From: Gracilariopsis chorda | Lineage: Eukaryota; Rhodophyta; Florideophyceae; Gracilariales; Gracilariaceae | Length of the DNA stretch: 64,000 bases | Direction: 5' to 3' | Assembly (NCBI GenBank): GCA_003194525.1 | Contig: NBIV01000072.1 | Coordinates: 62,001 to 126,000, forward strand | Shown here: piece after piece, positions 1-64,000 of the stretch | Position numbering within the stretch: position 1 is the first letter of the stretch | Layout of the letters: every line of letters begins with the position of its first letter | The notes under the pieces: generated by a model | Told to the model about the DNA's origin: nothing | The model's database searches: none | What the model saw: only the letters and a program-made list of their open reading frames with translations | Translations under genes and position numbers: made by a program

Positions 1-866
1 CTGGAGGTACTTAATTGGTTCATGATCAGTTCTGACTAGAAACGATCTGTCGCGTAGGCGCACGGTCCATTCGCGTGAGGCAATTATTATGGCCACAGGC
101 TTTTGATCCCTAGTGTCCCATCTCGACTCGGTGTCTGAAAGTTGATGAGAAAGATATGCTAATGGATGCCCATTTTGCTCCAATATAGCTTAAATTCCGT
201 ACTTAGAAACATCTGTCATTAACCCAACTTTTTGTTCCGATGATGGATGTCGTAATAGTGGGGCTGTCGTGAGAAGCTTCTTCAGAGCTTCGAATGCTTC
301 TTCCTCTCCCCATTCCATTCGAAACGTTTGTATCGCAATATATATGTAATTGGGCGTGCCACGGCTGCATAATTCTTCACAAACCTTCTGTAAGAATTTG
401 AGAGTCCCAAGAATCTCTGAACATTCTAGACCGAAGACAGCGTTGGCCAAGTAACTGCCACATCAACTAAGCGTTGTTGTGTGTGATTTCCCTTCAAATT
501 CATCTTATATCCAGGGTAGTATATTTCATCAGCACCAAAACTGGACTTGCTTGGTCTGATGTAAAGCTTATTCTCTTTCAAAAGTTTGAATAATTTCCTC
601 AAATGCTTCTTGTGATCGTCTACCGATTTGCTGTAGATCAAATGTCATCCAAGTACAGCACCATGCACTCCCCATGTAGTTCTCTCAACAGATGTGCTAG
701 TAGACGCGAAAAAGCGGCAGGGGAATTTGTCCGAAGCAAAGGACTCGCCATTCAAAAGACTCATATCGTGGGCGAATAGCAGTCTTGTAACAGTCGCCGT
801 CTTTAAGTCGCATTTGATGGTATCCCTAAATAGGATCGATTTGTGAGGAAACCTTTGCTCTCGCAA
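1..866 (-). pseudogene. Reverse transcriptase/RNase H fragment of A-left
   Basis: Broken frames on the minus strand encode the end of the RT palm and thumb and the beginning of RNase H. The stretch at 426-641 (IYSKSVDDHKKHLRKLF) follows the catalytic YxDD box, and 190-450 covers the APLLRHPSSEQKV connection segment. The homologous segment at 41126-42181 is longer and less damaged. Stops and frame changes near 425 and 645 split the frame. The same RT family occurs in element B (MYSNTAEEHKGHLRRVF), which supports the assignment. Confidence 0.88.
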
Positions 867-1830
867 CTTGATCTATGGCCTCATTAATGAACCGAATAGG
901 GTTCGCATCATGTATTTTGATCTTGTTCTGGGCCCTGTAATCACATATCACTTGAGGATCACCACTCTTCTTCTTGATAAAAAATACAGGGGCTCCAAAT
1001 TGGGACGAGGAAGGACGTACTAAGCCTCTATCCAGATACTTTTGTAGCTGACGTTCCAACTCCTCCAGCTCTTGAGGTGAGAGTCTGATGACTGGTCTGA
1101 CGGGGGGCTTTGGACCAGGAACAAGCTTGATTTCAAATTCCATACCGCGTGGCGGTGGTAAATCGTCTGGTACCTCTTCTTTGGAAATGTAATTAAACTC
1201 CCTCAACAGTTCTGTGCACTCAGGAGCGCATTTAGCGTTTGGAAGTTGTTCATTGTCGCTCTTTTCTAGACTTAATCGGACGGAGTACGATTCACAATTT
1301 CCCTTCTTTACTTTTTTGGCCATTTGCTTCAACGAAATCTTTTGGAACTGTATCTTCCTGTATTCATTACTCCTCGACCGTCTCGGGTGAGCTCGGACGA
1401 CGGACCCATCCGATCTTCGGAGTGTGAAAGACCTTGTTTCCCAATCGATATTTGGATAATGCTTTTCTAACCATCCGCGTCCCAAAATTAATAGTGGGCG
1501 CGAGTCTGGTTCTTTAACGTCAGTGAGATACATTTCTTCGTCACTGACGTGGCCATTGATGTCCAGGAGGCCTGTTTCTATGCCTCTTACTTCTGTCTTA
1601 GAAACGTCTCAAAGTTGCACTTGCAGGTCCTTCACGTCCTTGATTTCTAATCCAAGCTTCTTTACCTCCTCGGTGGAGATAAAGTTACGAGAGGCAAAAG
1701 AATCTATCACTGTTTGAACTGGTTTTCTATTGATTATTCTGTCATACTTCAAGTTCTCATCATCTGCAAAACTGATTGCAGGCAACTATGGCACAATTTC
1801 ATCTGGTACGCCGGTAGATGCCGCCCTTCT
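826..1830 (-). pseudogene. Protease and N-terminal reverse transcriptase of A-left
   Basis: The open frame 826-1533 encodes the linker after the protease (GRGWLEKHYPNIDWETRSF) and then the RT fingers (ELERQLQKYLDRGLVRPSS, FGAPVFFIKKKSGD). The protease lies at about 1540-1790 but is interrupted by a TGA near 1608. In the right-hand copy (58275-59054) the same region reads DSFASHNF at the active site. About thirty substitutions separate the two copies over this kilobase, far more than in the gag and flank that follow. Confidence 0.87.
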
Positions 1831-1841
1831 GAGCAGCATAC

Positions 1842-2704
1842 TTAGTTTTTCAAAGGACGAGAATCCAGTCCCCTACCCTTCCTACAAGCATGATTTGGGT
1901 CGCTGCATCCTTTCAAACCGCATTCGAAGCATCTATCGTGTTTCCTGTAAAGGCCATGTTCTCCACATTTAACATTTCCACATGAAACGGAGTCTGGGTC
2001 CTTCTCAACCTTTCGTTCTGTATTCCGCTTGACAGATTTGCTGTGCTGGTTTGATTTCTTTGAATATTTGTTCTTCTCCGTTATCGTTCCAGCGTAACTC
2101 TGCTGCTTTCGACTCCCTCCAGACAGCGGTAGAGATAACTCTAAATTTCTGGCATAGTCGTAAGCAGATTGAATGGAAGGCGAACCTGACTGATTGATTG
2201 GCTGCGACGTGGGAAACGTCTCTGCAAACGTCGCCTTGAAAGTACTTGGTAGGCCGTCGAAGAAGTAAATGTATGCTTCGTTGTTTGCATTGCCAAAGAT
2301 AGAAATTAAGTCTTCGAACTTTGTAATATGGTCATCCAGGCACGTAGAATCTTTCATACGTAAGTCCATGAGCTGGACTCGAGCCACAGCCTTCTCGTTG
2401 GCCGGCACGAATTCTTGAAGCTTTGCCTTTTGCAGCTCCTCCAAGGACTTTGGTTTGCGCTTCTCTTTCTCAAGACGTATCATCCAAGGAGCCGCCCTGT
2501 CTCGCAAGTAACATTTTGTAAGGTCAGCATGTTTTCCGTCAAATAATTACAGAGATTGCCATATTTCTGAATCGAATAGAGCTTTTCAACTTCTTCGATT
2601 TCCTGTCTTCCACTTTTCCTGTAAACATCGAAATAAGGGGTGTTTTGATAGAAATTCTGCCTATCGACGTCTTCTGAGATTGTACCGTAATCCTTTCGTA
2701 CCAT
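1842..2704 (-). pseudogene. Gag of A-left, frameshifted
   Basis: The frame 1842-2507 encodes the Gag capsid-like region (PWMIRLEKEKRKPKSLEEL, FDGLPSTFKATFAETFP) and a C-terminal zinc knuckle beginning CFECGLKG. The N-terminal coiled-coil part is in another frame (2480-2704). Compared with the right-hand copy at 59111-60063, a one-base deletion near 2580 and another near 2692 shift the frame. Gag would form the particle and bind element RNA; this copy cannot make a full protein. Confidence 0.88.
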
Positions 2705-2890
2705 TCAGACGTGCTTGTAGCTTTGCAGTGCGCTCGTTCTGGTTCTTCAAGGTATTCTTCAAGCTTCGCACTTCATCTTGCAAAGCATTCAACGTCGAAC
2801 TGTGACGTTCTGATTTCTCGACTCCATGCCGTGCGTCACACGAGGCATTTTTCTGTGCGTACGGAACAATTCGTGTGAGAAAGAAGTCCT

Positions 2891-2904
2891 TTAGATGCTA
2901 CCAA
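2891..2904 (-). other. tRNA primer-binding site of A-left
   Basis: Directly inside the LTR, the minus strand reads TTGGTAGCATCTAA. Primer-binding sites begin TGG because they pair with a tRNA 3' CCA end. Element B has the same TGGTAGCATCTA core next to its 5' LTR. The first eight bases, TGGTAGCA, fit a typical eukaryotic initiator-Met tRNA; the rest does not match the common version I know. Confidence 0.65.
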
Positions 2905-2905
2905 C

Positions 2906-3113
2906 TGTAACAGAGTGATGTGGATACTCTGCTTTTTACAACATCAAAATCAGTTTAAAATTTCAGACAAAGAGACTGCTCGATCTCCTTTTTTCATAAG
3001 CAAATTAGAGGTGTGCTTATATATTCAAGCTACGGTTGCAGTTTGAATTCGTAATTCAAACTGAGGTATGGTCGTAATCGCTATGCGTCCGTTCTCGAAG
3101 TCATTATGTTACA
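2906..3113 (-). repeat. 5' LTR of A-left (208 bp)
   Basis: It starts TGTAACAG and ends ATGTTACA on the plus strand. By eye it is identical to the LTR at 60177-60384, and it is about 89 percent identical to the LTR at 36153-36359. The terminal TGTAA/TTACA inverted repeat is typical of LTRs. Confidence 0.92.
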
Positions 3114-4353
3114 GCTCTCTTGAAAACTCTTGTGATATATGTGAGCATCATCTTGGTACTATCGGGACGCTCAACGACGATATAAGTCCTTACTCTACAT
3201 TACTCAAGTGGAAATGGTTTAAAAACTTTCTGTAGCTTGAGAGCATCAGCACAATCGAATAGTGCCAATAGATGATAGACTACAGAAAATAAAGAGTGAC
3301 CCTAAACAAGGCCAAACGAAAAGAATCAATGATAATAATGCAAACAATACAACAGCCCACTAATCGCGCTGAAAAAAATAACGGCAACAACACGTGTTCT
3401 ATCAGAACCTCAGATCTATCGCAGTGTCAAAAAACCTTGGCAAGCAGTACTTACAACCGAGACCTCAGATCTAGTGCTTGATTTACACTGGACTTGCTAC
3501 GCAACTCGGGATAAAATGAAAGGTTAACACAACTTCACAACACCAACACAGGACATGAACCAAAACCCAAGATTGAAGATAATATCAGTAGTGTGACGGG
3601 CTAGTGGCCAGATTCAACAGGCAGCTCTGGAGAAACGTTAAGATGCCTAATGTTGAGAGGTTAATTGGTGCTTGTTGTTAGTTTTGGCCCTCCCCTTCCC
3701 GATGTCGTAGCGAGGATGAGTAAAGAACTCAACATTTTATAGAACAACTTTATCCTGGCTGACGCAGGAATACTAAGAGAGCCTTCGCAGAAGTAACACG
3801 TTTTATCAAATAAGACGCTATTTTATTGCTGTTACTGCAGTGAACATATTGTATAAAAGCATTCGGTTCTGCTTTTTTCTGCATTAATTCTTGTTCTACC
3901 AAGACGTCCATCAATATGGCTTAACATCAACATCCTAACCAAATGCGGCTTATTTCAGAGATTTCTGAAGATCCTTCGTCAGAACTGATTTGTAAACGCA
4001 GTGGTTTCATAGATGGTGAAGCGTCCAAAGCAGTGCCTTCCCCTAGAGAATTGCTCCCAGTTCAAGCACAGTTTAGTTTGAGATCCCAGCAAGCGCCACA
4101 GAACCATCGTACGGTGTTGCCGAGTTTGGTGATTTGCTCGTAGATCTTGCATGCGGTAGTCAAAGATTTTAAAGATGCAGCCCCCACTCTAACATCGTTT
4201 AAAGTGTCTGCCTCACTTATAATTACGAGGTATTCGCATAACCTGAGTTAATGCGTCGCCCTACCCTGTACTTTCACGCCAATAAAACCCTGTCCTGATA
4301 TTTACCTTATCCATCACACGTCGCCGCAGAGTTCGGAACAGTAGGAAGCACAG
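3114..4353. repeat. Duplicated flank, copy 1
   Basis: This 1.24-kb non-coding flank next to the A-left LTR is repeated at 60385-61624 with only about two visible differences. It contains short chance frames (for example 3943-4143) and no recognisable gene. The match ends exactly where element F begins in the other copy. Because the LTR and its flank are both shared, the locus itself was copied or converted, rather than the element inserting twice. Confidence 0.9.
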
Positions 4354-4696
4354 GCAGCGCGGCAAGCGCCGGATTGTGTGGAGTGGCGTCCGCAGTGCGG
4401 CCATGCCAGGAGGGGGCTATTGTGTGGTGGCGTGTGTGAGTGGCAGGGGATTCCGTAGCATGCAATAGTGGTTGCACACAAGCGCGCGGCAGATCAGATA
4501 TCCAGATTGGTAAGCACCGTGGAGCTAAAGCCAAAGCGGCCGTTGACTTAATCCGGTGGGGAGCGCAATGGGGCACTGACGGGCGCAGAGCCCTGATAAA
4601 CGGGCCGTTGGCTGTAGTAGTGGTGTGCAAGGGCATAGTCGAAGCAAACCGGGGGGAGTCCCAGTAAATGTGAGATCGTATCTCATATAGAATCAC
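4354..4696. other. Unrecognised stretch before the copia element
   Basis: GC-rich and without stop-free coding that I recognise. It directly adjoins the copia target site. It may be the continuation of the duplicated flank, which would be displaced beyond element F in the second copy. Confidence 0.4.
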
Positions 4697-4701
4697 ATCA
4701 C

Positions 4702-4823
4702 TGAGATAGAACGTGCTCCCTTGGCCGCCGTGCTTCACGTGCTTCGGCGGCCGTGGTGCGTTTTATTTGGAATTGCGGCCGTGCTTGCCGCCTGTGCACT
4801 GTAGGCCGCTACTCGGCGTCTGA
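4702..4823 (-). repeat. 3' LTR of copia element
   Basis: 122 bp, homologous to 9239-9359. The right-hand copy ends GTCTCA, a perfect inverse of its TGAGAC start; this copy has TGAGAT and GTCTGA. The target duplication ATCAC precedes it. Confidence 0.92.
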
Positions 4824-6341
4824 GGCGTCTGAGACGCAGCGTCTGCTTTGGGTTGCTCGCTGCTCCAGGACTTGGTTCGTTGTGCGCTCGCCTTTACATT
4901 CGTAGGAGCTTTCGGCGTCTCACTCCCCTGAATGCAAGGGGCGAGTTCAGAACAAACGCCTAAGCCCTCCATGTGCTTGGTAAAGGCCGGCTTTGCAAGC
5001 GGCTTGGTAAGTGCGTCAGCGCGCATAGATATGCCAGGAATGTGCCGAAGGTGGAATCGATTGTTATTGACGTGATCCTGGAGGTGGTGATGTTTGATAT
5101 CGATGTGTTTACGTCTCTTTTTCGGCGCAATGCTCTCCCAAATCTTGACGGCCGATTCGTTGTCGACATACATTGTAGGCGTAGGAAGGGATTGGACAGG
5201 AAGCTCACGAAGTAGGTTTTGGATCCATAGTAGGTTTTGTGCCGCGCGTGCAGCCGACACATATTCCGCATCACAGGTGGAGAGGGCGACGTTGTGTTGG
5301 TGTTGCGATAACCAGTACACGGTGCTGTGTCCTAGCTGGTGGGCATGGCCACTGACAGATTTTCGTGTGGCCTTGCAGGTGGCATAGTCGGCATCTGTGT
5401 ATTTTCTGAGAGTTAATCGGTTGTGCTTGGGATAAAAAAGACCATGGTTGGGGGTACACTTGATATAATTCACTGCAGCTTTAAGTAGTTTCCAGTGTCG
5501 GTCTGTGGGTTTTTGGATGGCGCGTGCAAGTGCCGATGTTGCGAAAGAAATGTCAGGGCGTGTTGAGTCGACTAACTAGCGCAAGTCACCAACTGTTTCG
5601 CGGTAGATGGCAGCTATTTTGTCGTTTTTTGGCTTCCGTTGTTAGTGGAGAATTGTATCCCATTCCCCATAAGTATGGGGTTGCTATTGGATTGGCGTCA
5701 AGTAGGCTTAGTTTTTGGCCGAGTTTTGTTGCGAATGTTGGCTGTGAAATGTGTATTGCTTGGGTGGTGCGCTTGATGTTCTATTTGAGATAGAATCGTG
5801 GGAATCCAAGCCGCTTAACTTGATATTTCAGGGAAAGTATGCGGTACAGCTCATCTGTGGCACAAATGTGAGACGCAGCGACCATGAAGTCATCCGTTGA
5901 AACTGTGACTAGGGCATAGTGGCCAAGATGATAGAACAGAAAGAGTGAAGGGTCCGATCGTGTGGGTTTTAAGCCATGACGGACGAGGAACTTCGTTAGT
6001 GCGGCGGAGTAGGTGTTGCCTGCCGGAGTGGTTCCATATAGATTAGAAAGTAGCTTTCCGGCCGGCTGTGAGTGCTTGTGTGTGCCGTCAAACCGGGGTA
6101 GCTTCCAAATTAAAACTTCCTTGGTAGGATCGTAGCGCTCGTGAAGGTAAGCACTTTTGATGTTGAAATGATCGAGGTGCAGCCCTCCTATTGCAGCAAC
6201 GGCTAGTAGGATTCGTATGGTTGTTTTGTCCACCATATAGGATGCTGTCTTGGCCGGATTGTAGTGAATTTGCGGTGTCATTCGATCTCCTCTGACAGAG
6301 CACCGTGCTTTGCGGTGCAGCTGCGCGGTACGTGGGGCCAT
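4763..6341 (-). pseudogene. Copia reverse transcriptase and RNase H
   Basis: The RT frame (5781-6341) shows the copia signature (ARCSVRGDRM, DHFNIKSAYLHE) and a degraded active site, VSTDDFMV, where YVDD is expected: both aspartates remain but the tyrosine is lost. The segment 5474-5780 continues the RT with several stops. RNase H (4763-5473) is well preserved, with DADYATCKATRKSVSG, ALSTCDAEYVSAARAAQ and KHIDIKHHHLQDHV, and ends in the usual ADALTKPL motif close to the LTR. These enzymes copy element RNA into DNA. Confidence 0.92.
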
Positions 6342-6736
6342 TTTGTATCTGTACGTCCAGGTGGTTGGTGTGATGAGGTTACGGGGGGTAGGGGTTTGGC
6401 ATTCCAGTCAATGGCCTTCGTTGCATCGAGGCTGTCTAATTCAGCGTCGTGTGCTTCTTGCCATTTGTGCGCGTCGGAGTAGCGGTGCGTTTGCTTGGTG
6501 GTTTTAGGTGGTTGGGGATTGATGGTGATGGTGGTAGGAATGTTCGATTGGTTGCGCGGTTGTTGCAGGTGGGTCCGTTTGCGTTGTGCTTATTTTGTTT
6601 GAAGAGCTCAGTATTGTGGTCGGCAGGGGTCGAGTTCCGGGTGGTATGTGTGGAAATTAGCGGTGCGGGCGAGCTGGTATTTGCGTTTTCTGAGATTCAG
6701 AACCACGATAAGCTTTTCATCAACAGCGTGCATGTA
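6342..6736 (-). pseudogene. Degenerate integrase-RT linker of the copia element
   Basis: No open frame of note on the minus strand. By position this is the poorly conserved region between the integrase core and RT in copia Pol. Confidence 0.5.
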
Positions 6737-8248
6737 TCACACTGGTTCGGCCCGTCGCTGCAGTTTGGGTTTGTTGGGGAGAAGGGAAGGGATGAATCCC
6801 CGCTGCCCGAAAGGTATAATTCTCTGTATGGAGGGAGGTTTACGGTGCCAAGCGGTGAATGGTAGTTGCTTAATTGTGGGTTGGTATGTGATGTTGTACT
6901 TGAATGCGGCGTCGAGGATAGCCGGTCCCCAATAGGTATTGTCGAGTTGACTGTGATCCAGGGATGCTCTGGCTGTTCGCATTAATGTTTGATTGATGCC
7001 CTCTGCCAATGAGTTCTCCTGTGGTGTGTACGGTATCGTCTGTGAGAGTTGAATGCCGCGCTGCGTAAGGAAGTTGTTGGCGATTTTGGATGTATACTCA
7101 CCGGCGTTATTGCACCGAAATAGCTGAGGGTAGTGGCCGGTGTGATTGCGAATAGTTTCGATGTGTTTCGCGATTTCATTAAAAACTTCTTTTCTTGTTG
7201 CGAGTAGCGCAATGAAAAGGTATTGCGTGGCTGCGTCAATGAATGTAATCGCGTATTTGCTGTTGTGTAGTCGCGTTGGAGTGTGGACGGGTCCAAGCAC
7301 GTCGGAGGATATTTTCTGCCCTATAATATGTGTGTGCGCGGTCCGTTTGTGTGATGCAGGTCGCAGTTTGGCCATGTGACACGCACTGCAGGATATTGTT
7401 GGCCATCGTTTGGCTAGTGCGGGCGGAAGGTTCGGTAGGAGTCGCTTCTCTGCCATGATTCTGATGGTTTTGGGATGGTCATGGCCGAGTTTGAGGTGCC
7501 AGTCTTTCATAAGTTTGACGGCTTTTGTTGAGTTATGTGGTGTGTAGAGTGGGATGGTGTGCAGGCGTGGTTCGGGTGCCACTGGGGTGCGCCGTGTGTA
7601 AAATGGGATGGATGTCGTTCGGACGCGGGGCGTGGTTTCGGCGGATGTCTTTTGTTGTGTATTGGGCTTGGGTTGTGGTGGCGTTAGTTTGTGGGGTCGT
7701 GCAAAAGTGCGGATGCCGTGAGCAGTGTAGCGTGGTTTTATTGCAGCGAGGCATGGCGTGGGTGCCATGTTGAGGGCATATGTACCATTTGAATGTGTGG
7801 CAAACGCGACTACGCAGTTATGGTGTCTGCGATCGTGCACAAAAGCATAGTTGGGATAGAATGAGACTTTGCCGTATGTGCGTGCTAGGTCATGCACCGA
7901 TACGACGTTTGATCGAAGTGATGGCGAGTAGAGCGCTTCCTGAATTTGTAGTTGTCTAGGTCTCGTGTTGATCGTTATCTGTCCACCGTGTGTTACAGTG
8001 TGATATCGTCCGTCAGCAGTACGTGTGATTAGGAGGTTTGAGAGCGGCGTCAGGCCGCGTTTTTTAGTTATGTAGGTGGGGTTGGCGGCGGAATCAAGTG
8101 TGTATTGCTTACCGTCTCGCATGTTGTCCGGTGGGGCTTGAATGGCTTGTTCAATGGTTGTGAGGCGCAGTACAAGTTCTTCAATTGCCAGGTTGAGGCC
8201 GTCGGTCATCTGCACGGCTCGGGCTTGCATTGGTGGTTGATTAGCCAT
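6737..8248 (-). pseudogene. Copia protease and integrase, catalytic Asp replaced
   Basis: A 503-residue open frame. The protease site is LDSAANPTYI (usually DSGA). The GAG-pre-integrase zinc motif is present as HLKLGHDHP with a later CSACHMAK. The integrase core has its first aspartate in SSDVLGP and the glutamate in NSLAEGINQTL. The second aspartate, normally in a SDNGGE-like box, is asparagine here: RCNNAGEY. Integrase joins the cDNA to the chromosome through a D-D-E triad, so this protein should be catalytically dead although its frame is open. Confidence 0.93.
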
Positions 8249-8443
8249 ACGGCAGTGGACACGGCACTCGGAGGTGTTGTGGGTTCCCTATGCGTGGAAG
8301 GTGCACCAAGGTCCTCGCCATCCTGCGGGTTTTGGGAAACGCTTGTCTATTGGGACACGTGGCATGAAGGGCCGTGCTCGATGGGTGCGAGATTGTCCGG
8401 GCCATGTTGGTCGTTCAGGTGGTTGTAGTAATGGGTGCGTAGT

Positions 8444-9045
8444 TTAGATACTGTTGTAGGAGTCCTCTTGCAGAAGTAATGCTTGCCGGACGTGGTTCGC
8501 GAATGACTGTATGCTGGGTGGAGGATTGCCGGTTAATACAATTGCGAGTGTGGTGAAGTCGGGATGACGACGTAGCCCTTGAATCATGAAGTTGACTGCA
8601 GTTTCTTCGTGTTGAATATTGAGGTAACTCGCATTGCTCATCTTAGTCTTGATGGTTTCGTGTTGCTCTACATATTTGTCAAGGTCAGTTCCTGGCAAAA
8701 AGAGGATGCTTCGTGCTTGGCTTCTAAGATCTTGTGATTTTGGCGATTTTTGTTCCCGATGTGCGACTCGATGAGTTGGAGAATCTGGAACGGAGAAAGT
8801 TCGACAAAGTCGCCTGTTATTTTGGTTTCTATAGTCTCTGGAATGTTTTGGATGATAAGCGATTTGATTTTGTTGATTTTGGTGGTTTGAAGTTCTTGCT
8901 GAGCGGGGTCGACAGCCGGGGGGACAGGATCAGTGGTGAGCAGATTGGAGCCTTCGAAGAGTGACGTGTTGATGATCAGTGCAGATTTCCAGAATGGGAA
9001 GTTGTTGTAAGACAGCGCCAGAAGTTTAGGTTGGTCATTGGACAT
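8444..9045 (-). pseudogene. Copia Gag, frameshifted
   Basis: Two overlapping frames (8668-9045 and 8444-8698) give a Gag-like protein. The N-terminal part (LSYNNFPFWKSALIINTSLFEG) resembles the retrotransposon Gag N-terminal domain of copia elements, and the second frame carries the UBN2-like helices. A frame change near 8690 breaks it, and 8249-8443 up to the protease is out of frame. No intact zinc knuckle was seen. Confidence 0.8.
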
Positions 9046-9226
9046 GATGAGTGTGCGTTGGGTTGAGTCAACGGTATTAGGATTGTCTGTTGCGTTGATG
9101 CGTGAGTTTTGTAGAAGATTCTGGATGTAGTCGTGCTCGTCTCGTAGTTCAGCTCGTCGCCGTTGGCGGATACAGCGGGCTGTGTGAGGTGGAGCGTCAA
9201 TGATGGGGTTTGTTCAGATATGAAGA

Positions 9227-9238
9227 GGGCCCATAACC
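9227..9238 (-). other. Copia primer-binding site, half-tRNA type
   Basis: The minus strand next to the 5' LTR reads GGTTATGGGCCC. Its complement, GGGCCCATAACC, is the anticodon stem-loop sequence of eukaryotic initiator-Met tRNA with anticodon CAT. Drosophila copia and many relatives prime with a cleaved half of this tRNA. Confidence 0.8.
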
Positions 9239-9359
9239 TGAGACAGAACGTGCTCCCTTGGCCGCCGTGCTTCACGTGCGTCGGTGGCCGTGGTGCCTTT
9301 CTTTGGAATTGCGGCCGTGCTTGCCGCCTGTGCACTGTAGGCCGCTACTCGGCGTCTCA
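9239..9359 (-). repeat. 5' LTR of copia element
   Basis: 121 bp, TGAGAC to GTCTCA, followed by the target duplication ATCAC at 9360-9364. It pairs with 4702-4823. Confidence 0.92.
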
Positions 9360-9364
9360 ATCAC

Positions 9365-10860
9365 ATTCTTTCCACTTACGTTACAACGGGATGGGCCCTT
9401 GTACAGTGCAAGAGAGCATAAAGAAAAGATGTTGCAGGGTCATACAGTGAGATTTGACAACTTTAGCCACGCAACGTGTACTGTATATTTCGTTAAACGT
9501 GCCACGTGGGTTAGAGTGGTTAACTAGGGAGAGTACAAGCTTATTCCATTATATTAGGTAGCTAGTGACACTCCGCTACGTTAGCGTAACGCCATACCAT
9601 CCATACAACCTGCAGCGTATGCTATGTAGCACAGTACACCGGTTGAGTATCAGTAACCTTTATGGTGAGTGCAATGCTCACTCAACAAGCATGGTATCTA
9701 ACGGTAACCACATATTGGCTAAGCGTGATATCATTTGGATTCTATAATCAAACGTCTAGCTTAGACAAAACTATTCAGGCTCTACTAGCCCAAGTGCAAC
9801 GTACGGCCAACACGACCATTTTGTTCCGGTCAGCTTACCTTTCTCTCTTGCAGCCCTCACAAATTGGTGCTGCTATTCTCAATCGGGTACCAACCTTTAC
9901 CTTTCAGGATGAGCCCCCGCCGAGCTCTTACTAAATTTTATCCAACATGGACTACCCGGTAGGTACCTGACATTAAATTGGTTGTACCACAAGCAACAAC
10001 TTAAATCTAAAGCCACAGCCATATTAAAAATGCAGATCGTATCGATTAATCCCATTCTATTCTGTTCTGATTTGCAGACAGAATAGAACTTCATAGGATT
10101 AGCAACCTTGAGTAAACTTTTGACCAAAACAATACCAAAAAGGCCTGGTCAAGAGAACACCAAGCAATAGTTCATCTCAACACCACCACACACTTGAATG
10201 CCTTTGAAAGACAAAACATGTTAACCGAGTTGTGAGTTTAGTTGTCCTAGTAATCCATATTAATCAGTACACAGTTCTTCTTACTTCTAATCAACTTACT
10301 AACTTAGAGATTTTTAATTAGCAAGACGTTAGAAGTTATCATCTAGTATTGAGTCCTACTCAGTTTTGATATACAAAAATTCATTTATTAAGAAAAGCAT
10401 AATGTATACTGTAGTGGAAATATGTATATAAGGACCCTGCCGCAGTTGCAGGCACCCCAACTCTGTTGTTCTTTCATCAGCCTACATCGAAGAACAGCGC
10501 CTTCGTGCCTCCCTGATTATGGTAAAACAATAAACACTGATTTCCATTTATCTTTCAATATGCTTTTTGCATAATTAAGCAATTTGGTTTATTACAAAAC
10601 AACGTCAAAGAAATCAACAAATATAGTGCAAGCATACCAACATTTGGATTTACAGTGCTATTGGAGCTGCGCTACGTGGCCCCTTTTTATTGGTGTCCAT
10701 GGCACGCTAATTCTTTCTAAGTTTCTAGTTCGCTCTCTGGCAGTCTCGCCGGACGTCTGGACTCACTAAAAGCCGGCCCCTCGCCCTATTACGCCCAAAA
10801 GGTGTAAAAGCCAGCCGCTCTTGCTTTTATGGTACTTTTGAGCAGGAACCTTTCAGAACG
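9365..10860. other. AT-rich region with a possible LTR promoter, no gene
   Basis: No coding frame is recognisable. Around 10425-10432 a TATATAAG box is followed about 95 bp later by an AATAAA polyadenylation signal (near 10528). The pair looks like the promoter and tail signal of an LTR for the plus-strand relic that starts at 10861, but no second copy exists in the window, so the LTR call stays open. Confidence 0.35.
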
Positions 10861-11642
10861 ATGTCATTGTTTTCAGCAATTGTGTGTAATGGTAAAATTG
10901 ACTCAGATCTAGCCAAGTTCTTCTTTTTCTTTGACAACTTTGTAGCCGAAGGTACTGATGACTCGGAAAAGCATCGCAGCTCTTGTCTTTTTTTTTTTAC
11001 ACGAGAACCATTTGACTTTTACTACGAGAACTACGTATACAAGGGAAAGGATATCGAAGAAGAGTATGATTACGCTTCCAGTAAGCAAGTCATGGAAGGT
11101 AGTTCTCCGAAGCCGTCAATCAGGAGAATTACATCCGAAGAGCAATTGATTGCAAGTTCCGTCCGTGGCCAGTTCTTTGACAGACATGAATGTCGCTTTT
11201 AAGAGGTCAAATGTCAATGAGGCCAAGTTTAGACTGCTGAAAAATGCAGTTGTGGAACATATGGACCAGGCGCAGTATGTGTTTCTGAGAGTTGGAACCG
11301 ACTATGAGTCGCTCAAGCGTACGATTGGAAACTATATTTCATGCTGAGAAACTCTCAGTCAAGCCTATAAGCCTATATGGGAAGAGGAAAGGAGATGGTA
11401 AGTGACATCACGCTAGGTTGACTCTCCTTCATTCTTAGCAAACCGTGGAGTCAATACAAAACCAGGTACGAGACATCAGGCTCCTGGCTCAGAAGAAACA
11501 AAATTTTAACGAAAATGACAAGGTTTCTGTTTGTTCGTTCTGCCACAATCCAGAGAATGGAGCAAATCGCTGTGAAAAGAATACCCATCGGAAAACTACA
11601 TGCCCCCAATGTGTGAAGATGATACACTTGGAAGTTAAGTGA
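10861..11642 (+). pseudogene. Gag-like region with zinc motif, element G
   Basis: Short frames at 10861-11202, 11150-11347 and 11445-11642 together look like a Gag. The last contains a cysteine-rich motif, CSFCHNPENGANRCEKN, followed by CPQC, similar to nucleic-acid-binding knuckles before a retroviral-type protease. The frames change at about 11190 and 11400. The assignment rests on position ahead of an RT and on the zinc motif; similarity of the first part to known Gags was not recognised. Confidence 0.5.
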
Positions 11643-12263
11643 TGGTCAAAGCCGCAGATGCCAGAGCCTGCCATCGCCGCGAATGACACACGAATGAAAA
11701 AGGACGGGGACAAACCAAAGGACCCAGGGTAAGATAAGGAGTACATAGTGGGGATAATTACTGTAGAAAATCAAGAAGAAGAGACTATGAATGCTACAAA
11801 GAGAAATTCTGAGGCCTCGACACTGTCGAAGTAACCAATGACGGAAAGAATGGCTCTGGGAAAGTCACTGAACCCTCTGCAAGGTTCAGTCATTGACCTT
11901 GCGGAGAATCCACCAAGGAGGAAGAGGATTAAGCCCAAATACTGCAAACCAGCGCGAAGTAAACGCCCACAGACCCCAAAAAGATAGCATTTCAGACAAG
12001 TTAGTACGTTAAAATGTACTTCTAGAGTTGACACGTGCTTCATGTGAACTCACTTATGGCCAGCTGCTCCGTGGGGATGCTGACGATGGAAAATGACATA
12101 TCCAAAAACTGTTCTTGACGAATTCCAGAACTTAGAAACTTGCTGTGGCTCGTAGGCCTGGAAGTATCTGAACACAACAATTGTGAGACTGAAGCTATTC
12201 GAAACCAAGTTCAACGCGCTGCTAAAATCAAAAGCAGTTTCAAACCTTCTCTCCACTTAACGG

Positions 12264-12491
12264 ATGAAAACAGTTAGAATCTCAGCAGAAACAACTACAA
12301 GGAAGATTAAAGTGGACGATGAATGCTCTAAAGTAGTACAAGGCGTCTCCAAAGACGTTCCTGTGCTGTTCGGTGAGGCAAATACTCTGCTAAACTTTCC
12401 AGCAGTTGATTATTCACCGGTGGATGTTATTATAGGTTCCCGACCCTGGACAACATTCAAGCGTGCATCGACATTGGAAATATTGGGGTAG
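12264..12491 (+). pseudogene. Possible protease remnant, element G
   Basis: The frame ends in PVDVIIGSRPWTTFKRASTLE, which resembles the flap-to-C-terminal part of retropepsins (typically V-I-L-G-x-P-W-L). The active-site D[ST]G was not found upstream, so only the second half, if any, survives. Confidence 0.3.
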
Positions 12492-12816
12492 CCGTGACTA
12501 TAGAAGGGATAGAATCCATGTTAGATCTAGAGTATGATTAACGCATTCCTGGTATAGAAGGATCCGAGAATGATAGTTAGAAGTGCATCTCAGACCCAGA
12601 AATTTATCCGGGGCCTTCTAAATTTGGAATTGATGAGGATAAAGAGTTTGTTACAGATTTTTTGTACATATTGTTGATGCTTGGTGTGCCGATGATTCCA
12701 AGAAAGTAAGTAAATTGCTAGCACCTCAAATACCTTGAGTTTTTGGAATCATCTGTACATCAAGTGTCAACATAGATGTACACGTAATAATCTAATGATG
12801 GACGCTTAGTATCACG

Positions 12817-14017
12817 TTGGATAGTACGCGTGATGTCTTACGTGCGGAATCACTCAGTTGTGTGCACGTCCATCGAACGCGCATATACGTACTTCTCTGG
12901 GTAAGGAGGAATTGTGAGAGTGATGGGGAAGAACCCTTCCCCCAGGTCTTCGAAGAAGATGAAGACAGTGATTTTGAGGGAGAGAAGCTACAGATGCTGA
13001 AGCTGATCAAAAAAGAAGAATACCTAAAATTGACATCACTTGCGACAAAGACCAATCGTCTCTTGAGAAGGGCACAAATGCAGCTCTCCGCAACACTCAT
13101 AGACTCCAAAGCCGTTGCTTTGTCCTTGGAAAACCGTAGACCTGCTCATGTCCCAGTGCGGCATTCTTCCGAAGTAAAGGAACCAGAGCCTTTAACGATT
13201 TTGGAAAGACATCTTCCACCACGACATAATGATTTGACAAAAGAAAAAATTGATAAAATGCTTCGTGCAGGAATCAGCACACCAGCAAACTCTGCCTGGT
13301 ATTTCCACATTGTAATAGCAACAGATAAATATGGAAGCTCGCAATTTTTCGTGGAATACCGTGCATTGAATGCCAAAATGAAGTCCGATCGTTGGCCATC
13401 ATCACGCATAGAGGACTTGTTTGATGACCTTCGTTGATCTTCACTACTCACAACTCTAGATTCGTTTCCAGAATATTTGCAAATGAAGATGGCAGAGAAG
13501 TGCGAAGAGAGGACCACTTCTATCTGCAAATTTGGTACATTCAAGTTTTGAGTCATGCCATTTGGATTGATGAATGCCCCTTCCACATTTCAAAGAATGA
13601 TTGACGTCCTACTGGAAGACCTATCCTTCGTTCGTGTGTATTTGGATGACTCTGTCATTTACTCCGACGATATAGAGCATCATCTGATTCGTTGCAAGAA
13701 AGTAATTAGCAGAATTGTTTCGCATGGGTTGAAGATTAAACTGGCTAATTGTAGTTTTGTGCAGCTTCTGTTGAAGCTCTCAGCACACTTCATCGATAAG
13801 ATGGCAGTTGCGATGGACAGAGAACATTAGAGCTATACTGGAAGCCCCACGTCTAACCTCCAAGATAGAGCTAAAGAGCTTTATAAGACTGGGCAGTTAC
13901 TATGGACGGTTCATAAATAGATTTGCTGAAGCATCAGCAGCTTTGCATGAGACGACTTCACCAAAAAAGGTACTCTGGACGCCAGAAATGGAAGAAGCTT
14001 TCCTGACTATCAACTGA
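12817..14017 (+). pseudogene. Reverse transcriptase, element G
   Basis: Fingers appear at 13195-13437 (KEKIDKMLRAGISTPANS, then FFVEYRALNAKMKSD). The palm is at 13555-13830, with MPFGLMNAPSTFQRMIDVLL and the catalytic box VYLDDSVIYSDD. A TGA at about 13435 and a TAG just before 13555 lie in the same frame between them. The thumb continues in another frame at 13808-14017 (SYYGRFINRFAEASAALHE). The order and motifs are typical Ty3/gypsy RT, and the YLDD site itself is intact. Confidence 0.88.
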
Positions 14018-14022
14018 AAATT

Positions 14023-14475
14023 TGTAAAATACCCTGTTCTGGTACTTACAGACTTTGATGAGGGTTTTGTGGGTGAAACGGATGCAACCATTGTTTCTTG
14101 CGCGGCAGTCCTTTCTCAAAAGATGGAAAGCAAACTACACACTACACAGTTTACTAGCCGTACGATGACAACCGCTGAGAGATGTTGTTCGGCCTGTGAA
14201 CGCGAAGCATTAGCAGTCATCTTTGCGTTTGAAAAGCTTCGTGTGTAATTGCTGTACTCTCTCCCATTCACACTCATTACGGATCGTTACGTCCTGCAGT
14301 ATGAGTTTAGAAAGCGGGATATCCATGAATTGCTTGCAAGATGGATAAATTTTCTTTCGGAATATGAGTTGGATATAAAGTAAAAGCCCGGGGCAAGTAA
14401 AAGTGTTGCAGACTACTTGGCGCTAATAGAAATATCTGCAGAACAAGTAACTGATAAGTCTGTACTAGAAATGTA
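14023..14475 (+). pseudogene. RNase H remnant, element G
   Basis: Reading through stops, the plus strand shows a Ty3 RNase H: a TDFDEGFVGETDATIVSCAA start, ACEREALAVIFAFEKLRV, LITDRYVLQYE and an RWINFLSEYELDIK segment. At least three nonsense codons (near 14027, 14248 and 14382) interrupt it. Confidence 0.7.
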
Positions 14476-14662
14476 ATTGGAAGGGCAGACGTTCGAAGAC
14501 TTAGAACAGTTTCTTAATGATACAGGGAATTATATTTTGAGATTGATATTGAGGATTACGTATCCGTGGACCTGGCTTATGATCATGTTTTAGGCCAAAC
14601 GAAACTCGTCTCGCAGCCTGCTCCTTCTGAACTGCCTTTGTGGCGGCACCCGTTGATCATGC

Positions 14663-15433
14663 TCATTGTAGCTGCATTTCAGTACATCCCTTCTTTGCTG
14701 AACGAGGCAAAGCCCCAAAGACGAGTAGTGTTGGACATAGAACTTCTGGTCCGATGGTGCCATTGACGCTCTTTATGGTCATTTGTAGGCATTCGTCGTT
14801 AGTCTCCAAGCGTGGCATGGAGTCACGAATCTTACCGTATGCATCATGTAATGGGGCGTGATATCTTTCAATGTGAGACATAGTATAGGGAGATTCAATC
14901 GGAGCCTCAACTATAGTCATGCCATCAACTGTAGCGTTTGCTGCCAGCTCTGTGGAAACGAAGTTCGACCCCTGATCAACATGAAGAAAGTCTGAAGGTC
15001 CTAGGTACAAACGACTCCAGCACCTTAGGATAGTTTTCCACACATTCTGAGATGTCATGCTCTTTAGGAACTCAGCCGCGTTGAAGTGAGTAGCTTCAGC
15101 TACTAGATGTCGTACAGGTTGACTATTGATGTACATCACATCTACAGTGACAATGTGGTTGAAACCTAGATCATCCGTGCCAGTTGTAACTTTAAAACGT
15201 TGTAGCTTAGCAGCGTTTTGGATGCAGACCTCGCAATCACGGAGAATATTCTCAAGAGTCTTGCATGTAAAGCTGTCTAAATCTTCAGGGTTTGCACGCT
15301 TAAGCAAGTTGTAAAATGGTTGAACCGAGGGGTGGCCAAATACGGGGTGAAGCTTCCGAAGCTCTGATTCAGTGTAAAGCGCAAAACCCAAATCTACAGG
15401 CCTCCATGGGTGAACAAGAAAGTAGTTCTCCAT
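14663..15433 (-). pseudogene. Integrase of relic I
   Basis: A 256-residue frame. The zinc-binding part reads LRKLHPVFGHPSVQPFYNLL with a later CKTL...CEVC. The core begins VDVMYINSQPVRHLVAEATH (first Asp), has HVDQGSNFVSTEL (second Asp) and HIERYHAPLHDAY (Glu). The triad is therefore present. It ends near 14663, where integrases of this type usually continue, so the C-terminus and the downstream RT are missing. Confidence 0.82.
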
Positions 15434-15521
15434 AACTAGGTTCTGTTCTGCATTTGAACCTTACAACTTCTTCCTGAATACTGAATTCCAATCCGTTGTC
15501 CTTCATGTCCTTCATGCTCGG

Positions 15522-17087
15522 TTATAACGGTACAATGTTCTTCATTATCTGGAATGTGAAACCTATCACTAGGTCGAGGTCTTTGAAAGGAACGGGAACT
15601 ATCGTAAGGCAAATGGCGTTGATTGTGCGACCAATTCCGAACATTGAGCGGCGTGAATCAATATCTATGTTCATCGGAACGTTGAATTCTTCGCAGTATG
15701 CTCGATATTGAGCGTAGGACATGATTGAAAACCTGTTGGTGCATGTGTCGATCAATATTCTTTTAAATCGTGGGGCTTCTCCCATAGACAGAGCAGAGAG
15801 CAAAACTGCCGTCTCCGTTTTAAGGTCTGTAGAAAACTTCCTCCCATGTACAACGGAACAATTAGCTATATAAGTTCCAGTCTTCTTTTGAAGGTTGTGA
15901 TCATGTACAGCAAGATACACATTGTCTTCTGCATCGAAATCCGAAAATTGAGCCTCGGTTTCGTTTTCCGTGTTCTCCGAAGTACTATCCAGTTGCTCGG
16001 AGATGTATGCTACATCTTTTACACTGAGCATTGCGGATGGAGGGGTAGACTTCAGAAGTTTGATGGCTGCAAGAACCTCCTCCGGGGGGTGGCGCGTGTA
16101 AGCTATGTGGGTTTTACCAAAAACGTAGCATCCCTTCAGTCCTTTGATCCCCCTTGACGAAAATCGACGTAATCGTTTGTAACGTGAATAGGGGCGTACT
16201 GTGCCATTATATCTACTCATTTCTCCATCATATCTCCTGCCAAGACTGTAAAGTGCCGCTTTTTCGTTTACTTCCTGAGTGATATAGGAGTTCGAAGATC
16301 TTGGTTGGTGTGATAGAAAAGTTGAAGTACGATTGATTGCCTCTTGCGCGGTCTTTGGCACGTGCTCGCGGAGAGATTGTTGCATGGGATCAATGTCGCA
16401 GGAGATCACAAGCTGGTCTTGGAGTAGATTATCGTAGTGATAGTTGACTGACAACTGTTTCTGAAGAGTAGATAGCTTAAACGAAAATGCTCGAAACACC
16501 TCCGCTTCGCTCTTCTCAGGATCTTCTCTCATTGCTTCCGCGAGCTTCATCGTCTGCCATTGTAGCAGAACACTACTATGCTGCTTTTCACTAGTGTAGA
16601 AGTAGAAGAGCTTCTGTCGAATACTGTCGAAGCATTCTCCAGGACAATAAGTCCGGGTATAATATGACAGAGCCTCTTCGTTCAGCATAATAGGGAGGGC
16701 TTCAGCCTTTTCATCCTCTCTGAGATTGAATACGCAACACAGAGTTTCATACAACAGGAATGCGGAAGAGATGTCCTCATCATATTTGCCACTGAATTTT
16801 TCGCGGCCTTGATAGGCTCGCATCAAGCCATTTATGCGAAGAGAGTAGCTATTCATACCATTATAAGGATTCTGCGAAGGGCTGTTTGGAATAGCTCTGG
16901 TCCGAACGATAACTTTAGCATCATCAGCTTTAACGTTGCTATAGGATATGCGTCTGTAGTCTGGTAGTGTTTGATGCTCTGCAATTTGTTGACGAGCAGG
17001 AAACCTAGGCATGGTAGAAAAACGAAGTGGTTCACGTTCCACAGCTTTCTCAGGTACAGTATACTCTGGTATGACTGCATTAGCCAC
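15522..17087 (-). CDS. Gag-protease frame of relic I
   Basis: An open frame of 521 codons. Residues about 90-260 form the capsid-like region (YQGREKFSGKYDEDISSAF, LREDEKAEALPIMLNEEAL, QLSVNYHYDN). Around residues 305-330 a zinc motif appears degraded (GCYVFGKTHIAYTRHPPEE: one cysteine stands before F-G, and the expected second is lost). Near residue 440 RILIDTCTNRFSIMS occupies the protease active-site position, with D-T-C instead of D-T-G. The frame is intact but key residues are changed, so it is probably non-functional. It could be a retained Gag. Confidence 0.7.
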   Translation of the reverse strand: MANAVIPEYTVPEKAVEREPLRFSTMPRFPARQQIAEHQTLPDYRRISYSNVKADDAKVIVRTRAIPNSPSQNPYNGMNSYSLRINGLMRAYQGREKFSGKYDEDISSAFLLYETLCCVFNLREDEKAEALPIMLNEEALSYYTRTYCPGECFDSIRQKLFYFYTSEKQHSSVLLQWQTMKLAEAMREDPEKSEAEVFRAFSFKLSTLQKQLSVNYHYDNLLQDQLVISCDIDPMQQSLREHVPKTAQEAINRTSTFLSHQPRSSNSYITQEVNEKAALYSLGRRYDGEMSRYNGTVRPYSRYKRLRRFSSRGIKGLKGCYVFGKTHIAYTRHPPEEVLAAIKLLKSTPPSAMLSVKDVAYISEQLDSTSENTENETEAQFSDFDAEDNVYLAVHDHNLQKKTGTYIANCSVVHGRKFSTDLKTETAVLLSALSMGEAPRFKRILIDTCTNRFSIMSYAQYRAYCEEFNVPMNIDIDSRRSMFGIGRTINAICLTIVPVPFKDLDLVIGFTFQIMKNIVPL

Positions 17088-17863
17088 TTAAGAATCGTGA
17101 TTGACGGTCTCAAGGTCCGTTTTTGGGCTCATATTTCCACGCGTCTCAGTTCTGGATCCCATAAGCTGGCTTTTCGTACCAGCGACAGCTGTTGCTGGAA
17201 TGAAATTCTACTGAAGAAGGCATTCGATGATTGCCTGTGCGTGCGGGAAGAACCGCCTTCGCGTTACATGCACACCATGGGATAACAGAAACGCAACCGA
17301 TCTCTGTGCTAGTTGCTTTGGCATAGCCTCAATCGTGTGCATATGAAAGGTCGCAGTGCACTCGAACCAGAGTGCCTGCCGAGTGAACCCAGTGAATTTT
17401 GACGCATCGAGCATACTCGTACAATACTCTTGATTTTAATCTTGGTAGGCGGCTTTCTCAGCAGCAGTAGCTAATAATGGCGGTGGATCTGTATCATTGG
17501 CCTCATAGTTCACGGGGCATGTCGGATTTAGTAAAGGTGCAGTGATCGGGAAAACATTGGTTGGCACAGCGCTGCTTTTCGCGGGCGAGTTTGGTGCGCT
17601 ATGGAACGATTCTTGTCCAGACATGTTGCCCAGCTATATTTGTCAACAAATGGTCGCTAACAACGATGAAAGTTATAACTATCAAACGGGCGTATGGTTC
17701 GAACCACACGGCAATAATGGGTGGTAGTCTGGAAATACGCCTCTGAGATCCTCGGAGACAACCAGACGCAAGATGGTACGGCAATCGTGGGGCGCGGACG
17801 CATGGAAAGTAATGTAGATAAAAACAGAAGTTAAGCTCTTATTGTATTTCGTAGGAATACTAT
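17088..17863. other. No recognisable gene
   Basis: Short frames only on both strands. It should contain the upstream leader of relic I, but no LTR or primer-binding site could be identified. Confidence 0.5.
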
Positions 17864-18926
17864 TGTGGGCGCCATCACGAGACGGTGACGCAGGGGGCCA
17901 AAAAGTTGTAATAATAAAAGCCAATAGGGTGCTCTTCGTAGCTAAAAGCCCCAAAACAAGTTGAAAACAGTGGGATCAAAAGAACGAAACCCACTCGATG
18001 AAATAAAACAACACTAGGGAGAGCAAGAGGCTCAATACCCAAATAAAACTTCTTAACTTCTTTGTTGAAACGGCACGCAACCCAAGAATTATGTCAAGGA
18101 TCACTAAGGGTCAGACCCTCGGCTTCCGGTCAGACACTCCGGATGTGAAGCAGATTCCGCAGCCTACCTACCTCTGCACTAACCAGAAGCAGGCGCATAC
18201 AATCCTTACAGGGCTTCCCGAGGAGAGCTACTAACAGCGGGATATGCTTTCACTTTATATCCAAGCTGGCCCTTTGCAGGAAAGGTTGCACGGCACGTCG
18301 CCTGCGGATAGCTTCCCGTCAAGTACTTCCGTCCGGAAATCACCAGGTCTTTCGACCGACACCGTTATCCGAGCAAAGCTCCGGTGGGGCTCAAAGACGA
18401 CAGAAACACCTTTGGTACATACTACCCGTCTCCCGTCCACGCCTAAGGCGCTTCAACCGGTCTCAGCGACGGTACTTCCCCACCCTATTGGACAACTAGT
18501 GGCACACGCCTCACTAGAAGCCCTTTATCCAGCGACGAACGCCTCACTGGTTGTTGATGATAGTTGAAGTTGCTGAAGGTTGATAGGGGGTGGGGCTTAG
18601 ATGTTGGTCGATTGTTGAGGTGAGTTCAGACCGAAGTCCGAAGCTCAGAACCTCTTTTTATAGTGTTTAGAGGCACTACAAACGAGCAAAATACGCATTT
18701 CTACTTGATAGTTACTCATGTGTGCGTCTAGGTTACTCCATTGGCTTCTAGAGACCTCTGGAGCTGCAAACTAACCAATAATAAAGCGACAATTTGCGCC
18801 AGCATCACTAAAATACTGTAGTTTTTGCTGGGCCAACAAAGCGTGCAATGTGCTAGACACTACTGGAACATTCTATACGTGTGTTCCAGCAATGTCTAGC
18901 ACATTCCGCAACATTAGCGACCGACA
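17864..18926. mobile_element. LTR-like element D (1,063 bp), empty homologue of C
   Basis: It starts TGTGGGCGCC and ends GCGACCGACA and is flanked by the 5-bp duplication ACTAT (17859-17863 and 18927-18931). Its first 388 bp match 42858-43244 and its last 675 bp match 53164-53838, the two halves of element C. D therefore shows C before element E landed in it. TG...CA ends and a 5-bp duplication fit a solo LTR, but no internal region is known here, so a short non-autonomous element is possible. A 61-codon minus frame (18255-18440) is shared with C and probably meaningless. Confidence 0.9.
18847..18905. repeat. Long hairpin near the right end of element D
   Basis: AATGTGCTAGACA (18847-18859) is inversely repeated as TGTCTAGCACATT (18893-18905). 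Inside, CTGGAACA pairs with TGTTCCAG. Only short internal loops and an apical loop of about 11 bases remain unpaired. The copy in C (53758-53816) has the same structure with a few mismatches. Confidence 0.8.
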
Positions 18927-18931
18927 ACTAT

Positions 18932-19467
18932 TGCGCTCAAAACAGCTAGTTAAGTAGCGCATAAGCAATGTAATAACTCATATGCACTGCTGTAAGCATT
19001 AGTACGATAGGAATACATGTGCACGAATCATAGCTAAGACCTTGTTCGTATCCAGTTGGATCTATCCTACAAAGCAAATTCGTGATGAATAACAGTTCCA
19101 TCTTCGCCGGGCCTGTCATGCAAATTCTCCACGACTATAATATCACCGTACGCCATCACCACTGTCCAGTAGGCCAAGATGGGGTCCCCTCTGAAGCCCA
19201 AACTACTCTTGAGTTCCACACCAAGCCTGTGCTGATTTGCCGCACTTCAAGGGTTTTCTGCGTTTCACCGTTTCGGTTAACATTAAAACGGGAATTATTC
19301 TCCCCGCGCCACATATGTGCGATCCGTATACGTACATCGCACAAATATCAACATTTTTAACATGGTAAAATGGTCGTGGAGGTACTTAGGTGAAGCAGCG
19401 GGGATCCAAATTAGTAGAGGGAGCGGCAAGATCTTAGGAAGAGAACTATCGAGGCAGTGTATGGTGA
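18932..19467. other. No recognisable gene
   Basis: Sequence between element D and the 137-bp repeat that precedes element H. Only short chance frames (for example 19082-19360). Confidence 0.5.
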
Positions 19468-19604
19468 CAGAGGCGGGCAATCGTGTCAAAATTTGACAGT
19501 GGTGGATCGCGTTTGGAGAACGGTATTGAGCTGGGAGGTGACATAAAGATGGTCGGCGCCAGATTGTGGGAAATGCATGGTGGGGGACGATTCCTGATGA
19601 GAGC
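19468..19604. repeat. 137-bp direct repeat X, left of element H
   Basis: It begins CAGAGGCGGG and ends GATGAGAGC, directly touching the H LTR. The same 137 bp, about 91 percent identical, follow the right LTR at 24874-25010. It behaves like an oversized target duplication. Confidence 0.85.
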
Positions 19605-19822
19605 TATAGCCGTTTCCGGCTGCATAGCGCAGGACAGAAAATAAAAAGGCTACTTAAACCCTAGTTGTAGGTTACACTAGCGTAGTTATCTTATCAAATG
19701 CTTGCAGTTCCCAATTGGAGAACACGGTAGTGGAATTTAAGCTCCAAGAACATCGCCTATCAGTAAATCGAGGCATCGAACCTTACCTTTCCATGGACGA
19801 ACAACTCGCGTAGTTCGCCACA
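19605..19822 (+). repeat. 5' LTR of element H
   Basis: 218 bp from TATAGCCG (TGTAGCCG in the other LTR) to TTCGCCACA. It contains a shared core around 19680-19730 (GGTTACA, TTATCAAATGCTTGCAG). It pairs with 24656-24873. Confidence 0.88.
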
Positions 19823-19878
19823 GTGATCACTGGATTCACTACAACAGTTCGACGTTTAATTTACTACGTTCAGTCGCG

Positions 19879-22800
19879 ATGTCTGAGACGCAGTCAACCC
19901 CTGAAAGCAGTCACCACACGGATGAATCTACACCGGAAATCACATACTAGGAACCTTCTTTTGTTTCTACTTCTATCGATCATCCACAACTGGTGCGCAC
20001 AGATTCCGCTTCAATCAGGAAGTTTGTTGGCCTTTATGATCAGTATCGCAAGGACATCACCGCTCGCGCTCTACAACTTGCCGTAGTAGACTCTACGACG
20101 ACAGAACCAGTCCGACCGGTTAATCTCACGTACTGTGTTGATCTGGAATGGCTAGAGTCTATCATTGACTTCCACCTCATACCGGATCTTTCCTGTCCTG
20201 ACATGGTTACTGATGATATGCTGCGTACATTTTTGGAACAGCGATCGCAAACTAAGTGGAAATCTATTTCGGTCTCAGCTCTGAATGTGCTCATTGAGAA
20301 AGAACTTCGAATGGACATGTCCGACACGTCCGCACCAATGCGGATGGAAAATATATTCGCGTCCTATTTGCCGCTTCTGCGGCGACATGGACTGAAATGG
20401 GTCACGACATCTCGACCCAAAACAGCAATTGGCCACATCATTTCCGCCATGAAACCGAAATATTCACGCACAAAGCTCGAATCAAACATTGAATCCTCTC
20501 ACATGGAACTAAACAAAGATTTCACCGGTTTCTTCAAACACACCATGGCCGTGTCTCAATCTTTTGACGACCTTGATAACGGCCCCACCTCCCGCGGCTC
20601 TAGCTCTCACTCTCGTAAAGAACGAAAAAGCTCATCGTCGGAGAAAACGGCTGGAAACTCCGCATCAAACACGGCAAACAGTGAGCCGCGCAAATCACGT
20701 TCAAACAGCAGGCCTCCTCCCCCGTGCCCCCACCTACCGTGCAAGAAGAAGGAATTACGTCACTGGATAGATGACTGTGATTTGTGTACTGATGAGGAGA
20801 GGCGCGAATACAAGGCTGAGCTTGCGGCGAAGAAGGCCGCTGATGGACCTTCGAAATCCACACGAAGCCAGAAAACTAAGCAAATGTCCAGCGAGAATAA
20901 GGGCAAAGTGAAAAAACTGCAGCCGTCTAAAACCTCCCACCCAGGCCCGTGCTGCGTCATCACCGTATCGGACGGCCAAACCTCCTTGGATGGTACTGGA
21001 CGTTGTGACGACGGCAGCGACGACAGCATCGTGTCACCAAGTCTCGCTGAGAAGGCAGCACTAAAGGGCATTGGAACAATTGCTGCCATCAAAACCACTC
21101 ACCTCTCTGTCGCGCTGAAATCTGGTCCCAACCTGCAAAGCGTCGCATTTTCTAGGACATGTACAGCACCGCGCACAGTCCTGCATCTTTCTTCATGCAG
21201 TCTGGCTTTGGTTAACATCACCTACTTGGTCGTGGATAATGACCTTGCATGCGAGGAACTACTCATCGGCCGCCTTGTTCTACGCAATCTTCGTGTAGAC
21301 ACGGAAATACTACTGGACAAAAATCGGTTTGCTTTAAATGGTGCAGACTGTTCAGATGTAGGAAACCCCGCAGTCTGTCCCGGTGAAAGTTACGCGAGTA
21401 GGTTAATGACCGCCAGACTACACAAAGATTCAAGCACCACAACTGCAATTCCCATCAAACCACCGCAACCAAACCGTCCGAGAGTCCACTATCACGCAGA
21501 AAAGCATTTACAGTACCCATTCCCAGATCCCTTGCTTCTTGACCCTCTCGAAAGCGACTAACACGACGAAATCAAGTCAGCTGTCAACGAAATGGTGGAG
21601 AACACGCGACACTCTGGCATGACCAACGGTCAGGTGACCAAACTGCGCAGCGCTCTGGAGGACAACATGGAAATCTTCCGAGTCTCTCTCTCAGCAGGAC
21701 CACCAGCAAAAATCAGACCAGAAAAGATCGAGTTATCTCTAGAAGCCATCTCACTCCGCGTCAGGCTTCACAACTACTCGCAGGAGCAGCGAAAGTTTCT
21801 ACATCTCTTTCTCGAGGATCTCGTTCGAACCGGAATGGCCTACCCAAACCCAACATCTTCATGGGCCAGTGCCCCCTCGATTGTTTCAAAACCTGGCCTG
21901 GCTCGTTTCCGATTCACTGTCGACCTACGTCCAGTGAACAAGTACACCATCAAGCATCAATTCCCCATGCCAAACATCGATCAGGAGCTGTTGAAACTCG
22001 CATACTCTAAATTCTTCGCCACGTTTGACCTATCCCACGGATATTGGCAGTTCCCTCTCCACGAAGACTCTCAGGCGCTACAGTCTTTCATAACACCCGA
22101 CCGGAGTTTTTTCCCAACACGAGTCCTTCATGGCACAACCAATGCCACAACTCACCTTCAATCAGTCCTCGCTGAGATATTTCCGAAGGAACTACGTCAA
22201 TCCCTCGTGTATTGGCTTGATGAAATTCTACTACACAACAGAACAGTGGAAGGAATCCTTCAACAACTTCGGAAGCTCTTCCAGGTCTGCAAGAAACACT
22301 CAATCCGTCTCCACCCAAAAAAGTGTATTCTGTTTTCAACTTCAATCAGGTGGTGCGGAAGAATTATCTCCGCATCAGGAGTACGGTATGCTCCACGACA
22401 ACTCAATGGTCTGTTAGCAATAGAACCTCCGGCCAATGGAGGCCACCTGCAGCAATTTCTGTGTGCACTGCAGTGGGTTAAGATGAGCATACCCAACTTC
22501 TCCAAGATCATACCACCGTTGAAAAACTTTTTGGAAAAGGTGTACAAGAAAGCTGGAAAGCGCACAAAGACTTCCGTGGCAAAGGTAGATCTTGCGGCCC
22601 TCGGTTGGTCCGGTCTAGAAACCCAGGCATTTCGAGCTTGCAAAGAGGCACTTGCCCACAGCGTCACACTCGCACACAGTAAGGAGAATCAGAGACTCGT
22701 TATATACACAGACGCTTCCGACAACCTATGGTCCGGCATCATCACTCAAATTCCACTCACCAACCTCACCAAACCACACGAAAAACAGCAGCACAGTTCT

Positions 22801-24645
22801 CTAGCATTCTTTTCAGGTTTCTTTAACACCACCGAACTGGGTTAGTCTGTCTTGGAGGAGGAAGCGTTTTCCATACTGTCTACGTTGGAACGGATGCATT
22901 GGCTTGTAGCCACCTCAACCGGATTTGATCTCTACACCGATCATAGCTATCTTATATTCCTTTTCGACCCTCTCTCCACCATTCCTGATCTTAGCCTCCC
23001 GTCCATTCGAAAAGCCCTGCGATGGGCAATGAGGCTTAGCGCCTACAACTACACTTGCTTCCATATCAAAGGCACCGACAATGTGTGGGCTGATCTTCTC
23101 ACTCGCTGGGCTGCACCTCCAACTGTCCGCAGATTGGTGCAAATTCCTGTTCTCTCATCAAGCTCCGCCGAGAATTTCTCATGGCCGAAGCCTGAATAAA
23201 TAATTGCAGTGCAGTCAGCGAACAAATCAAATCGTCCTGAGGGCGTACAGATGGAAGAAGGATTGTGGAAAGTTCAGGATGGCGCTGTATGGATCCCTGA
23301 CAATGTGGAAGATCTTCAGTTACGACTGTGCATCATTGCGCACACTGGACCATCCGGACACTGATGCAGAATCCTAACCACAAACACGATACGGAAACAA
23401 TTCACAAGGATCACTCTAACAGTAGACATCCGTGAATTCATCCGCGCTTGCATTCACTGCATTTCTACTACCGGTGGAGAGAAGGTACCACGTTCTCTTG
23501 GACCGGCCGTACACGGCACGGTAGCCAATGATCTCCTACAGTTCGACTTTCTGGAGATTGGACCGAGCAGAGGCGGCGAGAAGTACATTCTCATGCTCCG
23601 CGACGACCATTCCGACTACAAGTGGTTTTATGCGTTTTCAAGTACAGCTGCTGAAAACGCGGTTCAGGCGATCGTCGATTGGTGCGCAGCTTTTGTCACA
23701 CCAAAGTGTCTCATGTCCTACGGACCTGTTCACTTTTGCAACGAAACGACACGCCTACTGTGCAAATTTCTACGTGTGCCGCATCAATTCACAATTCCAT
23801 ACACTCCGTGGAGCAATGGAGCAGTGAAGCGTTTAGGGAAGGAAGTTATTCGAACATTTAGAGCATTGACAACCGAACTACAAATGGATTTCAAGGAATG
23901 GACAGATTTGCTACCCGTGATACGGAGCATCCTCAACAACTCTGACTCTTCGCACCGAATGAACATTGCACCTGTAACCGCTTTTCATGGCATGGAGCCG
24001 CCTCCGCCTATCTCCTCGTTCTTCCGTTCCTCCATTCGTAAGGCTATGAATGTTTCAGAGGTCACCCAGGAGCGCTGCGTTAACATCAAGACCTTACAGG
24101 AAGCTTGCGTACAGCTTCACCCTCCGGTACAAAACAAACTCCAGAAGAACCGAAAGGCATCAAAGGAAAAGGGGTCGAGAGGCACTCTCCAAAAGTTTGT
24201 CGAAGGCGATTATGTCTTGGTGGGGCGCAGTGATTTTCATGCGGCGGAGAAGCTCGCACTGCGATGGCGCAGACCTCGCCGCATCCAAAAAGCTGTATCA
24301 AATTACGTCTTTTAGGTGGAAGATCTACGCAGTGGCCTAACGGAAGACATTCATGGTTCTCGCCTCAAATACTATCACGACAGCTCGTTGGACACAGAGG
24401 CCATAATGTTGCACGTCATACCGTCGGAAACTGGAATGACAGTCAAACGTTTATTGAAACTGGTATAAACCAAAGAAATGCTCATGGTTCAAGTGCGCTG
24501 GAAGACACTAAGCACAAAGAAAGACACTATGAAACCAGTGGCGAGGATATACGAAGATGTCCCCTTCATGCTACAGCGCTTGATTAAGCGTAACAACGCT
24601 CCATGCGACCTAGTTCGTGACGCTCGTTTGCAACCTGCTCTTTGA
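19879..24645 (+). pseudogene. Gag-Pol polyprotein of element H, seven nonsense codons
   Basis: From the ATG at 19879 one frame runs about 1,589 codons to the TGA at 24643. Interruptions are TAG 19948, TAA 21559, TAG 22843, TAA 23197, TGA 23362, TAG 24313 and TAA 24466. Gag ends with a zinc motif of the form CX4CX6HX4C (CPHLPC...WIDDC, near 20725). The protease region has RCDDGSDDSIVSPSLAEKA. RT has FTVDLRPVNKYTIK and YWLDEILL (the second catalytic Asp is Glu). RNase H has IYTDASDN and DNVWADLL. Integrase has lost two catalytic residues: MSYGPVHF where SDQG is usual, and NGAVKRLGKE where ERV is usual. The tail resembles a divergent chromodomain. Confidence 0.93.
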
Positions 24646-24655
24646 AAGAGGGGAT

Positions 24656-24873
24656 TGTAGCCGTCTCTGGCTTTATAGCGCTGAACGGAACCCAAAAAGG
24701 CTACTTAAACCGTAGTTGTAGGTTACAATAGCGTAGGTATCTTATCAAATGCTTGCAGTTCCCAATTGGAGAACAAGGTAGTGGCATTTAAGCCCCAAGA
24801 ACATCGCCTCTCAATAAATCGAGGCATCGAACCTCACCTTTCCATCGACGAACAACTCGCGTAGTTCGCCACA
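24656..24873 (+). repeat. 3' LTR of element H
   Basis: 218 bp, TGTAGCCG to TTCGCCACA, preceded by the polypurine tract near 24645-24655. Confidence 0.88.
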
Positions 24874-25010
24874 CAGAGGCGGGCAATCGTGTCAAATGTT
24901 GACCGTGGTGGATAGCGTTTCGAGAACAGTATTTAGCTGGGAAGTGACATAAAGTTGGTTGGCGCCAGATTGTTGGAAATGCATGTTGGGGGACGATTCC
25001 TGATGAGAGC
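24874..25010. repeat. 137-bp direct repeat X, right of element H
   Basis: Same length as 19468-19604 and about twelve differences. It starts directly after the H LTR and leads into the G/T-rich minisatellite, so this copy is probably in the original sequence context. Confidence 0.85.
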
Positions 25011-26160
25011 AGTTTGAGCGGGCGGCGGTTGTGGTGACGGTGGTTTGATTTGACGAGGGTTGTGGTGAGGGTAGTTGGTGTCAACGACGATTGGTGATGA
25101 GCATAGTTTGAGGTGACTGGGGTTGTGATGGCGGCAGTGGGTAGTGGTAGCGGTTGGTGATAAGAATAGTTTGAGATGAGGACGGGGGTTGTGGTGAGGG
25201 CAGATGGTGGACACAGCGGTTGGTGGTGGTGACGATTAGTGGGAAGGGCAGTTGGCAGTCTGTTGCGGCAGATTGTTGCAGATGCTGGTGGGGAAAAGTA
25301 GAGTAGAGACAAAAGACGAAAGGGGCAGAAGATGAGGATTGGTGGTGGTTGAGGGTGGGGCGGTGAGGAGGTCATTTGACGTTGTCGGTGGATGATGGTG
25401 GGGGATAGTGGCATGGTCAGGGTGGTGAATGGGCGTGGCGTCTTTGGTGGGGGTGGTAGATGGCTGTTGGTGTATGGTGGTGGAAACAATGTGGTGATGA
25501 AGGCGTTGTGGTGGCTGGGTGTTCATGCTTATTTGGTTGACGGTTTCTGAAGGTGATGATGGATGATGTTCGGTGCAGTTTACACTTCATGGGAAGAAAG
25601 GTGGATTTGTGGCATGTTGGCAGTAGGACAGAGTGGTAGTGCAGAGTGTGGTACTGACGTTTGAAGTTGGTGTCAAATTTGGGTGGTTGCCGGTGGCGTA
25701 TCAAAATTAAACGTGATGTTCGGGGCAAGGTTGTGTTCAGTGCGGTTGACGAAGACACCAGATGGTGGCTTAAGGGGAGTCACTTGGGCCAGGTGGGTCG
25801 GGACAAATTAGCTGGAGGCAAGATGATAGTAATATGTGTTGATGGAGGTGACTGATAGTGAAGACGGCATTATGCGTTGGCAAGGTGGTTATGGGGGTTG
25901 CGCATGGCGGTTGGTGGTGAAGACAGCGATTGATGGTGACGGAGATTGATAGTGAAGGCGATTGGTGATGACGCCGGCTTTGTGATGACGACGATTGGTG
26001 ATGACGCCGGTTGTGGTACGGGCGGTTGTTGGTGACGATGGTGACGGTGGTAGCGGTGTTTGGGGAGACGGTGGTTGGGGGTGGTTGGAAACGGGCGTGC
26101 GAGCAGTTGGCGGCGCGGACATATGGGAGGGGACAGGATGGAGGAGAAATTTGGTGGTGC
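25011..26160. repeat. Degenerate G/T-rich minisatellite
   Basis: The plus strand is made of loosely repeated GGTTGTGGTGA, GATTGGTGATGA and AGTTTGAG blocks in units of roughly 70-100 bp, with strong G/T over A/C bias. The minus strand consequently has several long overlapping open frames (24788-25489, 25236-25526, 25417-25758, 25889-26311) rich in Pro, His, Thr and Ser. Open frames in several registers at once are what such a repeat produces by composition; I do not call a gene. Confidence 0.75.
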
Positions 26161-28610
26161 AGGCATGAAAGGTCAGAGCAGGGAGCGTGTGGCTGCTGGC
26201 GGCCTTAGAAAAAGAGATTGGTGCGGCGCCAGAGAGAAGAAGATTGGCGAAGGCGTCTTCAATTACATCGATTTCATGGCGGTACGTGCGTTGATGACGG
26301 CCACTTTTCATTCGTACATCAATCGCTGATAAGTTCGGTTATTGACGAGTGTTTGCCAAGGCTTTCAATTCAAGTGAGTAAGAGGGCAACCTTTGGCGGA
26401 GGCTCTCTCCCGGGAGAGTTGGCGAACGGATCCCGTGGCATAGTTGCGATTCGAAGCGCGCAACTTGAATACCAGAGATAATGCATGACCTGTCAGCCAC
26501 ACACAGTTCTGAGGATTGCATGGCGGCATGCCGCGTGACGAAAACATGCTCAGGCTGATGCAAACGCTAGCGGCTAGGTCGGGCGTCGGGAACCGGGAGG
26601 GCGCTCTCGATATAAAAGTTGGACACTGACGAGCATCCAACCTGGAATTTTTGCCGAGCTCTAACAAATGGGTACAAGTCGTGCCGCAAAAACCCCCCAT
26701 ATTTCCCATGCTTGGATAGGCTTGCCTTTCAATGTGTACGACAGTTGAGATGGGAGGCAAGATTGACAGCCAGTGATGGTCCGCTGCAGCTGATCGTACT
26801 ACATTCCAGCGGAAGCCTTCGCAGTCCTTCGTATGGCGGGACTCTTCGCTATTGTCTTCTCGTGCATTGCTCATTCTCTCTTGGGTCCTTGATTGTCGAG
26901 GACCGCACTAGTGCATCATGTGCCACAGCTGGTCCTTTCTTCTGGCTGTCAAGCTTGCTTCCTCACGAAAGACAAACCGTGTCAGCCTTCTCTGTAACCA
27001 TGCCAGGCACTTTTCTCACTCTTACCTTCACGAGGATACCTATCTTTGGCGCTTGAATAGCGCTTTTCGGTGCTCTGGTGGGCCGAGCAATCCAGGCTTT
27101 GTTGGTGGGCATGGTTTGATCTCCCGTATGCAGCCAGTTATGGATGCCAATCTGATGCACAGACTCTTTAATTGTGTGTTCCGGGTCTTACATTGTCACA
27201 TTCGTCAAGAAAAGAGTCTCAATCAGCGTTTTGAGTTTGTAGACCACGAGAATTTGCCCAATGGTATATTGTTTGGCGTTCAGATTTTGAACAATGAACG
27301 ATGAACCAATTGTTTTTAGTCTACCACCAACACTACCAGTGCCACGCCATACATCGTGCAATGCAAAGTGATCTACGCTACACCCATGCAAACAAAGCCA
27401 TTTCTTGCGAAGACCATCAGGACATCTAGATATTCTTATGACGTAAGATGTCATTGTGTGGCGAGGAGTGCCCTGCTTGGGAGGATAATTATTAACCGCC
27501 TTCGTCAAGGACTTAATAACTCTATCCTGAAAGAATGAAAAATCTACCTCATGCATTGGCATCAATTTGTTTATTGACGTTACGTTGTGAGCAGGTGAGT
27601 ATTCCAAGATACCGCGAAGACGTGCGCGGAAGGTGCAGATGACGAAACACACGCGAATTGTTGAGTTTCCGTCTGAGAGAGCAACTTTTTTCTTGAAACC
27701 CATTTATTCGCACACCTTTTGAAACAAATGTGAAAACATTAAAATATTATGCTCCTCCCCTAAGAACTGTTCAACATCAAATACGTCGGAATTTTTTCAA
27801 TTCGTCAGTTCATATGTTTTACATAAAATCAAAAATTTCGCTTCTCGGCACATGTGTAGACCACATTCGCATCAAACCTGGGCATTGCAACGGCTCAAGG
27901 GCCAGTGCATTGTTACCCTCGCTTGGCGGAACTTGCCCGTCGTTACGTGGGTCTTCGGCACAAGACCCAATGAAAGCTGGCTGGCCCGAACTTTTGCCAT
28001 CGTGAAGGGCGAAGCAAACCCTCACCGTAACTCTTGAATTCAACTGCCAGTCTGACCTTCTCACAAGACCAAGATTCCGAGGAACTCTCTTCTGTCGTCA
28101 GTCGACGCCCGAGCGCACGCCTCGACAAAGAACTCGTAGAAAACCCTTGCCTGAGGAATTTTTGACCAGCCCTTTTTGTCGAGCCTGTTCAGTTAAATGG
28201 CTCGCCATGATCAACTCTGCTTCCGTGCATTGATCCGAACGCCCAACAGGTGGCCATCGCTCTATTTCCAACATTTGAACTTTTCCGCTAGCATTGTGCC
28301 AGTCTCCACACCAGCCCCTCACGACAAGAAGGCGTAACTTCTACCTGCCTCTTCCTCTTCATACAAATCCTTTTCGCCTTGCTGCCTCGCCAACCGTCTT
28401 CAACAAGCTGCGGTGTCCAGAAAATCAGGATCTGCACCTCCTGGACCAGACCCGTCGAAGTTCTCCTCCCCCTTTTTGCTTCTGAACACTCCCCCGACAA
28501 CGGTTTTGCTCCTTTAACTCAATTGGAGCTCTCTCGCGAAGTGTCTGTCCTACATAAAAGCTCCATCAAATATAAGTTCGTTTTCGATCAAAATTTGGAC
28601 GTGTCCTCTT
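26161..28610. other. No recognisable gene
   Basis: Frames of 60-170 codons exist (26365-26874 minus, 27188-27703 minus, 26619-27056 plus), but none shows motifs I recognise. The 171-codon minus frame at 27188-27703 is the longest candidate; it has no signal peptide or domain I can name. Confidence 0.4.
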
Positions 28611-29183
28611 GTGGTGTCTTCTTCAGTCTTGCTTATTCTGCTTCGCTTCTTTTTGCGAGAAAGTAGCCATTTTTATTTGCAAGCGCAGCTCGATTGGTCG
28701 CACATGTCTGCTCCTCTGCGTTACGTTGTCAGAGATTTGCACCAGGCGTTTTCAGCAGAATCCTATCTTCCCAGTGACCTGGGCCGCATCGTCGCCCATC
28801 TTGTCGCTGTTCCAATTGCTATGAAGAAGCGCATAACACAGGAAGTGGAATCCCAACACCTTGAACAAATAATCTTTTAAGAAGAAAATGCCGATCGTCT
28901 CCAGGCTCAAATAACGCCCTTTCACTGCATTTTAAACTTCAGCACTGCGGAGGATGAAGCCCCAATATCTTTTGCCTCTTCAGCAATGAAGGAAACTGTA
29001 GCTGGTCGAGCTACGCTGCATTTGACTACGAGAAGCGTAGATGCCATGGATGCTCATATCGGAGTGCTCGTCACGATTATGAAAACGATTAAGCCGATCA
29101 GGCGCTCTTGTGCTGGTTCTCTGCACAGATCATTCATCTTTTTATGCTCCTCCTCTTTCCTGAAAACTCCGACCCATCTCTAG
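28611..29183 (+). pseudogene. Unrecognised coding-like frame with one stop
   Basis: Two plus frames, 28611-28880 and 28986-29183, are in the same register and are separated by a TAA at 28878-28880, with no further stop between. The product has helix-like segments (RYVVRDLHQAFSAES, AMKKRITQEVESQHLEQI). I recognise no family. It could be a broken host gene, a transposon fragment or chance. The last third overlaps the repeat at 29077. Confidence 0.25.
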
Positions 29184-29375
29184 CTTGGCATATCTGCATG
29201 GTTGGAGCACCTCTCACACTGCATTGCGGTTACAGTGGCTGCGTATAGAAGTCATTTTCTTTAACCAGGCGGGACTTGAACCAGCGACCCTGCATCTGGG
29301 CCCAGAACTATGAAAACGATTGAGCCAATTCGGCGCTCTGTGTTGGCTCTCTGCACAGATCATTCATCTGTTTAT
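29077..29375 (-). repeat. Duplicated tRNA-like (SINE-like) segment
   Basis: A block of about 69 bp at 29077-29145 recurs at 29307-29375 (both contain CTCTGCACAGATCATTCATC). On the minus strand the second copy carries an A-box-like TGGCTCAATCG (29317-29327) and a perfect B-box-like GGTTCAAGTCC (29272-29282), spaced as in a tRNA gene. The cloverleaf is poor, so a tRNA-derived short interspersed element is more likely than a functional tRNA. Confidence 0.4.
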
Positions 29376-30826
29376 AACGATAGCTATGGTTACGCCATTG
29401 GCAGGCTACGTCAACATTTTGCGAATTCTATACATCTGGATGTTACTTCTCCTTTCTCTATTGCACGAGCAAGCGGATGGCTTATCAGACTTTGGCCTGT
29501 TCTACGATTTCCATTTTGTTTCGTATCTCTATAGCACCTGACGATCCGCTTGGGTATGATGTAAAGGACCCCAGGCTGAAGCAAAATTCTCTGATACTTC
29601 TGTGCAGATTCTGGATACTTCCCCGAGGAATAATGCTTGAGACTGTTTTCCTCATCTTCAAGTCTCTCTCATCAGTCGCACTGACGAGCCCTTGTCTGTA
29701 TCAAGCATCGAACAACAGTCATGCACACAACCGGTGCCCTCAGTCATACTGGTGTTCGTCGCCGTGATCGCCAGTACGCATGGTGCACCCCATTATCCGA
29801 CCTGCCCTCCGTTCACATCCATTTACCCTCAGAGGACCTACGAACTCCGTAGTCGGCAGGTACAAGAACTTTGAGCATTGTGGCTCTCCCAAGAACGACT
29901 GGCACTACTGTCGAATTATCTGTACCAAATTTGAATGAAACGATGACACTACCGGTTATACCCGGGTAGAGAACGATACTGTGACTCCGGCCCCCAGTGG
30001 AACTGGGCGCAGAAGAGCTACACACGTCGACCCCCTAAGAGTTGTATACGGTAGTGAAGAACGTGCGAACCCATCCCTCAAAAAGCTGTTAACGCGGCAG
30101 ATATAGTAAAGTCGATGATACACAATAGTTGATAATATGATGTTGATGGTTGTTTGTTGGTGTTTGTTGTTCTCTACTACTACGGATAGCGTCTGGTCTT
30201 TACATATCTATCAAGATACCACTCTCTCCAATTCCCAGAGAATAAAAGCGCTGCCAAGGAATTATCTGTGTGTGCGTTTATATGAGCTCGTGTCCCTAAT
30301 TCCAAGAGTGTGGGTAGGGGCTACATTGAAAAGAACCCCTCTGTAGTGGATGGCACTCATCCACTTCGGAACACCGGCATGCTACCTACGATGCATGTGG
30401 GTAGCAACCCCTTTTAGGTAGCTTCTAGACTGAGCTGTTCCCCATTTGAGAACAGCTTGAGTGCTCTTAAAGCGCTCATCACAGCCCTCTCAGAAAATCG
30501 GAGGCATCGAACTCTGGACGCTTTCACCCTCCTCCCTGCGTTAGCAGCCGACCAGCGCACACCCTCTCTCTCTAGATAAACCAATAACTATTCTGGCCAT
30601 GCTCTTACCATTGATTCGGCGTCAGAAACTTGCCTCTCTCGGAGAGGCGGAAGTTCTCTACGTCGGGACGCCGCTCTTCGGCGGCATCTAAGAACGAAAT
30701 GGTCTACGCTATTTAGTATGTTGAGCCCACACCCGAGCGGGCAGACAAATTTCCTGTTGTGGATAACCGTAGAGAGGGTGTAGTGCTGGTACTTGACTGT
30801 TAAGTATTGCGCCAAGGCAGTATACT
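29376..30826. other. No confident gene; possible signal-peptide exon
   Basis: At 30137 a plus frame starts MMLMVVCWCLLFSTTTD, which reads like a secretory signal. A related segment (VVCWCLVLLLARATAM) occurs at about 33451. No downstream secreted domain is recognisable. The rest is unassigned. Confidence 0.25.
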
Positions 30827-32206
30827 TTATGCGAGCCTTTGGTTGCTTGCGCTGTTCAAGGCTGCACGATATTCTTCACCAAACAGATCATAAAAATCAA
30901 GCTCCGGGTTGGTGCTGAATCGTTTGTCGTTGGCCACAAACCATTCGTATGGGTATAGCTCGAACGATCGTACTCCCCACTGCAAGGCAAAGCTGATGAG
31001 CTTGACCATATTGCCCGTGCTCATGCACCCTTGTGCACCAATATTTCGGGAGCCTTGACATGCAGCTATCGGGTTGCCTGGTCCAGGTGGACCGTACACG
31101 CCACTGTGAGTTGGCGTCTGAAGCTGGAGAGGAATGCCCGAGTCCTTGTTCCGGTTGAAGATAGCACACCAGTTAGCATTGCATCGCGCTCGTTGCGGTT
31201 GCTCCCATCTGTCAACGTCCTTGGTGGTTGCGCCTTGCACACCCAGACCCAGCTTGGGGAATCCATTATATTCGCGAGTCGCTTCGTATGCAATCATGTC
31301 CGGAAACTTGTTGGGTCCTTGACCAAACGTCTTGGTTCGAAAGTCATTCAGTGTGACAATGATGGCCTTTCTGGAATTGAATCGTCGAAAGGCTCGAATC
31401 CGCGCAGCAACGTACTTGCTCCATTCGCTGAAAGCAGTATTGGCTCTTGCGTCATTGGAGGGCCCAGGAAACAGTTGAATAAAGGTTTTCATGCAGAAGT
31501 TGTTCGGCGTAGTGGCGCCATTTGCAGGGTATGACTCGGCTCCAACGCCTATCCCAAAGCGGAAGTAGTTGACGTTCGTATTATCTTCAAAGCGAGCGAC
31601 AAACTGTCGAAGAGCCTGAGCGTATTTGGTGTACACTTCAGCCCGCCAGAACTTGGGAAGTGGCAACGCCCCCAGTGAAGTTGTGCCTTGCGTCGTGCCA
31701 TCCGGGCACTGGAATATCAAGTCCGGTTGGTCGATAATATACTGTGGCGTTGCGGACTGTCCAGCAGGGAAACTCTGGTCTTCCTTCTGAACGGCGGGCC
31801 ATACCAGCAGATTTACCTTTTGGCCTCTCGCCACCCACGGTGCCATCTGCTGCTCCACGAATCCCCAATCGAAGGATCCCCTGCCGTTGGCATCACGTTT
31901 GTCGAAGGCAGCCCAAGGAATAACAACGGTTCCACCAGACGTGAGGCGGTCTTCGTGAGCACACACAATGTTCCGATTGGCTAGCTTGCCGTCTTTCCTG
32001 ATTGTAGCCCCAGGAAGATTGGAGGAAACTACGTACAAGCCTGGAGCAAAGCCATTTCTTGCGTTGGTGGAGTGGGCGCCTTTTAGTTGATCGCAAGGAG
32101 CAAAGACAGCGTCTAACGGATCAGGGTTGCAGAGCGCGAACCGCACAAGTGTGAGCAACAGAGCTGAGTACAGATGCGCGGCCATTATATCACCCACGAA
32201 CAGCAT
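30827..32206 (-). CDS. Secreted protein, possible TIM-barrel glycoside hydrolase
   Basis: An intact 459-codon frame. The start at 32206 or the Met eight codons later (32185) gives a signal peptide (MAAHLYSALLLTLVRFAL, ending before NPDP). The mature part has features of clan-A-like (beta/alpha)8 hydrolases: VVIPWAAFDKRD and FDWGFVEQQMAPWVARGQKV (residues 96-130), then FRFGIGVGAESYP (residues 216-226) with Glu224 at a place typical for an acid/base residue, and RSFELYPYEW (residues 413-422) with Glu416 as a candidate nucleophile. Cysteine pairs suggest extracellular folding. Beta-galactosidase-like families such as GH42 are my nearest guess. Without a search the substrate is unknown. It is one of two plausible host genes here. 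Confidence 0.7.
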   Translation of the reverse strand: MLFVGDIMAAHLYSALLLTLVRFALCNPDPLDAVFAPCDQLKGAHSTNARNGFAPGLYVVSSNLPGATIRKDGKLANRNIVCAHEDRLTSGGTVVIPWAAFDKRDANGRGSFDWGFVEQQMAPWVARGQKVNLLVWPAVQKEDQSFPAGQSATPQYIIDQPDLIFQCPDGTTQGTTSLGALPLPKFWRAEVYTKYAQALRQFVARFEDNTNVNYFRFGIGVGAESYPANGATTPNNFCMKTFIQLFPGPSNDARANTAFSEWSKYVAARIRAFRRFNSRKAIIVTLNDFRTKTFGQGPNKFPDMIAYEATREYNGFPKLGLGVQGATTKDVDRWEQPQRARCNANWCAIFNRNKDSGIPLQLQTPTHSGVYGPPGPGNPIAACQGSRNIGAQGCMSTGNMVKLISFALQWGVRSFELYPYEWFVANDKRFSTNPELDFYDLFGEEYRAALNSASNQRLA

Positions 32207-32856
32207 GTATCCGGTACGCGGCTTGACACTCGAGAGTCGGGCGGATCGAAAGCGCGGGTCGTTTTTCTGTATGGTAGGGCACGAGTGGCCGCAGTTTCAC
32301 GTTCCAACGCAGTCCGCGAGCTTTTGAGGATTACAGATATTAATTTTTAAACGTGCGCTTTTGGGGGATGCCAGCACCGCTCACGAATAATTACGTCCAA
32401 CAATTAAAACGAATCGTACTGTAAGGGCAGAGGCTCCACAACATTCCGCTGTGAGCATCCAAGTTACGAAATGCTCCTCTCCAGCGCACTACCCCCCATG
32501 ACTGCTTACCTCTTCAATCAAACTATTCTATGGGTGAAGTGCGCAGATAACATCTTCTGTCTGCCCTTTAATCACCTCAAGACCACCGGTATTGCAGCCC
32601 TACACACCCACGTGTTCAATCTTGGATTTCTTCTTCACATTTCTCGGCTTAAATGATCCCCCAGCTCCGGAAGGAAGGTTGCTGGTATCCGTAAGAGACC
32701 CAAACGCCCGTCCATTGCGCTTTCCTCGTTAGTGGACGGAATATGGGTACATCTCATGAAGGCGGGTCGGTTTGCCTCAGCTCCCTCTATTGAAGACAAT
32801 AAAACGGTGTTCAATCATTATTTTCCAATCTATCAGTGTAGTAATCAGTTGGTATT

Positions 32857-32935
32857 GGCCGCGCCAGGACTCGCACCCGGTGTCACGGTGTTCCGGAAAC
32901 ATGGCCCCACGGCGGTTACCAGCTCAGCTGTAGCC
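32857..32935 (-). tRNA. tRNA-like sequence, probably degenerate
   Basis: The 79-nt minus strand has an acceptor-like pair GGCTACA / CGCGGCC (five of seven positions pair; two G-to-A changes would explain the rest). It has a D-arm-like GCTGAGCTGGTAACC and a T arm CCGGG-TGCGAGT-CCTGG with a B-box-like core. The anticodon arm is unclear and there may be a longer variable arm. A tRNA pseudogene or tRNA-derived repeat is more likely than a working gene. Confidence 0.3.
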
Positions 32936-33946
32936 ACTCATGTGCTTGCCCAAGTCATATGGCTGGAGATATTGAAGTACTGATAGTGTCTTCGATCTGC
33001 AGCTCTCTGGCACTACAGTGCCCTCCATGATACATCGACGTCCCGAAAGATCAGTCATTACAAGGATTACCTTTGCGATCCCAAGAATGGAGCATGAATC
33101 CGATCTGTTCAGCTCGTGGTCGGCGGGGGATATTGAACGTGGATATTTGAAACCCTATGACAGGTTCCCGTCTCGGCAGAGCGAGCTGACGTGGTGCTAA
33201 TCTCGGGTTTGGGAGATCCGACAAGTTCATCAGACACGATGGATCCTCACATCTTGTGCTTATGCGAGAATTCCAATTTGGGGAGGATCATAGCATACCC
33301 CTATTGGGGGATAGTTCTGGAGGGCGGTCTTTGAATGGGACCTTTCACGCGGATGCCAGTGGGCAGCAGTTCATGAGCGGTTTTGTGGAAGGCCATCTTC
33401 GACAATATTCGAAGCCTGGTTTCAAGTTTGAGATGAGCGGGCACTACGATATGGTGGTGTGCTGGTGTTTGGTGCTGCTTCTGGCCAGAGCGACGGCTAT
33501 GGTTTGGATCCCAGCACAAACGGAAGAGCGTTATGAATCCGCAGACAGGAGCGGGCCCTTTTGAAGAAGGAAGACAATACACTTGCACCAGTTCATGGAG
33601 ACTGTAAAATGACACAATCTCGTGTGCTCATGATTAACGCTCGCTAAGTAGCGCGAATTTGAATCACAAGCTGCTAATGTTGTTACCTTGTGCTAGTAAC
33701 AAGAACACTTTTTAGTATCTTAATGGTGTAAACGTGAGCTTTCGTAGACAGCTAGTATATCGAGCCGTGGCCATTTGCCAAGGGTGATAAGAGAATGTAG
33801 CGAAAGCAGAGAACGCTAAAGGGCGGTGGTGTAGGTCATCAGCCTGCAGAATGTAGACACTCAAGTACTTTCGTAATCCTTTTTTGACCATAATGGGCTA
33901 GATCAATACTTTCGTTATTTCTGCAATATAAAAGGTATGGATGTAA

Positions 33947-34222
33947 TCGAGACAAGGAACGAGAGCCTTGATCTCATTTCAATTTTCCAAACGGGCATCA
34001 TGGCCAAAAGGAAAAAAGAAAAGTAATGTCGATTCATAAGACGAGATTTTGTGGAAAAAACCCCTAAACTTCATTTTAGAGGGCACTGGCACAGATGTGA
34101 ATCAAGTTGACGTAAGGAAAGAGAGCCTTGATTTCTTTTCAAATTTTGAAACGCGCATCACGGTCGCGATTTATAAAGAAAAAAGAACGCCGATTCATAA
34201 ACAGAGATTCTGGCGATGCGTC
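33947..34222. repeat. Imperfect tandem direct repeat (about 160-bp period)
   Basis: GAGAGCCTTGAT occurs at 33961 and 34121, each followed by similar TTTCAA, AAACG-GCATCA-GG and GATTCATAA blocks. Two diverged copies of one unit of about 115 bp lie 160 bp apart, upstream of the zinc-finger gene. Confidence 0.6.
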
Positions 34223-34428
34223 TAGACATCACTAACAGGCACTGTTTCTATGAGTTTTGTACTGAATATTCAGAAAACCCCTAAGTTTTATATCAACGGC
34301 ATATATCCTGGCTAGTCGACGAAATAGAAATTGCACCTGTAATGCAATGCATCGAAAGAATTACTCATGTACAGACTGGAATCGGTACTTCGGAAAGGAG
34401 CCTTCTTCTACAGTAGTCCAATTTCTTC

Positions 34429-34436
34429 TATAAATA
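34429..34436 (+). promoter_or_regulatory. Candidate TATA box of the zinc-finger gene
   Basis: TATAAATA lies 103 bp before the ATG at 34539, in a fitting place for a core promoter. Confidence 0.4.
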
Positions 34437-34538
34437 CATTGAACGCAACAGCGGATGTGACCTTCCTATAACAATCAGAATAGTCAACAAACTATCACAA
34501 TAACTATCACCAAAAACAAACCAAAACATAAAACGATA

Positions 34539-35369
34539 ATGTCGTCCCAAGACAAGTCCAGTAGGCCCCCCTCGACAAACACCACAGAACGAAGAAGAAA
34601 GGAAGAGCAAGACAAGTATGAAGCTGCCGAAGCCTTGGTACAGCTCAGTAATCAAAGAAGCTCGGGCACTGCGCCAGCTGCTGCACCTGAAATACCAAAG
34701 GCAGTATACAGAATACCAGATCCCGTTCAGGGCGAGGGACCTTCGAGTGTTGCAGGTCCATCCAAAGCAGAGATCGCACCACACGCAGTCTCCCGCAAGC
34801 GACCAGCCTCAGAGGTTGGGGACATAGAAGAAAGTCAGCTTAAGAAACGGCGGTACGAAATATGTCGGAAGTGCACGAGAACATTTAATACGAAAAGGGA
34901 GGCTAAAGAACACCTGCAGTCCTGTGATAAACGGTATAAGTGCGATTACTGTGACTACGAAACACCCTACCACTCATACAACGAGCGCCATAAAGAAAGA
35001 CATGCGGAAACACAATGTTCTGCATGTGTCAGGAATTTTAGCACAAGACAGGCTCTGCAAATGCACATTCAATCCCAACACACGAGTCAGTCTCAATCAC
35101 AAAGTTTTACCTGCGACAAATGTCAAAAGAGCTATTCTTCGATTCGCAATTTGCAAAGGCATATTCGGGAAAAGCACACACCAGCCACGGAGCAATTTGT
35201 CTGTGTGCATTGTTCTCTTATCTTTAGCAGCAAAAAGGGTTTGGAGATCCACCAAGCCAGAAAGCACCCCGGGAGGGCACGAGAAAGTTTTAGATGTGAA
35301 ATATGTGGAAAAGAGTTTTCAAGAAACCCAAACCGGCTGAGGCATATGCGTGAGGTGCACCATATGTAG
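34539..35369 (+). CDS. C2H2 zinc-finger protein with six fingers
   Basis: An intact 276-codon frame. A polar N-terminus contains EAAEALVQLS (residues 28-38) and basic stretches around residues 87-105 (RKRP, LKKRR) that could be a nuclear signal. Six fingers follow at about residues 109-129, 135-155, 160-181, 192-213, 222-243 and 253-274. The first ends in Cys instead of the last His; the others keep Cys-Cys-His-His. Fingers 3-6 have the usual hydrophobic core spacing. The protein should be a nuclear DNA- or RNA-binding factor. The EAAxxLxxLS motif reminds me of short motifs in fungal regulators. No transposon motif was seen, so I call it a host gene. Confidence 0.85.
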   Translation: MSSQDKSSRPPSTNTTERRRKEEQDKYEAAEALVQLSNQRSSGTAPAAAPEIPKAVYRIPDPVQGEGPSSVAGPSKAEIAPHAVSRKRPASEVGDIEESQLKKRRYEICRKCTRTFNTKREAKEHLQSCDKRYKCDYCDYETPYHSYNERHKERHAETQCSACVRNFSTRQALQMHIQSQHTSQSQSQSFTCDKCQKSYSSIRNLQRHIREKHTPATEQFVCVHCSLIFSSKKGLEIHQARKHPGRARESFRCEICGKEFSRNPNRLRHMREVHHM

Positions 35370-36152
35370 TTGTTATGTCAAAATGAGATAGATGGGCACG
35401 AGACCGACAAAATCCATTTCGAGTTGCAAACCAGGTTTCAGGGTTGAGCGGAATGGTATGAGAACGTCTACCTACGTGGAGCATGAAGTCAGTCGTCCTA
35501 GTCAAGTCTCCAACACGACATTCTGGTCTTCCTTACTATGTCTAGCTACATCGGCTAATCCGTGGAGAAGCATACATATCTTTGTCTTTACCCTCCGCTA
35601 AAAGCGGTACGTACAACATCTTAATGTTAGGGAGGAAACGTATCTACCGTTAGTCAGTAGATAAGAGCAGACACCATATATAATTCCCTCAGTAAAGTCC
35701 ACTGCTTGGCAGAGAAATGTATCGAACCATCGACTCGACGCGTTTTGCAAACCATGCCACAATGATCACTGGGTTTTCTTTGCTGGTTTTGTTGGATCTA
35801 CACATACACCACCTACCGCTGTAGAATGTCAACTTTGAGCATAAAGCTGAAGCCTGCGTTTGCAAAGAACCCACAAATCACAACACTGGGTCCTGAAAAC
35901 ACAAAACAGCTCTTTTGATACGCACAAAGGTCACGATTTGTGCGGCAACGTGACTTTGCGCGTCGATTCTGTCCGACGTTGTCGCCCCATGGAAGCACGC
36001 CGCGAGCAATCGCATTCTTCAATTACATTACCCGTATAACAATAAAACTGTAAAGCCGTGAAAAGAATTTTGAGGAAGCAATGTGAGGCTGCCGAGCCTG
36101 TCAGTCTCACCTTTCGAGTAGACTCAGAGTACATCCAATTGGCGGTAGCACT
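35370..36152. other. No recognisable gene, left flank of the nest
   Basis: Short frames only. It ends at GCACT (36148-36152), the left target repeat of element A. Confidence 0.5.
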
Positions 36153-36359
36153 TGGCACAGAGTGGTGTGGATACTCTGTTCTTTTATCAACAAAATCAGT
36201 TTACAATTTCAGACAACGAGACTGCTCCATCTCCTTCTGTCATATGCAAATTAGAGGTGTTCTTATATAGACAATCTACGGTTGCAGTTTGAATTCGTAA
36301 TTCACACTGAGGTATGGTCTTAATCGCTATGCGTCCGTTTTCGAAGTCATTATGTTACA
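36153..36359 (-). repeat. 3' LTR of A-right
   Basis: 207 bp, matching 60177-60384 with about two dozen differences. The start has decayed to TGGCACAG (TGTAACAG elsewhere); the end is ATGTTACA. Next to it the minus strand is purine-rich (AAAAGGGATGTGAA), fitting a polypurine tract. Confidence 0.88.
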
Positions 36360-36360
36360 T

Positions 36361-36859
36361 TCACATCCCTTTTGAACTTGTTGTCCGCAACAAGTTCTCA
36401 AAGTCTTTTATGCGCTCCTTACAATTGTTTAGATCCGTTTTCTTAATCCAGATGAAATCATCCACGCTATCTTCTTCGAATTGGACAACATAATGAACTC
36501 GTCGATTCTCTCTTTTCTTGTTCAAAATAACCACAACCTCCCGTTCGACATGCCCCTCTGGATCAATAACTACCAATGGAGAAATGTTATTTTCTTCTCG
36601 TCTGTGAAACTATTTTAACCTGGACACATGAAAAACATTATGAGCCTTCTTCATCGCCAGTGCTAGTTTGATCGTATACGTAACCGGTCTCATTACTTCC
36701 AGAATTGCGATAAGACCCATGAATTTTTGCTGTCGCTTCTTGGACGTGCCTGAGCGTTCCAAAGCTCCTTCTCGTTCCGTTTTTAACAGTACCAGATCAC
36801 TTACAGCAAATGATTCATTTCTTCTTTTCTTACTTGCATTGAAGTTTTGTCTTGCTACT
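36361..36859 (-). pseudogene. Integrase C-terminus and chromodomain-like tail of A
   Basis: On the minus strand this is the end of Pol. SFAVSDLVLL and KKAHNVFHVSRLK correspond to SFCVGDLVML and KRAHNVFHLSKLK in element B. Then comes a chromodomain-like end (VHYVVQFEEDSVDDFIWI, LNNCKERIKDFENLL). A TAG just after SRLK breaks it. Upstream Pol resumes at 39312 beyond the Harbinger insertion, in the segment DRLVNAV-ARQNF. Confidence 0.85.
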
Positions 36860-37303
36860 GGGCGACTCCTAAAATCTTAAATCGCAAAAGAGCACACTCA
36901 AATTCATTTATTTAGAGCTTTAGTGTGCACTCAAAATGCGAAAGTCGGAGATGCCCCCAGCCCGTACGAGTTGTTCGCCAAAATGCGGCATTCGCTCTTT
37001 TGGCGCCGAACAGGTTACCAAAACCCGAATGTCGCCAAACCAGAGCCCAAAACCGCCTACTGTATTTGACATAACCCAACCACAGAACCCACTCTGAGCC
37101 ATCAGAAGGTCTTCTGCCTTAACCAAACATGCTTAGCTTCTAAACACCCACCCAGCCCGTTTGAGCCCTCCTCCCTTCCACCATACCCCACGGTTGCCAC
37201 TTTTACCATAACACCGCGTCTTCCTCTTGACACTCCGTTTCTCTCTGCCGGCTTTGCGGTTGACTCTGTTTCACAACATCGTCTTACATCGCGTGCCGGA
37301 ACA

Positions 37304-37974
37304 ATGAAAAAGATATGTGGTACGGCGCCACTGGGATATGGCTTTGTCAAAGAAGGACGGATTTATTGTTGGATTTTATTGATAGGCATCTTTCTATTGG
37401 ATGTAAAGAATGGGCAGCATTGTTCAGCAAGCACCAGAAAACGTTCTCTGAGCGAAAAAGAAGTGTTGAATCACTCAAACGCAAGTTTTTCTCTCTTCAC
37501 CGTCGTCACATGCTGACAGGGGATCCGCTAATTTCTGATGATGTCCGTCGTGCAAAATCAATTCGCGATTTGATCGCCGAGCGCGCCAAAATCGCTGCGG
37601 ACGAGGATGTTGAAGATGCAGTAGAAGTTTCGTTTAACGGATCATAGTTATCAAAATTAGTTGAGACTGATAAGGAGAGTGCACGCGACACGAATGAAAC
37701 GAAATATTTGAATGCAAAAAAGACTTTGGTCCAACCCCCGTTAAGGATTACACGCCCTTTAGTTCTTTCGTGTCCCATGATGCGTGGGAAGGATAGTAGA
37801 AACGATATTATGGATGTATTTAGGTTGTCGATGTTGAATGACCAGAGGCAGAGAGATAAGGACTTCTAACGCCGCAAAGAACAGCAAAAGAAGAACCGAC
37901 TGCAATGTCTTGACGAAAGTCGTCGTCAAGAGAAATTGATGGATATGATGCTCATATTGGTTGCAAAGTCATGA
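37304..37974 (+). pseudogene. Myb/SANT-like protein of the Harbinger element
   Basis: It starts at the ATG 37304 (APLGYGFVKEGR), shifts frame near 37355 and continues LLLDFIDRHLSIG, EWAALFSKHQKTFSERKR, SVESLKRKFFSLHRR and TGDPLISDDVRRAKSIRDL. The R-x-x-x-SLKRKF...TGDP...AK pattern is typical of Myb-like proteins that accompany Harbinger transposases. A TAG at 37645 and a TAA at 37867 interrupt it. After them the same frame gives a charged, coiled-coil-like end (RRKEQQKKNRLQCLDESRR) to the TGA at 37972. Such proteins bind the terminal repeats and help bring the transposase to the nucleus. Confidence 0.8.
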
Positions 37975-37978
37975 CTTC

Positions 37979-38983
37979 TCAGTAGAGGTTAAAGGTATGC
38001 TGCAGATAATAATTCACATCTGCACTTATGTGAAGCAAATACTTTGACAGAATCTGGTTTATGAAAACTTTGCATGTTTTTAGATTAAATAGATACGCGG
38101 TGCAAAGCATCATTATCCTCCTTTCCCCATTTTCTTCACACATGAAGCGGTCTTCCATTCGCGAAAACATTCCTTGAAATGCGCGCATGCCCAATTCGGA
38201 GGCTTGGCGAACTGAGTTTGCTTGACTGAGGCGTATAAAGTCGTCTGGATCGGTCACATTCGTCTCATTCTGGGCAGATTTTAAAAGAAACGGGTGATAC
38301 CTCTTGCAGAACGCTGAATCTAGCTCAAAAAGGCCGCCATGTTCGGCATATTGAGCGCCAAATTTGTTATAAAGCTTTCCGAGATCTGCTATAACAGAAT
38401 CGTGCATGCTGCCAGGAGCATTAAGCACGCATGCTATGATCGTTCCATTTGGAGCAAACACAAAAACGTTTCCAACATAATGGTCGTGAGTCCATCCATT
38501 GTAGAACATGTTCTGTATAACACAATCACCAGAATGTTTTAACAACAGTTTGAGACCGTCTGCAACTGCATAGAAGCTGTCTAGTTTGTGATACTTCTCA
38601 GAAATAGCTTCTTTAAAATCTTGTACTTGAAGTAGATTTGGCATTCTTATAGTAGCATGCTTGTCGCGGGACAAGACACGCAATAGCAAACGCCTCCCAA
38701 ACCGAAAAAACATAGATCACACAGAGTTTTTAACTCCGAATAAAAGGCACAAATTCCACATCACCCCTCTTGTGCGATGCCAAGAAAGCACAACACCAAG
38801 GCACATTTCGGCTGTCATCGAGCGAGGATGACCACTTTTGCTGAATCGTAGTCCTATATCCCCATTGCGGGCGTGTGGAGTGTATCGGTAGTGAAATGGT
38901 TCGAATAGTTTCAGAAGATACACGAATGTAACGTGATCAATTTCTGTTGGAGTGATCATAGACTGATCAGACATTGAATTCAA
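37979..38983 (-). pseudogene. Harbinger transposase, one in-frame TGA
   Basis: 334 codons from the ATG at 38983 with a single stop, TGA, at 38717-38719. N-terminus: HARNGDIGLRFSKSGHPRS and LGVVLSWHRTRGVMWNLCL, typical of HARBI1-like proteins. Catalytic part: FYAVADGLKLLLKHSG (first Asp), NGWTHDHYVGNVFVF, NAPGSMHDSVIADLG (second Asp) and GMRAFQGMFSRMEDRF, with a later acidic residue. It cuts and rejoins DNA ends. Its stop codon is only 4 bp from the end of the convergent Myb gene. Confidence 0.9.
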
Positions 38984-39311
38984 AACGTATATAAACGGGG
39001 ACTATGATGGGAATAGCAAAGCAGGAAGAGTAATTCGACGATCGCGACGTCGTCTTCCTTCGGAGTTAAGCCTTTGTTTGAATGTTTCAGTCTTCAACAG
39101 CTCTCGGGTAAGCAGGGCAATCAATAGGACTGAAGTAGGCGTCATGTTTTGGGACGGAGATTGAAAAAAATGGAAACAATGCTAAGCTGAACATCTTGGC
39201 CTATCGCATTTTGCGCGATAATATCAGTGACCGTTCTGACACTCAAAATTTGTGTTTGTACTCATTTTGATATATGCAAATTGCTCGCATTTTGAGTTTT
39301 AGGAGTCGCCC

Positions 39312-40123
39312 ACTGCATTGACGAGTCTATCTTTTGCCAGTTGTCGTAATGCTCTTCTTTGGTCCAAAATATCTCCAGAAGCTTTACACTTCACGTGCTT
39401 TCTCTCTATACTCCGTGTGAGTTCCGAGTGAGGTATTCTTCTCATGTCCACTTCGAAGGGGGGGAGACCGGTGCTTGCATTCGGCGTAGAGTTGTTTTGG
39501 TATTCTATTTCGCATAGTACGGTATCCCACTGCTTCAGATCCTTCTGAACTGTACTTTTTATGCTTGATGACAGCGTCCAGATAATTTTCTCAGTTTACC
39601 CATCCATTTCCGGATGATGCTTTGTAGCCGTGGTCAAGTCCACTTTTAGCAAACTAGAAACTTCTTTAAAGTATTCAGCTTTGAATAACTTTTCTCTGTC
39701 AAGCGCAATATTCTGCGGCATTCCGTGCTTCGAGAAAACGTATTCAAACAACAGTTGCACAACTTCTCTTGAAGTGATCGATTTGATTGTCGCAATGAAC
39801 AGCGCTAGTTTCAAGAGGTTTTCTACTACTACCAGAATAGCATCTTTCTTACTCTCTATAGGTGGACGTTCTATGAGGAAGTCCATACATATTGTATCTC
39901 AACGTTGTTCGGGGATATTGTGAGGTTGAAGCTTTCGCTTTTTCAATGCTTTTTCCTCTTTGTTCGTTTGACACTCTTGACATGATAGTAAAAACCTCTG
40001 TACGTCACCATACATTCTCTTCCAATAAAAATGTCTCGAACAAATGTAGTCAGTCTTCTCTGAGCCTACATGTCCTGGCATATGTGCAGGGGCGTATTTG
40101 TGACTAAGATTTCTGGGATCCAA
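39312..40123 (-). pseudogene. Integrase of element A
   Basis: The zinc part HVGSEKTDYICSRHFYWKR with CQECQTNKEE lies at 39899-40123. The core at 39596-39886 has MDFLIERPP with the first Asp, then SKHGMPQNIALDREKLFKAEY (second Asp) and KHHPEMDGQ. Then 39312-39595 encodes the C-terminal part (TGLPPFEVDMRR, RALRQLAKDRLVNA). Stops near 39887 and 39598 break it. The parallel in element B is 53839-54700. Confidence 0.85.
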
Positions 40124-40185
40124 AAAGTCATAGTCACCGCTGTTTGAGTGCTAGTTAGTCAAATATAGTCACTTCTATAACAACT

Positions 40186-40941
40186 TTACTCTTTTACTAT
40201 CTCGTGAGCAACGACACGCACTAGACGTCTAAACGCATCACCCTTTGGGTGCATGAGCCCGTTTTGATGGAGTGGGGCGTTCTTGAGCTCGTTGCAAACA
40301 AAAACCCGTATCATTTCGGACATTTCCAGAGTACTGGACAGTAACGACTGGCTTTGATTGCCTTCCCTCCTGCCTAAATCGCTAAAAAGTCTCTCAGCAG
40401 GGGCCGAGGATGCTTGAGAGGACAGCGCAGCTCGTGCAATTGTGTTGAAAGGAACAGGGCTAATCATCGTAGATGTTTGATTCGCTTGTTCCCAGAATAG
40501 GAGAGCAGCACTAGGATCCCTTCTACATTTTTCCTCTAGAACCTCGCGCATTTCGTCGTGCAGAAGACCGAAAACGACCTCGAGCCTCTCTGCTCTAGGA
40601 GCCAGGGAACTTTCCAGCTCGACAGCCTCCCGAACAACAGCCGAGAATAGAACCTTTTTGTAGGCTTTTCGATCATTCTCTGAGCATTCCAGGAAGTCTA
40701 GGCAACATTCATTCACGTCCATAATTGCAGCAACGTGGAAGAGAAGTACACGACGTGCTTCATGCAAGTCTTTATCCGGTTCAGACTCTTGATCTGTGTT
40801 CGGACGCCAATGAGCTGCCTCCTCGTCAACACGTTCCCAAACAGCTCCCAGCCGAAATGCAATGCGATCAGCCAGCTTGACGGCCAATGACTTCGGTTGG
40901 TTCCGGGTCAATCTTATCACATATGTATGTGACTCTTCCAT
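40186..40941 (-). pseudogene. hAT transposase C-terminal fragment
   Basis: A 251-codon frame whose second half contains ARAALSSQASSAPAERLFSD, followed by GRREGNQSQSLLSSTLEMSE, the hAT dimerisation domain at the end of hAT transposases. The catalytic core and any BED zinc finger are missing. It lies inside Pol of element A, between the RNase H-integrase linker (about 40942-41030) and the integrase zinc region. No inverted ends or 8-bp duplication could be defined, so whether it inserted as a transposon or came as a fragment is open. Confidence 0.75.
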
Positions 40942-42194
40942 TATTATTTTACGTAATTCTTACTTCTTTGGGACATAAATCCGTTTGGCATTGCTCCCTT
41001 TCCAGTATATCATGCTATCGTGAAAGATAGTTGCGAATATACATGGCTGTCTTCTTACTTAGTGGCATTTGTTTGTCTCAGAGCACATTTAATACATGTT
41101 TTGCCCACGATTCTTCAAAATACAACTATGTAAATTCCGAAAGAAGTCCTTGATTACGGAGACGAAGACCATTAATCTGCATTGGTGTAGTCATGACTCT
41201 ACTCAAGACGTCAGCGGCGGTGTTCTTAGAACTAGAAAAGTGTTCGACCTCGAAACTGTAACACTGAAGTTCATCAAACCATCTGTATTGCCTTCCTGAC
41301 AACGTACTCTTGGACTGGAGGTACTTTATTGGTTCGTGATCAGTTCTGACTAGAAAAGATCTTTCGCGTAGGCGCACGGCCCATTCGCGTAAGACAGTTA
41401 TTATGGCCACAGGCTTTTGATCCCTAGTGTCATATCTCGACTCGGTGTCTGAAAGTTGATGAGCAAGATATGCTTCTGGATACCCATTTTGCTCCAATGT
41501 AGCTCCAACTGCGTACTTAGAAGCATCTGTCGTTAACACAACTTTTTGTTCTGATGATAGATGTCGTAATAGTGGGGCTGTCGTGAGAAGCTTCTTCAGA
41601 GCTTCAAATGCTTCTTCCTGCTCCCCATTCCATTCGAAACGTTTCTTCCGCAGTATATCTGTAACTGGGCGTGCCACGGGTGCATAATTCTTCACAAACG
41701 TTCTGTAAGAATTTGAGAGTCCCAAGAATCTCTGAACATTCTTGACCGAAGACAGCGTTGGCCAATTAACCGCCACTTCAACTAATCGTTGTTGTGTGTG
41801 AGTTCCCTTCAAATTCATCTTATATCCAGGGTAGTATACTTCATCAGCACCAAAACTGGACTTGCTTGGTCTGATGTAAAGCTTATTCTCTTTCAAAAGT
41901 TTGAATAATTTCCTCAAATGCTTCTTGTGATCGTCTACCGATTTGCTGTAGATCAAATGTCATCCTAGTACAGCACCATGCACTCCCCATGTAGTTCTCT
42001 AAACAGATGTGCTAGTAGACGCGAAAAAGCGGCAGGGGAATTTGTCCGAAGCAAAGGACTCGCCATTCAAAAGACTCATATCGTGGGCGAATAGCAGTCT
42101 TGTAACATTTGCCATCTTTAAGTCGCATTTGATGGTATCCCTAAATAGGATCGATTTGTGAGGAAACCTTTGCTCTCGCAACTTGATCTATGGC
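40942..42194 (-). pseudogene. Reverse transcriptase C-terminus and RNase H of element A
   Basis: The frame 41126-41956 gives RT palm to RNase H (IYSKSVDDHKKHLRKLF, VQRFLGLSNSYRTFVKNYAP, LTTDASKYAVGATLEQNG, HLRDQKPVAIITVLREW-like, AADVLSRVM). At 41957-41990 the YxDD box is damaged: the Leu codon reads TAG. Positions 40942-41125 continue with stops into a linker (WKGSNAKRIYVPK) also present in element B. The frame ends at 42194, where element B enters at ATGGC; the missing upstream codons resume at 58149. Confidence 0.88.
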
Positions 42195-42399
42195 TGTAAG
42201 AGAGGAGCAATATCGACAATTGAACTTCACGTTTACACACTGCAACGATGGAAGCTGCTGCTTCTCATCATCTTCATACCAAAAGCCGTTCCTCTTATAG
42301 GAAGGTTTTTGGTATCTGAATTCTATTGAGCGATATGAATTTGAAATGAACGGGTGCTAGGTAATACTATAAGGAGTCGTCACGTAATACTATATTACA
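42195..42399 (-). repeat. 3' LTR of element B
   Basis: TGTAAGAG to TATTACA, 205 bp. The next bases on the minus strand form a polypurine tract AAGAAGGGGGTGAA (42400-42413). Confidence 0.93.
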
Positions 42400-42857
42400 T
42401 TCACCCCCTTCTTGAAAGTATGCGTCCTCGCTGATATCTCAAATTCTTGGATGTGATCCTTGCAGTTGCGCAATTCGATTTTCGCCATCCATATCACGTC
42501 TTCTGGTGCATCATTTTCGAATTGAACCAGATGGTAAATTTTTCTTCGAGACTTCTTCTTATCCAGAACTGCTTTCACCTCTTGCTACACATTTCCATCA
42601 GCATCACTAACTACTGACAATGACGAGGTATCGTTCTCTGGTCTGATATACTTCTTAAGCTTTGAAAGGTGAAAGACGTTGTGTGCTCGTTTCATAGTCG
42701 GCGGCAACTCGACTATGTACGTCACGGGCCCCAGTACTTCAGTCACGGCAAGTGGACCGACAAACTTCGGTCTCCCCTTCTTCTGTAGATCGGAACGAGC
42801 ATGACGGCCAGTACCAGCAAGCTCTAGCATCACCAAATCTCCAACGCAAAAAGAAGC
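42390..42857 (-). pseudogene. Pol C-terminus of element B (chromodomain-like)
   Basis: This continues the Pol frame that stops at 53839. It has SFCVGDLVMLELAG, KKGRPKFVGPLAVTEVLGPV and RAHNVFHLSKLKKYIRPEN (the GPY/F-type integrase end). Then, after a TAG at 42585, a chromodomain-like tail follows: KKKSRRKIYHLVQFENDAPE and ELRNCKDHIQEFE. The tail probably guides integration to chromatin. The homologous tail in A is at 36361. Confidence 0.85.
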
Positions 42858-43244
42858 TGTGGGCGCCATCACGGGACTGTGACGCAGGGGGCCAAAAAGT
42901 TGTAATAATAAAAGCCAAAAGGGTGCTCTTCGTAGCTCAAAGCCCCAAAAAAAGTTGAAAACAGTGGGATCAAAAGAACTAAACCCAATCGATGAAATAA
43001 AACAACACTAGGGAGAGCAAGAGGCTCAATCCCCAAATAAAACTTCTTAACTTCTTGTTGAAACGGCGAGCAACCCAAGAATTATGTCAAGGATCACTAA
43101 GGGTCAGAACCTCGGCTTCCGGTCAGACACTCCGGATGTGAAGCGGATTCTGCAGCCTACCTACCTCTGCACTAACCAGAAGCAGGCGCATACAATCCTT
43201 ACAGGGCTTCCCGAGGAGAGCTACTGACAGTGGGATATGCTTTC

Positions 43245-44072
43245 TGAGGTGCAATGCCGCAAAAGGGGGAAAAACACCGAAAGACGTTCGGGATCTTCCT
43301 CTCACGAGGTGAACCCAGTTGAGTAGAGCCCTCCCAGAGCTGTCACGGCGAAGCCGGTTTGTAAGACCAGGGACACCTGTCGCGACTCGTGCAGGGAGGT
43401 GAAGGCGAAGAATCGGTATCCGCGTGAGCGGGGTGTGATCCTCAGTAGAGGTATGTTTCCACGTAAGTGGGGGTGTGTGAGCGGATGTGCACACGAGGGC
43501 CGCGGGTAGCAGGATGTGCTACCCTAAAAGTGGGAAAAGGAAGGGCGAAGAGGAGGAAGAGAGGACGAAGTGAGTCGCGAGAGCGACGAACAGATACGGC
43601 AATGCCGGTGGACAGGATTCCCTATACAGGGCGAAACACCAATATGATTGGAACAGTTATACTCCCGAGGATGGGCTTCTTTAGATGTGCAAGGGGGTTA
43701 GATGTCCCGTGGTTTACGGCGTTTCCCTCCAAGGAGGAGTAGAGCACGCGCGCAAGCGGCAACAACTAGAGCCAATTCCCCAGGTTGGGGTCTCTTGTTT
43801 GGGAAATTTTACTGGTGCGACGGCAGTGCGCCGTCGCATTAAGTACTAGCTTCCCAGAAATGGGTCTGAAAATAATAAATATTATTAACTAAAATACTCC
43901 ACATTTCGTGGCAACATCCACTACTGTGGCCAACCGCCAATTGGCCCAAAACCGTTTCCCACGTGTCTATATCCACCATAGTGAGGCGTAGTTCATATAC
44001 ACACTACACAACCGATAATATCAGGAAAGCGTTCAAGTACCAAAAATCCCTCCCTGAGGGCGTTGCACTACA
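43245..44072 (-). repeat. 3' LTR of element E (828 bp)
   Basis: It starts TGAGGTGC and ends GCACTACA. About 3-4 percent different from 52330-53158. It contains palindromes such as CCTCCAAGGAGG (43726-43737). The frame 43123-43494 crosses from C into this LTR and is not considered a gene. Confidence 0.93.
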
Positions 44073-44328
44073 TATCCCCCCCCTAAGACGGGAAAACGAC
44101 CGCGGACGCGGAGGGTTCCCAGACGAAAATGGGTGATAAAAGCGCGTACGCCGTCTCCGGTTCTTCTTTCCTGGCATAGCCGGCTATTGTAGTATAGTGT
44201 TGTGGGGAGCTAGCTGCTCCCTTGAATAAACTTTCCCGTTTTGAACGGTGATTCTCGTTTGAGTTCCCCGTCTTCGACGGACCTTGCCTGGTTATCCTTT
44301 CCTATCGCCCTCCGTTTGCGTGGCAACG

Positions 44329-47307
44329 TTACCCAACTTGGGGATTTACCAGCGTGGCTGGAGCTGCAGTTCCCGTTTGACGGTGGTATCGCACGACCTG
44401 CAACCGTGGGAGGTGTTCGATTGGCTCCCACGTATCCCCACTGGGGTCATACCCGTACCAGTGGACGCGGTATTGTAGAATACCATCCTGGTCCCAGGTG
44501 TGTGCGACAAGTCGGTCTACTACGAACTCTCCTTCGTAGACCTGCCGGCCGTGCCGGGTGGTGGTTGTACTCCCTTGCGAGGGTTGCCCGCTGTGCGGTA
44601 TGTTGCCCCTCATCCGGGTTGTCGGCGATGTCTCTGGCGTTGCCGTGCGCTGTCCTAGTGGCTGCTGCTCATGCGGGAAAATATCCCTCAAGAGGGTGTG
44701 TGGCGTCACCGTTTTCACCGGCAAGTCATTCCCCAGAGGGGTGTCGTTGTTCTCGTCTTCACGGTAGGCCGGGCGGACCGTCAACCGGCGGGGGACTTGA
44801 ACTCCGCGAGTGCGGTCTTCTTCGCGAACCGCGAGCTTGCGGGGTCTTTGCCGCGTATGCGGGAACGGCGTTTGTGACATCCCCTGCGGGGTCCCGTGCG
44901 ACACGGTGATTGGTAAGCGTTCCGCCTCCCTGCCAGGTGCACGAGCGCTCTGCACCATACGTTCCGGCGACGCCGTGGTGTCCCAGGTTACTGACGGGTT
45001 GCCTGGGGTTAACTCCGGTACACCGCTATTTTGGTCAAAATTCCCCTTTGGGGGGTGCCGGGCAGGTGCCGATGACACCCTTTTCAGGGAAATTGCCGCT
45101 AAGTGCGGTGCACCATCTCCATGAGGAGGAGCAGCGTCCGGTACGACCGGTTTCGAGCGTGCGATGGCGCGCGTTATTCCCGAGTTCCTCGGTTCTTCGC
45201 CGCAGCGTTGCGGGGGTTGGTGCAAATTATTCCCCGGAACGGGGGCTTCAATTCCGTCGACGACGGGAGGCGTTTCCGGCGCTTGCGGGCCAGGGCCTGA
45301 AGCTTCGGCTGCAGCTTGGCTGCCTTTTTCCCCAGGTTGGGTGTGGGGATTTCCCAGCAGCGCTGGTGTATCTGGGCGCCTCTTCTCCGCAGGGCGCGGG
45401 TCTGATCGACCTGATTGAACCGCTTCCGCGGGGACTTCCGCCAACGGCGGCTTCGAGGCATCGCCCTGCTGAGGGGATTGAGGGCGATTGTCGCCGTACT
45501 CCCGTAACTGGGATCCCTCCCTGACAGGGGTGTGCGGTAGCTGCGCTTCAACTTCCCGTGTAGCACGGTATATTTTCCGCGTTTGTGGCGATGCCTCCGG
45601 GGATGGATCGGGCGATTGCATTTCCGCTGCTGCGGTATTGGAGGGAGGCTTCTCGTTTTCCCGTGACAAACGGTGTATTTGCCGCTTTTGCGGGGCCTGC
45701 GCGTCTGGTTCCTGTTGCACAGCACTGCCCGGGAACGGGGGATTAGTGTCGCGTGACATACTCCGTGCTCCACGGTCAGTGTTCCGTATGTTACGGTGTG
45801 TTTCCCGTTGCGACGGCGATATCGTTCCTCAAAAACGAGTATTCTCCTCCCCCTCCTTAGACGGAGCGGCGGGATAAGGGATAACATTCCCCGCCTGGCG
45901 GGTATAGATGCGCGCCAGTGGGGCGGACGTGGTAGGGGCGGGCGCTGAGGGGCCCGAATTACCCGGCTGAGCCGGTGAGTCCGACAGAGTCGGTAGGTCT
46001 GAGAGTCCCCGGCTGGGGTTTGGTAGTACCGTAGGTCTAGTACTCCCGGATGGTTCCGGTATGGCAGAGTCCGTAGAAACGGGGTTGCCTGGATCCAGGA
46101 CTACCTCTGACGAGGGAGGAGGGGCAAGGACAACACGATCACGGGAAATCCGTTCGTGCGTGTCGCCCATCTCTACCACGACAGTGTCGGTGTTAACCGA
46201 AATGAACTTGAAGGGTCCATCCGCCACAGGCGAGAGTTTGTGACGCTTCTCCCGTTCCGGGTTGTAGTATTTCTTCCTGATGAAGACGTAGTTATTTGCC
46301 CGAATCGGGGGGGTCTTTCCTCGCAAGCGAGCGTCAAAATCCCACTTGTAAGCGGCTTGGGCCAGTGCCATAGACTTCCGCGCAGCGGGGACCGGCTTGG
46401 AAAGCCATTGCTTCCATTGCTGCCGGTAGATACCCACAGATGGGAAATTGTCCAAGGTAGCTTGGGGTTCCAGCGCAACAGGCGGGGGTGTTCTAGGTAG
46501 AACCAACTCGAATGGCGAAACTCCGGTAGTCCGGTGTACATGCGTATTGTACGCGTAGGTTACCGCATCAGCGTAGAGATCCCAATTCGTTGGGTGGTCA
46601 GTGACGTAGGAACGTAACGCCGCGAGTAACGTCCGGTTAAACCGTTCAACTTGCCCATTACACTGGGGGTGGTAGGTAGTCGTGAACAAGTTCTTGACAT
46701 CCAGGATGCGACAAACATCCTGGAAGAACTTGCTCACGAACTGCTTCCCGTTGTCAGAGAGCACCTCCACAGGGGGACCGTAGACAAACATCCAGTGCGT
46801 CACCAGAGCCTGGGCCACCGTGAGAGCGGTTATCCTCCGAAGGGGGACAGTCCGTACCAGCTTAGAAAAGCGGTCGGTAATGACAAGTAGAAACTTGTTT
46901 CCACTTTTCGTGGTGAGTAATGGTCCGAGAATATCGATTGCGATAAACTCGAGCGGCGCCCTTGCGGGGAATAGTTTCATCTTCTTCGCATTTTTGCGGA
47001 GCTTGACGCGATTCTTCGCGCATTCGCTACAAAACCGCACGGTTGCGTAGCAATCCACCGCCATGGCGGGCCAATAGAAATCCCTTCGCAGGGTTAGGTA
47101 GAGTTTCCTCCCACCTGGGTGACCTCCAATGGGGGCGTAGTGTGATAGATGTAACACCCGCGACTGCAGGGAAAGAGGTACCACAATCTGTGGGCGGGCT
47201 TCGACCTTCCTTACGAGGTAGCCTTTGTCGTTTACCCCGAAAGGGAGATCTTCACCACCGTTAAGACGGGCACGAATCCTCGTACAGAATGGGTCGCCGA
47301 ATTGTTC
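44329..47307 (-). pseudogene. Integrase, long linker and chromodomain of element E
   Basis: One register, interrupted by TGA at 45829. Integrase zinc part: HLSHYAPIGGHPGGRKLYL and FCSECAKN. Core: FIAIDILGPL, EVLSDNGKQFVSKFF and NGQVERFNRTLLAALRS, so D-D-E is complete. GPY/F-like module: RANNYVFIRKKYYNPERE. Then follow roughly 450 residues of Pro-, Arg- and Gln-rich linker on both sides of the TGA. A clear chromodomain closes Pol at 44380-44541: YEGEFVVDRLVAH, YRVHWYGYDPSGDTWEPIEH. Chromodomains bind methylated histone H3 and steer integration. Such a long linker before the chromodomain is unusual in my knowledge of the family. Confidence 0.92.
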
Positions 47308-49045
47308 TCAGATCATTTCTTCCGGTGATACCGGTACAAAGTTTCCCGGTAACGGGTTCTCAGATTCATCTCGCGATGCGAGTAGTTCGTCAAAATCAGC
47401 ATCCTTGTCCCAGTTTTCTGGCCCAGCCTCGACGGCACATTCCGGATCATCCGGGTCTATGGCCATGAAACATGGGACTTCATCATCCTCCGTTGGGAGT
47501 GCTTCCCCACTTGTGGGTAACCGCGACAAAGCGTCGGCCTGGGTGTTCTGCGCAACCTTTTTATAAATGACTTGAAAGTCATATTCCGCGAGGCGGAGTC
47601 TCCAGCGCATGAGGCGTCCCGACGGGTCGGAGATATTCATTAACCACCTCAATGAGGAATGATCCGTGTACACGGTGAAGTGAACTCCCATAAGGTAGGG
47701 GCGCAGAGTGGTCATCGCCCATACGACGGCGAGGCACTCTTTCTCCGATACGGAGTAGTTCCGCTCATGAACATTGAGCGAACGTGACCAATAACCAATT
47801 GGATGTCGTTCCCCCTCGGGGGTGGTTTGAAAAGAGCACACCCGACTTGGTAGTCGCTCGAGTCCGTATCTACGGAGTATGGCAACCAAAGTTTTGGGAG
47901 ATGTAGGATTGGAGCTGATGTTACAGCCTCCTTCAAGGAGTTAAAAGCTTCCGATTGCTCGGGCGTAAATGTTCCCAGTTTTGGGGGGTTCCCCTTTCGC
48001 AACAACGCGTTCAGGGGCGCCGCAGTATCCGAAAAGTTCGGGATAAACCGTCAATAGATGTTGACCAGCCCCAAAAAGGAGCGCAGTTCCGTTTGAATAC
48101 GGGGTTCTTTCTCCTCAACGAGGGATTTGACTCGAGCTTTCTCGATCGCTAACCGTCCAGGACGGATAATGTGACCCAGATACTTCACAGTATCTGTGAA
48201 GAACTCGCATTTCCTCAACTTGAGGGTAATTCCCGCATCGCGGAGTACGGTCAGCACGTCTCGGACGTGAGTGAGATGGTCGTCCAACGAGTTGGAGAAG
48301 ATGATAATATCATCAAGGTAGACCAGACAACTCCGCCACTTAAAGCGGTTGAGTAGAATATCTACTGCACGCTGAAAGGTGGCGGGGGCGTTGGTTAACC
48401 CAAATGGCATCCGCTTGAAGCGGTACGTTCCTGCGTGGCAGGTGAATGCGGTTTTGTCGCGATCCTCCTGTCTGACAGGTACTTGCCAATATCCCCAAAT
48501 GGCATCAAGGGCCGTGAACACGGTGGCGTCTCCAAGGGAGTCAATGCACTCGTCCATACGAGGGATAGGGTACGTGTCCCTAACGGTCACGGCATTGAGC
48601 CGGCGGTAGTCGACACAGAACCTCCAGGTTCCGTCGGCCTTTAAAGCCAGTACAACTGGGGATGCCCAGGGTGATTGAGCGGGCTCAATCACACCTGCGC
48701 GGAGCATCTTGTCCACTTGGGATTGCTCCTCTTCCCTAGCTTTCGGACCTGCCCTGTAAGGGGGTTGTGCAACCGGTCGCGCACCGGGGATTAAATCGAT
48801 CCGGTGTTCCGTTGCGTTAATCTCGCCAAGCGAGCCATCCCACATTGTGGTGAGTTCCCGTAACATGGTACGGAGTTTGTCGCTGTGCGACTCTGGCACG
48901 TGGCTGAAGTCCAGCGCTTCAAGTGCCTTTTCCGGATCAATCCGGTCGTTGGTCGATGGGGCATTGTCCTGTGTAACAGGTTTGATTCGCAATTCCGAGT
49001 TACTCGGTATGTTCGACGCTGGAGTAGCAGTTTCCTCCCCTCCTT
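47308..49045 (-). pseudogene. Reverse transcriptase and RNase H of element E
   Basis: RT at 48051-48992 is well preserved: KMLRAGVIEPAQSPWASPVV, RFCVDYRRLNAVTVRDTYPI, FKRMPFGLTNAPATFQRAVD and the catalytic VYLDDIIIFSNS. A TGA at 48051 sits where Arg is usual in YRRF-type motifs, and the frame continues to RNase H (47712-48005). A one-base shift near 47835 leads to 47308-47889 (GYWSRSLNVHERNYSVSEKE, TVYTDHSSLRWLMN, NTQADALSRLP). Another TGA at 47308 precedes the integrase in the same register. The RT sequence is packed with the hairpins described separately. Confidence 0.93.
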
Positions 49046-50035
49046 AGACTTGACGTCTTCGGACGTCGGGGCGAACTCCTCAGAAGAGGTGGTAACTCCG
49101 AGTACATCGGCGGCTGTCATATTCGTTGGCAGCATTCCCATAGGATGCGGGGTTACACTCCCAATTACTTGGTGTTTTACCAGATACTGGGGGTGTTTGC
49201 CAAGTTTGGCAACCAATATCCGGAAAGAAACATCCGGGGAAATGGAGACAATTCCATTAGCCAGCGCCAGCTGGGATTTCTCGTACAACGAGGCGAGGGG
49301 TTGTATAACCCGAGGACCGTGTTGACGGGAATTTACCTGCACCCAGACTTGGGACTCAGGCGGTATAGAAACAGAGGCAGCGACGCGGAGCTTGGTGGAC
49401 TGGTAGGACGCGGGAGGTGGGTCCTGCGCAGCAGGAAGCGGAACTTGTTTCCGAGAGGACCGCTTTAGCGGGCGGAGAACAATCGGAACCGACGATCCGT
49501 CGTCAAGTTCCACACGCCTGAGGCGAGGCCTGATTGCGTCGACAAATCTGTCGCAGTAATCATATCCCAGTATGACTTGTGCTGCCAATGAACGGCAAAC
49601 GATGAAGTCCAACTTCACCACGGAGGTACCAAGTCTCACGACGAGGTTCACTGTGCCCACCGTTTGTAACGGGTTGTTGTTCGCATCCGAAATGTCGGGG
49701 ACCGCGTCAGAGCGGATACGCGACCGCACAAGCGGGGGTAACAATGATTCCACAACAAAGTTGGGGCCTGCACCTGTATCCAGGACGGTGAGAAACCTCA
49801 CCATAAACTGGGGGTCAAGGCCAAGGTCGGCATAGACCTTATAATTGCGCTTGGCCAAGACCAAGACTCTACCGGGAATCCGGGGATTTTTACTCCGTAT
49901 CCACGGGCGACGCAACACACCGAGGTGCGCAGAGTCCGCGTCAGCGGTGTCTTTCCTCGAGAGGACTTTCACCGGGGAGCGAGGCGAGGACGCCTCGGGC
50001 GCCAACAGCCTCGTTCTTGAGGACGCCTCTCCCAA
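49046..50035 (-). CDS. Protease region of element E
   Basis: The frame 48791-50035 encodes an aspartic protease with the active site LTVLDTGAGPNFVVESLLPP and a flap-to-end part (AQVILGYDYCDRFVDAI). The RT frame is entered by a shift in a G-run near 49045, beyond which this frame is spurious. Gag ends 17 bp upstream. The shift could be a mutation or the element's normal frame change; a second intact copy would tell. Confidence 0.82.
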
Positions 50036-50052
50036 AGGGGAGACTCCCTCAG

Positions 50053-52227
50053 TTAGTTTTCCGCCTTCGGCGGTGGGTTGGTTTCCTCGACAACGAGTGC
50101 TTCATCCCGTTGACGGGGGCTTCTATCCGCATAAGCGGGGGTTGCAACGGATGGTTGCGTGATCTCCCGAATCGGGTTGTATGAATCTTGCCACGCACGC
50201 GGGGTCTGTGGTAGGGCGTGAGAAAAGTCCGTTTTAGCACGGATGTAGGAAGCCGTCGGGACGGAACGTTTCTCCTCTGGAGTGAGAGCCTCATAATTTG
50301 CCACCACCTTGGCCATATCCTTCAGTGAACAAATACACTGAGGAGAGGTATGGCCATGGGCATAACACAGGTGGCAAATGAGAGCCAGCACCGCGACACG
50401 CGGATTATTATTCCGAGTATCGGAGAAGCGAACCGCAGGGCGGGTGTCAGTCCATCCAGGCCGTTGATAACGGGATTGACCGTTTGAAAACGGGAGTCGT
50501 TGGGGTTGAACCCGACTGTTACCACCGTACAAAACGGGGTCTTCCGTTCCCGTATCACGGGTCATCTCCGTCGTCGACGGCAAATCACTGGTGTGTATCG
50601 ACACCCCATCCTCTTGCATTAAATGCACGGTATCAAATCCCTGTCCAGGGTTCCCATCCGCAGTGAGCAGGAGTGAGGAAGCTTCGCTTTCTAGCAACAA
50701 CGCCTTGGCGGATTTAGACCGATTTTTCGGAGTTCTTGCACGAAGTGCATCCTCTTTCGCTCGGGCGTGTTGGACCAGCTCGAGATAGGTGATCCCCCGC
50801 TTGTCCTCCCGATAACGGGTAACTAAACTCCGGATTGCCGGGTCAAGACCATCGATGAACATGGTACTGCGCTCCCCAGCGGGGTATACGTTACCACATC
50901 TGTGGAAAGCCTTGTTAAGGCGCACCGAGTAATCGGTCTCGGTCTCTCCAGCACGCTGGCGTGTATCTCGCAAAGCGAGGATAGCCTGCTGAATAGCGGC
51001 GTTTGTGGCGTAGGAGCGCAGTAGATACTGCACAGCCTCCGGCCAGCAAGTAACTGCTCCCTCGGAGGCACGAGAAGATCCTCTGACAGAGTTGTATTGG
51101 TCCTCCGCCATTCCCCGTAAGAAATACGGTAAAGCCAAATAGGCTTGTCCCTCATTCATACCGAGGATATCGGCCTCCGCTACAAAGCGGGATAGGAAAT
51201 CCAGTACTAGGACTGGGTCCTCTCCAGTAAAATACTGGTTGCGGAGCGAGAGCTGCATTCGCTTAATGCATTCTCGCACCTTTCCCGTACCACGGGGCGT
51301 ACGTCCAAGTGACGAGTCTTCGAGCCGGTAGTACCGGTATGATAAAAGCTTCCGGTAATCCGGGTTTGTCGGTTTCAATTCCCGAAGACCGGGGTGTCTT
51401 CTCCCCATCTGGCGGGTTCGGACCACACCTTCAGTGGCCGATGACCGCTTCGAGCGGGAGGAGTAGCCTCGCTTCTCGTCCTCCGAGTCGGAGTCCGAGG
51501 AGCTCGAGCTAACCGAATGGTTTCGGAATGAATCCGACGATGTTGAAGAATCGGAGTCCGAATATTTTCGGTGGTGTTTCCGTCGATGACGGCATTTCTT
51601 CTTCCGAGCAAGCTGGTCGTTGCGCGATGCCTCGTTTACCGGATCATCCGGGGATGGTTTGTCCATCAGGACGAACTGCTCTAGCTTCTCCAGGCGGGCA
51701 CCAATCCGATCAAATCAGGCTTCAACTCCTTCGATGAGGGTGGCGGGTTATCCCAAACTCTCCAACATGGAGTTGACGTCAGACCGTAAAATACAGAGTT
51801 CCTCGGCGACCTCCTTTACGGGGGTTGCCAAGACTACCTCTTGGAGGGATTTTAGTTCCCCTACAAGGGTGTCATGGGCGGTCCACAGAGCGCGGAACTG
51901 GGATTCCAGGGAAGTCCCTTGGGGGGTGTTATCGCCCGTTCCACGGGGGCTTGAAGCCGCGACAGCGGGAGCAGGCCAGGGTGCCTGGGGCACTGCGGCA
52001 ACAGCCGTAGTCGATGCTGCATTCCCCTGCGGGGGTGATAACGAGGGCAAAAGGAGGTTCCGGGGTTCCCGGTCGGGGGTATCATTCCGCGATGAGGCGG
52101 CGCCAGTACGGCTGGAACTTGTCCTTATAGGGATACGGGGTACGAACCGAACTTCGGAAGTGTGCGCGTTGTCGCGGGAGCGACTACACGTAACCACTGG
52201 CTCCGCATCGGAGGGATTTCTCGACAT
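50053..52227 (-). pseudogene. Gag of element E, two nonsense codons
   Basis: From 52227 the frame runs through a low-complexity N-terminus and helix (FRALWTAHDTLVGELKSLQE), then TAA at 51748 and TGA at 51715, then DRIGARLEKLEQFVL and a Ser/Asp- and Arg-rich stretch. The capsid-like part follows (YFTGEDPVLVLDFLSRFVAE, YSVRLNKAFHRCGNVYPAGE, FIDGLDPAIRSLV) and a standard zinc knuckle CHLCYAHGHTSPQC. Both stops fit single C-to-T type changes. Gag packages the RNA. Confidence 0.88.
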
Positions 52228-52329
52228 GAGAAAATACCGTTACGACGGGAAACGATCACGGAACTTCCGGTAAATAAAAGCAAACCCCGTAAGAGGGAAA
52301 AAACCCGATTCTAGGTCGGGAGACCACTT

Positions 52330-53158
52330 TGTGGTGCAATGCCCCAAAACGGGGAAAAACACCGAAAGACGTTCGGGATCTTCCTCTCACGAGGTGAACC
52401 CAGTTGGGTAGAGCCCTCCCAGAGCTGTCACGGCGAAGCCGGTTTGTAAGACCAGGGACACCTGTCGCGACTCGCGCAGGGAGGTGAAGGCGAAGAATCG
52501 GTATCCGCGTTAGCGGGGTGTGATCCTCAGTAGAGGTATGTTTCCACGTAAGTGGGGCTGTGTGAGCGGATGCGCACACGAGGGCCGCGGATAGCGGGAG
52601 GTGCTACCCTAAAAAGGGGGAAAAGGAAGGGCGAAGAGGAGGAAGAGAGGACGATGTGAGTCGCGAGAGCGACGAGCAGATACGGCAATGCCGGTGGACA
52701 GGACTCCCTATACAGGGCGAAACACCAATATGATTGGAACAATTATACTCCCGGTGATGGGTTTCTTTAGATGTGCAAGGGGGTTAGATGTCCCGTGGTT
52801 TACGGGGTTTCCCTCCAAGGAGGAGTAGAGTACGCGCGCAAGCGGCAACAACTAGAGCCAATTCCCCAGGTTGGGGTCCCTTCTTGGGGAAGGTTTACTG
52901 GTGCGACGGCAGTGCGCCGTCGCACTAAGTACTAGCTTCCCAGAAATGGGTCTGAAAATAATAAATAATATTAACTAAAATACTCCACATTTCGTGGCAA
53001 CATCCACTACTGTGGCCAACCGCCAATTGGCCCAAAACCGTTTCCCACGTGTCCATATCCACCACAGTGGGGCGTAGTTCATATACACACTACACAACCA
53101 ATAATATCGGGAAAGCGTTCAAGTACCAAAAATCCCTCCCTGAGGGCGTTGCACTACA
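52330..53158 (-). repeat. 5' LTR of element E (829 bp)
   Basis: TGTGGTGC to GCACTACA. Just inside, the minus strand reads AAGTGGTCTCCCGACC, a possible primer-binding site (TGG start). Several differences from the 3' LTR lie in hairpin arms or loops. Confidence 0.93.
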
Positions 53159-53838
53159 CTTTCACTCTATACCCAAGCTGGCCCTTTGCAGGAAAGGTTG
53201 CACGGTACGTTGCCTGTGGATAGCTTCCCGTCAAGTACTTCCGTCCGGTAATCACCAGGTCTTTCAACCGACACCGTTATCCGAGCAAAGCTCCGGTGGG
53301 GCTCACAGACGACAGAAACACCTTTGGTACACACTACCCGTCTCCCGTCCACGCCTAAGACGCTTCAACCTGTCTTAGCGACGGTACTTCCCCACCCTAT
53401 TGGACAACTAGCGGCACACGCCCCACTAGAAGCCCTTTAGCCAGCGGCGAACGCCTCACTGGTTGTTGATGATAGTTGAAGTGGCTGAAGGTTGATAGGG
53501 GGTGGGGCTTAGATGTTGGTCGATTGTTGAGGTGAGTTCAGACCGAAGTCCGAAGCTCAGAACCTCTTTTCATAGTGTTTAGAGGCACTACAAACGAGCC
53601 AAATACGCATTTCTACTTGATAGTTACTCATGTGTGCGTCTAGGTTACTCCATTGGCTTCTAAAGACCTCTGGAGCTGCACAGTAACCAATAATAAAGCG
53701 ACAATTTGCGCCAGCATCACTAAAATACTGTAGTCTTTGCTGGGCCAACAAAGCATGCAATGTGCTAGACACTACTGGAACATTCTACACGTGTTTTCCA
53801 GCAATGTCTGGCACATTCCGCAACATTCGCGACCGCCA

Positions 53839-56813
53839 GAAGCCTCTCTTCGTTTCTGGTTGGCATAGTACACCTTTCGAGCTTGTGCGACTGCCAAGTT
53901 ATCCCTTGCAGCAGACTGAAACATCTTACGTCGTTCCAGTGTTTCAATTGCAGCACCACACTGTTCACCAGTTCCTGTGTCCGTCCTGAATTGCGACTGT
54001 GGCAAGAATCCGAGGTCCACCTCGAACGGAGTGAGCTCTGTGCTTTTGTGTCTCGTAGAGTTGTATTCGAACTCCAACGCGCTTAGCATCAAATCCCAAT
54101 CCTTGGGATTCTTCTTGATAACCTGCCGTAACATCTGACTCAAAGTACGGATAGTGTTCTCACTTTGTCCTTCCGTCTGCGGGTGTCCCTTAGTTGCCAT
54201 GTTCTTCTCGATGTTCAAAATCTCTGTGATACCTTCAAAATACTTCGCTGTGAATAGAGAATCTCTGTCCAAGATGATCTTGATGGGCATTCCGTGTTTA
54301 GAAAATACGTTATCAAACAAAATTTGAACTGCATCGGCGGAAGCGATTTCCTTATTCGTAGGAATGAAAATGCCGCGTTTCGATAGTTTCTCAACAATGA
54401 CAAATACTGAGTCATTCCCTCTCTCTGATGTAGGGAATTCTGTCAAGAAATCCATCGTCAATACCTCCCAACATCGGTTAGGAATTGCATGAGGTTGTAG
54501 CATTCCCTTTCTTCTCGAACGTTCTTCTTTCTTATTTTGACAATCATGGCAAGAACCAATGAACATAGTGACTTCTTTGTACATTCCTCTCCAGTAGAAG
54601 TGTTTCGCGCACTGATAGAAGGTTTTCTCAACTCCAAAATGAGCGGATGTGTGGACTTCAGCAATGACTTCGTTTCGTAGGTTTCTTGTTTTTGGTACGA
54701 AAAGTCTTTTGGAGCCTGCTACAGTCCAGTACAGCTTGTTGTCCTCCATTTGGTAGTTGCCACCATACATCTGTACCTTCTTCGAGTGTGGTCCTTCTTT
54801 CGTCAAAAGCCAAGCAATTAATTCCGTGGACCATTTTTCCTTCGTGTAGCTCTCCTGTATTCTTCGTACAGGAGTACTGTCTTTCCAACGTAGCGCTTTC
54901 AACATCACTGAGCTTTCCATTTTCCTGCTCAAAGCATCCGCCGCACCGTTCTTCGACCCTGATAGACGCTCCACTGTGAAATTGTAGCTCTCTAGCTCAT
55001 CTATCCATCGCATCTGTCTACCTGTCAGTTTGGCCTTCGACTGTAGATATATGATTGGTTCATGATCTGTTTTCAAGATGAAGGGCCTATCTCGGAGGTA
55101 GAATGCCCACTTTCTTAGTGCAATCATTACTGCTAAGAGCTCTTGATCACCTGTGTCCCATCTCGTCTCTGTGTTGGTCAATCTGTGAGAGAGGTATGCG
55201 ACTGGATGACCTTCTTGCTCCAACGTGGCTCCCACAGCATACTTCGACGCATCAGTAGTCAGGACGAATGGTTTGGCCGACGAAGGGTGTCTTAGAAGAG
55301 GTGCATTTGTTCACAACTGCTTAGCATTCTTGAACGCATTCTCTTCTCCTTCTCGCAATCTGATCTCCTTCTCGCGCATTATGTTGGTCAAAGGCAATAC
55401 AACACCAGAGTAGTTCTTCATAAAGCGTCTGTAGAAGTTAGCAAGGCCTAAAAATGTTTGAACTTCCTTCACATTCTTTGGTGTGGGCCAGCCTACAACT
55501 GCTTTCACCAAACGTCTCTGTGTGCTTATGCCCTTGGAAGTAACGTTGTAACCCAAGTACTCTACTTCTTCATGTCCAAAGCTGCACTTGCTCGGTCGTA
55601 GGTAGAGTTTGTGTCTTCGTAGAATCTCGAATACACGTCTCAGATGTCCCTTGTGTTCTTCTGCCGTGTTACTGTACATCAGAATATTGTCCAGATACAT
55701 TACCATGCATTCGCCAAGAAGCTCTTGAAATACACTTGCTGGTAGTCTTGAAAACGCTGCTGGAGCGTTCGTCAAACCAAAACACAAGACACGCCATTCG
55801 AAAGAACCAAACCGGGTCCTAATAGCTGTCTTATGACAGTCTTCTTCTTTCAGTCTCGTCTGATGATAACCCCAAATGAGATCCAGCTGGGAAAAGATTG
55901 TTTTCCCAGCTACCTGATCGATAGTCTCATCAATCAGAGGGATAGGGCTTGAATCAGGAATCGTGATCTTATTCAAAGCCCTATAATCGCGTACCAGGCG
56001 AAGATCGCCATTCGCTTTCTTAATAAAGAATACTGGCGCGCCGAAAGGAGAAGATGAAGGACGAAGCATTCCTCTATCAATGTACTTCTGCAGTTGAACT
56101 TTCAGTTCTTTCAGCTCCTTTGGCAATAGGAGAATCACAGGTCGTACGGGAGGGGTTTCTCCTGGTCTCTAGGTGATTTCAAAATCCATTCCTTGGCTTG
56201 TTGGGATTTCTTTTGGCAATTCCTCACGAAAAATGTCTTGATACTCTGCGATTATATCTTCGAAGTCTTTGCGGGCTTCCACTTTTTCCAAGTGGGATGG
56301 AATACTTTCAGTAATCCGTGCCATGTATAAATCCCAGTTGCCATTCTTCAATACACGAGCCATGTTCTTAAAAAACATTCTATTCACAAAGGTTGTGGTG
56401 CTGGATTTTGAACTCTTCCTTGGTAGAACCTTCACTCGTGAGCCGTCCCGTTTCGTTAACGTCAAGGCGTTACTGGACCAGTTAACCTCTGGGTTGTGGT
56501 TCGTTAACCATGATCTTCTGATAAATAACAGTGGTGTGTTGTCTTCGCTGTCCATATCTAGAAGAAACACACTTTCTGTAGCCAAGCATCCCTTGATGTT
56601 CAAAACTGCTGTTACTTGACCTACGACAGGCCTAACAGTCTTGTCCCCAAGTTCCACTTTGACGTTTTCTGTGTTCTCAATCTCAAAACCAAACTTCTTA
56701 GCAGTGGCCAATGCCAAGAAGTTGTGGGACGCGAACGAATCAAGTACCACTGTCACAGGATGTCCCCCAAAATGTGCGTCATACATCCGGTTTTTCTCTT
56801 CTGCCACAGTCAT
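53839..56813 (-). pseudogene. Protease, RT, RNase H and integrase of element B
   Basis: One register with TAG at 56169 and TGA at 55311. Protease site: TVVLDSFASHNFLALA (D-S-F-A instead of D-S-G-A). RT: LQKYIDRGMLRPSSSPFGAP, FSQLDLIWGYHQTRL and MVMYLDNILMYSN, where the second catalytic Asp is Asn. RNase H: AKPFVLTTDASKYAVGATL, FILKTDHEPIIYLQ, AADALSRKM. Integrase: HFGVEKTFYQCAKHFYWRGM with CHDCQNKKEE, then VLTMDFLTEFP, IKIILDRDSLFTAKYF and TEGQSENTIRTL (triad present). It ends at KRREA where element C is inserted. Confidence 0.93.
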
Positions 56814-56869
56814 TGCAGAAAGACGAGGCCTCTCACTACAACTTCCGAGAGCCGCCGCAGCGTGGGGCT

Positions 56870-57868
56870 TTAATCGTTTTTTGTGTTGGCCTTCGCTTCA
56901 GCCACCCCTTCAGGGCGACAAGGATGCTTCGGGTCGCTCCAGCCTTTTCTACCACATTTCAAACACCTGTCATACTTTCTGTACAAATTGTTCTCCCCTT
57001 TCTTGGCTGGACCCCAACAACCGGAATTGTAGTCCTTAGCATCCTTCCTGTTTTCTAAGGTCTTTTTTCCTCTCTCAGTCTTCTTGTTATCGCCCCCTTT
57101 GCTGTCTTCGTTAGAATTCTTCTGAAATTCGCCACTAAGTTTTATAGAAAGCTCCAGCGTTCTAGCATAACCATAGGATACATGAATGCTCGGGCGACCT
57201 GTGCGATCAAGGGGTTGAGAGTCCGGGAAGCGTTCTGCAAATTTTCCTTTGTAAGCTTTAGGCAAGCAGTTGAAAAAGTAGATGTACGATTCATTAGGCG
57301 GAGTGCGACACAGCGAAATCAAATCCTTGAAGAGCCCAAGATGTTCATTCAAGTCCTTAGAATCTTTCAGTTTGATATCCATTAACTGCAGTCGAGCAGC
57401 GGCTCTCTTGTTTGTCGGTACGAACTCATGACTCATTTCTTGCTTCAGTTTTGCGACAGTTTTAGGCTTCTGATTTTCGCGTTCTAAACAAAGTATCCAG
57501 GATGCTGCTCGATCTTGCAAGTGACATTCAGCGAGAGCAAACATCGTTTCCTCTGGTTAGTTGCTCAATAAGCCGTAATTCTCGATTGAATAGAAAAAGC
57601 TTTTCATCCGCTCGGATTTGCGATCTGTGACTGATCCTTTAAAGATTGGAACTGATTGAGCCTTGAATGCACTAGCTCTAATATTGGAGTGGCCTCCATG
57701 ATCACTCTGTAGGTCATTCAACTGACTCTGGAGAGTCGAAATGAGATTGGCCTGGTTCTGAACAGTATTTTGCAGTTGTGTCAGCTGCTGCAGAATCTCT
57801 GAGACATCTACTGTGTGGGCGACCTCGTTCTCAGCGCCGTTCCTACGGTTTCGCGTTCCAGAGCTCAT
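56870..57868 (-). pseudogene. Gag of element B, one nonsense codon
   Basis: From the ATG at 57868: a leucine- and glutamine-rich coiled coil (EILQQLTQLQNTVQNQANL), then the conserved capsid start (SVPIFKGSVTDRKSERMKSF), a TAA at 57557, and in the same register HLQDRAASWILCLERENQ, IYFFNCLPKAYKGKFAERF and a zinc motif CLKCGRKGWSDPKHPC. The protease frame begins 57 bp downstream in another register. Homologous to Gag of A (59111-60063). Confidence 0.9.
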
Positions 57869-57922
57869 ATTCGGTAGATATGAGTGTTTGCGTGTCTGGG
57901 CCGTTTAGCGGATAGCATCCAC

Positions 57923-57936
57923 CCTAGATGCTACCA
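57923..57936 (-). other. Primer-binding site of element B
   Basis: The minus strand reads TGGTAGCATCTAGG two bases from the 5' LTR end (57939). Same core as in element A. Confidence 0.65.
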
Positions 57937-57938
57937 AA

Positions 57939-58143
57939 TGTGAGAGAGGAGCGATATCGACAATTGAACTTCACGTTTACACACTGCAACGATGGAAGCT
58001 GCTGCTTCTCATCATCTTGATACCAAAAGCCGTTCCTCTTATAGGAAGGGTTTTGGTATTTGAATTCTATTGAGCGATATGAATTTGAAATGAACGGGTG
58101 CTAGGTAATACTATAAGGAGTCGTCACGTAATACTATATTACA
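57939..58143 (-). repeat. 5' LTR of element B
   Basis: 205 bp, TGTGAGAG to TATTACA, followed by the target repeat ATGGC at 58144-58148. Confidence 0.93.
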
Positions 58144-58148
58144 ATGGC

Positions 58149-59054
58149 CTCCGTAATGAACCGAATAGGGCTCGCATCATGTATTTTGATCTTGTTCAGG
58201 GCCCTGTAATCACATATCACTTGAGGATCACCACTCTTCTTCTTGATAAAAAATACAGGGGCTCCAAATTGGGACTAGGAAGGACGTACTAAACCTCTAT
58301 CCAGATACTTTTGTAGCTGACGTTCCAACTCCTCCAGCTCTTGAGGTGAGACTCTGATGACTGGTCTGATGGGGGGCTTTGAACCAGGAACAAGCTTGAT
58401 TTCAAATTCCATACAGCGTGGCGGTGGTAACTCGTCTGGTACCTCTTCTTTGAAAATGTAATTAAACTCCCTCAACAGTTCTGTGCACTCAGGAGCGCAT
58501 TTAGCGTTTGGAATTTGTTCATTGTCGCTCTTTTCTAGACTTAATCGGACGGAGTACAATTCACAATTCCCCTTCTTGACTTTTTTGGCCATTCTTTTCA
58601 ACGAAATCTTTTGGAACTGTATCTTCCTGTATTCATTACTCCTCGACCGTCTCGGGTGAGCTCGGACGACGGACCCATCCGATCTTGGGAGTGTGAAAGA
58701 CCTTGTTTCCCAATCGATATTTGGATGATGCTTTTCTAACCATCCGCGTCCCAAAATTAATAGCGGGCGCGAGTCTGGTTCTTTAACGTCAGTGAGATAT
58801 ATTTCTTCGTCACTGACGTGGCCATTGATGTCCAGGAGGTCTCTTTCTATGCCTCTTACTTCTGTCTTAGAAACGTCTCCAAGTTGCACTTGCAGGTCCT
58901 TCACGTCCTTGATTTCTAATCCAAGCTTCTTTACCTCCTGGGTGGAGATAAAGTTATGAGAGGCAAAAGAATCTATCACTGTTTGAACAGGTTTTCTGTT
59001 GATTATTCCGTCATACTTCAAGTTCTCATCATCTGCAAAACCAATTGCAGACAA
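58149..59054 (-). pseudogene. Protease and N-terminal RT of element A-right
   Basis: The frame 58275-59054 gives a protease with VIDSFASHNFISTQEV (again D-S-F-A) and LILGRGWLEKHHPNIDWETR, then RT fingers up to RGLVRPS. A TAG at 58275 interrupts; the same register goes on with FGAPVFFIKKKSGDP towards the B insertion. Much closer to intact than the A-left counterpart. Upstream, a short out-of-frame gap separates it from gag. Confidence 0.88.
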
Positions 59055-59110
59055 CTATGGCACAATTTCATCTGGTACGCCGGTAGATGCCGCCCTTCTG
59101 AGCAGCATAC

Positions 59111-60063
59111 TTAGTTTTTCGAAGGACGAGAATCCAGTCCCCTACCCTTCCTACAAGCATGATTTGGGTCGCTCCATCCTTTCAAACCGCATTCGAAGCA
59201 TCTATCGTGTTTCCTGTAAAGGCCATGTTCTCCACGTTTAACATTTCCACATGAAACGGAGTCTGGGTCCTTCTCAACCTTTCGTTCTGTATTCCGCTTG
59301 ACAGATTTGCTGTGCTGGTTTGATTTCTTTGAATATTTGTTCTTCTCCGTTATCTTTCCAGCGTAACTCTGCTGCTTTCGACTCCCTCCAGACAGCGGTA
59401 GAGATAACTCTAAATTTCTGGCATAGTCGTAAGCAGATTGAATGGAAGGCGAACTTGACTGATTGATTGGCTGCGACGTGGGAAACGTCTCTGCAAACGT
59501 CGCCTTGAAAGTACTTGGTAGGCCGTCGAAGAAGTAAATGTATGCTTCGTTGTTTGCATTGCCAAAGATAGAAATTAAGTCTTCGAACTTTGTAATATGG
59601 TCATCCAGGCACGTAGAATCTTTCATACGTAAGTCCATGAGCTGGACTCGAGCCACAGCCTTCTCGTTGGCCGGCACGAATTCTTGAAGCTTTGCCTTTT
59701 GCAGCTCCTCCAAGGACTTTGGTTTGCGCTTCTCTTTCTCAAGACGTATCATCCAAGGAGCCGCCCTGTCTCGCAAGTAACATTTTGTAAGGTCAGCATG
59801 TTTTCCGTCAAATAATTACAGAGATTGCCATATTTCTGAATCGAATAGAAGCTTTTCAACTTCTTCGATTTCCTGTCTTCCACTTTTCCTGTAAACATCG
59901 AAATAAGGGGTGTTTTGATAGAAATTCTGCCTATCGACGTCTTCTGAGATTGTACCGTAATCCCTTTCGTACCATTCAGACGTGCTTGTAGCTTTGCAGT
60001 GCGCTCGTTCTGGTTCTTCAAGGTATTCTTCAAGCTTTGCACTTCATCTTGCAAAGCATTCAA
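59111..60063 (-). pseudogene. Gag of element A-right
   Basis: N-terminal coiled coil and linker at 59749-60063 (ALQDEVQSLKNTLKNQNERT, ISMFTGKVEDRKSKKLKSF). After a frame change near 59780, the capsid and zinc part lies at 59111-59776 (WMIRLEKEKRKPKSLEE, CFECGLKGWSDPNHAC). Apart from this shift it is open, whereas A-left has two further indels. Confidence 0.88.
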
Positions 60064-60162
60064 CGTCGAACTGTGACGTTCTGATTTCTCGACTCCATGC
60101 CGTGCGTCACACGAGGCATTTTTCTGTGCGTACGGAACAATTCGTGTGAGAAAGAAGTCCTT

Positions 60163-60175
60163 TAGATGCTACCAA
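60163..60175 (-). other. Primer-binding site of A-right
   Basis: TTGGTAGCATCTA on the minus strand, one base inside the 5' LTR, identical to A-left. Confidence 0.65.
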
Positions 60176-60176
60176 C

Positions 60177-60384
60177 TGTAACAGAGTGATGTGGATACTC
60201 TGCTTTTTACAACATCAAAATCAGTTTAAAATTTCAGACAAAGAGACTGCTCGATCTCCTTTTTTCATAAGCAAATTAGAGGTGTGCTTATATATTCAAG
60301 CTACGGTTGCAGTTTGAATTCGTAATTCAAACTGAGGTATGGTCGTAATCGCTATGCGTCCGTTCTCGAAGTCATTATGTTACA
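60177..60384 (-). repeat. 5' LTR of A-right (208 bp)
   Basis: TGTAACAG to ATGTTACA, identical by eye to 2906-3113. The pentamer GCTCT after it corresponds to GCACT before 36153. Confidence 0.92.
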
Positions 60385-61624
60385 GCTCTCTTGAAAACTC
60401 TTGTGATATATGTGAGCATCATCTTGGTACTATCGGGACGCTCAACGACGATATAAGTCCTTACTCTACATTACTCAAGTGGAAATGGTTTAAAAACTTT
60501 CTGTAGCTTGAGAGCATCAGCACAATCGAATAGTGCCAATAGATGGTAGACTACAGAAAATAAAGAGTGACCCTAAACAAGGCCAAACGAAAAGAATCAA
60601 TGATAATAATGCAAACAATACAACAGCCCACTAATCGCGCTGAAAAAAATAACGGCAACAACACGTGTTCTATCAGAACCTCAGATCTATCGCAGTGTCA
60701 AAAAACCTTGGTAAGCAGTACTTACAACCGAGACCTCAGATCTAGTGCTTGATTTACACTGGACTTGCTACGCAACTCGGGATAAAATGAAAGGTTAACA
60801 CAACTTCACAACACCAACACAGGACATGAACCAAAACCCAAGATTGAAGATAATATCAGTAGTGTGACGGGCTAGTGGCCAGATTCAACAGGCAGCTCTG
60901 GAGAAACGTTAAGATGCCTAATGTTGAGAGGTTAATTGGTGCTTGTTGTTAGTTTTGGCCCTCCCCTTCCCGATGTCGTAGCGAGGATGAGTAAAGAACT
61001 CAACATTTTATAGAACAACTTTATCCTGGCTGACGCAGGAATACTAAGAGAGCCTTCGCAGAAGTAACACGTTTTATCAAATAAGACGCTATTTTATTGC
61101 TGTTACTGCAGTGAACATATTGTATAAAAGCATTCGGTTCTGCTTTTTTCTGCATTAATTCTTGTTCTACCAAGACGTCCATCAATATGGCTTAACATCA
61201 ACATCCTAACCAAATGCGGCTTATTTCAGAGATTTCTGAAGATCCTTCGTCAGAACTGATTTGTAAACGCAGTGGTTTCATAGATGGTGAAGCGTCCAAA
61301 GCAGTGCCTTCCCCTAGAGAATTGCTCCCAGTTCAAGCACAGTTTAGTTTGAGATCCCAGCAAGCGCCACAGAACCATCGTACGGTGTTGCCGAGTTTGG
61401 TGATTTGCTCGTAGATCTTGCATGCGGTAGTCAAAGATTTTAAAGATGCAGCCCCCACTCTAACATCGTTTAAAGTGTCTGCCTCACTTATAATTACGAG
61501 GTATTCGCATAACCTGAGTTAATGCGTCGCCCTACCCTGTACTTTCACGCCAATAAAACCCTGTCCTGATATTTACCTTATCCATCACACGTCGCCGCAG
61601 AGTTCGGAACAGTAGGAAGCACAG
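60385..61624. repeat. Duplicated flank, copy 2
   Basis: Nearly identical to 3114-4353 (differences seen near 60547 and 60713). No gene. It ends at CACAG, where element F begins. Confidence 0.9.
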
Positions 61625-61980
61625 TGTGACGCTGAGTAGTTCTACTCGCCTGCGTCCGTCGCTGTGGTCTGTCGAGGGAGCTTGGCAGACACGGGACGAC
61701 GAGAGCGGGATGGCGCGGTAGGTTTCTCCGGTAGTGGAAGCCCGCCCATCTGTAAGCCGTTCGGCCAACTTGGACCAATGGCGTCCAGTGATTGGAGGAC
61801 ATGGTACCGCCGGGCGGCCGGCGGCGGTAGTGAGTAGGTCTAATAAAGGTGAGCCCGGTCAGGCCAGAGAGGGAACAACAGAACTGACCTCAAGTCCCCG
61901 CGGCCGGTGCAGCACCAACTCTGTGTTTGCCTGCCCCTTGGTCGTTCGACCTGATTCCCTTTCAGCCCCGCAACGTCACA
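61625..61980 (+). repeat. Tentative 5' LTR of element F
   Basis: It starts TGTGACGC; a plausible end is AACGTCACA near 61981, similar to the CGCCACA end of the H LTR. No second copy is in the window, so the right boundary is a guess. The sequence before the start is CACAG. Confidence 0.5.
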
Positions 61981-62024
61981 GTATATACTCCATCGCGCGA
62001 GGGTATTGGAGTTGACTGGAAATC

Positions 62025-64000
62025 ATGCCAACTGCGACAAGACAAGCAGGGTCTGGTGCGCGAACGCGCGATGACAACGCTACCGTCAAGCAGACCATCG
62101 TTGAGACAGTCGAGGCACCTCGGCTAGAAGACATCGCGACCGCGAACTTCGTCCAGTTCAAGGAAGCGAGGGAGATCTATGAGCGTCGTGTCGCCGAGAA
62201 GAACGAAGAGCAATCTGTTCAGATTCCGCTCACAAGCTACCGCAACTCGATCGACAAGTCAATCTTGGAGCTGCTGGTGTTAGCCAACTGGGTGTCGGCC
62301 GACACAGTGGAGGATATCACCGAGGAGGACCTGCGGCAGTGCGTCGAAGAGCGCGCACGCGTGGATCCCGCCGACTACGATCTGGCCCGTATCGAGAGAG
62401 AGCTGCAAGATGTGAAGCTGGCGAACGCCGACAAGACCGCTAACCTCCAGCGGCAGGTGTGGCGCCTTTGCTTACAGTACAATGAGAAGCTCCGTCACTG
62501 TGGCTACGACGATTTTGTCAAGCGGCAACCGAAGTTGGCCGTTCGGCATATCATGAAACGCATCACTCATGCCGATCTGCGGACCCGCATGATGCTAACG
62601 CTCCGACTGCGCAAGGACGAGTTGGAGAAGGACTTCGGCAAGTTCATGCGAGAACTCGCGGAGGAAGCCAAGGTCATCGATCGACACGAGTCGGCCAAGG
62701 GCTACAGGGCTGAGCAGTCCGACTCCGATCGAGATGATGTGTACGGTGGGGGGTCTGGCAGTGCCAGCACCCACCGCAAGAAGCGCCGGGGGCGGAATCG
62801 CACGCCCGGGCGCGAAAAAGAGGACAAATCGAGATCAGGACAGAGTGACGGTGAGAAAGCGGCTACCGGTGGGTCCCAGCAGGGCAGCCGGAAGCGCCCG
62901 GCAGAACTGCCGTTGTGTCTGCTGCCGCGCTGTGGTAAGCGGCACTACATCCGTAACTGCAACCTGGCCTCGGATGAAGAGAAGACGAAGTATCTCGCAG
63001 AGTACTTCGACAAGCGCCGCAAGAGTGAAGGTGGGAGTTCGTCGGGTAAGAAGATCGGTGCGATCTCGGGCGCCGATGACCGGGACGACAATTCATCGCT
63101 GTTCAGCGCTTCGTTTTGCAACGGCGCTGTGGAGAGCACCTTGCTCGCCGATCAAGGCTCGGACACGAACGTGATCTCATCTGCCTTGCTCAAGGCTATC
63201 ATGAAGGCGGATCCGAATGTAAGGGTTGAGAAGCTCAAGGAAGTCATGCTGTTTGGCAACGCGGCGACGTCCGTCCCCCCGATTCGCTGTAGTCGATCGA
63301 CACAATCGGATATCGAGTTGAGGATAAGGCATGGAGAGAAGCTCCTGCTGCGTCGGGTGCGTTGGCTAGTCAGTGATGATGAGCTGGCTCATGCTTACAT
63401 CGGCCGACATTTGTTGGCTGCTTTGGGGTTGGACAACCGTGTCATGCTGGCAGCTGCCCGTGACCGCCTGGGTGGTAGCGTCGATGTACCTGGCCTGTTG
63501 CAGGCCAGGGGACAGAACGACGACCCCAGTGCGGGTGGTGCCACCTCAATAGGGAGCATGCTCCGCGAACGAGGGTTCGATTGGGGCAGTGCTTTTCATC
63601 GAGAGGGCGGAGAAGGAGGAGGCGACCGCCTGGAAGATAGCGACGTGTACGTCGATCTCGGCGATGATCCCCCTGAGGCTCTCGACGCAGCGCTCGACAA
63701 GATGCTCGAACGAGCGCAATCAAATGGCCTGAGCCCCACAGGAGTGGGGAGGCTCTCCACGATGATGAAGGAGTACCGTTCGGTTTTTCGGCTCCGGCTG
63801 GGAAAATCCCCACCAGCTGACGTCGAGCCGATGAGGGTACGCCTGGAACCAGGCAAGCGGTCGGTTAGAGTGAAGGCACGACGCTACTCGCCGGACCAGC
63901 GCCTGTTCTTGGACAAGTACGTGGACGCGCTGCGAGAGATGGGCTTCGTGGAAGACATGCCCTCAGCTGCGTGGCAAGCGGCACCGCTGCTGGTCCCCAA
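62025..64000 (+). CDS. Gag-protease-RT polyprotein of element F, partial
   Basis: The ATG at 62025 opens a frame of 658 codons without a stop to the window end. Residues 1-230 are helical, charged Gag (RRVAEKNEEQSVQIPLTSYR, FGKFMRELAEEAKVI). Residues 235-295 are basic and low-complexity. A zinc motif CX4CX3HX4C lies at residues 298-312 (CLLPRCGKRHYIRNC). The protease active site is at about 376-385, DQGSDTNVIS, with D-Q-G in place of D-T/S-G. RT begins after about residue 595 (MRVRLEPGKRSVRVKARRYS). It is the only retroelement polyprotein in the window without any nonsense codon so far, so F may be young. Confidence 0.9.
   Translation, partial: MPTATRQAGSGARTRDDNATVKQTIVETVEAPRLEDIATANFVQFKEAREIYERRVAEKNEEQSVQIPLTSYRNSIDKSILELLVLANWVSADTVEDITEEDLRQCVEERARVDPADYDLARIERELQDVKLANADKTANLQRQVWRLCLQYNEKLRHCGYDDFVKRQPKLAVRHIMKRITHADLRTRMMLTLRLRKDELEKDFGKFMRELAEEAKVIDRHESAKGYRAEQSDSDRDDVYGGGSGSASTHRKKRRGRNRTPGREKEDKSRSGQSDGEKAATGGSQQGSRKRPAELPLCLLPRCGKRHYIRNCNLASDEEKTKYLAEYFDKRRKSEGGSSSGKKIGAISGADDRDDNSSLFSASFCNGAVESTLLADQGSDTNVISSALLKAIMKADPNVRVEKLKEVMLFGNAATSVPPIRCSRSTQSDIELRIRHGEKLLLRRVRWLVSDDELAHAYIGRHLLAALGLDNRVMLAAARDRLGGSVDVPGLLQARGQNDDPSAGGATSIGSMLRERGFDWGSAFHREGGEGGGDRLEDSDVYVDLGDDPPEALDAALDKMLERAQSNGLSPTGVGRLSTMMKEYRSVFRLRLGKSPPADVEPMRVRLEPGKRSVRVKARRYSPDQRLFLDKYVDALREMGFVEDMPSAAWQAAPLLVP

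What the first reader, a model, noticed from the sequence alone, without database searches (positions are those of the whole stretch)
43245..53158. Chromovirus E is built on a dense array of short GC-capped hairpins
Seen: perfect palindromes of the form CCC/CCG-N(2-5)-GGG/CGG with 4-5-bp arms recur every 20-40 bp in much of the element, in LTRs, gag, pol and linker alike. Arm sequences vary (CCGTT/AACGG, CCCTC/GAGGG, CCGC/GCGG, CCTGC/GCAGG), so this is not one copied motif. Element A around it and its sister B share the genome but not this pattern, so genome composition alone does not explain it. Inference: either the RNA genome is selected for regular local structure (packaging, protection from silencing or nucleases, translation pacing), or a mutational or micro-insertion process writes hairpins into this lineage. 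I know of GC-cluster and double-hairpin elements in fungal mitochondria, but not of such a whole-element nuclear pattern.
Basis: partly seen in the sequence, partly recalled or inferred. Interest (0 to 1): 0.88.

Follow-up and report, generated by a model that had tools for sequence, protein, structure and literature searches.

The report
Retrotransposon built from uniform mini-hairpins
A mobile genetic element, probably from a red alga, is studded from end to end with nearly two hundred tiny stem-loops of one fixed size and design; evolution appears to preserve their stems, so they probably do a job for the element that I found described nowhere.

Summary
E (43245-53158, minus strand) is a Ty3/Gypsy chromovirus with 5-bp target duplications. 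It carries 184 uniform hairpins: stem 4-5 bp, loop 3-4 nt, outer CC or CT. Of exact size (4 bp+4 nt or 5 bp+3 nt), CC-capped ones number 125 against 4.6 in dinucleotide shuffles; GG-capped ones are near chance, 6 against 4.2. Synonymous shuffles give 1.3-3.7 per frame against 14-35 observed. The array stops at the LTR ends. Pairing stops where a loop would fall below 3 nt, and longer stems are mostly avoided, as real single-stranded hairpins would behave. Among copies, stems collect private mutations like other DNA but few inherited changes (3 of 772 stem sites against 112 of 3906 outside), also at third codon positions. This indicates purifying selection on stems. Not found: clear excess of compensatory change, or tolerance of G-U pairs. 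An A-rich 3' flank on the sense strand suggests full-length RNA as the functional molecule; Gag packaging or compaction is my best but unproven guess. Mutational writing, dyad protein sites and composition fit worse.

The parts
43245..53158 (-). Chromovirus E, the whole hairpin array: 184 hairpins (arm 4-5, loop 3-4, outer CC or CT) in 9.9 kb
43240..43244 (.). target-site duplication CTTTC, left copy
53159..53163 (.). target-site duplication CTTTC, right copy
43245..44072 (-). 3' LTR (TG...CA), 11 hairpins; 33 substitutions and 1 gap from the 5' LTR
52330..53158 (-). 5' LTR (TG...CA), 13 hairpins
44076..44083 (-). likely polypurine tract (eight G on the sense strand) next to the 3' LTR
   Evidence: read; assignment from general knowledge of LTR elements
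44329..45828 (-). open frame: long linker plus chromodomain (44401-44526); 37 hairpins, 24.7 per kb
45829..47307 (-). open frame: integrase (H2C2 zinc domain, rve core); 21 hairpins
48051..49043 (-). open frame: reverse transcriptase (RVT_1); 13 hairpins in 48051-48790
48791..50101 (-). open frame without Pfam match; 22 hairpins
50053..51714 (-). gag frame with a CCHC-type knuckle (by eye) and homologues some of which carry PF03732; 31 hairpins in 50102-51714
45763..45816 (.). typical run: CCGTGctcCACGG, CCGTAtgtTACGG, CCGTtgcgACGG, starts 21 nt apart
43440..43470 (.). LTR pair CCTCagtaGAGG / CCACgtaaGTGG, starts 19 nt apart; the second is also found in a 61%-identical distant LTR
46251..46261 (.). 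hairpin with a paired change between relatives: CCCGttcCGGG here, CCCTttcAGGG in the C619 copy
46452..46465 (.). hairpin with a paired change: CCAAGgtagCTTGG here, CCAACgtagGTTGG in the C619 copy
47082..47093 (.). the one exact loop inversion between relatives: CCCTtcgcAGGG / CCCTgcgaAGGG

Best explanation
E belongs to a chromovirus lineage whose entire genome is an array of one modular unit: a 12-13-nt mini-hairpin with a C-G closing pair (second pair mostly C-G), 4 bp plus a 4-nt loop or 5 bp plus a 3-nt loop, an A-rich 3' flank on the element's sense strand, and about 20 nt between neighbours in runs. Shown: the units exist far beyond chance and beyond coding constraint, obey single-strand loop limits, are kept short, and their stems show the deficit of inherited change expected of purifying selection while loops drift. 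Inferred: the functional molecule is the full-length sense RNA (the A flank follows the element's sense strand in coding parts, in the LTR, and in an accessory region whose reading frame runs the other way). Guessed: the hairpins are shape-recognised, loop-independent binding or compaction sites for the element's own Gag in the virus-like particle, like dispersed packaging signals but without a loop motif.
For: Cap-specific excess: CC 125 vs 4.6, CT 14 vs 1.4, GG 6 vs 4.2. Inner pairs of CC-N7..9-GG: all four Watson-Crick types 1.45-2.7x. Pairing is at or near chance at gaps of 2 nt or less; outward extension avoided, 4 of 79 vs 17.9 at k = 8 and 2 of 67 vs 14.0 at k = 9 (at k = 7, where extension makes the 5+3 form, 13 of 41 vs 12.8). 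Synonymous-shuffle z 9.7-17.6 in 5 of 5 frames. Linker 44156-45589, 88% identical relatives: stems 3 of 282 sites changed, loops 24 of 109, outside 116 of 856 (hairpins of the window copy); 10 of 332, 28 of 131, 103 of 749 (hairpins of the other). Polymorphism: 9 of 9 ascertainments (not independent) in the 32-copy group give stem vs outside p from 0.0014 to 2.8e-6, third codon positions p from 0.012 to 9.6e-5. Sense polarity: 3' A in 68 of 125 vs 5' T in 18 of 125, p 5e-8; same trend in LTR and C619 extra region. Mean fold z: sense -2.43, antisense -1.79, background -0.5 and -0.2; the sense-antisense difference was not tested. Sharp edges at LTR ends.
Against: G-U pairs on the sense strand are no better tolerated than A-C (0.72-0.77x vs 0.65-0.88x; single-mismatch hairpins 13 G-U vs 23 A-C), which is odd for RNA. 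No clear compensatory excess. Hairpin energy is equal on both strands. Stem conservation is not uniform (hairpins of the window copy): in 45659-46100 stems changed at 14 of 116 sites vs 22 of 190 outside; in the 75%-identical integrase part 18 of 73 vs 144 of 560 and 9 of 60 vs 100 of 447. In the smaller 22-copy group the polymorphism test points the same way, but p is 0.048-0.21 in 4 ascertainments and 0.34-0.68 at third codon positions. Nothing directly ties the hairpins to Gag.
Confidence: 0.5

Rival explanations
1. The hairpins act in single-stranded minus-strand cDNA during reverse transcription (pausing, strand transfer, protection), not in RNA.
For: Intolerance of G-T as of other mismatches fits DNA better than RNA; hairpin symmetry fits either strand; subfamilies are chimeric, integrase about 75% vs most of the rest 91-100% identical, consistent with template switching.
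Against: Mean fold z is stronger on the sense strand (difference not tested); this and the A flank do not formally exclude DNA.
Confidence: 0.2
2. The array shields the RNA from small-RNA silencing, nucleases or antisense pairing; stems are kept short so as not to be cut as double-stranded RNA.
For: Avoidance of longer stems; coverage of coding and non-coding parts; some copies carry an antisense frame.
Against: A shield would not need a cap rule, a strict size and near-absence of inherited stem change; no small-RNA data available.
Confidence: 0.15
3. A mutational process (fold-back template switching by the reverse transcriptase or a polymerase) writes and corrects perfect inverted repeats.
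For: Perfect pairing without wobble; one exact loop inversion, a known signature of template switching (PMC8604942, abstract read); fewer reverse-transcription errors in stems could mimic part of the polymorphism deficit.
Against: Neutral correction predicts frequent paired change of both arms; 0 of 388 stem pairs show it among copies. Cap rule, size limit and 3' A are unexplained. Only 1 of 11 multiply changed loops is inverted.
Confidence: 0.06
4. The motifs are double-stranded DNA dyads bound by a dimeric protein, so hairpins are a by-product.
For: Constant outer CC...GG at 11-13 bp.
Against: Inner pairs covary across all four types and stop at the 3-4-nt loop limit; flanks are not symmetric.
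Confidence: 0.05
5. Base composition, codon usage or repeated copying of one motif.
For: E is GC-richer (0.52-0.60 in 2-kb bins) than the flanking element.
Against: Dinucleotide and synonymous shuffles; arms vary; two GC-0.63 contigs with a related reverse transcriptase have about 1 per kb.
Confidence: 0.01

Closest known systems
Genome-scale ordered RNA structure (GORS) of RNA viruses
   Same: Excess local folding along the whole genome over dinucleotide shuffles
   Different: Here one uniform, size-limited, C-G-closed module in an LTR retrotransposon; as I recall, GORS has no fixed module (only search listings seen)
Dispersed packaging signals (packaging-signal-mediated assembly, PMC6281560, abstract read)
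   Same: Many short stem-loops spread over the RNA
   Different: Packaging signals share a coat-protein recognition motif; here loops are diverse and the constant part is the stem base
Mitochondrial GC clusters, double-hairpin and repetitive hairpin-forming elements
   Same: GC-rich short hairpins in number
   Different: Those are recalled as mobile insertions in spacers (only a listing seen); here hairpins are inside genes, differ in arm sequence and change mostly by substitution
Template-switch mutations at inverted repeats (PMC8604942, abstract read)
   Same: Perfect short inverted repeats; one loop inversion
   Different: No arm turnover seen among copies; fixed cap and size
Chromoviruses of Ty3/Gypsy
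   Same: Gag, reverse transcriptase, integrase, chromodomain, LTRs
   Different: 18 contigs of prokaryote bins with a 33-46% identical reverse transcriptase (not shown to be chromoviruses) have 0-1.7 CC hairpins per kb, another chromodomain element of this genome none in 1.7 kb (L070); E has about 20 per kb

Membership tests
Chromovirus (Ty3/Gypsy) | reverse transcriptase, integrase and a C-terminal chromodomain | tested here: met
   Pfam RVT_1 4e-37, rve 2e-11, H2C2 9e-13, Chromo 2e-10
Chromovirus (Ty3/Gypsy) | LTRs TG...CA with target-site duplication | tested here: met
   828/829-bp LTRs, CTTTC on both sides
GORS | folding energy below dinucleotide shuffles along the genome | tested here: met
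   39 windows of 250 nt: sense mean z -2.43, 59% below -2; background -0.5/-0.2
GORS | structure present in the RNA in cells | not testable with these tools
   no probing data
Dispersed packaging signals | shared recognition motif presented by the stem-loops (usually loop) | tested here: not met
   commonest triloops 4 of 80, commonest tetraloop 4 of 86; loops carry inherited changes about as often as outside in the larger group (12 of 322 vs 112 of 3906). The shared cap is in the stem base
Dispersed packaging signals | binding by capsid protein | not testable with these tools
   needs an RNA-binding assay
GC-cluster / double-hairpin mobile elements | hairpins come and go as insertions | tested here: not met
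   4 gap columns in 3747 against 290 substitutions; gains and losses mostly by substitution. Some indels exist elsewhere
Template-switch product | coordinated change of both arms, loop inversions | tested here: inconclusive
   0 of 388 stem pairs with two Watson-Crick alleles among copies; 6 of 13 or 6 of 9 doubly changed pairs in relatives; 1 inversion in 11 multiply changed loops

The most novel reading that the evidence does not exclude
A retroelement whose whole genome is written in a repeating structural code: nearly 200 interchangeable C-G-closed mini-hairpins of fixed size, read by shape rather than sequence by a protein of the element or host, and kept by selection that acts at synonymous sites. 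That would be a genome-packaging or self-recognition system with no counterpart that I know of or found.
Probability: 0.4. Interest if true: 0.95.

Novelty: new variant of a known kind. Interest (0 to 1): 0.85.

Why it matters
It would be, to my knowledge, the clearest natural case of a long RNA genome built from one uniform structural module under selection independent of its proteins. How Gag proteins of LTR retrotransposons tell their own RNA from others is, as I recall, largely open; a repeated, loop-independent module makes the question directly testable with short synthetic RNAs. The copies also give a built-in test for selection on structure, because private mutations serve as the neutral yardstick. 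My nine searches of open papers listed nothing that by title or abstract start describes such an array; that covers only the held library and those terms.

Tried and rejected
Rfam on 43000-53500 at E 0.1: no match. Viral contigs: no relatives. Prokaryote genome contigs: 18 loci encoding distant reverse transcriptases, used only as hairpin-density yardstick. Compensatory change: looked for, no clear excess. G-U tolerance: looked for and not found on either strand. Codon phase: no strong preference. Structure model of the accessory antisense protein: mean pLDDT 50, not used further. Pfam on it: one match far below its cut-off. The copy set held 5 pairs of loci from the same copy; include them, removes them and is the one to rely on. 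still holds two further pairs of identical sequences (L047/L064, L059/L060) in the smaller group. L031 was dropped from the copy counts. The stretch 45590-45658 was left out, because the two copies differ there by an indel of about 100 bp. Distant relatives: an inverted neighbour in L006 (LTR 61% identical) keeps three identical hairpins but has fewer in all, 8.5 per kb; the L008 neighbour is an 81%-identical gag with stops in all three sense frames, in which stems of the window copy differ at 34 of 256 sites, loops 37 of 113, outside 222 of 1114. A second rise of hairpin spacing near 40 nt is no higher than later bins, so I make nothing of it. In other red algae only proteins, not DNA, were reachable, so the age of the array outside this genome is untested.
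Full report
WHAT IS THERE. E (43245-53158) is a Ty3/Gypsy chromovirus on the minus strand, with LTRs of 828 and 829 bp (TG...CA, 33 substitutions and 1 gap apart) and the duplication CTTTC on both sides. Pfam finds chromodomain, integrase and reverse transcriptase. The gag frame has 50 matches, 6 of them named as Agarophyton chilense and several carrying PF03732; a CCHC-type knuckle is visible by eye. The genome is 91 Mb; 45 matches to the LTR and 150 to the reverse transcriptase are reported, both lower bounds. The host is most likely a florideophyte red alga: of 7 matches to an accessory protein carried by sister copies, the 3 with an organism name are Gracilariopsis chorda (2) and Agarophyton chilense (1). 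That is inference from names.

THE OBSERVATION. Perfect hairpins exceed dinucleotide shuffles by z 5.1-12.9 in the five 2-kb bins from 44001 to 54000; the other 27 bins lie between -1.4 and 2.6. Of 478 hairpins with arm 4 or more, 204 begin with CC and 31 with GG. Restricting to 4 bp + 4 nt and 5 bp + 3 nt, CC caps number 125 against 4.6 expected, CT caps 14 against 1.4, and the other fourteen caps are 0-2.6 times expectation. Synonymous shuffles of the five open frames give means of 1.3-3.7 hairpins against 14-35 observed. Density is 11.7-26.9 per kb in all ten parts, including both LTRs, and falls to 0-0.5 per kb in the flanking element. Non-E flanks of six other LTR loci (L002-L007) have 0-1.5 per kb; exceptions are one stretch between an E LTR and the accessory frame (L003, 19.1) and one that holds a distant E relative (L006, 8.5). 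The flank of L008 is itself an E relative.

GEOMETRY. For CC-N(k)-GG on the sense strand, inner pairs are enriched for k = 7, 8, 9 down to a loop of 3 or 4 nt and are at or near chance at gaps of 2 nt or less; outside the cap, pairing is avoided (4 of 79 against 17.9 at k = 8; 2 of 67 against 14.0 at k = 9), except at k = 7 where one more pair makes the 5+3 form (13 of 41 against 12.8). This is the signature of real single-stranded hairpins kept to 12-13 nt, and it argues against a double-stranded dyad site. All four Watson-Crick types are enriched; G-T and A-C are both depleted. Among hairpins of exact size with one mismatch, 13 are G-U and 23 A-C on the sense strand, against 6.0 and 6.9 expected, so G-U is not favoured. 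Gaps between neighbouring centres are most often 18-22 nt; the median is about 42.

POLARITY. The base after the hairpin is A in 68 of 125 on the sense strand, while the mirror position is T in 18 of 125. The same trend holds in the LTR (A 0.60, T 0.15, n 20) and in the accessory region of the C619 copy (A 0.44, T 0.16, n 25), whose frame runs opposite to the element. The polarity follows the element's sense strand rather than the local reading frame, which points to the full-length RNA. Mean fold z is lower for sense than antisense (-2.43 and -1.79; difference not tested), but single-hairpin energies do not differ.

SELECTION. Between E and the C619 copy in the linker (88% identical), 3 of 282 stem sites differ against 24 of 109 loop sites and 116 of 856 outside; with the hairpins of the other copy, 10 of 332, 28 of 131 and 103 of 749. 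In 47400-50299 (97% identical) it is 2 of 418, 3 of 174 and 74 of 2019 ('outside' leaves out the 3 bases next to each hairpin). Among copies, with same-copy duplicates removed, private mutations hit stems as often as other sites (124 of 772 against 572 of 3906), but changes shared by three or more copies are 3 of 772 in stems, 12 of 322 in loops and 112 of 3906 outside (hairpins taken from the window copy; p 2.8e-6). Taking the hairpins from a copy of the other subfamily (L059) gives 4 of 552 against 87 of 2968, p 0.0014; third codon positions give p 0.012 or lower in 9 of 9 ascertainments, which are not independent. In the smaller group the direction is the same but p is 0.048-0.21, and 0.34-0.68 at third positions. 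Private mutations act as the neutral yardstick. A caveat: if reverse transcription itself makes fewer errors in stems, part of the deficit would be mutational.

RESULTS AGAINST. Compensatory change is not in clear excess (0 of 388 pairs among copies; in relatives 6 of 13 doubly changed pairs by the window's hairpins, 6 of 9 by the other's; chance about one third). In 45659-46100 stems of the window copy changed as often as outside (14 of 116 against 22 of 190; by the other copy's hairpins 7 of 100 against 33 of 225). In the integrase part, which was swapped between subfamilies and is about 75% identical, many hairpins are not shared, and stems differ at 18 of 73 against 144 of 560 and 9 of 60 against 100 of 447. 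Relatives therefore turn hairpins over at long distance, with some clear paired changes but no proof that these are favoured.

MECHANISM. Fixed size, C-G closing pair, free loops and sense polarity suggest recognition of hairpin shape along the RNA. The element's Gag is the natural candidate, in a particle that must select and fold about 9 kb of RNA; this last step is a guess (about 0.3 on its own). A role in single-stranded cDNA is the main rival, because intolerance of G-U is easier to explain in DNA. Template-switch writing, as described for yeast (PMC8604942, abstract read), should leave coordinated arm changes and loop inversions; one inversion was seen among 11 multiply changed loops.

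KNOWN SYSTEMS. Whole-genome ordered RNA structure of RNA viruses is the closest known kind, and its folding criterion is met. Dispersed packaging signals (PMC6281560, abstract read) need a shared recognition motif, which the loops do not show. I file E as a new variant of genome-wide RNA structure, with an architecture I did not find described in my searches (listings only, apart from the two abstracts).

Noticed in passing
window 46557-47400 against L059, L064, L041, L020, L034, L027: Two E subfamilies are mostly 91-100% identical in 250-bp blocks over gag-RT but about 75% over the integrase: recombinant subfamilies.
   Followed up: partly
L069 (C619 copy, reverse strand 1-1040) and L003 2945-3825: Some E copies carry an extra frame of at least 345 aa, antisense to the element, near the 3' LTR; absent from the window copy. 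Homologues in Gracilariopsis chorda and Agarophyton chilense, no Pfam family above cut-off.
   Followed up: partly
G000 C3:381287-383001, C73:268807-270484, C110:211601-213266, C132:107362-108349: E LTRs lie as inverted neighbours 0-50 bp apart in several places; on C73 the two differ (97% and 87% to the query), suggesting insertion next to an older LTR.
   Followed up: no
L008 2337-2339; L006 about 1350-1500: In at least 2 of the 8 LTR loci fetched, an E LTR sits beside an older E relative, so E may favour its own kind as target.
   Followed up: no
window 62000-64000: Probably another retroelement with a long GC-rich frame on the plus strand; it shows only a mild hairpin excess (z 2.6).
   Followed up: partly
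window 5000-9000 and 24000-27000: Strong GC skew of +0.29 to +0.39, not explained.
   Followed up: no
window 46700-46724: A longer inverted repeat inside the integrase frame, arms of 9 bp with a 7-nt loop, unlike the array units.
   Followed up: no
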